DNA from: a virus
Virus record (IMG/VR): IMGVR_UViG_3300017917_003106
Span: 1-51,282 of that record
Strand: one strand, 5' to 3'
DNA length: 51,282 bases
The notes under the pieces were generated by a model. The model had not been told where the DNA came from and ran no database searches. It worked only from the letters and a program-made list of their open reading frames with translations. Below are positions 1 through 51,282 of the stretch, in pieces (position 1 is the stretch's first letter; each line of letters starts with the position of its first letter). Both the position numbers and the translations under genes were made by a program.

Positions 1-174
1 GAAGTTAAACCAATTTCATTCTCTGCAAAATACTTAAAAGAGATTTTATCAGCAAACAAAGAAGCAACATCTGTTGTATTGAAAGTATCAACATCAGGTC
101 TGGCACACGTAGAGTTTAAGATTGATGACTTTACTGCAAAATACTATTTAGTAGAAGTTCAATTGACAGCATAA
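1..174 (+). CDS. DNA polymerase sliding clamp, C-terminal end (partial)
   Basis: Only the last 57 codons are inside the window; the gene begins upstream. The end reads like the C-terminal domain of the PCNA/T4 gp45 ring: a helix-strand unit containing FSAKYLKEIL, then SGLAHVEFKIDDF and the closing strand KYYLVEVQL. The ring tethers the polymerase to DNA and, in T4, also activates late transcription. The TAA stop overlaps the ATG of the methyltransferase gene (TAATG), so the two are translationally coupled. Polymerase and clamp-loader genes follow directly, which supports the call. The N-terminal domain cannot be assessed. Confidence 0.75.
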   Translation, partial: EVKPISFSAKYLKEILSANKEATSVVLKVSTSGLAHVEFKIDDFTAKYYLVEVQLTA

Positions 175-1745
175 TGGCATTTAACTACCCAAAAAAGTAT
201 TTTTACGAAAAGAACGAATGGTTATACGAACCTGAAGTGAATCTTAAATACGAAGATGTATTGAAGATGCCATTTCCAGAGTTTGAAAAATGGGTTGCGT
301 TCTTTAGGGAGTTAGCCGTTAGAAAATGGAATGAAACTGGTGCACCTCCTCGCATCGGTGTAGATGAGGGAGAGATGATTGAGCAGTTCTCTAAACTACA
401 AACTTACAAAGTAGAAAAGTTTGAAGAAAAGGATGATGATGGAAACGAAGTTATTTTTAACTTTAATAAGTTTGCAACACCAGTAAATCAGTTCTTTCCT
501 GCAATGTATAAGACGGGCATTGGTGGTTCGGCATACGATAAACCAAAACCGTCAATATACGATGTATTTGCAGATGATGCATACTTACCGGAGTTTGTTA
601 AACAGATGAGAAGATTGACAAGACAGGACGGCATGTATCGTTTTTCCAAAACATTACATTTGGATAATCCAGAGTTTCACAACTCACACATTCAAAGTGG
701 AAAAGAATGGATTGAGAGATGGGTTGCCGGAGATAGTAAAGAGGGATATGGGTTCTGTTTATCTCAAGCAGATAGTAAAGTTCCATCACCACCAATCACT
801 GCACAGGAGGTTAAAGAACTTTATGCAGCAGGAATATTGAAGTATGAAAACATTTCTTCACTAAAAACTGCGGATTGGGGTGAGAACATAGATAATTTGA
901 TTGATATTCCAAAACAACCAATTCAAATTAAAATCTATCCTTTTGGACAAACCATCTTCCCAGAAGCAACTGCGGCATTTCGTATTGGTATGGGAACTCA
1001 AGCGGTAGTAAATTTCCCACCACTTACTGCAAAGTATCTGTATAAGAGATTTACCGACCATATCAAAGACCAGGATGTAATCAACATCTATGACCCATCT
1101 GCAGGTTGGGGTGGTAGGATTTTGGGAGCATTGAGTTTAGATGATAGAAATATCCATTATATTGGAAATGACCCGAATACGGAAAACTATATTGAAGAAA
1201 TCGGTAAAACGAGATACGAATATCTTGCAGAATTTTTCAACAACAAAATACCAGGTGCAGCAAATCCATTTTGGGGACATGCAAATACCTATGAAATTTT
1301 CAGAACAGGCTCGGAAATTATTCATTTAGAAGAAAGGTTCCAAAAATACAAAGGAAAATTAGATTTCGCATTTACATCTCCACCATACTTTGATAGAGAG
1401 AGATATTCAGATGATGAGACACAATCTTTTAAGAAGTTCAACAACTATGATAGCTGGAGAGACGGGTTCCTTAGACCTACTCTAACAACGATATATGAAT
1501 ATCTAAGAAATGATAGATACTGTTGTTGGAATATAGCGGACATAAAAGTTGGACCAGATAAGTTCTTTCCATTAGAACAAGATAGTATTGATATCCTTAC
1601 AGAATTAGGTATGGAATATCAAGGAAAACTAAGAATGACAATGAGTCCTATGACGGGAATGGATTTATCCAAAGCGAAGAACTGTATGCAAATTGAAGGA
1701 CAGTTTTACAAATACGAACCAATTTTTATATTCTACAAACCATAA
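174..1745 (+). CDS. DNA methyltransferase (SPPY-type, N4-cytosine or N6-adenine)
   Basis: A 523-residue protein with a class I methyltransferase core in its C-terminal half. DPSAGWGGR at residue 307 is the AdoMet-binding motif I, and TSPPYF at 401-406 is catalytic motif IV, as in amino-methyltransferases. Motif I precedes motif IV, so the order is not permuted to the beta type. The first 270 or so residues match no domain I know and could hold target recognition. No restriction endonuclease is adjacent, so an orphan enzyme that protects phage DNA or marks it for replication is more likely than an R-M system. Its place between clamp and polymerase suggests coupling to replication. Base specificity cannot be read from the sequence. 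Confidence 0.75.
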   Translation: MAFNYPKKYFYEKNEWLYEPEVNLKYEDVLKMPFPEFEKWVAFFRELAVRKWNETGAPPRIGVDEGEMIEQFSKLQTYKVEKFEEKDDDGNEVIFNFNKFATPVNQFFPAMYKTGIGGSAYDKPKPSIYDVFADDAYLPEFVKQMRRLTRQDGMYRFSKTLHLDNPEFHNSHIQSGKEWIERWVAGDSKEGYGFCLSQADSKVPSPPITAQEVKELYAAGILKYENISSLKTADWGENIDNLIDIPKQPIQIKIYPFGQTIFPEATAAFRIGMGTQAVVNFPPLTAKYLYKRFTDHIKDQDVINIYDPSAGWGGRILGALSLDDRNIHYIGNDPNTENYIEEIGKTRYEYLAEFFNNKIPGAANPFWGHANTYEIFRTGSEIIHLEERFQKYKGKLDFAFTSPPYFDRERYSDDETQSFKKFNNYDSWRDGFLRPTLTTIYEYLRNDRYCCWNIADIKVGPDKFFPLEQDSIDILTELGMEYQGKLRMTMSPMTGMDLSKAKNCMQIEGQFYKYEPIFIFYKP

Positions 1746-4303
1746 TGTATCAAAACATATTTTACGAAAGGCAGAAAAACCTAATTCATCTTTGGGATGA
1801 CCAATCGGGTTATCAAACCTTCCCATACAGAAAATACGCATACAAAAAAGACCAATACGGACAGTATCGTTCTATGTATGGTGATAAACTTACAAAGATT
1901 GCTAAGTGGGAAAAGGATGATACTGATGAATTATTTGAATCAGATGTTCCAGAAACAACGAGGGTATTGGTAGATATTTACGACTCGGATTTACCATCAA
2001 CCGGTCACAGAGTTATGACCTTTGACATTGAGGTTGAAATGGTCAGTGGGTTACCAAATACTTTGGAAGCAAAGAATGAGATAACTGCGATTGCATCACA
2101 TGATGGTGCAACAAAGTTATACGATGTATTTGTTTTGGATAAAGAAAAGAAGGTAAAAAACAATTCTAATTCATTTGATAAAGATGGTAGAAAAGTAAAT
2201 GTTCATGTTTTCGATAATGAAAAAAACTTACTTATTGGATTTCTAAACTATTATGAAGAAATAAATCCAACAATATTAACGGGTTGGAATATTGACTTTT
2301 TTGATATTCCGTATTTATACAATCGTATCAAAAATGTATGTGGTGAAAAGCATGCAAAACGATTATCCCCAATTGGACAAACATTTTATTCACCTTACAG
2401 ACAGAGATGGAGTTTTGGTGGTGTATCTATTTTAGATTACATCAACTTATACAAAAACTACAACTATGGTTTGGAAAGTTCTTATACTCTAAACCATATT
2501 GCAACCAAAGAATTGGGTAGAGGTAAGGTAGAATATGAAGGAAGTTTGGATGACCTTTTTGAAAACGATTTACAGAAGTTCATTGAATATAATATTGTGG
2601 ATGTGGATTTGGTTGTATCAATGGATGAGAAACTTCAGTTCATTGAATTATGTAGAGCAATCTGTCACGCTGGTTTCGTTCCTTATGAAGATTATATGTT
2701 TTCATCTAAGTATTTAGAGGGGGCATGTTTGGCATATCTTAAAAAGAAAGGATTAGTAGCACCTAACAAACCAAAGGATAGAAAAGAACGGATGCAGGCA
2801 TTGAGGGATAATAACGAAGAAAAGTTCATCGGTGCGTATGTAAAAGAACCTATCGTTGGTAAGTATGATTGGATTTACGATTTGGACTTAACATCTCTAT
2901 ATCCATCAATCATTATGACCCTAAACATTTCACCAGAAACAAAGATTGGTAAGATTGCAAATTGGGATGCAGAAGAATGGATTAGAGGAGTAGATAGAAG
3001 TTATACTATTGTTGGTAAAGAAGATACATACGAATACAGTAGAAAGGAATTGGAAGAAGTTATCAAAGATGGTAATTTAGGAGTTGCAGCAAACGGTGTT
3101 CTATATTCACAAGACCAACCAGGATTGATTGCAGATATTTTGGACACTTGGTTTTCACAGAGGGTTGAGTTCCGTAAGTTGGAAAAGAAATACGGTGAAG
3201 AAGGTGATAATGAAAAGTATGAGTTCTATGCAAAAAGACAGTTAGTTCAAAAAATCTTATTGAACTCAATGTATGGTGTATTGGGATTACCTGCATTTCG
3301 TTTCTATGATATTGATAATGCAGAAGCGGTTACGATTACGGGTCAAACTGTAATTAAGAAAACTGCGGAAATGGCAAATATCAAATATTGGAAAGAGTTG
3401 GGAACCAAAGAAGATTACAATGTGTATATTGATACCGATTCAATCTATATGATGGCAGAACCATTAGTGAAACACAGATATCCTAACTACAAAGAGTTTG
3501 ATGAACAAAGAATGGCACAGGAGGTAAATACAATTGCAGAAGAAACCCAAACATTCTTAAACAACTTTTACAATCTATTAGCAGAAAGGTTCTTCTTTAT
3601 ACCAAAAGATAAACACAGATTTGAAATCAAAAAGGAGTATATTTCCAAAGCAGGATTTTGGGTGGCAAAGAAAAGATACGCGCAATGGATGATTTTGAAA
3701 AATGGTATCCCTTGCGATAAGTTGGATGTGAAAGGGTTGGATGTGGTTCGTTCATCGTTTCCCAAAGCATTTCAGGATTTTATGGCAAGTATGCTGAAGG
3801 ATATCCTAATGAGTAAAGATAACGCATACATTGATGGTAAGTTATTGGAGTTCAAAGCAAGTTTACCAAACCTACCCGTTAGAACAATTGCGAAAGGTGG
3901 GGCAATCAAAGAGTTGAGTAAATACGATAATGGTAGTTGGAGAAAGGATAGTGGATTACAGATTGCAAGTTTTGAGAAAGGAACACCTGCACACGTAAAA
4001 GCAGGAATCGCATACAACCGATTATTGAAGTTCTTTAACGCACCATTTAAGCACGAACCGATTAGAGATGGTGATAAAGTGAAATGGGTATATCTTAAAA
4101 ATAACCCATTAGGTTTAGATACGGTTGCGTTTAAAGATTACAATGACCCTAAACAGATTATGGATTTCATTGAACAATACGTAGATAGGGACATGATTTA
4201 CAAAGCTGAATTGGAAAATAAAGTAGATGATTTCTATAACGCATTGAAATGGGAGAAAGCATCAACGGAGGCACAGACAGCTAAAAAGTTTTTTTCTTTT
4301 TAA
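1745..4303 (+). CDS. Family B DNA polymerase with 3'-5' exonuclease (T4 gp43-like)
   Basis: An 852-residue replicative polymerase, close to the 898 residues of T4 gp43. The exonuclease domain shows Exo I (FDIEVE, D94 and E96), Exo II (GWNIDFFDIPYLYNR) and Exo III (YNIVDVDLV). The polymerase domain shows motif A (DLTSLYPS, D381), motif B (KILLNSMYG, K503) and motif C (YIDTDS, D563 and D565). All expected metal ligands are present, so both activities should be intact. The start overlaps the methyltransferase stop (TAATG). Clamp, clamp loader, gp62-like protein and dUTPase lie within 6 kb, forming a replisome cluster in a different order from T4. Confidence 0.97.
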   Translation: MYQNIFYERQKNLIHLWDDQSGYQTFPYRKYAYKKDQYGQYRSMYGDKLTKIAKWEKDDTDELFESDVPETTRVLVDIYDSDLPSTGHRVMTFDIEVEMVSGLPNTLEAKNEITAIASHDGATKLYDVFVLDKEKKVKNNSNSFDKDGRKVNVHVFDNEKNLLIGFLNYYEEINPTILTGWNIDFFDIPYLYNRIKNVCGEKHAKRLSPIGQTFYSPYRQRWSFGGVSILDYINLYKNYNYGLESSYTLNHIATKELGRGKVEYEGSLDDLFENDLQKFIEYNIVDVDLVVSMDEKLQFIELCRAICHAGFVPYEDYMFSSKYLEGACLAYLKKKGLVAPNKPKDRKERMQALRDNNEEKFIGAYVKEPIVGKYDWIYDLDLTSLYPSIIMTLNISPETKIGKIANWDAEEWIRGVDRSYTIVGKEDTYEYSRKELEEVIKDGNLGVAANGVLYSQDQPGLIADILDTWFSQRVEFRKLEKKYGEEGDNEKYEFYAKRQLVQKILLNSMYGVLGLPAFRFYDIDNAEAVTITGQTVIKKTAEMANIKYWKELGTKEDYNVYIDTDSIYMMAEPLVKHRYPNYKEFDEQRMAQEVNTIAEETQTFLNNFYNLLAERFFFIPKDKHRFEIKKEYISKAGFWVAKKRYAQWMILKNGIPCDKLDVKGLDVVRSSFPKAFQDFMASMLKDILMSKDNAYIDGKLLEFKASLPNLPVRTIAKGGAIKELSKYDNGSWRKDSGLQIASFEKGTPAHVKAGIAYNRLLKFFNAPFKHEPIRDGDKVKWVYLKNNPLGLDTVAFKDYNDPKQIMDFIEQYVDRDMIYKAELENKVDDFYNALKWEKASTEAQTAKKFFSF

Positions 4304-4304
4304 T

Positions 4305-5105
4305 ATGGAAAGTTTAAAATATTGGACAGTTAATGGATTTGAAGTATCATCTTATAAGTGGGGAATTTCGGATAGAATTAAATCAATATATAGACATTCT
4401 GGTTCAGACCAAACCGGTTTATGTAAATACACATATAATGAATTAGGATTTAGAGGTGATTCAATTCATAAAAATGGATTTAAAATAATGTCAATTGGTT
4501 GTTCTAATACAGAAGGTATCGGTGTAAATGATAATGAAACTTGGCCTGCACAATTTACATCTCATGTAGAAACTGGTGTAAATATGAATTTTGGTCATGG
4601 TGGAAGAAGTAATGATTATATTAGTAGATGTTTATTAACCTATTATGATTTAATAAAACCAGATTTAGTGTTAATAATGTACACAGAACCACATAGAAGA
4701 GAATTTTATACAAAAGATGCCGGAATAGAACCATTTCATCATATTAGTTGGGGATATTTTAAAGAAAATGAAGTAGGAAAAGAAGAACACAAATCCAGTG
4801 TAAATTTATCTAATCCTGAAAATGATTTCCAAAATTGGTATAAAAATCATCTTTTAATAAAATATTTTTTACAAACAAAAAACTGTAATTGGATATGGAA
4901 TGGATTTTTTTTAAAAACCGAATACACTGAACAAAATAGATTTGATGGAGACTACGATAAATGGTTGGATTTTAGTGTCGAAGGTACGCATCCTGGTCCA
5001 AAGACAAATGCAGAATATGCAAAAAAACTATACAATTATGCAAAAGAACTTGGTTATTTAGAAAAAAATGAGTATATTAGTAAAAATAAAAGTAAATTAT
5101 TATGA
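4305..5105 (+). CDS. SGNH/GDSL-like hydrolase
   Basis: A 266-residue protein with the spaced blocks of an SGNH esterase. Block I is SIGCSNTEGIG with the candidate nucleophile S67. The glycine/asparagine block is GHGGRSND at 97-104, and the C-terminal block is EGTHPG with H229, where E226 replaces the usual Asp of DxxH. Such enzymes remove acyl groups from sugars, lipids or peptidoglycan. No signal peptide is seen, so it acts in the cytoplasm or on a virion. It follows the polymerase by one base and its TGA overlaps the next ATG. The polysaccharide genes downstream make a glycan O-acyl hydrolase (or transferase) plausible, but this is inference. Confidence 0.6.
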   Translation: MESLKYWTVNGFEVSSYKWGISDRIKSIYRHSGSDQTGLCKYTYNELGFRGDSIHKNGFKIMSIGCSNTEGIGVNDNETWPAQFTSHVETGVNMNFGHGGRSNDYISRCLLTYYDLIKPDLVLIMYTEPHRREFYTKDAGIEPFHHISWGYFKENEVGKEEHKSSVNLSNPENDFQNWYKNHLLIKYFLQTKNCNWIWNGFFLKTEYTEQNRFDGDYDKWLDFSVEGTHPGPKTNAEYAKKLYNYAKELGYLEKNEYISKNKSKLL

Positions 5106-5404
5106 GTGAAAAATTAGAACAAACTGAAGGAACATTAGAACAAATTGGAGAATTAAAATTGCAATCTCCAAAAGAATTCCAACAAGCAGAATGGTGTTTC
5201 CAATTTTTTGATAGTGAACCAGTGGTATTTGCATGGTCACAATCGGAAACCGAACCCGGAACATTAGTATTGGAAGTTAAACCAACCGAAAATAGTGGAT
5301 TAACTTTCGTAAAAGATGGTATGGAATTTAAATTATTTGCAAGAGAATTAACCGAAGTTGGAAAACAAATGAGAGAGGAACAAAACAATGCACGTCAAGA
5401 TTAA
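5102..5404 (+). CDS. Hypothetical protein, acidic, 100 aa
   Basis: I do not recognise this family. The protein is acidic, begins with a Glu/Gln-rich segment (EKLEQTEGTLEQIGELKLQ) and continues as a probable small alpha/beta domain around WCFQFFDSEPVVFAWSQ. There are no membrane segments, Cys clusters or nucleotide-binding motifs. It overlaps the preceding stop by ATGA and the dUTPase start by 17 bases, so it is translationally coupled in the replication operon. A small accessory role in replication or nucleotide metabolism is possible from context only. Confidence 0.7.
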   Translation: MSEKLEQTEGTLEQIGELKLQSPKEFQQAEWCFQFFDSEPVVFAWSQSETEPGTLVLEVKPTENSGLTFVKDGMEFKLFARELTEVGKQMREEQNNARQD

Positions 5405-5813
5405 AAAATTACATCCAGATGCGGTAATTCCAAAATACGCAAAAGAAGGTGATGCGGGAATGGATTTAATTGCAACGTCTAAAATTAGTAACGGAACGGC
5501 ACAATGTTCTTATGGGACAGGTCTTGCAATGGAAATACCTGAAGGTTATGTAGGATTAGTGTTCCCTCGTTCATCTATTAGAAATACCGAATTAACATTG
5601 AGTAATTCAGTTGGTGTAATTGATAGTGGATATAGAGGAGAAATCCAAGCAACTTTCAACAAAACAAATGGATTAGATTCATTTGATTATAAAGTGGGTG
5701 ATAAAATTGCACAAATAATTATTTTACCATATCCATATATTACGTTTGATGAAGTAGAAGAATTATCTACAACTGAAAGAGGTGAGGGTGGATTTGGTTC
5801 AACTGGTAAATAA
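5388..5813 (+). CDS. dut: dUTP diphosphatase (trimeric dUTPase)
   Basis: A 141-residue enzyme hydrolysing dUTP to dUMP, which limits uracil in phage DNA and feeds thymidylate synthesis. All five family motifs are present: I GDAGMDL, II PRSSI, III GVIDSGYRGEI with the catalytic Asp, IV GDKIAQIIILP, and V RGEGGFGSTG at the C-terminus, which closes over the substrate. The length is normal for the homotrimer. Its product dUMP is the substrate of the thymidylate synthase at 38555-39646. The start lies inside the end of the previous gene. Confidence 0.96.
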   Translation: MHVKIKKLHPDAVIPKYAKEGDAGMDLIATSKISNGTAQCSYGTGLAMEIPEGYVGLVFPRSSIRNTELTLSNSVGVIDSGYRGEIQATFNKTNGLDSFDYKVGDKIAQIIILPYPYITFDEVEELSTTERGEGGFGSTGK

Positions 5814-5820
5814 AAAATAT

Positions 5821-6768
5821 ATGAGTTTTTTTCAGAACGAAGTAACAAAAAGAGAGCATAGTTTGTGGGTTGAAAAATACAGACCTTCCAAACTATCGGA
5901 ATATGTTGGTAATGAAACTGTTAAGGAAACTATACAACAGTATTTAGATAACAACGATATTCCACACCTCTTATTATACGGAAAAGCGGGGACAGGTAAA
6001 ACCACACTTGCAAAGTTAATCGTAAACACAATCAAATGTGACCATATGATTATCAATGCATCGGATGAAAACAATGTGGATACGGTGAGAACAAAAGTAA
6101 AAAACTTTGCATCATCAATGGGATTTGCAGGATTTAAAGTAATCATTTTAGATGAGTTTGATTATATGACACCAAACGCACAGGCAATTCTTCGTAACTT
6201 AATGGAAACGTTTTCTAAACATTGCCGTTTCATCTTAACCTGTAACTATCACGAGAAGATTATTGACCCAATTAAAAGTCGTTGTCAATCGTTTGCAATC
6301 ACACCACCAACTAAAAAAGATGTGGCAATTCAAGTGACAAGGATATTGGATACAGAAAAAATTAAATATGATGTAAAGAATGTAGCTGATATTATCAGTT
6401 CATACTATCCTGATATTCGTAGAATATTAAATACTTGCCAATTACAATCAAGTTCAGGTGAATTAAAAGTAGACCACAAAATTATGGTTGAAAGTAATTT
6501 CCAAACCAAACTAATTGAATTGTTAAAATCAACCGATGAAAAGAGGAATGTGTTTATGGCAATCAGACAAGCTGTTGCGGATAACAAATTAAACGATTAT
6601 TCGGAAATGTATTCTATGTTATATGATAAAGTTGATGAATACGCAGTAGGAAATACGGCAAATGTAATCTTAACAATTGCAGATGGTTTATCAAAAGATG
6701 CATTAGTAGTAGATAAAGAAATCGTATTTATGAGTACAATTATACAAATATTAAACATTATAAAATAA
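5821..6768 (+). CDS. Sliding-clamp loader ATPase subunit (RFC small subunit / T4 gp44-like)
   Basis: A 315-residue AAA+ ATPase that opens the sliding clamp and loads it on primed DNA. Visible elements are EKYRPSKLSEYVG at the N-terminus (RFC box), Walker A GKAGTGKTT (G54-T62), Walker B ILDEFD (D111, E112), sensor 1 LTCNYHEKI and the SRC arginine-finger motif. I chose the ATG at 5821, just after the dUTPase stop. A GTG at 5782 would add 13 residues and overlap dut, but the protein core starts after 5821. The small gp62-like subunit is two genes downstream, as expected for a T4-type loader. Confidence 0.93.
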   Translation: MSFFQNEVTKREHSLWVEKYRPSKLSEYVGNETVKETIQQYLDNNDIPHLLLYGKAGTGKTTLAKLIVNTIKCDHMIINASDENNVDTVRTKVKNFASSMGFAGFKVIILDEFDYMTPNAQAILRNLMETFSKHCRFILTCNYHEKIIDPIKSRCQSFAITPPTKKDVAIQVTRILDTEKIKYDVKNVADIISSYYPDIRRILNTCQLQSSSGELKVDHKIMVESNFQTKLIELLKSTDEKRNVFMAIRQAVADNKLNDYSEMYSMLYDKVDEYAVGNTANVILTIADGLSKDALVVDKEIVFMSTIIQILNIIK

Positions 6769-6772
6769 AATT

Positions 6773-7015
6773 ATGGAAAATCAAGGACAAGGACTACCTG
6801 TAAATTTCTCTTTAAATGATGCAAGAGATATGGTTTGTGAATGTGGAAACAAAATATTCATCACAGGATACAGATTTAAAAAAATTTCTCGCATCATCAC
6901 CGGTGGGGATAAAGATAGTGTAATGCCAATTGAGATGTATTTATGTGCATCTTGTGGAAATCCGTTACAAGAATTATTACCTGAAGAATTGAGGGATACA
7001 AAAGTTATTGGGTAA
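6773..7015 (+). CDS. Small zinc-ribbon protein
   Basis: An 80-residue protein with two cysteine pairs, CECGN near residue 23 and CASCGN near residue 60, separated by a basic beta-rich stretch. This is a CxC...CxxC zinc ribbon. The family is not recognised. It sits exactly between the two clamp-loader genes with gaps of 4 and 2 bases, so it is almost certainly co-translated with them. It may bind nucleic acid or a replisome partner, but no catalytic motif is visible. Confidence 0.75.
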   Translation: MENQGQGLPVNFSLNDARDMVCECGNKIFITGYRFKKISRIITGGDKDSVMPIEMYLCASCGNPLQELLPEELRDTKVIG

Positions 7016-7017
7016 TT

Positions 7018-7467
7018 ATGGCAAAGAAGTTATTCGACCATATTAACGCAATAACAACAGAGCAAGACCCAAACTACTTTGATAAGTTGGGAGAAGACGA
7101 TATTAAAACATGGAGTAACTTTATGATAAATCGGTTTCTCTCAATGAACCCACAATGGATTGAGTTGATTGCAGAAATACTACCCCTATCTCAAACCCTA
7201 CAACCAAAAGAGATGTATAAACTTTATATTGGTGTAATACCAAAAGGTAGATATTATCTTAAATACATAAAAGGAAAGGGTGAAAAAAAATATGAGGATT
7301 TTTTAGTAGATTTACTTAAAAAGGAATTCAATTGTTCTGAAGTTCAGGCAAACGATTATATAGAAGTCTTATATTCGACAAGAGAAGGTAGGGAAAATAT
7401 TAAATACATCTGTGAAAAATACGGAGTTGAAAAGAAGGAAATAACCAAATTAAAACTCAAAATATAA
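7018..7467 (+). CDS. Clamp-loader small subunit (T4 gp62-like)
   Basis: A 149-residue protein. The segments FDHINAI, SNFMINRFLSMNPQWIELI, EMYKLYIGVIPKGRYYLKYIK and a basic KKYEDFLVDLLKKEF fit my memory of gp62-type loader subunits in T4-like and marine phages (the FMINRFLSM and LY..IPKG.....YIKG signatures). In T4, gp62 joins gp44 to load gp45 and has no ATPase motif of its own; none is seen here. The position immediately after the AAA+ subunit and the zinc-ribbon gene agrees. A host-type promoter begins right after the stop, so this gene probably ends the first operon. Confidence 0.8.
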   Translation: MAKKLFDHINAITTEQDPNYFDKLGEDDIKTWSNFMINRFLSMNPQWIELIAEILPLSQTLQPKEMYKLYIGVIPKGRYYLKYIKGKGEKKYEDFLVDLLKKEFNCSEVQANDYIEVLYSTREGRENIKYICEKYGVEKKEITKLKLKI

Positions 7468-7499
7468 TTTGGTTTTACGGATTATTTTTCGTATATTTA
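7468..7499 (+). promoter_or_regulatory. Bacteroidota-type promoter upstream of the Cas4-like nuclease
   Basis: TTTG at 7468-7471, a 20-base spacer and TATATTTA at 7492-7499 match the Bacteroidota primary-sigma pattern TTTG-N19-21-TAnnTTTG except for the last base. The ATG of the nuclease follows at 7504, so the transcript would have almost no leader. Confidence 0.6.
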
Positions 7500-7503
7500 C
7501 AAT

Positions 7504-8364
7504 ATGGCTAGAGTATCTTTCTCACAATATAGTATGTGGAGCAGTTGCCCACAACAATACAAACTTTCTTACATAGATAAGTTATCGGAAAACACTTCTA
7601 ATATACATTTAGTATTTGGAACTGCAATGCACGAAACATTGCAAGAGTATTTAGAAAAGTGTCTTCGTATCTCAAAATCCCAAGCAGATAAACTGATGAA
7701 CCTAAATGAGGTTCTGAAACATAAAATGAGAACTCTTTATATCAAAGAGTCCAACAACGGAGAACTACCAATTTGTTCCAAAGATGAATTGGTAGAATTT
7801 CTAAATGATGGTAATACAATATTAGATTATTTTCAAAAAAGAACCAACTTCAATAAATTCTTTTCTCTAAAAGAAGATGAGTTGGTGGCAATAGAGCAAC
7901 CACTTAATGTTAAAATCAAAGAAAATATCCATTTCTTAGGATTTTTGGATTTGGTTATTAGAAATAATAGTAGTGGTAAATACAAAATCATAGATTTCAA
8001 AACAGCAACAAAAGGTTGGAGTAAATACCAAAAATCCGATCCTGTTAAAAATTCACAATTACTTCTTTACAAAAAATTCTATTCTGAAATGTTAGGAGTT
8101 TCGGTTGATATGATTGATGTTGAATTTATCATACTAAAAAGAAAGATTTCAGAAACCACAGATTTTACTGTCCCACGTATCAGTAGACATGTACCAGCAA
8201 GTGGTAAACCATCAATCAATAAAGCATGGAATTCATTTGTAGAGTTTGTGGATAGTGTATTTGATGATAATGGGGATTATAGAACAGATATAGTATTCCA
8301 AAAGAAACCATCAAAACTTTGTGAATGGTGTGAATTTTATGGAAAATATTGTGATGGAAAATAA
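7504..8364 (+). CDS. Cas4/RecB-like PD-(D/E)XK exonuclease with Fe-S cysteines
   Basis: A 286-residue nuclease. The PD-(D/E)XK core appears as GFLDLVI (D149) followed by IDFKTATKGW (D164, K166), and Q185 or its neighbour in NSQLLLYKKFY gives the QxxxY motif of RecB-like nucleases. Four cysteines are placed as in Cas4 and AddB: C15 (SSCPQQYK) far upstream, then C273, C276 and C283 (LCEWCEFYGKYC), which should hold a 4Fe-4S cluster. No cas genes are nearby, so this is a phage DNA-processing nuclease, probably for recombination or end processing. The dependence on an Fe-S cluster is notable given the A-type carrier at 27688-28011. Confidence 0.87.
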   Translation: MARVSFSQYSMWSSCPQQYKLSYIDKLSENTSNIHLVFGTAMHETLQEYLEKCLRISKSQADKLMNLNEVLKHKMRTLYIKESNNGELPICSKDELVEFLNDGNTILDYFQKRTNFNKFFSLKEDELVAIEQPLNVKIKENIHFLGFLDLVIRNNSSGKYKIIDFKTATKGWSKYQKSDPVKNSQLLLYKKFYSEMLGVSVDMIDVEFIILKRKISETTDFTVPRISRHVPASGKPSINKAWNSFVEFVDSVFDDNGDYRTDIVFQKKPSKLCEWCEFYGKYCDGK

Positions 8365-8372
8365 TATTTATG

Positions 8373-8382
8373 TATATTTATA
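8373..8382 (+). promoter_or_regulatory. Recurrent motif TATATTTATA (candidate phage promoter)
   Basis: TATATTTATA lies in the gap between two genes, with its first base 27 bases before the ATG at 8400. It is one of nine near-identical sites in the window, all just upstream of gene starts. The resemblance to the host -7 element TAnnTTTG suggests a promoter core, here without a clear TTTG 20 bases upstream. Confidence 0.5.
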
Positions 8383-8399
8383 TATAAATATTATTAACT

Positions 8400-8597
8400 A
8401 TGGCAGAATTAAAATTAACTACTGTAAAGGTTATTAAAAAGTTATACGATGAGGATTTCAAAATTGCCACAATCAAAGGTGGTATCAACTTCCAAAAATT
8501 AGTAAATAGAACTTTAGACCTTTATACAAAAAACGAAGAGTTTAGAAACCAATTAAACGAATACACAGATTTACAAATCAGTGGTTCGCAGTTTTAA
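8400..8597 (+). CDS. Hypothetical protein, 65 aa
   Basis: Not recognised. A short, probably all-helical protein with the segment GGINFQKLVNRTLDLYTKNE and mixed charge, and no Cys or membrane segment. It is the first gene after a TATATTTATA motif and precedes the glycosyltransferase block by 17 bases, so it probably leads that long operon. Its size and helical nature would suit a small structural or DNA-binding protein, but no helix-turn-helix can be asserted. Confidence 0.7.
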   Translation: MAELKLTTVKVIKKLYDEDFKIATIKGGINFQKLVNRTLDLYTKNEEFRNQLNEYTDLQISGSQF

Positions 8598-8614
8598 GAA
8601 ACAATTAAAAAGTT

Positions 8615-9994
8615 ATGGCAAAAAAGAAAATCTTATTACTTGCTGATGACCTAAGAATGGCAAGTGGTATTGCCAACGTATCCAAACAGTTAGTATTGGG
8701 AACGGTGGATAAATACGATTGGGTTCAGTTGGGTGCAGCAATTAAACATCCCGAAGCAGGTAAAGTTTTTGATTTAAATGAAGATGTAAGAAAACAGACT
8801 GGAGTTGCAGACGCTAATGTAAAAATTTATCCGTTTGATGGATATGGAAATGCGGATATTATCAGACAATTACTGATGATTGAAAAGCCAGACGCAATCC
8901 TACACTTTACAGACCCGAGATATTGGATTTGGTTATATGAAATTGAGCATGAGATTAGACAAACTTGCCCTCTTTTCTTCTATCATATTTGGGATGACCT
9001 TCCAGACCCAAAATATAACAGAAATTATTACGAAAGTTGTGATTGGTTAGGTTGTATTTCTAAACAAACATACGGTATTGTAAAAAGAGTATATGGTTGG
9101 GATAAAGAACCACATTGGAAAACTGCAGAAGATTGGCAAGTAAGTTATGTTCCACATGGTATCAATTCCGAATTGTATTTCCCAACAGATGTTCCACAAG
9201 ATTTCAAAGAAAGTATTTTTGGAGATAAGGATTATGAATTTGTTTTGTATTGGAGTAACAGAAATATTCGTAGAAAACAACCTATTGATGTAATGTTGGC
9301 ATTTGAAGAATTCAGAAAAGCATTACCAGAGGAAAAAAGAGATAAAGTTTGTTTATTAATGCATACAAATCCGGTAGAAGAACATGGAACTGATTTAATC
9401 GCATGTGCAAGAGATTTGATGCCAGATGCAAAAATCATATTTGCACCAAACAGATATAACGAAAAAGAATTAAACTATCTTTACAACTTAGCGGATGTAA
9501 CAATTAATATTGCATCAAACGAAGGATTTGGTTTAACAACTGCGGAAAGTGTGATGGCAGGAACACCAACAATCCTAAATGTGACGGGTGGTTTGCAAGA
9601 CCAGTGTGGGTTTAGAGAAAAGGGTAGTGGTAGATTATTAACTGCAGATGATTATGTGAAAATAGGTTCCTTACACAACAAATACTTTAAGGAAACGCAT
9701 GTTTGGGGAGATTGGGTTAAACCAATTTGGCCAGTTCGTTCAACAACAGGTTCAGTTCCAACACCATATATCTTTGATGATAGAGTAGATTTCCAAGATG
9801 TGGCACCTCTTATTATGGATTGGTATAGAATTGGTAGAGAAGAAAGAAAAGCAGCAGGATTAAAAGGTAGAAAGTTCTTCTTAGGAGAGGGTAAATTGAG
9901 TAGAGAAGCAATGTGTTCGGCATTAGTTGAAGGTATGGAAGGAGCATTTGCAAATTGGAAACCGAGAGAAAAATATAAATTGATAGAGTTATAA
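8615..9994 (+). CDS. Glycosyltransferase, GT-B fold (GT4-like)
   Basis: A 459-residue protein with an N-terminal Rossmann-type start (KKILLLADDLRMASGIANVS) and a C-terminal nucleotide-sugar domain. Characteristic pieces are VPHGIN ahead of the linker, SNRNIRRKQP at the start of the second domain, and EGFGLTTAESVMAGTP near residue 303, the E-x7-E type donor-binding motif of GT4 enzymes. It is soluble, with no signal or membrane segment. It opens a run of sugar genes to 22210 and is followed one base later by another GT-B gene. Donor and acceptor cannot be inferred. Confidence 0.87.
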   Translation: MAKKKILLLADDLRMASGIANVSKQLVLGTVDKYDWVQLGAAIKHPEAGKVFDLNEDVRKQTGVADANVKIYPFDGYGNADIIRQLLMIEKPDAILHFTDPRYWIWLYEIEHEIRQTCPLFFYHIWDDLPDPKYNRNYYESCDWLGCISKQTYGIVKRVYGWDKEPHWKTAEDWQVSYVPHGINSELYFPTDVPQDFKESIFGDKDYEFVLYWSNRNIRRKQPIDVMLAFEEFRKALPEEKRDKVCLLMHTNPVEEHGTDLIACARDLMPDAKIIFAPNRYNEKELNYLYNLADVTINIASNEGFGLTTAESVMAGTPTILNVTGGLQDQCGFREKGSGRLLTADDYVKIGSLHNKYFKETHVWGDWVKPIWPVRSTTGSVPTPYIFDDRVDFQDVAPLIMDWYRIGREERKAAGLKGRKFFLGEGKLSREAMCSALVEGMEGAFANWKPREKYKLIEL

Positions 9995-9995
9995 T

Positions 9996-11267
9996 ATGAA
10001 ACCAACATTAGTATTTCAGGCACCAGTAGCAACCCGTAGTGGGTATGGTGACCATAGTAGAGATTTGTTACACTCACTATACAAATTAGACAAATTCGAT
10101 ATAAAGGTAATAAGTACCAGATGGGGGATGACTCCGATGGATGCACTAAATTATGATAATCAATTTCATAAATGGATTGTAGATAGGATTGTTCCACAGA
10201 TTACAGAAAAACCAGATGTGTATATTCAGGTTACAGTTCCAAATGAATTTCAACCTTTGGGAGGATATAACATTGGTATCACAGCAGGTATAGAAACTAC
10301 CGCATGTAATATAGAATGGATTCAAGGGTGTAACCGTATGGATTTAGTTATAACTCCTTCAGAGCACGCGAAATTGAGCCTGGTGGGAACTGTTTATAAC
10401 GAAGCAGATAGAGTAACACAACAACTAATAAGACAACACAAAGTAGAAAAACCAGTTGAAGTTTTATTTGAAGGATATGATGAAAATGATTTTGGAACAG
10501 AAATAGTTTATGATGTAGATTTATCGCAGGTTAAAGAAGATTTCGCTTTCCTATTTGTAGGACATTGGTTGAGAGGTGATTTGGGTGAGGATAGAAAGAA
10601 CATTGGAATGATGATTAAAACATTCGCAATGGCATTCAAAAACGAAAAAGTAAAACCCGCACTTATTCTCAAAACATCTTCTGCAGGATTTAGTGTAATT
10701 GATAGAGAAACTACATTACAAAAAATTAAAGATGCATTGGGTGATGATTACAAAAAGGTTCCTGTTTATTTATTGCATGGGGATTTAACACCTGATGAAA
10801 TGAATGGATTGTACGAACATCCAAAAGTAAAAGCAATGTTGAACTTCACAAAGGGTGAAGGGTTTGGTAGACCATTGTTAGAATTCAGTTTGACAGGAAA
10901 ACCAATTTTAGTAAGTAATTGGAGTGGACATTTGGATTTCTTAAAAGAGGGTGCGGTATTATTAGATGGTGAGTTGAAAGAGGTTCACGAATCGGCAGCA
11001 GACCAATTCTTACTAAAAGAATCAAAATGGTTTAATGTAAACATTTCAAAAGCATTGCAATCCATAAAAGATGTTTATAAGAATTACGATAAATACAAAA
11101 AGGAAGCAGTTAAGTTAGGTAAGTATAACAAAGAAAACTTTAGTTTAACAAAAATGACAGAAGGATTTGATTCAATATTAAACAAATATGGTATTTATAA
11201 TAAAATACAACCTAAGTTTCAACAACTTCAACTACCTAAATTAAAAATGTTAAATAAAAATGAGTAA
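9996..11267 (+). CDS. Glycosyltransferase, GT-B fold (GT4-like)
   Basis: A 423-residue enzyme of the same general fold as the previous one. The N-terminal domain includes SGYGDHSRDLL, the glycine-rich acceptor-side loop, and ITPSEHAKLSL. The donor domain begins at FLFVGHWLRGDLGEDRKN and carries KGEGFGRPLLEFSLTGKP near residue 288, matching the EGFG-E motif. The C-terminus is basic and helical. It is one base from its neighbour upstream and overlaps the next gene by 8 bases. The two consecutive GT-B genes probably add successive sugars. Specificity is unknown. Confidence 0.87.
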   Translation: MKPTLVFQAPVATRSGYGDHSRDLLHSLYKLDKFDIKVISTRWGMTPMDALNYDNQFHKWIVDRIVPQITEKPDVYIQVTVPNEFQPLGGYNIGITAGIETTACNIEWIQGCNRMDLVITPSEHAKLSLVGTVYNEADRVTQQLIRQHKVEKPVEVLFEGYDENDFGTEIVYDVDLSQVKEDFAFLFVGHWLRGDLGEDRKNIGMMIKTFAMAFKNEKVKPALILKTSSAGFSVIDRETTLQKIKDALGDDYKKVPVYLLHGDLTPDEMNGLYEHPKVKAMLNFTKGEGFGRPLLEFSLTGKPILVSNWSGHLDFLKEGAVLLDGELKEVHESAADQFLLKESKWFNVNISKALQSIKDVYKNYDKYKKEAVKLGKYNKENFSLTKMTEGFDSILNKYGIYNKIQPKFQQLQLPKLKMLNKNE

Positions 11268-11733
11268 TTATTCTCCAATATATCGTAAGTTTATTGATGA
11301 TAAAAACATAATTACTCCTAATCAAATGACTAGGGGTAATTTTTATTTAATAAAGGAATATCATAGAGTTGATGGTACAAAAGATAGATATACCGAATCA
11401 ACTGCACCTATAATCTATACACTATTTGTATCAGCAGGAAAAGATATTGTTCACGCAGTTAAAGTAACAAATGTTAGACCTGAACTTATAAAACGATTTT
11501 TTGGTAGATTTGTAAACGAAGATACTGAAAAATTAGAAATAAAAGGAGGTGCTAAAAAGTTTTATCAATCGGTAGTTAGTAAAGTTCCAGTGGTAACAAA
11601 CGATGCATACAGAACTTATAAATTGAGTGGTATTCAAAAAGTTGTTAAATTAGATATGGATGTAAACGAACTTACACCTAATAATATGAATGTTGAGGGT
11701 GTGGAAGAAAAAGGACAAGTAAAAAATAAATAG
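11260..11733 (+). CDS. Hypothetical protein, 157 aa
   Basis: I do not recognise a domain. The protein looks like an alpha/beta cytoplasmic phage protein, with TRGNFYLIKEYHRVDGTK, a central segment HAVKVTNVRPELIKRFFGRF and a C-terminal part with YRTYKLSGIQKVVKLDMDVNEL. No signal, membrane segment or cysteine is seen. It overlaps the preceding glycosyltransferase by 8 bases and is followed by another tiny phage-type gene. These two non-sugar genes may be core phage genes into which the glycan genes were inserted. Confidence 0.75.
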   Translation: MSNYSPIYRKFIDDKNIITPNQMTRGNFYLIKEYHRVDGTKDRYTESTAPIIYTLFVSAGKDIVHAVKVTNVRPELIKRFFGRFVNEDTEKLEIKGGAKKFYQSVVSKVPVVTNDAYRTYKLSGIQKVVKLDMDVNELTPNNMNVEGVEEKGQVKNK

Positions 11734-11735
11734 TT

Positions 11736-11900
11736 ATGACTTCAAAGGAATTTGTTATTTGGTTGAGAGGATTTGTAGCAGCATCTCACAATTATAATAT
11801 AACTCCAAAACAGTGGGATGAATTAAAAGATACTTTAAAAACAGTAGAAGATACAGTTTTAATTTTAAAAGAAGAAAATATAGTAAAAGATGAAAATTAG
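11736..11900 (+). CDS. Small conserved-looking phage protein, 54 aa
   Basis: A 54-codon gene running from ATG at 11736 to TAG at 11898-11900. It encodes a compact helical protein beginning MTSKEFVIWLRGFVAA, followed by NITPKQWDELKDTL. The pattern of an aromatic WLRGF segment and TPKQWD before a second helix is one I remember from small hypothetical proteins in many T4-like phages. It starts two bases after the previous stop and its last 11 bases overlap the next gene. It was probably missed by length cut-offs. Confidence 0.7.
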   Translation: MTSKEFVIWLRGFVAASHNYNITPKQWDELKDTLKTVEDTVLILKEENIVKDEN

Positions 11901-12516
11901 TTACGCAATTACAGTATGTAATGAGTTTGATGAAACGATAAAATTATTAACTCTATTACTAAACTATAAATCAACGGAATCAGAAATTGTAATTCTCTTA
12001 GATACACCAAAAGCATCTGAAGAACTTATTGAGTATTTAGAATTGCAAGCAAATGCAGATAAAATTACACTAATCGAATCCGAATTTGGTGGAGATTTCG
12101 CACAATGGAAAAACCTATTAAACTCACAATGTAAAGGTGAGTGGATATTTCAATTGGATGCGGATGAATTATTATCACCAAACCTTATTGTAAATTTAGA
12201 AGATATTTTGGAAGTAAATACGGATAAGGAAATGATTGCAGTTCCAAGAATAAACATCGTAAATGGTTTAACAGAAGCACACATTCAAAAATGGGGATGG
12301 AATCTAAACGAAAGAGGTTGGGTAAACTTTCCAGATTTTCAAACCCGTATCTACAAAAACAAACCTGAACAAATTGGTTGGAGTGGTAAAGTGCATGAAA
12401 GAATTGTTGGATTCCAATCTTATACATCTTTACCAACTGATGAGTTATATTGTATCAAACACATCAAAGAAATAGAAAGACAAGAAAAACAAAACAATTA
12501 TTACGATACATTGTAG
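11890..12516 (+). CDS. Glycosyltransferase family 2-like protein (GT-A)
   Basis: A 208-residue GT-A protein. It begins with the typical strand SYAITVCNEFDET, shows VILLDTP in the second strand, GGDFAQWKNLL before the metal site, and QLDADE with the DxD-type motif D90-A-D92. The C-terminal WSGKVHERI resembles the acceptor-side segment of small LPS-type GT2 enzymes. It is soluble. Its TAG stop overlaps the probable GTG start of the next gene (TAGTG). Acceptor unknown. Confidence 0.85.
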   Translation: MKISYAITVCNEFDETIKLLTLLLNYKSTESEIVILLDTPKASEELIEYLELQANADKITLIESEFGGDFAQWKNLLNSQCKGEWIFQLDADELLSPNLIVNLEDILEVNTDKEMIAVPRINIVNGLTEAHIQKWGWNLNERGWVNFPDFQTRIYKNKPEQIGWSGKVHERIVGFQSYTSLPTDELYCIKHIKEIERQEKQNNYYDTL

Positions 12517-13178
12517 TGATACACATATATTATCATATTTACGCAATAGAAGGGGTTGAACCTATCATAGAAGAACAACTCACTCTTATAGAAAAATGGA
12601 TTGATGTTCCATACATTTTGAATGTCGGTATATCAATAGCAAATGATAATTCACCAACCGATAAAATAATCGAAAAATTCTACAATTACCAAAAACCAAA
12701 TTATCGTATCAGAGATATTCGTTCAAAGGGACATGAAATGATTACTTTAGATTTAATAGAAAAAGATAAAGAAAAATTTGGAGATTCCGATTATATTTTG
12801 TATATTCATACTAAGGGCGCATCTAAACAAAATGATGATAAATTACAAAATGTTACCAGTTGGAGACATTTAATGAATTATTTCAATATTGAAAAATGGA
12901 AAGATGCAATCCAAATTTTCACTAACACATCATATAACACATATGGGGTTTTGTTTGGGAAAGCAGGAAATTGGACAATATACTCTGGTAATTTTTGGTG
13001 GATGAGAGGTTCATACGCAAAAACATTGAACTTAGAAGGGGTAAAAAAGAACAGTAGATATTCTGCAGAACACTCTTTTATACAAATGGGAGAAGATTGG
13101 AAACCATATTCACCATATAACAGAGAGGGGGAAGACCATTATTCAATATTATTCGAAAGAAAAGAATATGAAAAATAA
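12516..13178 (+). CDS. Glycosyltransferase-like protein with HTKG motif
   Basis: About 220 residues when started at GTG 12516, which overlaps the previous stop. An ATG at 12450 would give a basic extension lying inside the previous gene and is less likely. The start I chose places the strand HIYYHIYAIEG at the N-terminus. DYILYIHTKGAS near residue 95 is a signature I associate with capsule and rhamnan-synthesis glycosyltransferase-like proteins, and NFWWMRGSYAKTL resembles their acceptor-side segment. Its end overlaps the next gene by 11 bases. Function as a transferase is likely but not certain. Confidence 0.68.
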   Translation: MIHIYYHIYAIEGVEPIIEEQLTLIEKWIDVPYILNVGISIANDNSPTDKIIEKFYNYQKPNYRIRDIRSKGHEMITLDLIEKDKEKFGDSDYILYIHTKGASKQNDDKLQNVTSWRHLMNYFNIEKWKDAIQIFTNTSYNTYGVLFGKAGNWTIYSGNFWWMRGSYAKTLNLEGVKKNSRYSAEHSFIQMGEDWKPYSPYNREGEDHYSILFERKEYEK

Positions 13179-14076
13179 ATCAAAGGTTACATTTATATAC
13201 GCATACGATGGGGAGGAATGGTCTACTCCAATGGCATTGGTAAAAGAGTTCCAATTAAGAGGTTGGGAAACTGAAATAGTATCAATTGGTAGTAATAAAA
13301 CAGGTAACTACAATGATTTAAAATTACAAAGATGGATTGAGTTAAAACCACAAACCGATATTGTAATTTTTATGGATTGGGGTAGATTTGATTCACCATA
13401 TTTGGATAAGAATTTAGTTCCAAACGCATTTTGGATACAAGAAAGTGGAGATGACCCACAAAATTTTGAAAGAAACTTTCCAAAATCAAACCGATTTCAT
13501 TTAACATTCACACCGGATTTTGAGGCATATACCGAATATACAAACAGAGGTATAAACGCAAGATGGATTACACACTTTGCAGATACCGAAGTTCAATATC
13601 CTATGAACTTAGAACCAAAGTATGTTGCAGTAACAAGTAGAGGTTTGGGTAACTCCGGATTTTTAGACCATTTAACAAATTGGGCAGAGGGAGCAATAGG
13701 AAACCAAAACGGAATGGATGCGAAAGAACATACCAAATTCTTAAATAGTGGATTGATGGTTATACAGAATAGTAGATGGGGAGAAATTACTCGTAGAATA
13801 TTTGAAGGAATGGCATGTGGTAAATTAGTGATAACAGATAGATTAAATGAAAATAAAAAGTTGCATGAAATATTCATTGATAAAGAAGATATAATTTATT
13901 ATGATGATATGTTCGATTGTATTGAAAAGATAAATTATTACAATGAAAATGAAAATGAAAGGGAAAGAATTGCATACAACGGTTTCCAAAAAGTAACACA
14001 CAATTATACACAAATACAAGTAGTAGATAAATTAATAGAAGAATGGAAAAGTTACCAATCAGTATCGGCATCTTAG
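13168..14076 (+). CDS. CgeB-like glycosyltransferase
   Basis: A 302-residue GT-B protein. The N-terminal part (FIYAYDGEEWSTPMALVKEF) and the middle NAFWIQESGDDPQNFERN resemble the glycosyltransferases of the CgeB/DUF3880 group. The C-terminal RIFEGMACGKLVITDRL near residue 210, followed by IIYYDDMFDCIEKINYY, is the usual donor-domain signature of that group. CgeB-like enzymes decorate spore or cell-surface glycans. The gene overlaps both neighbours, by 11 and 34 bases, so it is firmly inside the glycan operon. Confidence 0.75.
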   Translation: MKNKSKVTFIYAYDGEEWSTPMALVKEFQLRGWETEIVSIGSNKTGNYNDLKLQRWIELKPQTDIVIFMDWGRFDSPYLDKNLVPNAFWIQESGDDPQNFERNFPKSNRFHLTFTPDFEAYTEYTNRGINARWITHFADTEVQYPMNLEPKYVAVTSRGLGNSGFLDHLTNWAEGAIGNQNGMDAKEHTKFLNSGLMVIQNSRWGEITRRIFEGMACGKLVITDRLNENKKLHEIFIDKEDIIYYDDMFDCIEKINYYNENENERERIAYNGFQKVTHNYTQIQVVDKLIEEWKSYQSVSAS

Positions 14077-14786
14077 CGTGGAAAAGTGGTCAAACATTAG
14101 TTGATACACTTTTAACATACCATAACAATGGTTTATTTAATATAGTAAATGATGTTACTATATTATTTCAAGAGTATTCAGAAGAAGACCACAAAATATC
14201 ATCTCATTTCAAATTAGATAGTATTTGTCTTTCAACAAATGTTGGAATTGGAAAAGGATTCATTCGTTTAACCCAAAACGCCCAAACCGATAATGTATTG
14301 GTGTTAGAGCATGATTGGAAATTGATTGAGAATATCCAAACAACTTACGAAAGATTAAAAAGTGGTTTAGAATTATTAGATGAAGGAATTGATTGTGTTA
14401 GATATAGACACAGACAAAATCCAGGTAACCCACATTTTTCTTTTCAATATCAAGGTAGAGAGTTAGATTATTACGATAACGAAATAGAATGTACTTCACC
14501 ACACTTATTAGATTCGGTACATTGGACAGACCCATCAGTTCAGTTTCCTGATAAAATACAAAAGAAAGGTGAATATTTTCTAACAACATCCAGATGGGGT
14601 AATTTCACAAATAATCCTTGTCTTTACAAAAAAGGATTTTATTTAGATACGGTATTACCATTTGTTGGGGATGGTATTGCATTAGAAGGTAATATTAGTA
14701 GATGGTGGGCAAAACAATCCAATATTGGAGTAGCACATGGTGAAGGATTATTTACTCACATTGATAGTAGAAAATACGGAGTATGA
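14043..14786 (+). CDS. GT2-like glycosyltransferase
   Basis: A 247-residue protein of GT-A type. PISIGILAWKSGQTLVDTL forms the first nucleotide-binding strand, LSTNVGIGKGF the middle, and VLEHDW (E89-H90-D91) takes the position of the DxD metal site, so the motif is not canonical. The C-terminal half contains RWGNFTNNPCLYKKGF and an Arg/Trp-rich segment likely to contact the acceptor. The start lies 34 bases inside the CgeB-like gene. The stop overlaps the ATG of the next gene. A transferase role is supported by the neighbourhood. Confidence 0.7.
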   Translation: MEKLPISIGILAWKSGQTLVDTLLTYHNNGLFNIVNDVTILFQEYSEEDHKISSHFKLDSICLSTNVGIGKGFIRLTQNAQTDNVLVLEHDWKLIENIQTTYERLKSGLELLDEGIDCVRYRHRQNPGNPHFSFQYQGRELDYYDNEIECTSPHLLDSVHWTDPSVQFPDKIQKKGEYFLTTSRWGNFTNNPCLYKKGFYLDTVLPFVGDGIALEGNISRWWAKQSNIGVAHGEGLFTHIDSRKYGV

Positions 14787-16144
14787 CCAAATTTATAATA
14801 TTTGATTTAGATGGTGTATTGGTAGAAGCCAAAAAAATACATTATGAAACTTTAAATAAAGCATTGGAAGAAATCCATTCTTCATATGTAATATCTGAAA
14901 GTGAGCATCTTTCAATATACGATGGTTTAAAAACAACTCAAAAATTAGAATTATTAACTAAATATAAAGGATTGAGTAATCATTTATATGAACAAATTTG
15001 GAATAGAAAACAAGAACTTACAATAGAAGCTATTTCAGAATTGCAACCAGATTTACAAAAGATTGAACTTTTTAAAGAATTAAGAGATAGGGGATACAAA
15101 TTGGCATGTTGTTCAAACTCAATTAGAAGGTCTGTATTGGTAATGTTATCAAAGATTGGTATAATTGAATATATGGATTTAATCCTTTCCAATGAAGATG
15201 TAAAAAACTCTAAACCACATCCTGAAATGTATTGGAAAGCAATGAGTATGATGGGGGTATTACCAGAGGAAACCTTAATCGTAGAGGATTCACCACATGG
15301 ATTGTTAGCAGCAAGTAGGAGTAGAGCAAATGTATTAAGGGTAGATAATCCAAAAGATTTGGAAATAACAAAAATTATTCGTAAATTAGAACAAAATAAA
15401 ATTATGAGCATACCAAAATGGCAAGGTGGTAAGATGAATGTTCTTATCCCAATGGCAGGAGCAGGGACAAGATTTCAACAGGCCGGATACACATTCCCAA
15501 AACCACTTATTGATGTTGAGGGAAAACCGATGATTCAAGTTGTAACTGATAATCTTAATATTGATGCAACATTTATTTATGTTGTTCAAAAAGAACACAG
15601 AGAAAAATATAATTTGGATACTCTTTTAAACTTAATTACCCCCAATTGTAAGATTGTGGAAGTAAATGGTTTAACAGAAGGAGCAGCATGTACAACTCTT
15701 TTGGCTAAAGAATATATTAATAATGATGAACCATTACTTATGGCAAACTCCGACCAATTTGTGGAGTGGGATAGTAATGAGTTTATGTATAAAATGATTG
15801 AACAAAAAGTAGATGGTGGTATTTTAACATTTAAAGCAACCCATCCAAAATGGTCATTTGCTAAAATTGATGAATATGGGTATGTTACCGAAGTGGCAGA
15901 AAAGAATCCAATTTCAGATATAGCAACTGTTGGTGTTTACTATTGGGCTAAAGGTTCTGATTATGTAAAGTATGCAGAACAAATGATTGAAAAGAATATT
16001 AGAACCAACAATGAGTTTTATGTTTGTCCTGTATTTAATGAGGCAATCGGAGATGGTAAAAAAATAAAAACATTCAACATAGAAAAAATGTGGGGGTTAG
16101 GAACACCTGAAGATTTAAAATATTACTTAGAAAATAAAAAATGA
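14783..16144 (+). CDS. Fusion: HAD phosphatase/phosphomutase domain + sugar nucleotidyltransferase domain
   Basis: A 453-residue protein of two enzymes. Residues 1-205 are a HAD domain of the beta-phosphoglucomutase type: FDLDGVL with nucleophile D8 and acid/base D10, CCSNS (motif II), KPHPEMY (motif III Lys) and VEDSPHG (motif IV). From about residue 215 a nucleotidyltransferase begins: PMAGAGTRFQQAGYTFPKPL near 223, with signature GxGTR and Lys, then MANSDQF near the metal site. Linked activities would process a sugar phosphate and activate it to an NDP-sugar for the neighbouring transferases. An internal Met208 could start the second domain alone. The reading frame is continuous, so the fusion is real in this sequence. 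Confidence 0.85.
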   Translation: MTKFIIFDLDGVLVEAKKIHYETLNKALEEIHSSYVISESEHLSIYDGLKTTQKLELLTKYKGLSNHLYEQIWNRKQELTIEAISELQPDLQKIELFKELRDRGYKLACCSNSIRRSVLVMLSKIGIIEYMDLILSNEDVKNSKPHPEMYWKAMSMMGVLPEETLIVEDSPHGLLAASRSRANVLRVDNPKDLEITKIIRKLEQNKIMSIPKWQGGKMNVLIPMAGAGTRFQQAGYTFPKPLIDVEGKPMIQVVTDNLNIDATFIYVVQKEHREKYNLDTLLNLITPNCKIVEVNGLTEGAACTTLLAKEYINNDEPLLMANSDQFVEWDSNEFMYKMIEQKVDGGILTFKATHPKWSFAKIDEYGYVTEVAEKNPISDIATVGVYYWAKGSDYVKYAEQMIEKNIRTNNEFYVCPVFNEAIGDGKKIKTFNIEKMWGLGTPEDLKYYLENKK

Positions 16145-16578
16145 TATTAATATCGCATAGAGGAAATTTAAACGGAAAGATTTTAGAAAAAGAAAATCAT
16201 CCAGATTACATTGATGCTGCTATTAAAGAAGGATTTGATGTTGAAATTGATGTTTGGTTTAACGATGGTGTTTTATATTTAGGACATGATGTAATTCAAT
16301 ATCAAATTTCATCCGATTGGTTAAAACAAAGAATTGGAGAATTATGGATTCATTGTAAGAATATAGATGCAATAGAATGGTTCAATCAATACGGACAAAA
16401 TTTTAACTATTTTTGGCATCAAGAAGATACAGTAACTTTAACATCAAAAGCATACATTTGGGCATATCCTGGAAATCAACCAATAGAGAGAAGTATTGCA
16501 GTACTGCCAGAATTAAAAAAGGATAACATTAGTAAATGTATGGGTATATGTTCAGATTATATAATTAAATATAAATAA
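16141..16578 (+). CDS. Short GDPD-like (glycerophosphodiester phosphodiesterase-type) protein
   Basis: A 145-residue protein with the core motifs of the GDPD TIM barrel: ISHRGN (H6, R7), EIDVW (E35, D37) and LGHD (H49). These are the metal and catalytic residues of the family, so the active site seems preserved, although the protein is much shorter than the usual 240 or more residues. Similar short versions occur, to my memory, next to sugar nucleotidyltransferase genes. It may hydrolyse a phosphodiester in a sugar-lipid or act on a phosphoglycan. It overlaps the fusion gene by 4 bases and precedes the aminotransferase by 4 bases. Confidence 0.65.
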   Translation: MILISHRGNLNGKILEKENHPDYIDAAIKEGFDVEIDVWFNDGVLYLGHDVIQYQISSDWLKQRIGELWIHCKNIDAIEWFNQYGQNFNYFWHQEDTVTLTSKAYIWAYPGNQPIERSIAVLPELKKDNISKCMGICSDYIIKYK

Positions 16579-16582
16579 AGAT

Positions 16583-17779
16583 ATGAAAAAACCTAAAGAA
16601 CCAATTCAACTATTTAAAGTTCATATGAACCCAAACGCGAAAGTAGAGGTTGGGAAAATTTTAGATAGTGGATACATAGGTCAAGGACCTAAAGTAGAAG
16701 AATTTGAAAAAAAATTAAATGAATATTTTAATTCAGATAAAGTAGTTACACTGAATTCAGGAACAGCAGGATTACATCTTGCACTACATTTATTAAAAAA
16801 TCCATCAAAAAATTATAGAGATGTATTTGATGGCATCGCATTTACAGAAAATCACTGGCCTGGTATTGAAAATGGTGATGAAGTGTTGGCAACTCCATTA
16901 ACCTGTACCGCATCTAACTGGCCAATTCTTGCAAACGGATTAAAAATAAAATGGGTAGATATTGATGAAAAAACCCTTAATATGGATTTGGATGATTTAG
17001 AAAGAAAAATCACACCAAAAACAAAAGCAATCATTGCAGTACATTGGGGAGGGTATCCATTAGATTTGGATAGATTAAAAGAAATTCAAGCAAAAGCAAG
17101 ACAATTGTATGGATTTGCACCTGCAATTATCGAAGATGGGGCACACTCATTTGGTTCAGAATTTGGTGGTAAAAAATTAGGAAATCATGGAAACATCGTA
17201 ATGTATTCTTTACAGGCAATAAAACATATTACTTCCGTTGATGGTGGTTTATTATTACTTCCACACCAACAATTATACAATAGAGCAAAATTAATTCGCT
17301 GGTACGGAATTGATAGAGAAGGAAATAGAAAAGATTTTAGATGTGAAGCGGATATTGAAGAGTGGGGTTACAAAGCACATATGAATGATGTATGTGCAAC
17401 TGTTGGAATTGAGAATCTAAAAGATGCGGAATGGATTATTGGAAAACATAGAGAAAATGCAAAATTTTATGATGAAAATTTAAAAAATGTTAAAGGTGTA
17501 ACTTTATTAGAAAGAAAACCAAAACATAATTCGGCATTTTGGATTTACAGCATGTTAGTTGATGATAGAGATGGTTTCTATAAGTGGATGAAAGAATGTA
17601 ATATTGTGGTATCTCAAGTTCACGAAAGAAACGATAAACATACCTGTGTTAAAGAGTATAAAACCGCTCTACCTACATTGGAAAAAACTATTGGAAAAGT
17701 TGTTTCAATACCTGTGGGTTGGTGGGTGACTGAAGAAGAAAGACAATATATTGTAGATTGTATTAAAAAAGGATGGTAA
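16583..17779 (+). CDS. DegT/DnrJ/EryC1/StrS-family sugar aminotransferase
   Basis: A 398-residue PLP enzyme that makes amino-deoxy-sugar nucleotides. Visible features are GQGPKVEEFEKKL at the N-terminus, LNSGTAGLHLAL (PLP phosphate loop), EDGAHSFG (Asp to pyridine N) and SLQAIKHITSVDGG with K214 as the Schiff-base lysine. HMNDVCATVG is the usual C-terminal marker. There is a small insertion around DVFDGIAFTENHWP. It is followed after one base by a GNAT gene. Such a pair commonly makes an N-acylated amino sugar, so the phage glycan likely contains one. Confidence 0.92.
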   Translation: MKKPKEPIQLFKVHMNPNAKVEVGKILDSGYIGQGPKVEEFEKKLNEYFNSDKVVTLNSGTAGLHLALHLLKNPSKNYRDVFDGIAFTENHWPGIENGDEVLATPLTCTASNWPILANGLKIKWVDIDEKTLNMDLDDLERKITPKTKAIIAVHWGGYPLDLDRLKEIQAKARQLYGFAPAIIEDGAHSFGSEFGGKKLGNHGNIVMYSLQAIKHITSVDGGLLLLPHQQLYNRAKLIRWYGIDREGNRKDFRCEADIEEWGYKAHMNDVCATVGIENLKDAEWIIGKHRENAKFYDENLKNVKGVTLLERKPKHNSAFWIYSMLVDDRDGFYKWMKECNIVVSQVHERNDKHTCVKEYKTALPTLEKTIGKVVSIPVGWWVTEEERQYIVDCIKKGW

Positions 17780-17780
17780 T

Positions 17781-18362
17781 ATGTACAAGCATAAAAACGG
17801 ATTGATTTTAAAAAAAATAGAAAAAGAGGATTTAGATGATTTAAAAAATCTTAAAAACGAATCTTGGTTTGGTACTCATAATATAACCTTTGTTAATTCA
17901 GAAGACCAACTAAAGTGGTTTAATTCTTTAAATTCGAATAAAGATTTAATACTGATAATTTACGATTCCAAATTCAATAAAAAAGTAGGTTTATATAAAA
18001 TAAATGAAATTGATTGGGTAAACAGAAAATGTTCAGAGGGGCATGATGTATTTGAATCTTCTCGTGGACTTGGGTATGGTAAATTAATTTTAGAAGCGGG
18101 AATAGATTTTGTTTTTGAAGTATTAAATATGAACAGAGTAGAGGCAGAAGTTTTAGAAAACAATGTAGCATCTCAAAAATGTTGTGATTACGTTGGATAT
18201 AAAAAAGAGGGTGTAAAAAGAAAAGCTATTCATAAATGTGGAGAATATCTTGATTCATTTATTTACGGACTGTTAAGAAGCGAATGGAGTGAATTGGAAA
18301 GAGTTAAAAACTATGGTGGTATATGTAATACTTCATATGTACCAAAAAATGAAAAAAAATGA
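17781..18362 (+). CDS. GNAT-family N-acyltransferase
   Basis: A 193-residue acetyltransferase of the RimJ/RimL-like branch. The acyl-CoA pyrophosphate loop reads RGLGYG (R95-G100), preceded by SEGHDVFES and followed by a helix with LILEAGIDFVFE. NRVEAEVLENNVAS is the motif B strand with the conserved Asn. Immediately downstream of the DegT aminotransferase, it most likely acylates the amino sugar formed there, as in pseudaminic-acid-like or viosamine-type pathways. The stop overlaps the next ATG. The sugar identity is not inferable. Confidence 0.85.
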   Translation: MYKHKNGLILKKIEKEDLDDLKNLKNESWFGTHNITFVNSEDQLKWFNSLNSNKDLILIIYDSKFNKKVGLYKINEIDWVNRKCSEGHDVFESSRGLGYGKLILEAGIDFVFEVLNMNRVEAEVLENNVASQKCCDYVGYKKEGVKRKAIHKCGEYLDSFIYGLLRSEWSELERVKNYGGICNTSYVPKNEKK

Positions 18363-19021
18363 AAGTAGCGTTAGTATTAACCGGATTAGCAAGAAATGTA
18401 AAAGAAGGTTATAATCAATATTGGAAACATATAATTGATAATTATGAAACCGATGTTTATTTATATTATTGGAAAGATGGAGAATATGAAACCGTTTTAG
18501 ATACTTACACACCTAAAAAATATGTTTGCAAAGAACCGTTTTCATTTTTAAATTACAGAGAAAATGTAATATCACCTGGTGATAAATTGGCAAGACCAAT
18601 ATTTCCATACAATGTTGCAGGTAATTTTACTTCACTTCCAATGATTTATGCTTGGCAAAATGGTTATAATTTAATAGAAGGTGAATACGATTGTATAATC
18701 AGAAGTAGATTTGATATGGGGTCTGATACACCAATTGATTTAGAAAAAATTGATTTAGAAAAAATAAATGTAAGTAATCACCATTGGCCAAATTCTGAAA
18801 TTTTGGATGATAATATTCTTATTTCAAATCAAAAAAATTCAACCGAATTATACAAAGATATATTTGATGTCTTTGTAAAAAATATAAAAGAAGAAGGTTT
18901 AATACATTTTGGTGAAAAAAATTTTACAAAAATAGTTGCACAAAAAAATTTATACAATAAAGTGTGTAAATCAAATGAAATAAACTTTAAGTTATTAAGA
19001 GAATTTAAAATTTGGTATTAA
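18359..19021 (+). CDS. Glycosyltransferase-like protein (RSRFD motif)
   Basis: A 220-residue protein beginning with the strand MKVALVLTGLARNVKEG, typical of capsule-type transferase-like proteins. CIIRSRFDM (R115, R117, D119) is a signature remembered from surface-polysaccharide transferases of unknown specificity, where the Asp may serve as metal ligand. NVAGNFTSLPMIYAW lies between. No DxD is present. It shares codon style and tight spacing with the operon. The most cautious reading is a sugar-related protein, probably a transferase. Confidence 0.6.
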   Translation: MKVALVLTGLARNVKEGYNQYWKHIIDNYETDVYLYYWKDGEYETVLDTYTPKKYVCKEPFSFLNYRENVISPGDKLARPIFPYNVAGNFTSLPMIYAWQNGYNLIEGEYDCIIRSRFDMGSDTPIDLEKIDLEKINVSNHHWPNSEILDDNILISNQKNSTELYKDIFDVFVKNIKEEGLIHFGEKNFTKIVAQKNLYNKVCKSNEINFKLLREFKIWY

Positions 19022-19022
19022 A

Positions 19023-19763
19023 ATGAAAATAGGATATGTTATACCACTATATTTTGGACCACGAAATTACATTCATCCAAAATACAACGATGATATTTTT
19101 TTTCTAATTAAGACTCAATTTCAGTACATAGGAAACCTAAATTGTAAATTAGATAAAATTTATATAATATGTACATTTGATGATTGGAGTTCATCGGATA
19201 ATATAATAAATGAGTTAAAAATCATTTTAAAAGATTATAATAATGTTGTTATAGAAAAAAGAGAAAATCTAGGTGGTTCATATTGTTCTTGGAAACATGC
19301 ATTAAATATGGATAATGGAGAATGTGATTATATCTTTTTAAATGAAGATGACCACGTACTTTTTGAACCAAACATTATTGGAGAACTTTTACAATATTGG
19401 GATGAAACACCGGAATTACTTTATTTGTGCCAATATTGGACAGATAAACCATACAGTATTTTTCATAATGGAATATCTTATTCAGTTCCCAAACATGCAA
19501 CGATGTCTGCTGGATTATTAAACAATAAACTTTATAACAAATTAAGAATTGAAAACAACTTAGATTTCAGAGTTGTTTATGATGGAGGATATAACGCTAT
19601 GTATCTTAATCAATCTATCTTTTTAGAAGATTACAGAGAAAACAACATTTTAATAAAAGATTGGAGAGAAAAATATAGTTCATATTTTCCACATAGTGAT
19701 ATAGATTTTGGAAATGAAAATGGATTAAAATTGTTAATGCCAATTATAGAAAAATATTTTTAA
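19023..19763 (+). CDS. GT-A-type glycosyltransferase
   Basis: A 246-residue protein with a Rossmann-like N-terminus (IGYVIPLYFGP), RENLGGSYCSWKHAL in the middle and FLNEDDH (E108, D109, D110) at the expected metal-binding position. The pattern of an N-terminal strand, GGSY..W loop and acidic triad is shared with several genes nearby, suggesting relatedness. SAGLLNNKLYNKL may form part of the acceptor side. It starts one base after the previous stop. Donor and acceptor unknown. Confidence 0.7.
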   Translation: MKIGYVIPLYFGPRNYIHPKYNDDIFFLIKTQFQYIGNLNCKLDKIYIICTFDDWSSSDNIINELKIILKDYNNVVIEKRENLGGSYCSWKHALNMDNGECDYIFLNEDDHVLFEPNIIGELLQYWDETPELLYLCQYWTDKPYSIFHNGISYSVPKHATMSAGLLNNKLYNKLRIENNLDFRVVYDGGYNAMYLNQSIFLEDYRENNILIKDWREKYSSYFPHSDIDFGNENGLKLLMPIIEKYF

Positions 19764-19773
19764 ACATTAAAGT

Positions 19774-20538
19774 ATGAGTAAGTTAGTAAGTGGATACCTT
19801 TGGGCATTTAGAAATTATGAAAGTGGAAAAAAATCTGTAAATAGTTTAAGAAAGTTTTATCCTGATGCTGATATTTTTATCAATGTTGATTTTGAAGGAG
19901 ATGTTGAAAACTATAAAAAAGTTTGTGAAGAAATTGGAGGAACTATTTCAGTAAATCAATTTCAATTAGGTTATTGTGGAAACTTTGGAGATAGAGATTT
20001 TGGATATGAATGTTGGAGTAGAGAATCAACTTTTGAATGGTTGAGAGGCATTTATGAAGCATGTAAAAAAACTAATTCAAAATATATGTTTTTATTGGAA
20101 GAGGATGATTTTATATTGAAGAATGTTAGTTTACTTAATGAAGAAGTATCAATGGCAATCCATCCAACGGCACCATCACCAACGGGTTGGAACAGACCTA
20201 ATTTTATACCAAATGAGTTTTTATTATATATAAATGATAAAGGTGGTATAGCAGAATCACCTGGATATGCAAGTGGTGGTGGAACATTTTTTAACAGATT
20301 GGAATTCATAGATGCTTGGGAAAGAGTTAAAAATGACCTTTGGAAAGATTATGATTATCTCAAATCTGTAAACAAAATAATTGGATGGGCGGATTATATA
20401 TTACAGTTTGTTATGCAAGTTGGTGGATATCAAATAGTTCAAAACAATCAATTGTGTGAGCATTGGGAATTACCAAACGATTGGGAAAAATTTGAAATAG
20501 TTACAGGTCTAAAAGACCATACTTTAATAAAATTATGA
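19774..20538 (+). CDS. GT-A-type glycosyltransferase
   Basis: A 254-residue protein. The N-terminus reads LVSGYLWAFRNYESGKKSVN, followed by DADIFINVDFEGD. FLLEEDDF (E109, E110, D111, D112) occupies the metal-site position, as in the preceding gene. The glycine-rich SPGYASGGGTFFNR and the late GWADYILQFVM segment with its Asp could supply acceptor and catalytic residues. It overlaps the following gene by 4 bases. Part of a run of five consecutive transferase-like genes. Confidence 0.7.
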   Translation: MSKLVSGYLWAFRNYESGKKSVNSLRKFYPDADIFINVDFEGDVENYKKVCEEIGGTISVNQFQLGYCGNFGDRDFGYECWSRESTFEWLRGIYEACKKTNSKYMFLLEEDDFILKNVSLLNEEVSMAIHPTAPSPTGWNRPNFIPNEFLLYINDKGGIAESPGYASGGGTFFNRLEFIDAWERVKNDLWKDYDYLKSVNKIIGWADYILQFVMQVGGYQIVQNNQLCEHWELPNDWEKFEIVTGLKDHTLIKL

Positions 20539-21326
20539 AATATACAATATTAGGGTGTATAACAAAATATACAGTTGATGATATTAAACCATATGTTGAA
20601 TCAATAAAACAAAGCGGATTCAATGGAAATAAGGTTATGTTGGTGTACGATGTATCAGAAGAAACCTTAAAATATTTGGATGATAACGGTTGGTTATTAG
20701 TTCAATCAGAATTATATGAACACATTATCTTACAAAGATTTAGAGATATTTACGCACTTTTAGACCAATTAGAAACGGATATAATTATTTGGACAGATGT
20801 TAAGGATTTAGTATTCCAAAACAATCCCATACATTGGATTGAAAAGAATATGAAAAAAGACATTTTGGCACTATCTGAATGTGTAAAGTTTAAGGATGAT
20901 AGTTGGGCAGTTGTAAATGCGGGTTCATCATTTCCGTTAGAATGGGAGTGGTTGCAAGATAAGATATCATATTGTGCAGGAACTATTGTTGGTAAAAAGG
21001 AAGCAATCAGAGACCTATTTATTGATATTTACAGATGGAGTAAAACTACTGCAAATCCACAACAACTTTCAGACCAGGCAGCATACAACGTTCTTATAAA
21101 CCTACATCAATTTAAGAATGTAGTTCAATTTGTAAATCAAGAGGAAGGATTTGCAACTCAATTAGGAACGGTTTTTATAAAAGGAAACGAATTACCTATA
21201 ACAGAACCAACACCAATATACAAAAACGGAAAGTTCTATAATCAAAATGGAAATGAGTTTTGTATAGTTCATCAATACGATAGAAATCCACAGATAAAAG
21301 AAGAAATTAAACAACTATACAAATGA
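20535..21326 (+). CDS. Glycosyltransferase-like protein (GT8/DUF-type)
   Basis: A 263-residue protein with LGCITKYTVDDIKPY at the start, IIIWTDVKDLVFQ (D88 and D91) as the donor and metal motif, then CAGTIVGKKEAI, SDQAAYNVLI and VHQYDR. This order matches a group of bacterial proteins related to GT8-like transferases in which TD.KD.VFQ replaces DxD. It is soluble. Translational coupling to both neighbours (ATGA-type overlaps) indicates a shared pathway. Specificity unknown. Confidence 0.68.
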   Translation: MKYTILGCITKYTVDDIKPYVESIKQSGFNGNKVMLVYDVSEETLKYLDDNGWLLVQSELYEHIILQRFRDIYALLDQLETDIIIWTDVKDLVFQNNPIHWIEKNMKKDILALSECVKFKDDSWAVVNAGSSFPLEWEWLQDKISYCAGTIVGKKEAIRDLFIDIYRWSKTTANPQQLSDQAAYNVLINLHQFKNVVQFVNQEEGFATQLGTVFIKGNELPITEPTPIYKNGKFYNQNGNEFCIVHQYDRNPQIKEEIKQLYK

Positions 21327-22210
21327 AAGGTGTAATTACAATATTTTCAATGCCACAAGAATTGGAAGATTTGGCATTAACATTGGATAAACTAAAAAGA
21401 AACTCTGCATTTATAGATAATTCTGTAAATTATAAAGTAGAAGTTACTATGTGTTTATCGGACCAATTAACCGATTGGGAAAAAACACAATTACCAAAAC
21501 AATACATTAAAGATAGAACAACAGAATTATGCCAAAAATACTTAGATTGGTGTGATTTTTCATTACAATTTGATAACGAAGAAGTATTGGGATGTGTATC
21601 TCAAAGAAGATGGAGTTTGAAAAACAATCAGGACGCAGATTTCTTTATTTGGTTAGATTGTGATATGTTGTTTAAAGATACTACATTATATTACATAACT
21701 TCTGCATATCAAATGGTAAAGGATAGTGGATTGGATATGTTTGTAATAACACCGCAGTTTTTAAAACAATGGGATAATACTTGGGATGTTGTTGCAAACA
21801 AAAAATATTGGAATTATCCTATAAATTACCACTTAACGGCAGATGTTTATAGTGAAGTCTTACCACAATTTGAAGAAGTAAATGTATCAGAGATAAATAC
21901 GTTTAAGTTTGCAGGAGGGTGGTTTACACTTATTTCTAAAGACCTATTAAATAAAGTTGGTGTTCCGGAATCATTTGGACATTATGGATTGGAGGATACA
22001 TTTGTTATGGTATGTTGTATGTATATGAAACAAAGGGGAGAGAATGTATCACAATTTGTTATAGAAAACATAATTGCAAATGAAATACATAAAAATAGAA
22101 CCAATAATACTATAAAAAACTTCATAAGTTCAAAGGATAAGAAAGAGGAGTTTAAGAGAATTGCTGAACAAAATTTTGAAAAAGAAGTTAATAATTTCAA
22201 TAATAAATAA
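21323..22210 (+). CDS. GT2-like glycosyltransferase
   Basis: A 295-residue GT-A enzyme. MKGVITIFSMPQELEDLAL opens the fold, IWLDCDMLF gives a clear DxD (D112-C-D114), and FAGGWFTLISKDLL with HYGLEDTFV forms the acceptor loop and catalytic Asp region seen in processive and non-processive GT2 proteins. It is the last gene of the glycan block. A TATATTTATA motif follows 6 bases after the stop, marking the next transcription unit. Confidence 0.82.
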   Translation: MKGVITIFSMPQELEDLALTLDKLKRNSAFIDNSVNYKVEVTMCLSDQLTDWEKTQLPKQYIKDRTTELCQKYLDWCDFSLQFDNEEVLGCVSQRRWSLKNNQDADFFIWLDCDMLFKDTTLYYITSAYQMVKDSGLDMFVITPQFLKQWDNTWDVVANKKYWNYPINYHLTADVYSEVLPQFEEVNVSEINTFKFAGGWFTLISKDLLNKVGVPESFGHYGLEDTFVMVCCMYMKQRGENVSQFVIENIIANEIHKNRTNNTIKNFISSKDKKEEFKRIAEQNFEKEVNNFNNK

Positions 22211-22216
22211 TTGGTA

Positions 22217-22226
22217 TATATTTATA
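22217..22226 (+). promoter_or_regulatory. Recurrent motif TATATTTATA (candidate phage promoter)
   Basis: TATATTTATA in the 37-base gap before the gene at 22248, beginning 31 bases before that ATG. It separates the glycan operon from a putative virion-gene block. No TTTG is found 20 bases upstream, so it is not a standard host promoter. Confidence 0.5.
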
Positions 22227-22247
22227 TCAGTATAATAAACTAAAAAT

Positions 22248-23552
22248 ATGAAATTTGAACTAACCAACCCAAAAGCTTGGAAAGCAGTATCGGAAAGAAA
22301 TATCCCAATGGCACACAAAATCAAAGTTTATGAAAAACTTGGTGGTGCATATCGTTTAGGTGAGAACGGTGGAGAGCAAGTATTCAACGATATAACAGAA
22401 TTGTTAAAAAGTAAATTAAACGAAGAAGAGGGTTCAGACCACGAAGTGGGGATGGCATTAAATCAATTAGATGATATCATCAAAAATGCAACCGAACTTA
22501 AAGGAAAAATTGGAACCGAAGAAACTAATTTAGCAGGTTGGATTCAGGACCACATTTCACAAGCACAGAACTTCATTAACCAAGCAAACACCGGTTTCCA
22601 CAAATTGGATAATAGTGAATTAAGTGAAGGGTTCAAACACATCATTTCAGTAGAAACTCCAACACAGGTAGTATCAAAACCAGTTCAAAAACAAATTGAG
22701 GATTTGGCTAAGAAGGGAGTTCGTTCAAAAGAAATTGGTTTGAAAATGGGATTTGTTGGAAACAACAAAGCAGCAGAAAACGCATTTCAAAAACTAAAAA
22801 ATAAAATCTACTTTGCATTAGATAGCAGATACGAATCAATCAACGAAGGTGTTAGAGTAGAGGATGAAAGACACATCGGTAATGGTTTAATGATTATCAT
22901 TAATGATAACGGTAAAATGATATCTGCATATTTCAAAAACAAAAAGAACGCAGATAAATACAACAGAAATAACGAAGAGGATGTAAAAACCATATTAGAT
23001 TTGGCAAAGAAAGCCGGATTTGGTAAATCATTAGATGAATCGGTCAACGAAGTAAAATATCCAACTGATTTAGAAGTTGGTTCTGTAATAATGGGACAAG
23101 GTTTTACTATGTTAAAAGGAATCGAAGGTGGCAAATATTACAAAGTTGTTGAAATGGATGATTATTCGGCGACATTGGTTCCATCTGATAAAAATGGTAA
23201 TGTAAAAGGTTCTAAAAAAGTTAGACATAAATTAGATTCAATCGAAGGTGGTATTAAAACAGCAAAGAGAGGTGATGAAAACGGAATTGTTGTAATTAAA
23301 GAATCAATCAACGAAGGTGTTTCTCCAAAAGAATTGGAAAAGATTAAATCGGCAGTAGAAGCAGCATCTTCATTTATGAGTGTTGGTTCAGAATTGAAAA
23401 AAATGGGTATAAGATACATTTTCGCAACCGAACCACTTCCAATCTACATCGTTCAACCAACTCCAAATAATAAGGTTGCAATTGTAAACAAAAGATACGC
23501 AACTAAACCTGATTTCGTAGTAGGTGATATTGCAGTAGGTGTAATGGACTAA
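22248..23552 (+). CDS. Putative virion-associated protein with repeated ES(I/V)NE sites
   Basis: A 434-residue protein not matching a named family. Helical N-terminal half (KAWKAVSERNIPMAHKIKVY; NQLDDIIKNATELKGKI) is followed by three short acidic linkers with the same core: ESINEG near residue 200, ESVNEV near 265 and ESINEG near 350. The sites separate small domains of about 70-90 residues. T4-like prohead proteases cut after (L/I)xE-type sites, so these may be processing sites in a head protein. Its own phage-type promoter motif lies upstream and a membrane coiled-coil protein follows. Confidence 0.55.
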   Translation: MKFELTNPKAWKAVSERNIPMAHKIKVYEKLGGAYRLGENGGEQVFNDITELLKSKLNEEEGSDHEVGMALNQLDDIIKNATELKGKIGTEETNLAGWIQDHISQAQNFINQANTGFHKLDNSELSEGFKHIISVETPTQVVSKPVQKQIEDLAKKGVRSKEIGLKMGFVGNNKAAENAFQKLKNKIYFALDSRYESINEGVRVEDERHIGNGLMIIINDNGKMISAYFKNKKNADKYNRNNEEDVKTILDLAKKAGFGKSLDESVNEVKYPTDLEVGSVIMGQGFTMLKGIEGGKYYKVVEMDDYSATLVPSDKNGNVKGSKKVRHKLDSIEGGIKTAKRGDENGIVVIKESINEGVSPKELEKIKSAVEAASSFMSVGSELKKMGIRYIFATEPLPIYIVQPTPNNKVAIVNKRYATKPDFVVGDIAVGVMD

Positions 23553-23565
23553 TAAAAATCAGAAA

Positions 23566-23880
23566 ATGGAAAACATATATTCAGTTTTAATAACGGCAAT
23601 TACAGTATTAGGTGGAGCAGGTGCATGGAGATATTATGAGAAAAGAGCAATCAGAAAAGAAAAGGATGAGGAGTTTATCAGACACGATTGTAGAGATAGA
23701 ATTGCAAAACTTGAAGCACTACTTGCATCATCTTCGCAAGAAAAAGATGAAATGCGAAACCTTATTATTCAACTCACAGCACAAGTTGCAGAGTTAAGAG
23801 TTAAGGTGGAGTTTCTTTCCGCTGAAAACGAAAAGTTGGAAAAGAGTAGAAAAAGAAAAAAGACTATACTAAATGACTAA
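23566..23880 (+). CDS. Small membrane-anchored coiled-coil protein
   Basis: A 104-residue protein. Residues 5-24 (YSVLITAITVLGGAGAWRYY) form a single hydrophobic segment, followed by a charged coiled coil with heptad-like Leu/Ile/Val (RIAKLEALLASSSQEKDE, LIIQLTAQVAELRVKVEFL) and a very basic tail. This layout resembles an inner-membrane spanin or a holin accessory, but no lipoprotein partner is adjacent. It overlaps the downstream gene by 8 bases. A lysis role is only a guess. Confidence 0.65.
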   Translation: MENIYSVLITAITVLGGAGAWRYYEKRAIRKEKDEEFIRHDCRDRIAKLEALLASSSQEKDEMRNLIIQLTAQVAELRVKVEFLSAENEKLEKSRKRKKTILND

Positions 23881-24574
23881 CAAAAAACTATTGAATGAGT
23901 TTTTTACAAAATCAACTTCCGCAATGTGGCACGGAATGAAAGTTGAGTTTGGAAAGGTGTATGGAAATCCTGCACTTAATGCATTTAAACCAGTTGAAGA
24001 AGCAGTTAGTAAAAAATTAAGAGTATTTGATTTTGATGATACATTAGTTCAAACAAAATCTAACATATACGTTACACAAAAAAATGGTAAAAAATTAACT
24101 CTAACACCGGGTGAATATGCAGTTTATGATGAAAAGCCTGGAGATGAGTTTGATTTTTCAGATTTCCAAAGTGTAAAACAACCACAAGAAATAAAAGGTG
24201 TAACCAGATTATTAAAAAATATAGTAAGAGTAGGTGGAGCAGATGTGGTGATATTAACTGCAAGAGAAGCATACAAACCTGTAAAGGATTACTTAAATGA
24301 TATTGGGTTAAATAACATTTATGTTGTTGCATTGGGAGATGCAGACCCACAAAAGAAAGCTGACTGGATTGAAGGTAGGATAAAAGATGGAGTAAATGAT
24401 GTATATTTTATTGATGACTCACATAAAAACATTCAGGCAGTAAAGAGTTTGGAAAAAAAATATCCAAAGATATCTCTTAAAGTAAGACATGTTCAGCATG
24501 AAATACCAAAGGCACCAAAACAGGTGAGTGAAAGAATTTCAATGTTAAACAGATTGGTTCCAAAATACAAATAG
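23873..24574 (+). CDS. HAD-superfamily phosphatase
   Basis: A 233-residue protein whose HAD core begins around residue 49: FDFDDTL (nucleophile D53, acid/base D55), VVILTARE (motif II Thr), ADPQKKADWI with Lys of motif III, and FIDDSHKNIQA (motif IV). It resembles phage HAD phosphatases of the polynucleotide 3'-phosphatase or nucleotidase kind. The first 45 residues precede the core and begin TNKKLLNEFF, a leader like those of head-packaged phage proteins processed at LxE. The substrate is not inferable. Confidence 0.78.
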   Translation: MTNKKLLNEFFTKSTSAMWHGMKVEFGKVYGNPALNAFKPVEEAVSKKLRVFDFDDTLVQTKSNIYVTQKNGKKLTLTPGEYAVYDEKPGDEFDFSDFQSVKQPQEIKGVTRLLKNIVRVGGADVVILTAREAYKPVKDYLNDIGLNNIYVVALGDADPQKKADWIEGRIKDGVNDVYFIDDSHKNIQAVKSLEKKYPKISLKVRHVQHEIPKAPKQVSERISMLNRLVPKYK

Positions 24575-24576
24575 AA

Positions 24577-24584
24577 TATATTTA
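24577..24584 (+). promoter_or_regulatory. Recurrent promoter-like motif (TATATTTATT variant)
   Basis: TATATTTA followed by TT, starting 27 bases before the ATG at 24604, the same spacing as at 8373 and 48408. ATTG at 24553-24556 is 20 bases upstream, so a weak host-type promoter is also possible. Confidence 0.42.
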
Positions 24585-24603
24585 TTTACACAATAGAAAA
24601 GAT

Positions 24604-24825
24604 ATGACAAATTATAGAGCAGCATCGGCAGTAGAAATTACAGGTAGTGCAACCGCATCATCAAGAGCGTGGGGTGTATTAAAATCAACTACTGGAACTT
24701 CTGGTTCGATTACATTAGATGATAGAACTACTATTAAAATAGAACATTTGGCAGTTGGACAACCGTTCCCTTGTCATGTAAAAAGTGTTTCTGTTAGTGC
24801 AGGAAGTGTTTACATTTTAGCATAA
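24604..24825 (+). CDS. Small beta-rich protein, possible virion decoration protein
   Basis: A 73-residue protein rich in Ser, Thr, Ala and Val with beta-strand alternation: YRAASAVEITGSATASSRAW, then GSITLDDRTTIKI and a final VKSVSVSAGSVYILA. The ending resembles small phage proteins that I remember beside structural genes in marine T4-like phages. It lacks cysteines, charge clusters and membrane segments. A decoration or tail-associated role is inferred from composition and position only. Confidence 0.6.
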   Translation: MTNYRAASAVEITGSATASSRAWGVLKSTTGTSGSITLDDRTTIKIEHLAVGQPFPCHVKSVSVSAGSVYILA

Positions 24826-24845
24826 AGTATAGTATTAAATAGGTT

Positions 24846-25292
24846 ATGATTTATTTATTTACAGGACAACCTGGTAGTGGTAAAACTACTTTGGCAAAAA
24901 AGTTACAGTTCTTTCTCCAAACCGATAAGAAAAATTGGAGAAAATCCGTATTCCACATTGACGGTGACCAATTAAGAGAATTATTTCCAAACACAGATTA
25001 TTCAAAAGAAGGTAGGTTGAAAAACATTCAACTTGCATTTAATATTGCAAAGTTCCTACATCATAGTGGAAACGATGTTGTAATCAGTTTAGTTTCTCCA
25101 TACAAAGAATTGAGGGATGAATTGAAAAAGGATTGTAGAGCAACTGAAATATACTGCCACACTAAAAAAATTAGAGGTAGGGAAGATTTCTTTGCATTAG
25201 ATTACGAGAAACCAACGGAGTTTTTTGTTGATTTGGACACATCCGAAAATACAGATGATACATTTAAAAAGTTATTAAAATTAATCCTATGA
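24846..25292 (+). CDS. Adenylylsulfate (APS) kinase-like P-loop kinase
   Basis: A 148-residue P-loop kinase. Walker A is GQPGSGKTT (7-15). IDGDQLRELF at about 39-48, SKEGRLKNIQLAFNIAKFL and a late REDFFALDYEKP follow the CysC pattern (DGDxLR, ExRxxNI, YExP). APS kinase makes PAPS, the sulfate donor. The protein is shorter than typical CysC (about 200 residues), so another small kinase of the same superfamily is possible. It overlaps a nucleotidyltransferase gene by 4 bases, and a sulfotransferase lies one gene further, which favours the PAPS role. Confidence 0.72.
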   Translation: MIYLFTGQPGSGKTTLAKKLQFFLQTDKKNWRKSVFHIDGDQLRELFPNTDYSKEGRLKNIQLAFNIAKFLHHSGNDVVISLVSPYKELRDELKKDCRATEIYCHTKKIRGREDFFALDYEKPTEFFVDLDTSENTDDTFKKLLKLIL

Positions 25293-25651
25293 AAAAATAT
25301 GCATTATACATCGGTAGATGGCAAAACTGGCACAAAGGACATGAGTGGCTAATTAACCAACAATTGGAAAAGGGCAAAAATGTTTGGGTAGCAATCAGAG
25401 ATGTTCAGCAGGATGAAAACAATCCAAAAACTGCACAACAAATCCTAAAAGAATTACAAAACGAACCATTCTTTACCAATAATTTTGATAAAATATTGTT
25501 ATCAATTATTCCAGATATAGAATCTGTAAATTACGGCAGAGGAGTTGGTTATGAAGTAATATATCATGAACCACCAACTGAAATTGGAGAAATTAGTGGA
25601 ACGAAAATTCGAAAAGGTGATATTGATAGCACAGGTAATCCAATACACTAA
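25289..25651 (+). CDS. Small HxGH nucleotidyltransferase
   Basis: A 120-residue cytidylyl/adenylyltransferase-like protein. GRWQNWHKGHEWLI contains the HxGH nucleotide-binding motif (H15, H18), and ISGTKIRKG near residue 103 is the ISxTxIR motif that binds triphosphate. With the kinase it is translationally coupled to, it could prepare an activated phosphate or sulfate compound. An ATP-sulfurylase role would complete APS synthesis, but the size fits small NMN- or CTP-type transferases better. Confidence 0.78.
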   Translation: MKKYALYIGRWQNWHKGHEWLINQQLEKGKNVWVAIRDVQQDENNPKTAQQILKELQNEPFFTNNFDKILLSIIPDIESVNYGRGVGYEVIYHEPPTEIGEISGTKIRKGDIDSTGNPIH

Positions 25652-25663
25652 TATACTTTCAGA

Positions 25664-26332
25664 ATGGTTTCTTTGGATTCTAAATTTATATTTTTGTTAC
25701 CTCCTAAAACCGGTTCAACTTCCTTTACACAATGTCTGAAAAATTCTGAAATTAGATTTTCTAAACCACAAAAAAATCCGGAATATCCGGAATATCATCT
25801 TACTCTTTCTGAATTATTAGATTTGTATAATATAAAAATAGAAGAATTATCTGACTATAAAATAATTCAAATTATTAGAAATCCATACGATAGATTTATT
25901 TCTTCATATTTTCATCAAATAGAAATACATAACAAATATAATTCAATTGATGAGTTGCTGAATAATCTTTTAATATATAAAAGCCTATTACCAAATAAAC
26001 TAAATCAATTTTATATGAAATTTTATGGAACTATTCAATATAAATTTCATTCTTTTTCTAATAAAAATTGGGGAGGTGCTAGATTTTGGTTTGAACAAAA
26101 TTGGTGGAATGATGTAGACGCTAATGTTACATATTTTAAATTGGAGGAAATATCAAAGGACATATCCCAATTATCAAATTTTATAAATTTTAAATTAAAC
26201 CAATTAGATAATCTGAAACCCAATTTATCTAAAAGAGAGATAGATTATAAAATATATTATAATTCGGAAATATTTGAAAAGGTAAAAAAACTATATGTTA
26301 ATGATGTAAAATTATTTGATTATGAATTTTAA
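25664..26332 (+). CDS. Sulfotransferase
   Basis: A 222-residue PAPS-dependent sulfotransferase. The 5'-phosphosulfate loop reads LLPPKTGSTSF (13-21) and the 3'-phosphate-binding motif reads IIRNPYDRFISSYFH (R72 to S80 region), both close to the family consensus. TYFKLEEI in the C-terminal part matches the third conserved block. No signal or membrane segment is present. It follows an APS-kinase-like gene, so donor synthesis and transfer are encoded together. Acceptors could be the phage-made glycans from 8615-22210 or host surface polymers. Confidence 0.85.
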   Translation: MVSLDSKFIFLLPPKTGSTSFTQCLKNSEIRFSKPQKNPEYPEYHLTLSELLDLYNIKIEELSDYKIIQIIRNPYDRFISSYFHQIEIHNKYNSIDELLNNLLIYKSLLPNKLNQFYMKFYGTIQYKFHSFSNKNWGGARFWFEQNWWNDVDANVTYFKLEEISKDISQLSNFINFKLNQLDNLKPNLSKREIDYKIYYNSEIFEKVKKLYVNDVKLFDYEF

Positions 26333-26882
26333 ATATTTAGGAAATTGTGATATATCCGAAATTAAAAACAAAATACAGAATTTACCAGAAAACGTTTGGG
26401 ATGAATATATTTTTAGACAAAAACAATATGATGCTCACAAAGACACTAAATCTATTAATGTAAAATTTTCACAAGAATCATCCGAATTTGGAATAGAAGC
26501 AGATGAAACCAAATATTATAAATTGTTGGGGTTTAATAAATTTTTAAACTCAATAGTAAATTTATATAAATTAGAATATGGAGATGGGTATTTTCAAAGA
26601 ATTTTAATTGTAAACTTACCAAAATTTAAAAACATAGAAATGCATTACGATGTTGGTTATGGATTGATTATATGCAAAAGAACACATATTCCAATTGTAA
26701 CAAATGATGAAATATTATTTCAAATAGAAAATGAAACAAAAAATTTAAAAGAAGGCGAAATTTGGGAAATAGACAATCAAAAATCCCATGCAGTTTATAA
26801 TCAAACAAATGTAGATAGAATTCATCTAATATTGGATTATATGCCAACAAAAAACAATAAAACCATAAAATCTTTAATATGA
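26322..26882 (+). CDS. Aspartyl/asparaginyl beta-hydroxylase-like 2OG-Fe(II) oxygenase
   Basis: About 186 residues from ATG 26322, inside the end of the sulfotransferase gene; a TTG at 26316 is the alternative. Iron ligands appear as HYD (H108, D110) and SHAVYN (H156), with R166 (DRIHLILDY) positioned for 2-oxoglutarate. RTHIPIV is a second marker of the Asp_Arg_Hydrox family, and LKEGEIWEIDNQ matches its usual segment before the distal His. Bacterial members hydroxylate acyl chains or peptides. Its place between a sulfotransferase and DUF2061 suggests joint modification of a surface molecule. Confidence 0.78.
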   Translation: MNFKYLGNCDISEIKNKIQNLPENVWDEYIFRQKQYDAHKDTKSINVKFSQESSEFGIEADETKYYKLLGFNKFLNSIVNLYKLEYGDGYFQRILIVNLPKFKNIEMHYDVGYGLIICKRTHIPIVTNDEILFQIENETKNLKEGEIWEIDNQKSHAVYNQTNVDRIHLILDYMPTKNNKTIKSLI

Positions 26883-27094
26883 TAGTAGAAAGAAAAAGAC
26901 ATATAGCAAAAACAATATCTTACAGAGTTATATCTACTTTAATAGGATTTGGTATAATGTGGTGGGTAAGTGGTTCTGTTAAAGTGGGAGCGGCATTTGG
27001 TGTTGCAGAATTAGTTTATAAACCAATACAATATTATTTACATGAGAGATTTTGGTATAAATGGATAAAATTCGGACTAAAAAAAGAAGATTGA
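26879..27094 (+). CDS. DUF2061 small membrane protein
   Basis: A 71-residue protein with two hydrophobic segments (VISTLIGFGIMWWVSGS and the GAAFGVAELVYKPIQYYLHERFWYK region split here by its conserved LVYKP..YY.HER pattern), which is the DUF2061 hallmark. I remember DUF2061 next to, or fused with, APS-kinase and sulfate-assimilation genes in bacteria; this should be verified. The ATG overlaps the previous stop, and the gene closes the kinase-sulfotransferase group. Confidence 0.8.
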   Translation: MIVERKRHIAKTISYRVISTLIGFGIMWWVSGSVKVGAAFGVAELVYKPIQYYLHERFWYKWIKFGLKKED

Positions 27095-27104
27095 TATACT
27101 TATA
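27095..27104 (+). promoter_or_regulatory. Recurrent motif TATACTTATA (candidate phage promoter)
   Basis: TATACTTATA begins directly after the stop codon of the DUF2061 gene and 34 bases before the ATG at 27129. The same decamer occurs at 39685, 46294 and 48408. Confidence 0.52.
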
Positions 27105-27128
27105 CATAGGTAATTAAAGTATAATAGT

Positions 27129-27737
27129 ATGGAAAATCAAGAAGAAAACGAAGAATTTTTCCCAAACATTCAACAAAAATTAACTAAAAGAGGTTTGGGA
27201 GCCAGACCAATTTTAGAATCTCAAATTAGAGCAGCACAAGAAAAATCACGTTCGGCATTAGAAGCATCGAGAACATTAGGTATATCATATAATACCTACA
27301 AAAAGTATGCAAAACTTTATGGTATTTTCGAAGACCTTAAAAATCCTTATGGTATTGGTATTGAAAGGAAGGTTAGTATCAGAAACACAAAATATCATAT
27401 TGATGATTTGATTGATGGTAAACATCTAAAATATCCTTTACACAAATTTAAAAACAAACTATTCGCAAGTGGATATGTTCCAAAAGTTTGCGGCAGTTGT
27501 GGGTTCAGTGAAGAAAGAATTACAGATGGTAAAATGCCACTACTTATAGATTTCTTAGATGGAAACTTAAACAACAGAAAATTAGATAATATCAGACCAT
27601 TATGTTACAATTGTTTTTTCTTATTAGTTGGAGAAAGACATGTAAAGACATGGTATGCAGAAAATGGGATACCGGAGGAAGAAGAATATGATAACAGTAA
27701 CAGAGAGAGCACAGAAGCAGATATTGAAATTAATTGA
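27129..27737 (+). CDS. HNH-like zinc-finger protein with altered catalytic residues
   Basis: A 202-residue protein. Residues 40-70 (RSALEASRTLGISYNTYKKY) look like a helix-turn-helix. The C-terminal half has CGSC and CYNC pairs around LLIDFLDGNLNNRKLDNIRPL, the layout of an HNH endonuclease. However, the first catalytic His is Asp (LIDFLDG) and the final His after the second Cys pair is Phe, so nuclease activity is doubtful. It may be a DNA-binding or transcription protein derived from an HNH enzyme. It overlaps the Fe-S carrier gene by 50 bases. Confidence 0.65.
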   Translation: MENQEENEEFFPNIQQKLTKRGLGARPILESQIRAAQEKSRSALEASRTLGISYNTYKKYAKLYGIFEDLKNPYGIGIERKVSIRNTKYHIDDLIDGKHLKYPLHKFKNKLFASGYVPKVCGSCGFSEERITDGKMPLLIDFLDGNLNNRKLDNIRPLCYNCFFLLVGERHVKTWYAENGIPEEEEYDNSNRESTEADIEIN

Positions 27738-28011
27738 TGAAATCGAACTAAGCTCACCTTATTTACGAGTGGATGTCGTAGGGGGTGGATGTAGTGGATT
27801 ATCGTATTCGCTCGCTTTTGTAGAAGATAGGCAAGAATTTGATGAACTGTTTGAAAATAATTCAATAAAAATTTTGATAAGTAAAAAAAGTTTATTATAT
27901 TTGTTAGGAACTGAATTGGATTTTACCGATGGATTAAACGGTAAAGGATTTCAGTTTAATAATCCAAATGCAAGTAGAACCTGTGCGTGCGGAGAAAGTT
28001 TTGGTGTATAA
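27688..28011 (+). CDS. A-type iron-sulfur carrier (IscA/ErpA/HesB-like)
   Basis: A 107-residue protein when started at ATG 27688, which has GGAGG 10 bases upstream (27674-27678). An upstream ATG at 27655 would add 11 residues. The three ligand cysteines are present: C35 in GGGCSGLSY, and C99 and C101 in CACGESF at the C-terminus. A-type carriers deliver Fe-S clusters to apo-proteins in the cytoplasm. A possible phage client is the Cas4-like nuclease at 7504-8364. HesB-like genes are known in cyanophages. Confidence 0.9.
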   Translation: MITVTERAQKQILKLIDEIELSSPYLRVDVVGGGCSGLSYSLAFVEDRQEFDELFENNSIKILISKKSLLYLLGTELDFTDGLNGKGFQFNNPNASRTCACGESFGV

Positions 28012-28021
28012 TAAACATTTT

Positions 28022-28222
28022 ATGGCGAAAAAAAATACTAAAGAAAATATTAGTAAAACGGAAAAACCTACAAAATACGAATACATATTTAGGAGTGAAG
28101 GATGTGTGTCGATTTGGAAGTATGATACGGATATAACAACATTTGGTCCAATTTCAGTTGAGCACAAATGGGATAACGAATATCTGAAAAACTTAGAACT
28201 TCGACAAAAAAGAGGAAGATAA
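28022..28222 (+). CDS. Small basic hypothetical protein, 66 aa
   Basis: Sixty-six residues from ATG 28022, chosen because the upstream in-frame ATG at 27968 would overlap the Fe-S carrier. The N-terminus is Lys-rich (MAKKNTKENISKTEK), followed by YEYIFRSEGCVSIWKYD and a basic end KNLELRQKRGR. The middle has an FxSEGCVSxWKYD-type strand pattern that I remember vaguely from Bacteroidota phages. It is the last gene before the host-type promoter at 28223. Confidence 0.65.
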   Translation: MAKKNTKENISKTEKPTKYEYIFRSEGCVSIWKYDTDITTFGPISVEHKWDNEYLKNLELRQKRGR

Positions 28223-28254
28223 TTTGTAAAAGTAAAAAACTTTATGTATATTTG
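28223..28254 (+). promoter_or_regulatory. Perfect Bacteroidota-type promoter upstream of the TonB-dependent receptor
   Basis: TTTG at 28223-28226, a 20-base spacer and TATATTTG at 28247-28254 match the TTTG-N20-TAnnTTTG consensus exactly. The predicted start is near 28261, about 130 bases before the receptor ATG, giving an unusually long leader for this genome. Confidence 0.82.
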
Positions 28255-28270
28255 TGAACAACAAAGTAGG

Positions 28271-28363
28271 ATGAGTACGAAAAACTTAAACAATAACAAA
28301 CAAGCAACAAACCCGAAAGGTGTGGTATCCCCACACCTTTTTTTATTTTTAACAATCAATTAA
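28271..28363 (+). CDS. Possible 30-codon leader peptide
   Basis: ATG 28271 to TAA 28361-28363, lying just downstream of the predicted transcription start and running through the terminator-like hairpin at 28316-28344. The product would be rich in Asn, Lys and Leu (NLNNNKQATNPK at codons 5-16). If translated, ribosome position could decide whether the hairpin forms. It could equally be chance. Confidence 0.25.
   Translation: MSTKNLNNNKQATNPKGVVSPHLFLFLTIN
28316..28344 (+). terminator. Terminator-like hairpin in the receptor leader (possible attenuator)
   Basis: AAAGGTGTGG (28316-28325), loop TATCC, CCACACCTTT (28331-28340), then a U-tract to 28344. The ten-base-pair stem plus T-run is a good intrinsic terminator. 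It lies between the promoter at 28223-28254 and the receptor start at 28392. A terminated RNA would be about 84 nt long. Confidence 0.7.
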
Positions 28364-28391
28364 CAATTTTTATTAACAAAACAAAACAATT

Positions 28392-31300
28392 ATGAAAAAA
28401 GTAATTTTACTATTTCTAATGATTATGACGAGCTACATCAGTTTCGGTCAAATCACAACATCAACAATCTCCGGATTTGTAAAAGACCAGAAAGGTGAAA
28501 CCATTCCAGGAGCAACAATCCATGCGGTGCATGAGCCAACTGGTACAAACTACTATTCTGTTACAAACAAAAATGGGGTATTCGTATTACCCGCAGTTAG
28601 AGTTGGTGGTCCTTACACAGTTCACGCTACATTTGTTGGATTTAACAAAGGTGAGTTAAAGAATGTAGCAGCTCAATTGGGTAACACTACAAACTTAACA
28701 ATGGTTTTAATTGAAAATACAGTTGCATTAAATGAGGTGGTAGTAACTGCTCCAAATAATGATGTATTTTCAAAAGACAAAACCGGAGCATCTCAACAAT
28801 TTGGAAGAAGAGAATTAACTACCATTCCAATTACAGGTGCAAGAACAATCAATGGTATTACTAAATACAATGCCTTTGGTGATGGTTCTTCATTCGGAGC
28901 ACAAGATTCTCGTTTGAACAACTTCACAATTGATGGTTCTCAATTCAACAACAACTTCGGTTTAGGTTCTTCGGCACAAGCGGGTGGTAGAACCGGAGCA
29001 TCGGCAATCTCTTTAGATGCGATTGAGCAACTTCAGGTTAATATTGCACCTTTTGATATTCGTCAGAGTGGGTTTACTGGCGCAGGTATCAATGCAGTGA
29101 CACGAAGTGGTACAAACGAAATTGAAGGAAGTGTTTATCAAACACAAAGAGATAATAGTTCTCGTTATGTTGGTGATAATGCAAGAGGAACAACCGTAAC
29201 TGCATCTAAATTCGATGAGAAGGTACAAGGTTTCCGTTTGGGTGCACCAATTATTAAAAACAAATTATTTATCTTTGGTAACTATGAGAATATAGAAAGA
29301 ACAGAGCCAGGTACAACTTGGATTTCAACCGGTTCTCCTTTAACAGGTTCTCAAATTAGTAGACCTACTTTCCAACAATTAACTGACCTTTCTAACTTTA
29401 TGAGAGAGAAGTTTGGTTATGAAACAGGTCCATTTGAGGGATATTCTAACACAAACGTTTCAGAAAAATTCTTAATTAGAACGGATTGGAACATTAACGA
29501 TAAACACAAATTAACTGCTCGTTATGTTCATCACGATTCTGAAGCACAAATTGGTATTTCAAACTCACAATCGGCAGGTTTTGGTAATAGAACTCAAAAC
29601 ATCAATGCAATGAGTTTCCAAAATAGTGGTTATACTATTCAAGATAATACTCGTTCAGGAGTATTGGAATTAAACTCTAAATTCTCAAATACTTTACATA
29701 ACAACTTAATTGTTTCCTATGATAAACAAATTGAGAACAGAGGTTACTTATCTCAAATGTTCCCAACTATTGATATTAAAGAAGGTGCAACCACTTTAAC
29801 ATCAGTAGGTTTTGACCCATTCACTCCAGGAAACAAATTAGATTATTGGACTTTCAACATAACAAACAACGTTACAAAGTATTTTGAAAAACATACTTTA
29901 GTTGGTGGTTTTAACTTCCAAAAATATCAATCTAATAACTTATTCTTTCCTGCATCTAATGGTGTTTACATTTTCAATAGTTTAGCAGATTTCTATACTG
30001 CAGCAAATCAATCATTAGCAAACGGTGGTGCACCATCAACATTTGCACCTGCTCGTTTCCAATTCCGTTATTCGGCATTACCTGGAGCAGTTGAACCGAT
30101 GCAAACTTTAGAGTCTACCAGATTAGATTTATATTTGCAAGATGAGTACAATGCAACCGAAAATCTCAAATTATCATTCGGTATTAGAACCAACGTTATT
30201 GGATTTGAGGATACGGCATTAGAAAATCCGGCAGTATCAAATATGTTTTGGTTAAACGGACAACGATTAAATACTGGAACAATGCCTAAAACTCAAGTTC
30301 TTTTTGAACCGAGATTTGGTTTTAACTATAACTTAAAAGGTGAAAGTAAAACACAATTTAGAGGTGGTACAGGTGTATTCACAGGTAGACCTCCGTATGT
30401 GTTCTTATCTAACCAAATTGGTAACAATGGTGTATTGACAGGATTTATTGATGTGAGTGGTGCAGCGGCAGCTAATTATGGTTTCACCGCAGACCCTAAC
30501 AAATATTTCATTCCATCAACACCAACTTTACCAACTACATTTGATTTGGCATTAACAGACCCTAACTACAAATTTCCACAAGTTTGGAAAACAAATTTGG
30601 CAGTTGACCAACAATTACCTTGGTTAGGTTTGATAGCAAGTGCGGAATATTTGTATAATAGAACCTTAAATGCAGTTCATTACTATGAGGCAAACTTACA
30701 AAATCCAATTGGAACATTGGGTGGTGTAGATAACAGACCTCGTTTTGGTGGAACCGATGCAACTGTTAGAATTAACAACAACGTATCAAGAGCAGCAGTT
30801 CTTACTAACAGAAACGGAGCATTCCACGAATCATTAACCTTAAAATTAGAATTACCTTACAGAAAAGGTTTATGGGGTTCATTTGCATGGACAACTGCAA
30901 ACTCAAAAGACTTTATGAGTGCAGGTTCAATCGCAAGTGGTTCATGGCAATCTGCTTTATCTGTTGCAGGAAACAATCAATTAGATTTATCAATTGCTGA
31001 TGCATTTGTTAAAAATCGTTTTGTAGGTTTATTAGGTTATAAATTTGAATATGGAAATAAAGTTGGAACTGCAACAACCGTTACTTTAGGTTATGTGGGA
31101 CAACAATCAAATCCATTCTCTTATATTGTAGCAGGTGACTTAAACGGTGATAGAGTAAACAACAATGATTTGTTATTTGTTCCACTAAAAGGTTCAGATA
31201 TTAAATTTGCACCATTAACAGTTGGTACACGAGTTTATACTGAAGCAGAACAACAGGCTGCATTTGACGCATTTATTGAGCAAGATGATTACTTAAAGAC

Positions 31301-31670
31301 TCGTAGAGGTCAATACGCTGAAAGAAACGGTGGGTTGTTACCTTACTTACACAGATTAGACCTTTCAGTAGCACAAGATTTCTTTGTAAAAATTGGAGGA
31401 AAGAAAAACTCATTCCAAGTAAGAGCAGATATTCTTAACTTTACAAATATGTTGAATAAAGATTGGGGAGTTTCTCAAAGAGCAACCGCACCTCAATTAT
31501 TGAACTTTGTAAGTAGAGATGCTGTTACAAACGTTCCAACATATAGATTAGCTACTCAAAGATTAGTAGATGGTTCTACAATCTTAGCAAGAGATACTTA
31601 TCAATTCAACTCATCAGTATTTGATGTATGGAGTGCACAATTAGGTATTCGTTATACATTTGGTAGATAA
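28392..31670 (+). CDS. Oar-like TonB-dependent outer-membrane receptor
   Basis: A full-length 1092-residue receptor. Signal peptide ends before Q20 (SFGQ). Residues 22-110 form a carboxypeptidase-regulatory-like domain (SGFVKDQKGETIPGATI). LNEVVVTA at 113-120 resembles the TonB-box region. The plug includes FTIDGSQFNN near 180 and INAVTRSGTNEIEGSVY near 233, and a long barrel follows with alternating strands and the end LGIRYTFGR. Oar-type receptors import large or unknown substrates in Bacteroidota. No frameshift is seen and codon use resembles its phage neighbours. It has a perfect host promoter and its own terminator. Possible roles are nutrient uptake, receptor replacement or superinfection control; all are inference. 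Confidence 0.93.
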   Translation: MKKVILLFLMIMTSYISFGQITTSTISGFVKDQKGETIPGATIHAVHEPTGTNYYSVTNKNGVFVLPAVRVGGPYTVHATFVGFNKGELKNVAAQLGNTTNLTMVLIENTVALNEVVVTAPNNDVFSKDKTGASQQFGRRELTTIPITGARTINGITKYNAFGDGSSFGAQDSRLNNFTIDGSQFNNNFGLGSSAQAGGRTGASAISLDAIEQLQVNIAPFDIRQSGFTGAGINAVTRSGTNEIEGSVYQTQRDNSSRYVGDNARGTTVTASKFDEKVQGFRLGAPIIKNKLFIFGNYENIERTEPGTTWISTGSPLTGSQISRPTFQQLTDLSNFMREKFGYETGPFEGYSNTNVSEKFLIRTDWNINDKHKLTARYVHHDSEAQIGISNSQSAGFGNRTQNINAMSFQNSGYTIQDNTRSGVLELNSKFSNTLHNNLIVSYDKQIENRGYLSQMFPTIDIKEGATTLTSVGFDPFTPGNKLDYWTFNITNNVTKYFEKHTLVGGFNFQKYQSNNLFFPASNGVYIFNSLADFYTAANQSLANGGAPSTFAPARFQFRYSALPGAVEPMQTLESTRLDLYLQDEYNATENLKLSFGIRTNVIGFEDTALENPAVSNMFWLNGQRLNTGTMPKTQVLFEPRFGFNYNLKGESKTQFRGGTGVFTGRPPYVFLSNQIGNNGVLTGFIDVSGAAAANYGFTADPNKYFIPSTPTLPTTFDLALTDPNYKFPQVWKTNLAVDQQLPWLGLIASAEYLYNRTLNAVHYYEANLQNPIGTLGGVDNRPRFGGTDATVRINNNVSRAAVLTNRNGAFHESLTLKLELPYRKGLWGSFAWTTANSKDFMSAGSIASGSWQSALSVAGNNQLDLSIADAFVKNRFVGLLGYKFEYGNKVGTATTVTLGYVGQQSNPFSYIVAGDLNGDRVNNNDLLFVPLKGSDIKFAPLTVGTRVYTEAEQQAAFDAFIEQDDYLKTRRGQYAERNGGLLPYLHRLDLSVAQDFFVKIGGKKNSFQVRADILNFTNMLNKDWGVSQRATAPQLLNFVSRDAVTNVPTYRLATQRLVDGSTILARDTYQFNSSVFDVWSAQLGIRYTFGR

Positions 31671-31691
31671 TACAAACATATCTAAACTTAA

Positions 31692-31721
31692 ATGGGGGAA
31701 AGTAAAATTTCTCCCATTTTT
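31692..31721 (+). terminator. Intrinsic terminator after the TonB-dependent receptor gene
   Basis: ATGGGGGAAA (31692-31701), loop GTAAAA, TTTCTCCCAT (31708-31717) with one G-U pair, followed by a T-run. It isolates the receptor transcript from groEL. Confidence 0.85.
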
Positions 31722-31722
31722 G

Positions 31723-31754
31723 TTTGGTAATATGGAAAACTTTTCGTATATTTG
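31723..31754 (+). promoter_or_regulatory. Perfect Bacteroidota-type promoter upstream of groEL
   Basis: TTTG at 31723-31726, 20-base spacer, TATATTTG at 31747-31754. The predicted start is around 31761 and the groEL ATG is at 31789. Host RNA polymerase should recognise it early in infection. Confidence 0.82.
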
Positions 31755-31785
31755 TTCAAACGAAAATAAACAAACACAAAAATAG

Positions 31786-33408
<1,623 letters not shown>

Positions 33409-33445
33409 TAAGTAAAAACAAATATAAACATTAAAAACAAAAATT

Positions 33446-33652
33446 ATGGCGAAGTATTATTCAGTTATTGTAGCAGTAGAAATCGAAGATGCTAAAGGTA
33501 AACTTAAAAAGAACAAAGAAAACTATTTAGTAGATGCATTATCTGTTACAGAAGCAGAAACCAAATTAGTAAATAAATTTACCAAAGAAGGTGTAAATTT
33601 AGAATACGAAGTAGTAAAAGTATCTGAAACAAAAATCTTAGAGGTATTCTAA
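33446..33652 (+). CDS. Small DUF4494-like protein
   Basis: A 68-residue protein beginning with AKYYSVIVAVEIEDAKGKL and carrying ENYLVDALSVTEAETKL, which recalls DUF4494, a family I associate with Bacteroidota phages and integrative elements. It is half the usual length. There are no Cys or membrane segments. It follows groEL at 37 bases, in the place where groES would stand in bacteria, but it has no GroES mobile loop. Function unknown. Confidence 0.7.
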   Translation: MAKYYSVIVAVEIEDAKGKLKKNKENYLVDALSVTEAETKLVNKFTKEGVNLEYEVVKVSETKILEVF

Positions 33653-33653
33653 T

Positions 33654-33914
33654 ATGGACAAGGAACTTAAAGAAGAACGAGTAGTTGTTCTTAAAAGAGT
33701 TCCACCAGGTGATAGATGGGTATTTGCAGATGGTTCTACCGTTGGTACAGCCAAAACCATTTATCCATCTCTTACTGATGCTTTAGAAGCACAGTACGAA
33801 GAAACCGGTGATACTCAATTTTATATTGATGCTCGAAAAGGAACAGTCGAAAGTGTAGTAAGGGAAGAAGTGGAAATACCAGTAAAAAGGTTTTCATTAT
33901 ATGGGGAAGATTAA
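33654..33914 (+). CDS. Hypothetical protein, 86 aa
   Basis: Not recognised. It is an acidic alpha/beta protein containing RVPPGDRWVFADGSTVG and YPSLTDALEAQYEETGD. It begins one base after the previous stop. Its own stop codon is in the loop of the terminator hairpin at 33901-33929, so translation to the end would melt the stem; a link between translation and termination is possible. Confidence 0.68.
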   Translation: MDKELKEERVVVLKRVPPGDRWVFADGSTVGTAKTIYPSLTDALEAQYEETGDTQFYIDARKGTVESVVREEVEIPVKRFSLYGED

Positions 33915-33929
33915 TTCCCCATTTTTTTT
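33901..33929 (+). terminator. Intrinsic terminator overlapping the gene end
   Basis: ATGGGGAA (33901-33908), loop GATTAA that contains the stop codon, TTCCCCAT (33915-33922), followed by eight Ts. Confidence 0.82.
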
Positions 33930-33939
33930 GACATTTTTT

Positions 33940-33949
33940 TATATTTATA
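33940..33949 (+). promoter_or_regulatory. Recurrent motif TATATTTATA (candidate phage promoter)
   Basis: TATATTTATA just after a terminator and 44 bases before the ATG at 33984. No TTTG lies at the host spacing of 20 bases. Confidence 0.5.
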
Positions 33950-33983
33950 ACTAAAATTAAATCGTTCACTAAAACAAAACAAA

Positions 33984-34127
33984 ATGGGATTTTTAAAAAT
34001 TATTAAAACTTTATTAGGTTTAGAAAAACAAGTTAAATCTTTAGTAGAAACTACAAAAATAGTTGAAACAAAAGAAGAAAAACCAAAAAAAGTGAGAAAG
34101 CCAAAAGCTAAAAAAGCAGCAAAATAA
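33984..34127 (+). CDS. Small basic protein, 47 aa
   Basis: A 47-codon gene from ATG 33984 to TAA 34125-34127. The N-terminus is amphipathic (MGFLKIIKTLLGLEKQVKSL) and the C-terminal third is strongly basic with Lys-Pro-Lys-Ala repeats resembling a histone-like tail (KKVRKPKAKKAAK). It could bind DNA or membrane. It is the first gene of a unit that leads into putative virion proteins. A packaged internal protein is possible but unproven. Confidence 0.65.
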   Translation: MGFLKIIKTLLGLEKQVKSLVETTKIVETKEEKPKKVRKPKAKKAAK

Positions 34128-34156
34128 TCGTTTACTAATAAATCAGAGAAATAACC

Positions 34157-34291
34157 ATGGCAAAAGTAAAGGGTAGCAGAGCTACCGTTAGTGCAAAAGT
34201 GTCATTCGGTAAGAGAAAAACCGGAAGATTTGCAAAAAGTGTAAATAAACACGCAAGAAAAGTATCAAAATACAGAGGACAAGGTAGATAA
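34157..34291 (+). CDS. Small very basic protein, 44 aa
   Basis: A 44-codon gene from ATG 34157 to TAA 34289-34291. The product has many Lys and Arg and no acidic residue (KRKTGRFAKSVNKHARKVSK), so it should bind nucleic acid. It starts 29 bases after the previous small basic protein and ends 2 bases before the ParB-like gene. A DNA-condensing or head-internal role is an inference from charge and context. Confidence 0.68.
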   Translation: MAKVKGSRATVSAKVSFGKRKTGRFAKSVNKHARKVSKYRGQGR

Positions 34292-34293
34292 TA

Positions 34294-35955
34294 ATGATTA
34301 GGTTAAAGACATTACTTAGTGAAGAAGAGGTTGTAAAGAATAAAAAGACGGGTAATGTCTATGTTGTTCAGAAATTAGACCCATCAAAGCACGATAAACC
34401 ATCTCCACAAGAAATAGAGAAGGCAAAAGCGGCAAACGGTGGCCAGTTACCAAAAGGGGAACCTCAACCAAAACAGGTTCCTCAAAACACACCACAACCG
34501 AAAGGAGGTAAGTTAAGTGGTGGTGATTTCAAATCATCCGCAGAGAAATCGGCAGATAATACAGATGGTATTCCAAAGTTGAAAGACTTGATGCCAAAAG
34601 CAGATTTTTCAAACAAACCCCTATCACAAGTAACTCCAATTGAAAGACAGCAAATATCCACTGTAATTGACAAATTAGCAGAGTTAGGAAAACAGGCACA
34701 ACAAAAGGGTGAGAAAGCACCAAACTTTAACTTATGTCAAGTTTCCATTCCAGGAACCAACTTATATTGTGATGGTAACAAAGGCATTCCAAGAGAGGAT
34801 ATGCCTCAATTCAAAGGAACTCCTGAACCAGGTTCACCTGCGGACAAACTACCAAAGGATAAAAACGGAGAAGCAGATACCGAAGAATTCTTTAAACAGA
34901 TGCTTGAAAAAGAGGGTATCAAAGTTTCAGAACCAACCAATGTTCCAGCCGATAGATTAAAAGCAACTCAATCCGAATTAGTTGGTGTTAAAGTTGCGGG
35001 AATGGCGAAAGTATTAGAACAAGGAGAAGGACACCCTGCATACGGAAAATTAACCGCACCAATTTATGTTTCCAGTGATGGATATGTATTAGATGGACAC
35101 CACAGATGGGCTGCTATCGTAGCACACAATGCGGCTCATCCTGACAAACAAATTCCTATGAGTGTAAGAGTTATTGATGAACCAATTACACCTCTCGTAA
35201 ACCGTTCTAATAAGTTCGCAGAAGCAATTGGTATTAAACCAAAAGCAGCGGATACGGAACCAACTCCTGAAAAAAAAAAGTTAAATCGTAAATCATCCGA
35301 AGGAGAAGAACTTTCAACTATTTCCACAAAAAATGGTTCAAGTATTTATGGAGTTGAGCACGATAATATTGATGGTGCAAAAGAAATCGTAAATGATATC
35401 AAATCAAAATATACACCAGATACAAAAGTTGTATTTATGGGAGAGGGTGGTGATAGCAATGGGGTATATGCAAAAGGTAGTGAGCAAGAATATACACATA
35501 ATCAATTGAAATCCTATTTTAAGGATATGAAAAACGATAGTTGGGATGGTAAAGAATTTGATGTAACCAACCCACAATCACAAATGTTTTCTACAATCAG
35601 TAAAGAGACCGGATTACAACCACATATTGTAAATGCGGGTATATTTGCGGCAATGGTAGGTCAGGGACAAGAACCGGAAGAGTTGGCAAAATTAGCAGAC
35701 TCAAAAACTATAACATATCTAAAATCGAAAGGTATAAAAGACCCAATGAATCCTGATGATGAAGATAGTGAAAGGATGTATGATTTAACATTTCCACAGG
35801 ATAAAAAATTACCAGAAACAGAACTATCCAAAGTAACCAATTCTTACAACCAAAACAGAAAGAAGAATTTAGTTAAAAAAATGAAGAATTACGAAAAAAA
35901 TGGATACAAAGTTATTTCATTAGCAGGTAATTCTCACGTAGAAGAATTGAAATAA
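34294..35955 (+). CDS. Large protein with ParB/sulfiredoxin-like domain
   Basis: A 553-residue multi-part protein. It begins RLKTLLSEEE, like a head-targeting leader with an LxE-type cut site. Residues 30-110 are Pro/Gln/Lys-rich and flexible. A ParB-like domain lies near 255-300: LTAPIYVSSDGYVLDGHHRWAA, with the GHHRW core typical of ParB/Srx-fold phosphotransferases or nucleases. The C-terminal 200 residues (DTKVVFMGEGGDSNGVY; GYKVISLAGNSHVEEL) match nothing I know. It may be an enzyme carried in the virion. Two small basic genes precede it in the same unit. Confidence 0.72.
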   Translation: MIRLKTLLSEEEVVKNKKTGNVYVVQKLDPSKHDKPSPQEIEKAKAANGGQLPKGEPQPKQVPQNTPQPKGGKLSGGDFKSSAEKSADNTDGIPKLKDLMPKADFSNKPLSQVTPIERQQISTVIDKLAELGKQAQQKGEKAPNFNLCQVSIPGTNLYCDGNKGIPREDMPQFKGTPEPGSPADKLPKDKNGEADTEEFFKQMLEKEGIKVSEPTNVPADRLKATQSELVGVKVAGMAKVLEQGEGHPAYGKLTAPIYVSSDGYVLDGHHRWAAIVAHNAAHPDKQIPMSVRVIDEPITPLVNRSNKFAEAIGIKPKAADTEPTPEKKKLNRKSSEGEELSTISTKNGSSIYGVEHDNIDGAKEIVNDIKSKYTPDTKVVFMGEGGDSNGVYAKGSEQEYTHNQLKSYFKDMKNDSWDGKEFDVTNPQSQMFSTISKETGLQPHIVNAGIFAAMVGQGQEPEELAKLADSKTITYLKSKGIKDPMNPDDEDSERMYDLTFPQDKKLPETELSKVTNSYNQNRKKNLVKKMKNYEKNGYKVISLAGNSHVEELK

Positions 35956-35958
35956 GAT

Positions 35959-35968
35959 TATATTTATA
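35959..35968 (+). promoter_or_regulatory. Recurrent motif TATATTTATA close to a start codon
   Basis: TATATTTATA starts only 14 bases before the ATG at 35973. If it acts as a -7 element, the transcript would begin at about the start codon, giving a leaderless mRNA. Confidence 0.48.
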
Positions 35969-35972
35969 CTAT

Positions 35973-36743
35973 ATGTACGCAGTAAGAGGATATCAGAAAC
36001 CAGAAGCATCTTTTCACACTATAAGTGAATGGGAGAGTATTGCAAAAGAGTTTTTGACTCTACAAAAGAAGGGATATGATGTTAGAGGTGGGATGATTGA
36101 TGATAATGCGGAATTGGTTGGTTTAATTAACAAATATTTTGGTTATCAATTATACATCGAAACTGAATTATATTCAGATTTAACAAAGAAAAACGTTTTG
36201 GACTTCATAGAAGATTTTGTAAATCACAGAATATGGGGTATAAAGGATGAGTTTAAAGATTTCATCACCAACATAGATAACGATAAGATTGCATTTTTCC
36301 AAAGTAGAGGTGCAATAGAACCATACATCCTTTTAGACGCACAATTCACACAAGATACTTACGGTGATACTGATATAGAAGTCATAACAATGCATTGGAC
36401 ATCTCCTGAAGGAATGAAAAATTTGGTAGATAGTTTACAATCAGGATACAAATACGCAATATCAACATTCACAACTCAAGCAAAAGAATTTTTCAGACCA
36501 GAAAGTAATGTATTGGTAAAATTGAAAGGTAATTTAGTTGCAGCATTTCAATCGGATGTTAAATCATTCGCAACTGATAAAGGAAATAGAGCAGCTAACT
36601 TATTCCGTTTTTCCTATCCTGATAATGAAAACAATCTTTGTAGGAATTGGGAAGAATGTAAGCAAAATAAAACATCTTTATGGAACGAAATCATAGTAAA
36701 ACCAATATCTATATTAGATTACAAAATTGTTAAAAAATATTAA
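35973..36743 (+). CDS. Hypothetical protein, 256 aa
   Basis: Not recognised. A soluble mixed alpha/beta protein. The N-terminal part resembles a small structural domain (YQKPEASFHTISEWESIAKE). Later parts include LLDAQFTQDTYGDTDIEVI and a C-terminal RFSYPDNENNLCRNWEEC. No catalytic motif is evident. It precedes the endolysin by 12 bases. Neighbouring proteins suggest late expression; a role in virion structure or lysis cannot be separated. Confidence 0.7.
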   Translation: MYAVRGYQKPEASFHTISEWESIAKEFLTLQKKGYDVRGGMIDDNAELVGLINKYFGYQLYIETELYSDLTKKNVLDFIEDFVNHRIWGIKDEFKDFITNIDNDKIAFFQSRGAIEPYILLDAQFTQDTYGDTDIEVITMHWTSPEGMKNLVDSLQSGYKYAISTFTTQAKEFFRPESNVLVKLKGNLVAAFQSDVKSFATDKGNRAANLFRFSYPDNENNLCRNWEECKQNKTSLWNEIIVKPISILDYKIVKKY

Positions 36744-36755
36744 AAGGAGAATAAC

Positions 36756-37595
36756 ATGCTATTAAAAAAAGGAGACAACAACGAGAACGTTAAAAGAATG
36801 CAGGAGAAATTAGGAATATCTCCGGCAGTAACTAACTTTGGACCTAAAACAGAAGCGGCTGTTAAAGAGTTTCAAGCAAAACATGGTTTAACTGCAGATG
36901 GTATCGTAGGACCAAAAACTTGGGAAATGATTATGGGAACTTCAACTCCTGCACCAAAACCACAACCTTCGGCACCAATTGCACCAGTGGGTGGATTGAA
37001 ATTGGACAAGTTGAAAGGACATATTCCTGATGCAGTAATTGCACAAATTCCAGATACAGCGGCTAAATTTGGTATCAATACTCCATTAAGATTAGCACAC
37101 TTCTTAGCACAGTGCGGACATGAAAGTGGTGGATTTAGAGCAGTGCAAGAAAACTTAAACTATTCTGCAAAGGGATTAAACGGTATCTTTAGAAAGTATT
37201 TCCCAACTGAAGCATCGGCAGCAGCTTATGCAAGAAACCCACAAAAGATTGCATCTAAAGTATATGGTGGTAGAATGGGTAACGGACCTGAATCAACTGG
37301 TGAGGGATATAAGTTTAGAGGTAGAGGATACATTCAATTGACAGGTAAAGATAATTACAGAGCATTTGGAACTGCAATCGGTGAAGATATGACCGCAAAT
37401 CCTGATAAAGTTGCTACTCATTATCCTTTATTATCGGCAGCATGGTTCTTTTCTAAAAACGGATTACATAAATTAGCAGATGGTGGAGCAACTGATGCAG
37501 TTGTAACTCAAATCACTAAAAGAGTAAACGGTGGAACAATTGGATTAGCAGATAGAATTAAACACTTTAAAGAATATTATCATTTATTAGCGTAA
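36756..37595 (+). CDS. Endolysin: peptidoglycan-binding domain + GH19 (chitinase-like) lysozyme
   Basis: A 279-residue lysis enzyme. Residues 1-60 are a PG_binding_1 domain (LLKKGDNNENVKRMQEKLG; GIVGPKTWEMI). A Pro-rich linker (PAPKPQPSAPIAP) leads to a GH19 domain: LAHFLAQCGHESGGF with E123, VQENLNYSAKGL with E132, and YKFRGRGYIQLTG. Both catalytic glutamates are present. There is no signal peptide, so a holin must release it. An AAGGAG Shine-Dalgarno at 36744-36749 is unusual in this genome and suggests strong translation. Confidence 0.93.
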   Translation: MLLKKGDNNENVKRMQEKLGISPAVTNFGPKTEAAVKEFQAKHGLTADGIVGPKTWEMIMGTSTPAPKPQPSAPIAPVGGLKLDKLKGHIPDAVIAQIPDTAAKFGINTPLRLAHFLAQCGHESGGFRAVQENLNYSAKGLNGIFRKYFPTEASAAAYARNPQKIASKVYGGRMGNGPESTGEGYKFRGRGYIQLTGKDNYRAFGTAIGEDMTANPDKVATHYPLLSAAWFFSKNGLHKLADGGATDAVVTQITKRVNGGTIGLADRIKHFKEYYHLLA

Positions 37596-37597
37596 TT

Positions 37598-37789
37598 ATG
37601 AAACCATTTAAAAGAAGTTATACGGACAAAAAAGTTTCAGGAATATGTAGTGGGTTAGGTAGATATACAAAAACAGACCCTATACTTTGGAGATTAATAT
37701 TTGTTGGATTATTATTAACACCATTTCCAATTACATTAATTTACATTATTACCTCATTAATAACAGATGAAATAGAATACACAGATTGA
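37598..37789 (+). CDS. PspC-domain membrane protein
   Basis: A 63-residue protein with the PspC domain: RSYTDKKVSGICSGLGRY, then DPILWRLIFVGLLL and a second hydrophobic stretch ITLIYIITSLI. PspC proteins sense or counter membrane stress. It is two bases after the endolysin, so it should be made at lysis time. It could stabilise the inner membrane until lysis or take part in holin timing; both are inference. A strong terminator follows immediately. Confidence 0.88.
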   Translation: MKPFKRSYTDKKVSGICSGLGRYTKTDPILWRLIFVGLLLTPFPITLIYIITSLITDEIEYTD

Positions 37790-37790
37790 A

Positions 37791-37814
37791 GGGAGAAAAA
37801 ATTCTCCCTTTTTT
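37791..37814 (+). terminator. Intrinsic terminator after the lysis genes
   Basis: GGGAGAA (37791-37797), loop AAAA, TTCTCCC (37802-37808), then six Ts. It directly precedes a host-type promoter. Confidence 0.85.
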
Positions 37815-37815
37815 A

Positions 37816-37847
37816 TTTGGATTTGTAACAAATTTTTTGTATATTTG
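37816..37847 (+). promoter_or_regulatory. Perfect Bacteroidota-type promoter
   Basis: TTTG at 37816-37819, 20-base spacer, TATATTTG at 37840-37847, followed 20 bases later by the ATG at 37868. It should drive the 37868-39646 unit ending with thymidylate synthase, which fits early expression. Confidence 0.8.
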
Positions 37848-37867
37848 TTATAATACTAAAATAAATT

Positions 37868-38050
37868 ATGAAACAAAAAATATATCTAACACTAAATGTA
37901 GTGGCAATAAATTCTATAATTGCATTGGCAATATCCTACATAACTCAATTAATTTCTTTTATTCCAGATTTAAATTTTTTAGAAGCAGCTGGGGTTTATT
38001 GTATGTGGATACCAATTCATTCATTTTTTGTATCATTTAATAAAGAATAA
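37868..38050 (+). CDS. Small two-helix membrane protein, 60 aa
   Basis: A 60-residue protein that is almost entirely hydrophobic, with segments around NSIIALAISYITQLISF and AGVYCMWIPIHSFFV. It begins 20 bases after the host-type promoter, so it is probably expressed early. Small early membrane proteins often serve superinfection exclusion, but no family is recognised. An overlapping frame in the same interval has no start or composition to support it. Confidence 0.65.
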   Translation: MKQKIYLTLNVVAINSIIALAISYITQLISFIPDLNFLEAAGVYCMWIPIHSFFVSFNKE

Positions 38051-38051
38051 T

Positions 38052-38558
38052 ATGTCTCAATTCCCACCAAATTATGTAAAAGTGTTCACATCGGAAGAAT
38101 GTGATGAAATTATAAAATATGCAGAAAGTCTTAATCAATGGGATTTATACCATACAGAAACTACACGATACCAAGTATGTACCATAATTGGGTTAGAATG
38201 GATGACTAATAAATTTATAAAATATGTTAAAGATATTTTAAAAATTGATATTACTTACCCAAAATATATTAGGTGTATTAAATATGAAACTGGTGATATC
38301 TTTGAAAAACACGTTGACCATATTCCTGCAAATCATTTTTATGGTACATTTATTTATAATATAAATACATTACTAAATGACGATTTTGAAGGAGGTAAGT
38401 TCGTTTTAGATGATATTGAATATCCAACAAATAGAGGATATGTTTATTATTATCCATCAAATACCGTACATGAAGTTACAAGAATAACAAAGGGAACCAG
38501 ATATAGTATATTATTTGGATTATTTACAGATAACATTAAAAGAACTAATTTAATATGA
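38052..38558 (+). CDS. Prolyl-4-hydroxylase-like 2OG-Fe(II) oxygenase
   Basis: A 168-residue enzyme starting at ATG 38052, one base after the preceding stop; an in-frame ATG at 38028 would overlap. Iron ligands H87 and D89 (HVDH) and H140 (TVHEVTRI), with R150 for 2-oxoglutarate (KGTRYSIL), are all present. FEGGKFVLDD is the usual turn between them. Phage members of this family are common and may hydroxylate proteins or nucleobases. It overlaps thymidylate synthase by 4 bases, which makes a nucleotide role worth considering. Confidence 0.87.
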   Translation: MSQFPPNYVKVFTSEECDEIIKYAESLNQWDLYHTETTRYQVCTIIGLEWMTNKFIKYVKDILKIDITYPKYIRCIKYETGDIFEKHVDHIPANHFYGTFIYNINTLLNDDFEGGKFVLDDIEYPTNRGYVYYYPSNTVHEVTRITKGTRYSILFGLFTDNIKRTNLI

Positions 38559-39646
38559 ACAAATTAGACAAACAATATCAAGAACTTCTTCAATCTATTA
38601 TCAATTATGGTGTAGAAAAGAAAGATAGAACAGGAACCGGAACTAAATCCATTTTTGGATATACTATTAGACATAAAATGAGCGATGGATTCCCACTACT
38701 CACAACCAAAAAAATGGCATGGAAATCGGTTGTAACGGAATTATTATGGTTTTTAAGAGGTGATACTAACATTAAATACTTAGTTGATAACGGATGTAAC
38801 ATTTGGAATGGTGATGCATTTAAAAAGTATGATAACACTTACAAAGGCAATTATCCAATGGATATGGAGGAGTTTGTTGAAGCTATAAAAACAAATGATG
38901 AATTTGCAAATAAATGGGGTGAATTAGGACCAATTTACGGTAAGCAGTGGAGAAATTGGAAAGATTATACTTTCAATCCATACAGAAAACGTGATGGAAA
39001 TGATGGTGATGGAAACGGTGCCATTGACCAAATTCAAAACTTAATCAATGACCTTAAAACAAATCCAGATAGTAGAAGATTGATGGTGAGTGCTTGGAAT
39101 GTTGGCGATTTAGGTAATATGGTTCTCCCACCTTGCCACTATGGATTTCAAGTTTATACAAGAGAGTTGGTTGAAAGTGAAAGATACGGATTACTACTCA
39201 AATCGGGATATGATGGTAAGGAAATGAATACATCTAATATGATGAGAGTATGTGATGAAAGAAACATTCCAACCAGGGCAATCTCACTAATGTGGAATCA
39301 ACGTTCAGTAGATACATTCTTAGGATTACCGTTCAATATTGCCTCGTATGGATTACTACTCCATATATTAGCAAATGAAGTTAATATGATACCTGATGAA
39401 TTAATTGGAAATTTAGGAGATACTCACTTATACTCCAATCATATAGAGCAGGCAAAGGAACAAATTGGTAGAGAACCGTTTGAATTACCTTCGATTGTTT
39501 ATTTAGATGAATACGTTTATATGAATGATACAGAGCTTGTTGGAGAACTTTCATTCAATAAAAAGATTGAAGCATTTAGACCTGATTTCTTTAAGTTAGA
39601 AAACTACCAATCACATCCATCTATTAAAGCACCTTTGTCAAATTAA
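38555..39646 (+). CDS. thyA: Thymidylate synthase
   Basis: A 363-residue ThyA. It has DRTGTGTKSIFGY (folate and phosphate loop), LWFLRGDTN, GPIYGKQWRNW, DSRRLMVSAWN, the catalytic cysteine C194 in LPPCHYGFQVY, QRSVDTFLGLPFNIASY and GDTHLYSNH. It makes dTMP from dUMP and complements the dUTPase at 5388-5813. The length exceeds E. coli ThyA (264) because of inserts near residue 90 and around KRDGNDGDGNGA, as seen in other phage and Bacteroidota versions. A terminator-like hairpin follows. Confidence 0.97.
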   Translation: MNKLDKQYQELLQSIINYGVEKKDRTGTGTKSIFGYTIRHKMSDGFPLLTTKKMAWKSVVTELLWFLRGDTNIKYLVDNGCNIWNGDAFKKYDNTYKGNYPMDMEEFVEAIKTNDEFANKWGELGPIYGKQWRNWKDYTFNPYRKRDGNDGDGNGAIDQIQNLINDLKTNPDSRRLMVSAWNVGDLGNMVLPPCHYGFQVYTRELVESERYGLLLKSGYDGKEMNTSNMMRVCDERNIPTRAISLMWNQRSVDTFLGLPFNIASYGLLLHILANEVNMIPDELIGNLGDTHLYSNHIEQAKEQIGREPFELPSIVYLDEYVYMNDTELVGELSFNKKIEAFRPDFFKLENYQSHPSIKAPLSN

Positions 39647-39647
39647 T

Positions 39648-39683
39648 AAAAAGGTGATGAAGATTACTGATTTCATCTTTTTT
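39648..39683 (+). terminator. Probable terminator after thyA
   Basis: GATGAA (39656-39661) pairs with TTCATC (39672-39677), extended by A/T and G-T pairs outwards, followed by six Ts. The stem is weaker than the other terminators in the window. Confidence 0.55.
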
Positions 39684-39684
39684 C

Positions 39685-39694
39685 TATACTTATA
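39685..39694 (+). promoter_or_regulatory. Recurrent motif TATACTTATA (candidate phage promoter) before the exported-protein block
   Basis: TATACTTATAGT starts 29 bases before the ATG at 39714. Exactly the same 12-mer occurs before the CsgG-like gene (46294) and the secreted nuclease (48408), and at the last site the sequence after it is also alike (GAGAAA). Confidence 0.6.
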
Positions 39695-39713
39695 GTAGAG
39701 AAAATAACAGTTT

Positions 39714-40367
39714 ATGAAAGCAACAATCAATTACATCAGTTTAGGTATTAAAGAGATATTGGCAAGAGCATTGGCATTTGTAATAATCTCTTGGTTCGTA
39801 TTTGCCCTATTTGTGGCATTTTCCGGTTTATTCCTACAAATAATCGGTAGAGATGACATTAACGGTATAGTAAATCAATGGTATTTAACCAAATTTGACT
39901 ACTATTACAAATCACATCCAAACAACATTCTATACGATGAAGAAAAAAACATCTATGTAGAAAGTGTAACCAATCAGGTTAAAATTGGTAAATTAGCCGG
40001 AAACCGTAATTTGGAATTTGGTGTTAAAAATATATTAGAAGAATTTTTGCAGGAGGAAGGATATGACATCTATCCAAATGCACCATATAGATTACAAGTA
40101 CAAATTGTTTATTTAGATGTTCTTACTACAAAGAAAAACATATCAGTTTTTCATAAGAACGAAGAAGAGGTAGTTATCCGTTTGAAAGGAATTCTTACAA
40201 AGGATGGCAAAAAAGTTAAAGAGGTTATCGTAGAAGAATCATCATCCGAAATCTCTATTTCTACTCTAATAGTTGATGAGGGTGGCAAGTTCAACCAAAC
40301 TTCATTGTCAAATGCATTGAAGAAAGGCTGTGGGTCACTTATCACAAAACTATTTGAGAAGAAATAA
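39714..40367 (+). CDS. Membrane-anchored protein with periplasmic domain, 217 aa
   Basis: Residues 16-46 hold one long hydrophobic segment (ALAFVIISWFVFALFVAFSG), leaving about 165 residues probably on the periplasmic side. That domain has alternating helices and strands (NILEEFLQEEGYDIYPNAPY, LQVQIVYLDVL, EVVIRLKGIL), a rhythm that recalls periplasmic lipoproteins of the YajG or CsgG-partner kind, though no family is certain. It is the first gene after a phage-type promoter motif and abuts the secreted-protein genes, so it may assist their export. Confidence 0.7.
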   Translation: MKATINYISLGIKEILARALAFVIISWFVFALFVAFSGLFLQIIGRDDINGIVNQWYLTKFDYYYKSHPNNILYDEEKNIYVESVTNQVKIGKLAGNRNLEFGVKNILEEFLQEEGYDIYPNAPYRLQVQIVYLDVLTTKKNISVFHKNEEEVVIRLKGILTKDGKKVKEVIVEESSSEISISTLIVDEGGKFNQTSLSNALKKGCGSLITKLFEKK

Positions 40368-41999
40368 ATGAAGAAATTATTATTATTTGTGGGATTTTTA
40401 TTTATATCCCTTTCATCTAATGCCCAACTTACTATTGCTCAATCAATAACACCTACAACTGGATTAAAAGTTGGAGATACTGTAACTGTTAAATACACTT
40501 TAACAAAAGGACAAGCGGTAGTTAATCCTCGTTATTTTTGGTTTAGATACCAATATAACAACAAAGCATTAACTTATGTTTCAACTACTTTCAATCAAGG
40601 TTCGGCAACACAAACATTTTATACGGGTTGGAATAACTACAAATTCAACTTTAATGGTGGAGCAAGTGACAACGACTTAAATGTTCAGTATGGTTTAACA
40701 CCTTGGAACTACACAGTAAATCCTGATTGGAATGTTGGACAATTAACGGTACAGAGAACAGATGCAGCAATTGATGGATTAATTGCAACTCAAAAATACA
40801 TTCTAAAAGACCAAAATACATACAATAACATTTTTAAGATAGACTTGGCAACTGGTACAAATATTGATGGTTCTAATGTTGGAACTATTTATGGTGGTGG
40901 TTGGTCATCTTTATCAAATGTTAGTGGTAACACATCTCAATTTAAAGTAAGAGTTCTATTCCCACAAGGATATCCAATTGGAGACCATAATATTCAACTA
41001 ATGAACTTAAAAACAGATGGCAGTGGTGATATAGATTGGTCAAAACCACCAATTGTACAAAAGGCATTAGATTCGAGTGGAGAAACCATATTCACATCCG
41101 GAGTTAAAGTTGGTGATTCGGTTGGTGTATTCATATCACCTGCTTCTCAAAAAGCATGGATGAATAACATAGTAACTGTAACTGATGCATACAAAGCATT
41201 CTTAGGGCATACTCAAACTGATATTACAGGTAATCCTACATTCTTTACACTTCCAAACTTAGAAAAGAAAATTGGAAACGTAACTAAAAATGATGCCACA
41301 TTTAATGAAAGTGATTCATACTATATATTTGCACATATAATGGGTATGGATGTATCGGCAAATGCAATATTACCAACATCAACTGCTACATCTTGGAGAT
41401 GGTATAGTGGATTATTAAATCAAAGTTGGTTAGATGGTAATCAAAGATATAAAGTTAATATTACACAACCATCTCAAACAGTGGATGCAGTATTTGCATG
41501 GGGTGCCGATTTAGATTGGTCACATTCATCTTCACCAACTGAAATTGCAAGTAGAATAAGTAGTGGTAACTATTTAAACTCTATAAACGCAATTGCATCA
41601 GTTGGTACATTATCTTACACTCCTGCGGAGTTGGAAAAAGCAACATTGAGTTTAACATCTAAATTGGAGAACGGTAAAGTAGTATTATCAACCACATTAA
41701 CAAAAGCAGATTTAGCGGGTATAGAATTGATATTACAATACGATAATACAAAATTAACTTTAGACAATGTGATATTTGATGCAGGAAATACTGTTACTAA
41801 TTTTTCAACAATCAAAGATAACAGAATAACGTTTGGTTCAATTGACCAAACAAAAACTGCAAGAGTAAAGGTAGGAACTCCATACAAATTGATTTTCACT
41901 CCAAAGGTGGAATTGGCAAATACTGCGGGATTGTTCTATTTTGTATTAGCAGATGCGGTTAATGGAATTGGTAATAAGATTGATTTAACGGTAGAATAA
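40368..41999 (+). CDS. Secreted modular protein with dockerin-like and cohesin-like regions
   Basis: A 543-residue exported protein with a Sec signal ending before Q20 (SSNAQ). The middle contains a degenerate dockerin-like segment (VTVTDAYKAFLG, then NDATFNESDSYYIF), in which not all calcium ligands are kept. The C-terminal 110 residues form a cohesin-like beta domain (LENGKVVLSTTL, ELILQYDNTKLTLDNVIF). The same order occurs in the next gene, including the linker motif D-x-WSHS/NLSHS, so the two are paralogues. It starts directly at the stop of the membrane-anchored protein gene. A surface scaffold or adhesin is the best guess. Confidence 0.75.
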   Translation: MKKLLLFVGFLFISLSSNAQLTIAQSITPTTGLKVGDTVTVKYTLTKGQAVVNPRYFWFRYQYNNKALTYVSTTFNQGSATQTFYTGWNNYKFNFNGGASDNDLNVQYGLTPWNYTVNPDWNVGQLTVQRTDAAIDGLIATQKYILKDQNTYNNIFKIDLATGTNIDGSNVGTIYGGGWSSLSNVSGNTSQFKVRVLFPQGYPIGDHNIQLMNLKTDGSGDIDWSKPPIVQKALDSSGETIFTSGVKVGDSVGVFISPASQKAWMNNIVTVTDAYKAFLGHTQTDITGNPTFFTLPNLEKKIGNVTKNDATFNESDSYYIFAHIMGMDVSANAILPTSTATSWRWYSGLLNQSWLDGNQRYKVNITQPSQTVDAVFAWGADLDWSHSSSPTEIASRISSGNYLNSINAIASVGTLSYTPAELEKATLSLTSKLENGKVVLSTTLTKADLAGIELILQYDNTKLTLDNVIFDAGNTVTNFSTIKDNRITFGSIDQTKTARVKVGTPYKLIFTPKVELANTAGLFYFVLADAVNGIGNKIDLTVE

Positions 42000-44296
42000 T
42001 GAAAAAAATAATTGTTATATTTTTAGTATTATTATATTCAACTTTTGGGTTCGGACAGAGTGTATCTGCTCCGGACTCTAAATCTTTTCTGTTAAGTACA
42101 AACGGACAAGATGCGAGTGGGTTTGTATTGAATGGATTTAATTCAACAGCAACTTTACTAACATCAATTAGTTTAGTTAATCCACCTTCAGGTACAACAT
42201 TTAATTTAGGAACAACAACTGGTCTAACTGCGGCAAGTGGATTTACTTTGAGTGGTAATAAAACCCGTTTGGTATTTACAGGTACAATGGCAAACATCAA
42301 TACGGCATTGGCATCTCTAAAAGTAAATACGGGTTCAATAAAAGGAAATATTGTATTATCGGTAGCGGCAACTGTAAATCCAACAGGTTACTTCTATAAT
42401 GGAACAAATGGACACTTTTATAGACCAATATCACAAGGAACAACTTATACTGGTGCAAGAGCAGCAGCATTAAATACTACATTCAAAGGACAGCAAGGGT
42501 ATTTGGTAACAATCACTTCTGCAGATGAAGATTTATTTATTTTTAATAATGTACCACAAGGTAATATATGGTTTGCATTAACCGATGAAGTGACTGAAGG
42601 ACAATGGAGAATTGACGCAGGACCAGAAGCAGGAACCTTAATCAAAACATCTAATGGACAAACTGCCGGAAATATAGTTGGACAATATAACAACTGGGCA
42701 GGTGGTGAACCAAATAATAGTGGTAACGAAGATTATGCAGTAACTAAATGGAGTGGTGGGTCTCAATGGAATGATTTGCCCAACGGATTTAATTGTGCAT
42801 ATGTAATTGAATATGGAACTTGGACTAATCCGGATGATGCAACATTTACAGAATTTTATACCAATTCAGTAGTACACTCAAACGGTGAAGTATTAACAGC
42901 AAGATTTAATTTTAATTTTGGTGGTAATGTAGATGAAACAAGATTTTCAGCAAGAGCAAACACTTATGTAAATAACAATTGGAATATAACAAATAATATA
43001 TCGAGAGGATTGAGTGGATTGGGTAAAGTTGATATTACAAACGATTTAGATACCAACAAAGTAAGTAATGGATACAAAGCATCTGTAACTGAAGGACAAG
43101 TAGAATGGTCAATTATAAATCCATATGAAAGCAACTTGGGTGGTCATAGATTACAAATTGATGAAAGAGAGTTTTATGGATTGGGTATAAACCTAAATGA
43201 TATAAAATCAATAAAACTATTTGATATTTACGAAGGACCTATTCAACCTTTAGATTTTGGTGGTTGGTGGAAACAATGGACAATACCTGGAAATATTGAT
43301 ATTACTAATAAAGTGGCATCAAGTTCTTATCAAAATTATTTTAGATTGCAGGATGGTTGGTATGGGATTAGAGCAGAATATACATTTACACCTAACCTGT
43401 CATTTAAGCAACATGGAATTGAATTGGTTGCAAATTCACAAACTGATTTAAACAATTTATACAATAGTATTGTAACTGTTTCGGATGTATTTTTAGCATT
43501 TAAAGAATTATCAAATGGTGGATTATTTGGAAATGAAAGTGGATTAGAGTTTACAAACGGTATTCAATATATGAACGCAGATGTGGATGGGAATGGTGTA
43601 TTTAATGAAGCAGATACTTACAAACTTTTACAACATCTAACTGGAGTACAACCACTTAGACAATATTCTGCATTGACATACTTAATGAAATTGTACAGTA
43701 AAACCGAATATGATGCAATTACAAAATCTAATTGGAATACAGAATTTAATTCAACAAGAAGTTTATATCCATTTAGTTTGAATACCGGAACATTAAACAA
43801 TACTTACAACATAAATGTAACTTGGGTAGGGGATGTAAACTTATCTCATTCTGCACAACAATCATCTAATGTTGTTGCAAACACTTCAATGAGAACAATG
43901 AGTTTGGGAACAACATCGGTTTCAAATGATATAAATGCATCTTTGATGAGTGAATTGGTAAACGATAAAGTTGTAATTACAATATCATTAGACCCATTAC
44001 AACAACAAGTAGTTGGAACTCAATTCCAATTAAATTATGATAATACCAATTTGAAGTTTGAAAAAGTAGATTTTATCACAAAAGGAAATCCAATGAATTA
44101 CGGAACCGACAGAGGTACATTTGTAAACATAGGTTCATTAATAACAGATAATTCATCGGTATTAGATAATACAACAGAATACAGAGTAACATTTAGTTCT
44201 ATAACAAAACTTACAGATATATTGGGATTGGTATCAATATCAACAACCGATGGTGTAAACAAAGAAGGAAAACAATTAAAGATTAAAATAAACTAA
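41999..44296 (+). CDS. Secreted C-type lectin protein with dockerin and cohesin-like regions
   Basis: A 765-residue exported protein with a Sec signal ending before Q20 (FGFGQ). Residues 135-275 form a C-type lectin-like domain: GYLVTITSADED, IWFALTDEVTEGQW, GGEPNN with EPN at 237-239 and WNDLP at 257-261, the calcium and mannose-type sugar-binding signatures. A dockerin-type calcium loop, DVDGNGVFNEAD, occupies 528-539 with ligands D528, D530, N532 and D539. The C-terminal 110 residues are cohesin-like (QFQLNYDNTNLKFEKVDF). It overlaps both neighbours by a base. It should bind sugars on a cell or virion surface and possibly its paralogue. Confidence 0.82.
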   Translation: MKKIIVIFLVLLYSTFGFGQSVSAPDSKSFLLSTNGQDASGFVLNGFNSTATLLTSISLVNPPSGTTFNLGTTTGLTAASGFTLSGNKTRLVFTGTMANINTALASLKVNTGSIKGNIVLSVAATVNPTGYFYNGTNGHFYRPISQGTTYTGARAAALNTTFKGQQGYLVTITSADEDLFIFNNVPQGNIWFALTDEVTEGQWRIDAGPEAGTLIKTSNGQTAGNIVGQYNNWAGGEPNNSGNEDYAVTKWSGGSQWNDLPNGFNCAYVIEYGTWTNPDDATFTEFYTNSVVHSNGEVLTARFNFNFGGNVDETRFSARANTYVNNNWNITNNISRGLSGLGKVDITNDLDTNKVSNGYKASVTEGQVEWSIINPYESNLGGHRLQIDEREFYGLGINLNDIKSIKLFDIYEGPIQPLDFGGWWKQWTIPGNIDITNKVASSSYQNYFRLQDGWYGIRAEYTFTPNLSFKQHGIELVANSQTDLNNLYNSIVTVSDVFLAFKELSNGGLFGNESGLEFTNGIQYMNADVDGNGVFNEADTYKLLQHLTGVQPLRQYSALTYLMKLYSKTEYDAITKSNWNTEFNSTRSLYPFSLNTGTLNNTYNINVTWVGDVNLSHSAQQSSNVVANTSMRTMSLGTTSVSNDINASLMSELVNDKVVITISLDPLQQQVVGTQFQLNYDNTNLKFEKVDFITKGNPMNYGTDRGTFVNIGSLITDNSSVLDNTTEYRVTFSSITKLTDILGLVSISTTDGVNKEGKQLKIKIN

Positions 44297-44640
44297 TGAA
44301 AAAATTACTATTCATATTAACTATATTGATAATTGGATGCCGAAAAGAGGATTTACCACCACCAACCGTATCTCAAAAAAGTGATATATTTAGTGTAACT
44401 GAAAGTAGGATTACAAACGGACAATCTATACATTTTAATTTACCATCAGCGGGATTATACACTTTAACCTTAATTGATAAACAAACAAATCAGGTTTTAA
44501 GTAGAGAAAGATTTAATGGGGTAAGCGGTGAAAATATAAAGAAGATTTATACGAAAACCATACAATCTCAATATTTATATTTGTTATTGGAAGATGTTAC
44601 TAAAAAAGAAATAGGAAAAACAACAGTAATAATCAAATAA
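44296..44640 (+). CDS. Small lipoprotein with beta-sandwich domain
   Basis: A 114-residue lipoprotein. The lipobox is LIIGC with C15. The rest looks like one compact beta domain: LYTLTLIDKQTNQVLSRERF and YLYLLLEDVTKKEIGKTTVI. The strand pattern (G-Y/L-x-L-x-L-x-D, then a turn and final I-I-K) resembles the type IX secretion C-terminal domain fold, but the similarity is weak. Start overlaps the lectin gene's stop. Likely anchored in the periplasmic or outer-membrane leaflet. Confidence 0.72.
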   Translation: MKKLLFILTILIIGCRKEDLPPPTVSQKSDIFSVTESRITNGQSIHFNLPSAGLYTLTLIDKQTNQVLSRERFNGVSGENIKKIYTKTIQSQYLYLLLEDVTKKEIGKTTVIIK

Positions 44641-44645
44641 ACAAA

Positions 44646-45020
44646 ATGAAAAACATACTTATATTAACACTTTTAATAGCAACTTTAGTAGCATGTAGAA
44701 AAGATAACACTATTAAAGTAGGACAAAAAGTTCCAATTACAAATGATTTAAGAATGATAGCGTTGAAAGGTATTAAATTACAAACACCTTTCGTAACGAA
44801 TGAAGTATTGATGAATGTAAAATTGGAAACAAATGATGTTGTAACCATTAAAATAATTGATATAGCTAATAGAGTTGTATCAAAAGAAGAGGTAAATGCA
44901 ACAGCAGGAGATAATCTATTTAAAGTTTATACAACTGCACTACCATCTTCAGCATACAGAATTGCATTATATGGTTCAAATGGAGTTATGATTGGAATAA
45001 CAGATTTTAATAAATTATAA
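44646..45020 (+). CDS. Small lipoprotein resembling the previous one
   Basis: A 124-residue lipoprotein with lipobox TLVAC (C17). The mature domain has VTIKIIDIANRVVSKEEV, then AGDNLFKVYTTALPSSAYRIALYGSNG, which follows the Por-secretion-tail (type IX C-terminal domain) pattern more clearly than its neighbour. It and the preceding lipoprotein probably arose from a common ancestor. An anchor or partner for the secreted dockerin/cohesin proteins is plausible but inferred from position only. Confidence 0.72.
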   Translation: MKNILILTLLIATLVACRKDNTIKVGQKVPITNDLRMIALKGIKLQTPFVTNEVLMNVKLETNDVVTIKIIDIANRVVSKEEVNATAGDNLFKVYTTALPSSAYRIALYGSNGVMIGITDFNKL

Positions 45021-45038
45021 ACAATAAAAAAAACGATT

Positions 45039-45353
45039 ATGTCAGAAGAAGTAGAAAATGATGGAACTTGGGGTGGTTTAAAGAAAACCATCGTAGGTAC
45101 AGTAGCAACAGTAGTAACCGCAGGTGGTGCATGGTTAGGTTCAACATTATTTGGTGGAGGTGAAGAAGCAGCTCCTGCAGCAGCGGCACCAGTAATTAAC
45201 ATTACTAACTCAAACACTCAACAACAATCACAAGGTGGTGGTACTACTAAGGTAATTGAAAGAGTAAAAGAGATTCCTGCTAAAGAAAAAGCAGCACCTG
45301 CTCCTAAGAAAAAAGAAGGTGATGAATTCAAAGAAACTCCACCAGCTTGGTAA
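45039..45353 (+). CDS. Small membrane protein with Ala/Pro- and Lys-rich tail
   Basis: A 104-residue protein. One hydrophobic, glycine- and alanine-rich segment lies at about 17-38 (TIVGTVATVVTAGGAWLGST), then GGGEEAAPAAAAP, a Gln/Asn-rich stretch and a Lys-rich end. Such small single-pass proteins occur beside phage lysis genes. It begins a group of three membrane proteins up to 46256. A holin or holin partner is possible, but the endolysin is 8 kb away. Confidence 0.62.
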   Translation: MSEEVENDGTWGGLKKTIVGTVATVVTAGGAWLGSTLFGGGEEAAPAAAAPVINITNSNTQQQSQGGGTTKVIERVKEIPAKEKAAPAPKKKEGDEFKETPPAW

Positions 45354-45363
45354 AAAATAGATT

Positions 45364-45963
45364 ATGAAAGAACAAACAGGATTTAGAGAGTTACTAAACT
45401 CAATGATGAAACGTAGATGGTATATCACTGCGTTGGTATTGGGTGGATTTATGTTAATTATGGGTGGTATGTTTGCTGCTATATTTAACAAGTCCGAAAT
45501 AGCAGGAGAATGGAAAGAACTTCTATTATTGTTATTAGGAGCTTTTATCGGTTCTTATGGTAAAATCATTGACTATTGGTTTAGTGATACTGATAAGGAT
45601 AAGATGTTAGTACAAAAGATGGATGAGGAAGATGGTACATCGTTAAGTAATACTGCTGATATACCAGATACACCAATCGTTCCAACAAATGTATTACCTT
45701 TTGGATTACCAACTAATGAAACTAAAGTAGAGGATAAAGTAGTTAGTAACGAAACTCCTAAAACAGATTTTAAACCAGTTGAGATAGATGAAGATGGAGA
45801 CGGAGTAATGGATGGTTTAGATACTGATGGTGATGGAGATATAGATGAATACTTTGAACACAGACAATGTGAGCATATTTGGGGAGATAGTGATAACGAT
45901 GGGGATGAAGAATGCTTGAAATGTGGAAAGATAAAAGATGAATCTGCCGAAGAGGTAGGATAA
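45364..45963 (+). CDS. Two-pass membrane protein with acidic calcium-like repeats and a zinc site
   Basis: A 199-residue protein. Two hydrophobic segments are at about 20-42 (ITALVLGGFMLIMGGMFAAI) and 52-72 (ELLLLLLGAFIGSYG). The soluble tail has a Pro-rich linker, then DEDGDGVMDGLDTDGDGDID, which looks like tandem calcium-binding loops. The end has CEHIW ... CLKCG, a possible zinc site that frames a further DSDNDGDE loop. The combination is unusual. The membrane part could be holin-like, and the acidic tail could sense calcium. It is between two other small membrane proteins. Confidence 0.65.
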   Translation: MKEQTGFRELLNSMMKRRWYITALVLGGFMLIMGGMFAAIFNKSEIAGEWKELLLLLLGAFIGSYGKIIDYWFSDTDKDKMLVQKMDEEDGTSLSNTADIPDTPIVPTNVLPFGLPTNETKVEDKVVSNETPKTDFKPVEIDEDGDGVMDGLDTDGDGDIDEYFEHRQCEHIWGDSDNDGDEECLKCGKIKDESAEEVG

Positions 45964-46007
45964 TTGTTACTTGGTTACATAGTTTAATCACTTAAAAAAT
46001 AGAAACT

Positions 46008-46256
46008 ATGGCATTTAAGGACATGTTTAAAGACAACAACGACATCAATGAAAAATCAGTAATTGGTTTTGCAGCATTCGTAGTAATGGTGTTAGCGATG
46101 GTAGTTGATTTAGTAACTGGATATCTTGGAAAAGATTTAGTTATCAATGAGTTTATTTACAATTCATTCTTAGTGATTTGTTTAGGAGCATTAGGTATTG
46201 GTTCAATAGACAAATTTGTAAATAAGAAAAACTCAAACGATGAGGAAGAAGGATAA
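46008..46256 (+). CDS. Small two-helix membrane protein (holin-like)
   Basis: An 82-residue protein with two hydrophobic segments, about 20-42 (IGFAAFVVMVLAMVVDLVTG) and 50-70 (IYNSFLVICLGALGIGSI), and a charged C-terminal tail (NKKNSNDEEEG). Length and topology fit a class II holin. A terminator follows directly. Without functional evidence, holin remains a likely but unproven call, and the two preceding membrane genes are alternatives. Confidence 0.62.
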   Translation: MAFKDMFKDNNDINEKSVIGFAAFVVMVLAMVVDLVTGYLGKDLVINEFIYNSFLVICLGALGIGSIDKFVNKKNSNDEEEG

Positions 46257-46266
46257 ATAAGGAAAG

Positions 46267-46293
46267 GGGAGAAGTAATATTCTCCCTTTTTTT
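46267..46293 (+). terminator. Intrinsic terminator after the holin-like gene
   Basis: GGGAGAA (46267-46273), loop GTAATA, TTCTCCC (46280-46286), followed by a run of Ts that runs into the promoter motif at 46294. Confidence 0.85.
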
Positions 46294-46303
46294 TATACTT
46301 ATA
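46294..46303 (+). promoter_or_regulatory. Recurrent motif TATACTTATA before the CsgG-like gene
   Basis: TATACTTATAGT starts only 13 bases before the ATG at 46307. A transcript started about 7 bases after the motif would begin at the start codon, so the message may be leaderless. Confidence 0.58.
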
Positions 46304-46306
46304 GTT

Positions 46307-47029
46307 ATGAGAAAAATTATATTATTGGTTGCATTTATCATCGGGATGGTAACAACCACATTTGCACAAACTGTTGGTAAAACACAAACAGAACAATACA
46401 AAGCATCATTCGAAACAGCAATTGATATTTCCCAATTCTTAGATTATGAGGGAAAGCAAATTCCTATTCAAATTTTAAAAGCAGGTATTTCAGACGAAAT
46501 GTATGAGATGTATCCTGAATTAAAAGAAAAAAGAGTAGGTTTAGGTGTTGCTAACATCACAATGGAATATTTAGAAAACCTCAATCGTTTCAAATTTACC
46601 GAAGATAAAACCGAAATTAAAAACCGTATGGTTAAACAATTTCAAGCATCTCAAGCAGGAATTTCTGAAAACAAATTAGATGGTAGAGGAAAGATTAACT
46701 TAGCAGAATATTTTGTTACAGTAGAATGTTACGATTATTCGGTATCAGAAGATGAAACTGTAAATCTAAAAGATGGTGTTAAAAATTTAATGGTAACCCG
46801 TATAGGTTTGCAAGTTCGTTTTACTAATGCAGAAACCGGAGTAGTATTCGGAGCAAGTGGATTGGGAGAAGCAAAAACAACGAGAGAATTAACTCTATTA
46901 TCAGATGCAACAGTAGACCCGGTTAAGTTCAACCAATCAACTATTTCAATTGCGACAAAGAAAGCATTGGATATTGCATGTGCAAGGATATTAGATAGGA
47001 TGGTTAAAAAAGGTATATTTGAGAAATAA
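46307..47029 (+). CDS. CsgG-like exported protein (curli-type secretion pore candidate)
   Basis: A 240-residue protein with a Sec signal ending before Q21 (TTFAQ). The mature part follows the CsgG pattern: VGLGVANITMEYLENLNRF with a helix, AEYFVTVECYDYSV, RIGLQVRFTNAETGVVFGAS and a C-terminal ATKKALDIACARILDRM helix. CsgG forms a nonameric outer-membrane pore for curli subunits. The usual lipobox Cys is absent, since the signal is followed by Gln, so membrane insertion would differ from E. coli CsgG. CsgG-like genes have been reported, to my memory, in marine phages. No CsgA or CsgF homologue is apparent nearby. Confidence 0.68.
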   Translation: MRKIILLVAFIIGMVTTTFAQTVGKTQTEQYKASFETAIDISQFLDYEGKQIPIQILKAGISDEMYEMYPELKEKRVGLGVANITMEYLENLNRFKFTEDKTEIKNRMVKQFQASQAGISENKLDGRGKINLAEYFVTVECYDYSVSEDETVNLKDGVKNLMVTRIGLQVRFTNAETGVVFGASGLGEAKTTRELTLLSDATVDPVKFNQSTISIATKKALDIACARILDRMVKKGIFEK

Positions 47030-47031
47030 AA

Positions 47032-48405
47032 TTGAATAAATGGGTAAAACTTCTTATCATATCGGTTATACTCTTAATAGCATCAAATGTTGCTAAAGGA
47101 CAAACTTATACCCAAACTTTTACAGATAAATGTACCGGTGAAATAAAAGTAGCAACCACCACATATATTAACGGAAACGCATTTGTTTCTTTCTACAATC
47201 AGACCAAAATGTTTACCCCTGCCGAAGTTGCAAGTGGAGCAATGCAGGCATGGTTATTACAAGTAAAAGCATCTTATGAGGCATTAACTTGTCCAGTAGT
47301 AAATAATCCAGTAGTAACACAAACAGTAACCCAGGCAGTAACACAGGCGGCAAGTTCAGCGGCATCATCAGCCGCTTCATCTGCAGCAAGTTCTGCGGCA
47401 AGTGCTGCTGCAAACAAAGCCGCATCAACACCACCACCAACTTCCACACCACCACCTGCATCATCAAATACTTCTTCATCCAACACATCATCTGGCAGTG
47501 GTTCATCTTCATCTGGTAGTAGTTCATCTTCATCATCGGAAAGTAAAACGGAAACTAAAACCGAAAGTTCTACCGAAAGTAAGAGTGAAACCAAATCAGA
47601 AGAAACTAAAACAGAAGAAAGTAAATCTGAAAGTAAAAGTGAAGAAAAAAAAGAGGAAAGTAAATCCGAAGAAAAGAAAGAAGAAAGTAAGGAGGAGAAA
47701 AAGGAAGAAAAGAAAGAAGATAAAAAAGAAAAGAAAAAATCGGCATCGGTAAACCCAATGTTAATATCATCCGATTTGAGTACAGTTCAATCACCAGATG
47801 GTAAATTTACCCCAATACTTTCATTCGGTGTATCTAAATCCTCTATGGCAGGTGATGAGAGTTTCTCTGCAAACACTATGATATGGGGAGATTTGAAACA
47901 ATTTGCTTTAAGTGGTGGATATACCAAAATGGATTTTAGTGGTGGCAAACTCAATGCAATTCACTCATATTCGGTAACTGCAGCATACTTAGATGGTAAT
48001 TGGATGGGATTGACTGGTTATACAAACATTAAACCACATCCAAAGTATGGAACATACGGATACAATGTTGGTGTAATATACTTACTACTAAAAAACCCAA
48101 CCACAAATAAGTTTGATTTGAATATATCATCATCGGTTGTAGCATTTTGGACAAAACCATATCAATATAATAAGAAATTGGCAATATCACCACAGATATT
48201 CCTAATGAATTCACCTATTGGATTTAATTCGGTAACAGGAAACACTGTTGTAAGTAGAGATATTGGATTTATTGTAGGTTCAACATTTGATTATAAAATT
48301 AGTAAAAGATTTGGTTTTAGTGTAAATTACAAAGCAATAGGTTCAACACAGAATGGAAGTAAAATCTTAAATAACTTCTTAATTGGTTCACGTTTATTGT
48401 TATAA
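47032..48405 (+). CDS. Outer-membrane beta-barrel protein with long low-complexity linker
   Basis: A 457-residue exported protein. The only start that keeps the signal peptide is TTG 47032; the signal ends before Q24 (AKGQ). Residues 25-95 are a small domain (TFTDKCTGEIKVATTTY). From about 107 a linker of Ala/Ser repeats, Pro, Ser and then Glu/Lys/Ser runs to about 240. The last 215 residues alternate like barrel strands (SFGVSKSS, MIWGDLKQFALSGGYTKM, RFGFSVNYKAIG) and end NFLIGSRLLL. It follows the CsgG-like gene by two bases. The linker could cross the periplasm and peptidoglycan. A second export or anchoring pore is the leading guess. Confidence 0.72.
   Translation: MNKWVKLLIISVILLIASNVAKGQTYTQTFTDKCTGEIKVATTTYINGNAFVSFYNQTKMFTPAEVASGAMQAWLLQVKASYEALTCPVVNNPVVTQTVTQAVTQAASSAASSAASSAASSAASAAANKAASTPPPTSTPPPASSNTSSSNTSSGSGSSSSGSSSSSSSESKTETKTESSTESKSETKSEETKTEESKSESKSEEKKEESKSEEKKEESKEEKKEEKKEDKKEKKKSASVNPMLISSDLSTVQSPDGKFTPILSFGVSKSSMAGDESFSANTMIWGDLKQFALSGGYTKMDFSGGKLNAIHSYSVTAAYLDGNWMGLTGYTNIKPHPKYGTYGYNVGVIYLLLKNPTTNKFDLNISSSVVAFWTKPYQYNKKLAISPQIFLMNSPIGFNSVTGNTVVSRDIGFIVGSTFDYKISKRFGFSVNYKAIGSTQNGSKILNNFLIGSRLLL
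47351..47745 (+). repeat. Low-complexity coding repeat (Ala-Ser, Pro, Ser, then Ser-Glu-Lys)
   Basis: Within the barrel gene, short triplet-type repeats encode tandem AASS units, then PPP/TS, a poly-Ser part, and finally KSEEKKEE-type units. The DNA is purine-rich in the second half. The repeat length may vary among related phages by slippage. Confidence 0.8.
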
Positions 48406-48407
48406 TT

Positions 48408-48417
48408 TATACTTATA
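48408..48417 (+). promoter_or_regulatory. Recurrent motif TATACTTATA before the secreted nuclease gene
   Basis: TATACTTATAGTGGAGAAA starts 27 bases before the ATG at 48435 and closely copies the site at 39685, including GAGAAA after the motif. Confidence 0.58.
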
Positions 48418-48434
48418 GTGGAGAAACACACATT

Positions 48435-49022
48435 ATGAGAAAATTATTTTTAGTTATTGCAATTGCGTTATTTGGAATATCGGCAAAGGCACAGAATGTA
48501 AACATTAAAACACCAATATTTGAGGTGTTATATTCACAACAATTAGAACAACCACTTTGGTTAATCTACAAATCCACAAACAGACCTACAAATGTAAATA
48601 GAGGTACAATGGACTTCTATACAGAAAAAGGAGTTAAAACATCCGATGGTGCAGATTATGCGGGAAACATCTATGATAAAGGGCATTTGGCACCTGCGGC
48701 AACGTTTTCGGACAATATGGAAAATCTAAAACAAACCTTTTCATATCTGAATTGTGCATTGCAGGACCAATATATGAATAGAGGTGAGTGGAGATTGTTA
48801 GAGGAACAAGAAAGAAAATGGGATGACGTAGAAGATTTAACTATTAAAGTTGAATTATTATTTGGACCAAACTCAAAGAAATTACCAACCAATGCAACAG
48901 TTCCAACTGCAATGGTAAAACACATCTATTTTGAAAAACAAAAGAAATGGAGATGTTTTGATTTTCCAAACATAAAACCTACTAAGAAGTGGGAAGAGCA
49001 CGAAGTTAAACACATTCACTAA
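48435..49022 (+). CDS. Secreted DNA/RNA non-specific endonuclease (NUC1 family)
   Basis: A 195-residue exported nuclease with a Sec signal ending before Q20 (AKAQ). The beta-beta-alpha-metal active site reads YDKGHLAPA, with catalytic H84 and Lys in place of the usual Arg of DRGH, followed by LNCALQDQYMNRGEW with N115 as the magnesium ligand. The fold core thus seems intact. Acting outside the cytoplasm, it could degrade periplasmic or extracellular DNA, for example incoming DNA of other phages or DNA released at lysis. It is preceded by a phage-type promoter motif. Confidence 0.87.
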   Translation: MRKLFLVIAIALFGISAKAQNVNIKTPIFEVLYSQQLEQPLWLIYKSTNRPTNVNRGTMDFYTEKGVKTSDGADYAGNIYDKGHLAPAATFSDNMENLKQTFSYLNCALQDQYMNRGEWRLLEEQERKWDDVEDLTIKVELLFGPNSKKLPTNATVPTAMVKHIYFEKQKKWRCFDFPNIKPTKKWEEHEVKHIH

Positions 49023-49030
49023 TTAAAACT

Positions 49031-49495
49031 ATGTTTATACCAAACCATTTACACATACTGATAAAGGGATATATGAACATCCCACCAAAGAAAGAAGAAG
49101 TATTAAACGCATTCTTAAAATCTTTAGTTGAAAGAGTTAGGATGAAAGTAGTTGCAGGACCTACATCGGTTTATGTAGATGAACCGGGTAATGAAGGAAT
49201 TACCGGAACAGTAACATTGGCAACATCACATGGTTCAATCCACGTATGGGATGCAAAATTACCTGCAATGTTTCAATTTGATTTATACAGTTGTTCAGAT
49301 TTTAAACCAGAAGAAATTCTAAGTGAATTAAATAAGTGGTTTGATATTCAGGATACCTATTGGGTAATGATTGATAGAAACAAAAACGAATTTTTTGAAT
49401 TGGATAGAGGATTATTCAGACCGATAAATACAGAGGGGGCCGGGGGTGAGCAGTCGTTTGAGGAAAAAATTTTTGATAGTTTAAGAGAAATATAG
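49031..49495 (+). CDS. SpeD-like (S-adenosylmethionine decarboxylase-type) protein
   Basis: A 154-residue protein. TLATSHGSIHVWDA lines up with the SpeD segment around the pyruvoyl serine (S66, H67 and H71), and FQFDLYSCSDF with the segment holding the catalytic Cys (C88). The residue before the serine is Thr, whereas known SpeD proteins have Glu, so self-cleavage may differ or be absent. SpeD makes decarboxylated AdoMet for spermidine, which neutralises packaged DNA, and phage versions are known. Start at 49031 is 8 bases after the nuclease stop. A related non-enzymatic role is an alternative. Confidence 0.65.
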   Translation: MFIPNHLHILIKGYMNIPPKKEEVLNAFLKSLVERVRMKVVAGPTSVYVDEPGNEGITGTVTLATSHGSIHVWDAKLPAMFQFDLYSCSDFKPEEILSELNKWFDIQDTYWVMIDRNKNEFFELDRGLFRPINTEGAGGEQSFEEKIFDSLREI

Positions 49496-49496
49496 T

Positions 49497-50150
49497 ATGA
49501 GTTACTTAGTTGCCAACATCCCGCCGATTGAAGTGATGATAGATAAACGATTTCTATACGATTGGCAAACGGATAAGGGGGGTAAGGTATTAGGTGAAGG
49601 AGAATGGGAAAGGGGTCATTGGGTGAGTGTGAAATCCATTCCAAATCGAGCACTCCTATTCGAAACATACATTGATAAATTCGGAGCGGTTTACGACAAA
49701 TTACCACTACATGCTTTTCGTTGGAGAGGATTAGAAAAGGGTGATAAGATATATCCATTGGATTTCCTACAACTATGGGATTGTCTTTCCTATAACATTT
49801 CCGTAATTGAGAAAAGGGTTCTAAGGGGAACAAAAACCTTTACGACCCTAAAAGACCAAACGGTTATAGGTGGAGAATATCTATTTACGATTGATACCAC
49901 ACATTCGGAACCAAATGAGGTGGATTGTGGATGGTCTGAAACCCCAAACGAACATAAGTGTTATAACATATCTAAATTGGATAATGGTCAGTTTTCTGCA
50001 CAACCCAATAACAGAACCCGTTGGTATCAACCCTCTCGAACTGCTGGGATGGATGAGATACCTTATTTCCGTTATTCTACTAAGGTATGGAAATGTGAGG
50101 ATTGGGGCAAGTGGAGACCATCCGAAACCAATTGGGATTATAATGGGTGA
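49497..50150 (+). CDS. Conserved-looking phage protein, 217 aa
   Basis: Family known to me only as a hypothetical protein in T4-like phages. Its opening SYLVANIPPIEVMIDKRFLY and WVSVKSIPNRALLFETYI with DKLPLHAFRW are the parts I remember. Two more Cys-containing segments (EVDCGWSETPNEHKCYN and KCEDWGKW) lie in the second half. It is soluble and has no catalytic motif. It begins one base after the SpeD-like gene. Some base runs here (GGGGGG in the joining region) differ from neighbours, suggesting a separate origin of the unit. Confidence 0.75.
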   Translation: MSYLVANIPPIEVMIDKRFLYDWQTDKGGKVLGEGEWERGHWVSVKSIPNRALLFETYIDKFGAVYDKLPLHAFRWRGLEKGDKIYPLDFLQLWDCLSYNISVIEKRVLRGTKTFTTLKDQTVIGGEYLFTIDTTHSEPNEVDCGWSETPNEHKCYNISKLDNGQFSAQPNNRTRWYQPSRTAGMDEIPYFRYSTKVWKCEDWGKWRPSETNWDYNG

Positions 50151-50159
50151 TTTGTAACC

Positions 50160-50172
50160 CCCTCATTATCAA
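50160..50172 (+). repeat. Upstream element CCCTCATTATCAA, copy 1
   Basis: A 13-base sequence repeated exactly at 51150-51162. In both places it lies 54-58 bases before the -7 element of a similar promoter, so it may bind a regulator or activator. Confidence 0.6.
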
Positions 50173-50193
50173 CACGATTATTTTAAAATAGTT

Positions 50194-50225
50194 CTTGGAT
50201 ATTTCATATCTTTTTCGTATCTTTA
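50194..50225 (+). promoter_or_regulatory. Promoter of the 50279 unit
   Basis: CTTG at 50194-50197, 20-base spacer, TATCTTTA at 50218-50225. The leader after it (TGTAAACGAGAGAGATAA) closely matches that of the promoter at 51180, showing that the two are copies of one design. Confidence 0.65.
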
Positions 50226-50278
50226 CTATGTAAACGAGAGAGATAAACAATTAACATTAACCATTTAAAATAATCATT

Positions 50279-50647
50279 ATGAATAACGTTCCTTTTAACC
50301 CCGCCCATTTATTACAAAGAGCTGAAGCCATTGAAGGTTTCGAAGTAATTAAATCCCGATTCCCTATGATAATATCATCTCCAGTAGGTGATAGAGTTCA
50401 CACCTTCGGTGATGCAGTTTATAACTCCATCGAAATTGTGAGTATGGAATACTCTGATTGGGATTCTGACCAAGGTTTTGGTTCATCCGATATGACTTAC
50501 GCAGTAAAGAGTTTCATTGATGAAATGATTTGGTATGCGGGTTTGAACGGTAAATACGAAACCAAATTTACCCCGAGATTATCGGTTGTTGAATACTCTG
50601 AAATGGAGTACGATAACCGTATGTTGAGAATGGAACAAGGTGTTTAA
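50279..50647 (+). CDS. Hypothetical protein, 122 aa
   Basis: Not recognised. Small acidic soluble protein with NPAHLLQRAEAIEGFEVIKSR at the start, a middle VYNSIEIVSMEYSDWDSDQG and a Met-rich end. No cysteines or membrane parts. It is the first gene behind a promoter with a shared upstream element, a layout typical of early phage genes. It overlaps an alternative start of the next gene by 8 bases. Confidence 0.7.
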   Translation: MNNVPFNPAHLLQRAEAIEGFEVIKSRFPMIISSPVGDRVHTFGDAVYNSIEIVSMEYSDWDSDQGFGSSDMTYAVKSFIDEMIWYAGLNGKYETKFTPRLSVVEYSEMEYDNRMLRMEQGV

Positions 50648-50663
50648 TTTAACAAATAAAGAT

Positions 50664-50873
50664 ATGAGTAAGATAGAAGAATTAAAATCAGTAATTGGTA
50701 AGAGTGTATCGGAAAACAATTCACCTACATACCACGCTAAATTAATTAGAGTAAACAAAAAGACATGTACATTTGAAACGGTTCAATCTCCTTATCGTTC
50801 TGGCGATGAGAGTAAGATTGGTAAACGATATTTAGTACCTATTTCATACTCATGGAACGCATTCTTTTTTTAA
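50664..50873 (+). CDS. Hypothetical protein, 69 aa
   Basis: Sixty-nine residues from ATG 50664, preferred over an ATG at 50640 that overlaps the previous gene. The sequence shows a helical start (SKIEELKSVIGKSV) and beta-rich rest (AKLIRVNKKTCTFETVQ, YLVPISYSW), ending in four or so aromatic residues (NAFFF). Function unknown. It is in the same unit as its neighbours and probably early. Confidence 0.65.
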   Translation: MSKIEELKSVIGKSVSENNSPTYHAKLIRVNKKTCTFETVQSPYRSGDESKIGKRYLVPISYSWNAFFF

Positions 50874-50889
50874 AATAATAATTGAATAT

Positions 50890-51141
50890 ATGAAAAATAA
50901 CTTTAAATTTACATTTGAAACCCAAGCCGAATACCACAATGCTGAAAGAAGTGGATTTATTCCCGATTTCGATATTGTTCGTTTGGAAGTAGATTATCCA
51001 GATGGTTACCACGTAGATTATCCTGTTAAAAGTAGGGAAGATTATGAGAACGAATTGATAAAAATCAAACAAAGAGGTGGTAGATTGGTAAAAGTATATC
51101 AATCTGTACATTCATTTGATATTCAGGATTACGCAGATTAA
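50890..51141 (+). CDS. Hypothetical protein, 83 aa
   Basis: Not recognised. A small charged protein rich in Tyr and Asp: FKFTFETQAEYHNAERSGF, then VDYPDGYHVDYPVKSREDY and a basic stretch (LIKIKQRGGRLVKVYQS). It may be a two-strand, two-helix domain. It closes the three-gene unit started at 50279. The repeat CCCTCATTATCAA of the next promoter region begins 8 bases after its stop. Confidence 0.65.
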   Translation: MKNNFKFTFETQAEYHNAERSGFIPDFDIVRLEVDYPDGYHVDYPVKSREDYENELIKIKQRGGRLVKVYQSVHSFDIQDYAD

Positions 51142-51149
51142 AATAATTT

Positions 51150-51162
51150 CCCTCATTATCAA
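51150..51162 (+). repeat. Upstream element CCCTCATTATCAA, copy 2
   Basis: Exact second copy of the 13-base element at 50160-50172, 54 bases before the -7 element at 51204. Confidence 0.6.
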
Positions 51163-51172
51163 TTAGTTAGAA

Positions 51173-51201
51173 AAAAGAGCTTGATTATATCAGGCTTTTT
51201 T
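51173..51201 (+). terminator. Terminator-like hairpin overlapping the next promoter
   Basis: A 12-base stem (51173-51184 with 51190-51201, including two G-T pairs), loop TTATA, ending in a T-run. The CTTG -33 element at 51180-51183 lies inside the stem, so the terminator and promoter share sequence. Confidence 0.65.
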
Positions 51202-51211
51202 AGTATATTTA
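51180..51211 (+). promoter_or_regulatory. Promoter of the last, partial gene
   Basis: CTTG at 51180-51183, 20-base spacer, TATATTTA at 51204-51211, with the leader TGTAAATGAGAGATAACAA resembling the one after the 50194-50225 promoter. Confidence 0.65.
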
Positions 51212-51234
51212 CTTTGTAAATGAGAGATAACAAT

Positions 51235-51282
51235 ATGAAAACTGAAGATTATTTAAAACAAAACCCAATCGTTAAAAACTTC
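51235..51282 (+). CDS. Start of a gene cut by the window edge
   Basis: ATG 51235 opens a frame of 16 codons (KTEDYLKQNPIVKNF after Met) that runs off the window. It stands at the expected distance after the promoter at 51180-51211. Too short for identification. Confidence 0.5.
   Translation, partial: MKTEDYLKQNPIVKNF

Follow-up and report, generated by a model that had tools for sequence, protein, structure and literature searches.

Curli operons encoding a type VIII secretion system (T8SS) have been described in pelagiphages and methylophages, and a role at the cell surface or in aggregation has been proposed for them but is unproven (PMC7029224, PMC9599517, PMC9004378). In FapF, the amyloid exporter of Pseudomonas, the N-terminal part is helical, and a disordered linker could reach across the periplasm (PMC5557850). 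We analysed a virus fragment of 51,282 bases from IMG/VR (referred to below as the window), in which a block of 11 genes (39714–49022) is arranged head to tail on the plus strand, 3' of the thymidylate synthase gene. Most products of this block are exported, and every reading frame named in the original prediction was open at its given position on the plus strand. Apart from the thymidylate synthase, the window encodes what we take to be a phage-type DNA polymerase, a clamp loader, a dUTPase, a glycosyltransferase block, GroEL and a GH19 endolysin, most of these being assigned from the sequence. We propose, with moderate confidence, that the block is a conserved envelope module of large Bacteroidota phages that displays lectin and cohesin adhesins on the infected cell. 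The features of the block are listed in Table 1.

Table 1. Features of the envelope gene block and its putative promoters (positions in the window).
Feature	Position	Strand	Evidence or remark
12-mer TATACTTATAGT, putative phage promoter, unit 1	39685..39696	+	3 exact copies in window
YajG/Lipoprotein_16-like protein, N-terminal TM anchor, periplasmic	39714..40367	+	Pfam PF03923, E 1.5e-5
Secreted modular protein: N-terminal cohesin, dockerin-like, second cohesin-like	40368..41999	+	Signal peptide; Pfam Cohesin 3e-4
Secreted C-type lectin, EPN + WND motifs, dockerin-like region, cohesin-like C-terminus	41999..44296	+	Pfam Lectin_C 5e-4
Small lipoprotein 1, beta-sandwich-like	44296..44640	+	Lipobox IIGC; identity 43–70% in relatives
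Small lipoprotein 2, weakly T9SS-sorting-tail-like (DUF3244-like)	44646..45020	+	Lipobox LVAC; DUF3244 4e-4
sm1: short conserved core protein, one putative TM segment, Pro/Ala-rich, conserved C-terminus	45039..45353	+	5' of CsgG-like gene in 93/104 loci
sm2: two TM segments, DxDGDG repeats, Cys-rich C-terminus	45364..45963	+	Conserved, 53–76%
sm3: two TM segments, holin candidate	46008..46256	+	Adjoins GH19 endolysin in 18/75 copies
Intrinsic terminator between units 1 and 2	46266..46293	+	
12-mer TATACTTATAGT, putative promoter, unit 2	46294..46305	+	Exact copy
CsgG-fold protein, periplasmic/outer-membrane-associated; family essentially phage-only	46307..47029	+	Fold and profile comparison, genome scans
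Outer-membrane protein: N-terminal domain + helix, long charged linker, 12-strand barrel (FapF/NanC-like); TTG start	47032..48405	+	AF2, Foldseek
12-mer TATACTTATAGT, putative promoter, unit 3	48408..48419	+	Exact copy
Secreted DNA/RNA non-specific endonuclease	48435..49022	+	Pfam PF01223, 1.3e-22; immuto gp12 43% identical

The 12-mer occurs in three exact copies in the window, compared to 0.01 expected from shuffled sequences, and each copy is located just 5' of a start codon. The second copy lies directly 3' of the intrinsic terminator, and because of this arrangement the block reads as three transcription units, which would comprise the genes from the YajG-like gene to sm3, the CsgG-like and barrel genes, and the nuclease gene onwards. 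Thus, the predicted sharing of one motif by three units was borne out within the window. However, the motif is not confined to the block: among relatives a shortened form is thinly spread, occurring 5' of only 10 of 160 CsgG-like genes and of 49 other genes. As it is not conserved in relatives, the 12-mer was rejected as a general marker of the module; its distribution fits a phage promoter element better than a module signature. Elsewhere in the window, repeats with TATATTTG-like sequence (31701–31756, 37794–37849 and 28221–28272) are located near the GroEL gene and the genes at 37868 and 28392; they resemble a Bacteroidetes host promoter and are unlike the 12-mer of the block.

The distribution of the block among viruses was determined by scanning IMG/VR with the CsgG-like protein, where 481 stretches encode close relatives (those retained being 85–97% identical). 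A second scan using gp17 of the isolated phage Immutovirus immuto as the query added relatives of that protein, and the genes of 161 loci, on contigs of up to 326 kb, were clustered. Cohesin/lectin genes occur 5' of the CsgG-like gene in 104 of the 104 loci with enough flanking sequence, and sm1 does so in 93 of them; a barrel gene follows within five genes 3' in 145 of 149 loci and is immediately next in 93, although these counts are not independent, as many contigs are near-identical. The CsgG-like sequences include 111 distinct ones, and in the clade of the window this protein has a median identity of 89%, compared to 58–68% for its neighbours. Immuto, which infects Flavobacterium sp. LMO8 from the Baltic Sea, carries the module as gp12–gp19 in a row, in the order nuclease (gp12), C-type lectin (gp13), gp14, cohesin protein (gp15), sm1 (gp16; 41% identical to the window protein), CsgG-like protein (gp17; 49% identical), barrel (gp18) and YajG-like protein (gp19). 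No other isolated phage was found to encode relatives of the CsgG-like protein, sm2, the lectin or the T9SS-tailed protein. The hosts are apparently Bacteroidota, as inferred beyond immuto from sorting tails of the type IX secretion system (T9SS) and gene content. The original prediction had made conservation of the set in related phages a test of its own, and the synteny across about 160 loci and in immuto supports the block as a unit.

Only two matches to the CsgG-like protein were obtained from 84,980 genomes of bacteria and archaea, both on phage-like contigs, which indicates that the family is essentially viral; a bacterial origin was rejected on the same grounds. Both contigs contain the block together with a phage-type GH19 endolysin. 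They were assigned to two bacterial MAGs (contigs of 12.6 kb and 254 kb belonging to this phage group) and are probably misbinned or derived from infected cells.

Signal peptides or lipoboxes are evident on seven products (genes at 40368, 41999, 44296, 44646, 46307, 47032 and 48435) and transmembrane segments on four (39714, 45039, 45364 and 46008). In related loci, our own crude predictor assigned export to 93–99% of the secreted, lipo8 lipoprotein, CsgG-like, immuto-type barrel and nuclease families and to 68–77% of the lipo15 lipoprotein, YajG-like and window-type barrel families, compared to 7% of the other neighbouring genes. Hence, the products are exported as had been suggested. Virions can carry C-type lectin and Ig-like domains, and the modular proteins might accordingly decorate the particle or mediate its adhesion; however, virions are assembled in the cytoplasm, and proteins with cleavable signal peptides, lipoboxes or T9SS tails are directed elsewhere. 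We rejected this reading on the export signals and regard it as extremely improbable. The domains present (cohesin, dockerin-like, C-type lectin, T9SS tail and lipoprotein) likewise favour a location at the cell surface over one in the virion.

The similarity of the protein encoded at 46307 to CsgG was reached only by fold and profile–profile comparison. Neither the window protein nor its immuto counterpart matches Pfam CsgG (PF03783), and the window copy passed no Pfam cut-off; PF03783 was also missing from the two genomes that contain homologs, and a sequence-profile search of the PDB with the family gave no match. In contrast, comparison of the family by hhalign with an alignment made of the E. 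coli CsgG sequence plus four matches from Bacteroidia yielded E 5e-9 over 204 columns. The AlphaFold2 model is of moderate quality (pLDDT 76, pTM 0.70; shallow alignment), and its top Foldseek matches are CsgG structures (E 3e-7, prob 1.00, TM 0.4–0.5), followed by GNA1162, FlgT, PelC and LptE among others. The YajG-like protein is homologous to the same family (hhalign E 8e-10); PF03923 is matched in 11 of 30 of its relatives. We concluded from the model and the profiles that the protein at 46307 has the CsgG fold.

Such a fold raises the possibility of a phage curli-like (type VIII) system in which the modular proteins would leave through an outer-membrane pore made of the CsgG-like protein itself. 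The phage operons cited above set a precedent for this arrangement, about a quarter of the homologs are predicted lipoproteins like CsgG, and among viral models the best match is to one annotated as a phage CsgG (E 2e-6). However, the regions corresponding to the pore hairpins are shorter and more charged than those of E. coli CsgG, with 24 residues and 29% charged compared to 28 and 14% for the first, and 27 residues and 26% charged compared to 36 and 19% for the second. The model contains one long hairpin with an acidic tip and lacks the second. In addition, CsgF, CsgE or curlin were not recognised among the Pfam, NCBIfam and PHROGs matches of the block proteins scanned, and a separate barrel gene is nearly always present 3'. 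Because of the short and charged hairpin regions, a pore formed by the CsgG-like protein alone appears doubtful, and a type VIII system is decidedly unlikely. The proposed pore candidate is thus retained with respect to its fold but lacks clear pore hairpins, and the model suggests a periplasmic collar rather than a pore.

Since the CsgG-like protein is without clear pore hairpins, the barrel protein is the likelier exporter or exit, although its resemblance to known exporters is weak and limited to the modelled fold. The AF2 model starts with an N-terminal domain and a long helix; a charged, disordered linker leads from these to a 12-strand barrel, most of which has a block-mean pLDDT of about 81–91. 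The best Foldseek matches in the PDB are the porin NanC (1.2e-4) and many FapF chains (from 2.3e-4), and the FapF-type architecture of 12-strand barrel, N-terminal helical region and disordered linker is present in the model. NCBIfam matches to GltJ and similar families were rejected as noise from the low-complexity linker. Structure prediction, which had been suggested as a check, therefore yielded a CsgG fold for one candidate exporter and a 12-strand FapF-like barrel for the other.

The modular proteins are more readily classified in relatives than in the window. Among 29 representative secreted proteins, Pfam identified Cohesin in 12, Lectin_C in 10, the T9SS sorting domain in eight, GEVED in three and Dockerin_1 in two, and LamG, PA14 and Ig_7 in one each. 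The best relatives score 1.4e-12 for Cohesin and 1e-15 for Lectin_C, whereas the window's own copies are weak, that for Cohesin being below the cut-off. Dockerin-like loops (DVNGDxxxxxSDxY) are clear by eye, and profiles match EF-hand proteins as well as dockerins. Consequently, of the two predicted dockerin/cohesin-like proteins the cohesin assignment is strong in relatives, while the dockerin part remains weak. EPN and WND are motifs of sugar- and calcium-binding lectins. They occur together in 83 of the 83 proteins having either, and with the Lectin_C matches this agrees with sugar-binding C-type lectins, for which a C-type lectin domain with EPN/QPD and WND is characteristic.

NCBIfam TIGR04183 agrees with the T9SS sorting domain in seven of the representatives. 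Gp15 of immuto ends in a type A sorting tail (TIGR04183, E 9e-12; range with relatives included, 9e-12 to 4e-12), and by this sequence signal the cohesin proteins of the immuto clade are addressed to the host T9SS. The domain is absent from the cohesin/lectin proteins of the window. The tail is present in 74 of 75 loci with an immuto-type barrel and a lipoprotein in none of them, while 48 loci with a window-type barrel encode a lipoprotein without a tail and two a tail without a lipoprotein; this exclusivity rests on a few lineages. The family of lipoprotein 2 is weakly similar to the phage T9SS tails (hhalign E 1.8e-5, prob 78). Sorting tail and small lipoprotein look like two ways to hold the same proteins at the surface. 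Where T9SS addressing applies, in the immuto clade, a phage exporter is not needed for the tailed modular proteins. Of the two exporters expected for the modular proteins, the CsgG-like protein and the barrel, the barrel is the better candidate. We found no papers on phage proteins with T9SS signals or on phage cohesin–dockerin systems in the literature searched.

Three small membrane proteins had been counted in the block, and all contain transmembrane segments; however, sm3 is holin-like and may belong to lysis. Together with the GH19 endolysin encoded 5' of the block at 36756, sm3 probably constitutes a neighbouring lysis cassette. A 63-residue PspC-domain-like protein (37598–37789) also adjoins the endolysin gene. 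The repeats of sm2 (DEDGDGVMDGLDxDGDG) are followed by a conserved Cys-rich end, and this tail is lost in some relatives (two loci); sm2 has no relative in isolated phages. None of the ten block proteins compared with PHROGs yielded a match. It is conceivable that the whole block serves lysis or disruption of the outer membrane, the lipoproteins and small membrane proteins acting as holin and spanin-like parts. The upstream endolysin gene, and its adjacency to sm3 in 18 of 75 copies, would fit this function, yet it leaves the lectin, cohesin, T9SS tail and CsgG-like parts unexplained and many modules have no sm3, which makes it highly improbable.

The secreted non-specific nuclease is compatible with superinfection exclusion, in which coat, barrel and nuclease would mask receptors and destroy the injected DNA of competitors in the periplasm. 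Nearly all parts are exported, and one member of the YajG-like family weakly resembles TraT (E 0.0016). However, that match is a single weak one among 30, the nuclease gene is missing from many loci, and a sugar-binding lectin would be unnecessary; we consider an exclusion device unlikely. Lectin, LamG and PA14 domains and the nuclease could alternatively gather glycans and DNA as nutrients, together with the outer-membrane receptor-like protein at 28392. The latter had been counted with the exported set, but it lies outside the conserved block and has no relatives in the fetched loci, and the block is devoid of glycoside hydrolases, so that nutrient capture is very unlikely. The receptor-like protein itself (28392–31670; 1092 residues, CarboxypepD_reg and OMP_b-brl_4) was matched by a single entry among 50,697 phage records, a fecal sequence of 6.1 kb without annotation. 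A long run of apparent glycosyltransferases with a nucleotidyl-sugar gene and an aminotransferase-like gene (8615–22210) suggests phage-encoded glycan synthesis.

Because the block is exported, phage-specific, conserved and lectin-bearing, it most likely decorates the infected cell. In the adhesin display that we favour, the module would be expressed during infection and every part exported by Sec. The barrel, with its periplasmic domain and long linker, would be an outer-membrane component serving as the exit or as a platform for assembly, and the CsgG-fold protein, aided by its YajG-like paralogue, would form a periplasmic collar at it. The modular proteins would join via cohesin–dockerin contacts and be held at the surface by the host T9SS through the sorting tail on the cohesin protein in the immuto clade, and by the small lipoproteins in the clade of the window. 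The lectin would bind glycans with Ca2+, and the nuclease would degrade DNA outside the cytoplasm. Most plausibly, the resulting coat would cause infected cells to stick to neighbours or glycans, or would mask receptors against competing phages. What the analysis establishes is the gene content, its conservation, the domains, the predicted folds and the T9SS signal; collar, export route, cohesin–dockerin pairing and benefit to the phage are what we infer. A more specific version is possible but tentative: CsgG-fold collar and FapF-like barrel may form a phage-specific outer-membrane secretion system that, together with the host T9SS, builds a cohesin–dockerin lectin coat on infected Bacteroidota, hijacking the T9SS in some lineages; the TM protein sm1 might connect this secretion system with the inner membrane. 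The literature searched contained no report of a viral surface organelle of this kind.

Exported products, which can have no function within the cell, take up a large share of the coding effort of these phages, and the module has been retained across hundreds of phage fragments from the environment as well as in an isolate whose host can be cultured. The module provides examples of phage proteins directed to the host T9SS and, next to the pelagiphage curli, a second type of envelope module in phages, and the question of why phages encode genes for surface secretion becomes testable in Flavobacterium.

With regard to known systems, gp15 of immuto and its relatives end in a tail like host T9SS cargo with the type A sorting domain (TIGR04183, PF18962), but they are phage-encoded, and the window has lipoproteins in place of the tail. 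Like cellulosome assemblies, the module has secreted proteins directed to the surface that contain cohesin domains and dockerin-like Ca-binding loops, whereas scaffoldin arrays and glycoside hydrolases are absent and a lectin is the putative partner. The barrel protein resembles FapF (PDB 5o65, 5o67, 5o68; E 2e-4) in its 12-strand barrel, N-terminal periplasmic helical part and long disordered linker; however, the N-terminal domain differs, no sequence match was seen, FapB/C/D/E-like genes were not recognised, and the E value is level with that of NanC. The pelagiphage and methylophage operons contain recognisable CsgG and CsgF, and in some cases curlin repeats, none of which, like PF03783 and CsgE, was recognised in the block. 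Unlike these operons, the block combines a separate 12-strand barrel with cohesin/lectin proteins and T9SS tails or lipoproteins, in apparent Bacteroidota hosts. Both are phage-borne outer-membrane secretion modules with a CsgG-fold protein, and by this analogy the pelagiphage curli modules appear to be the nearest precedent, with an equally uncertain benefit to the phage.
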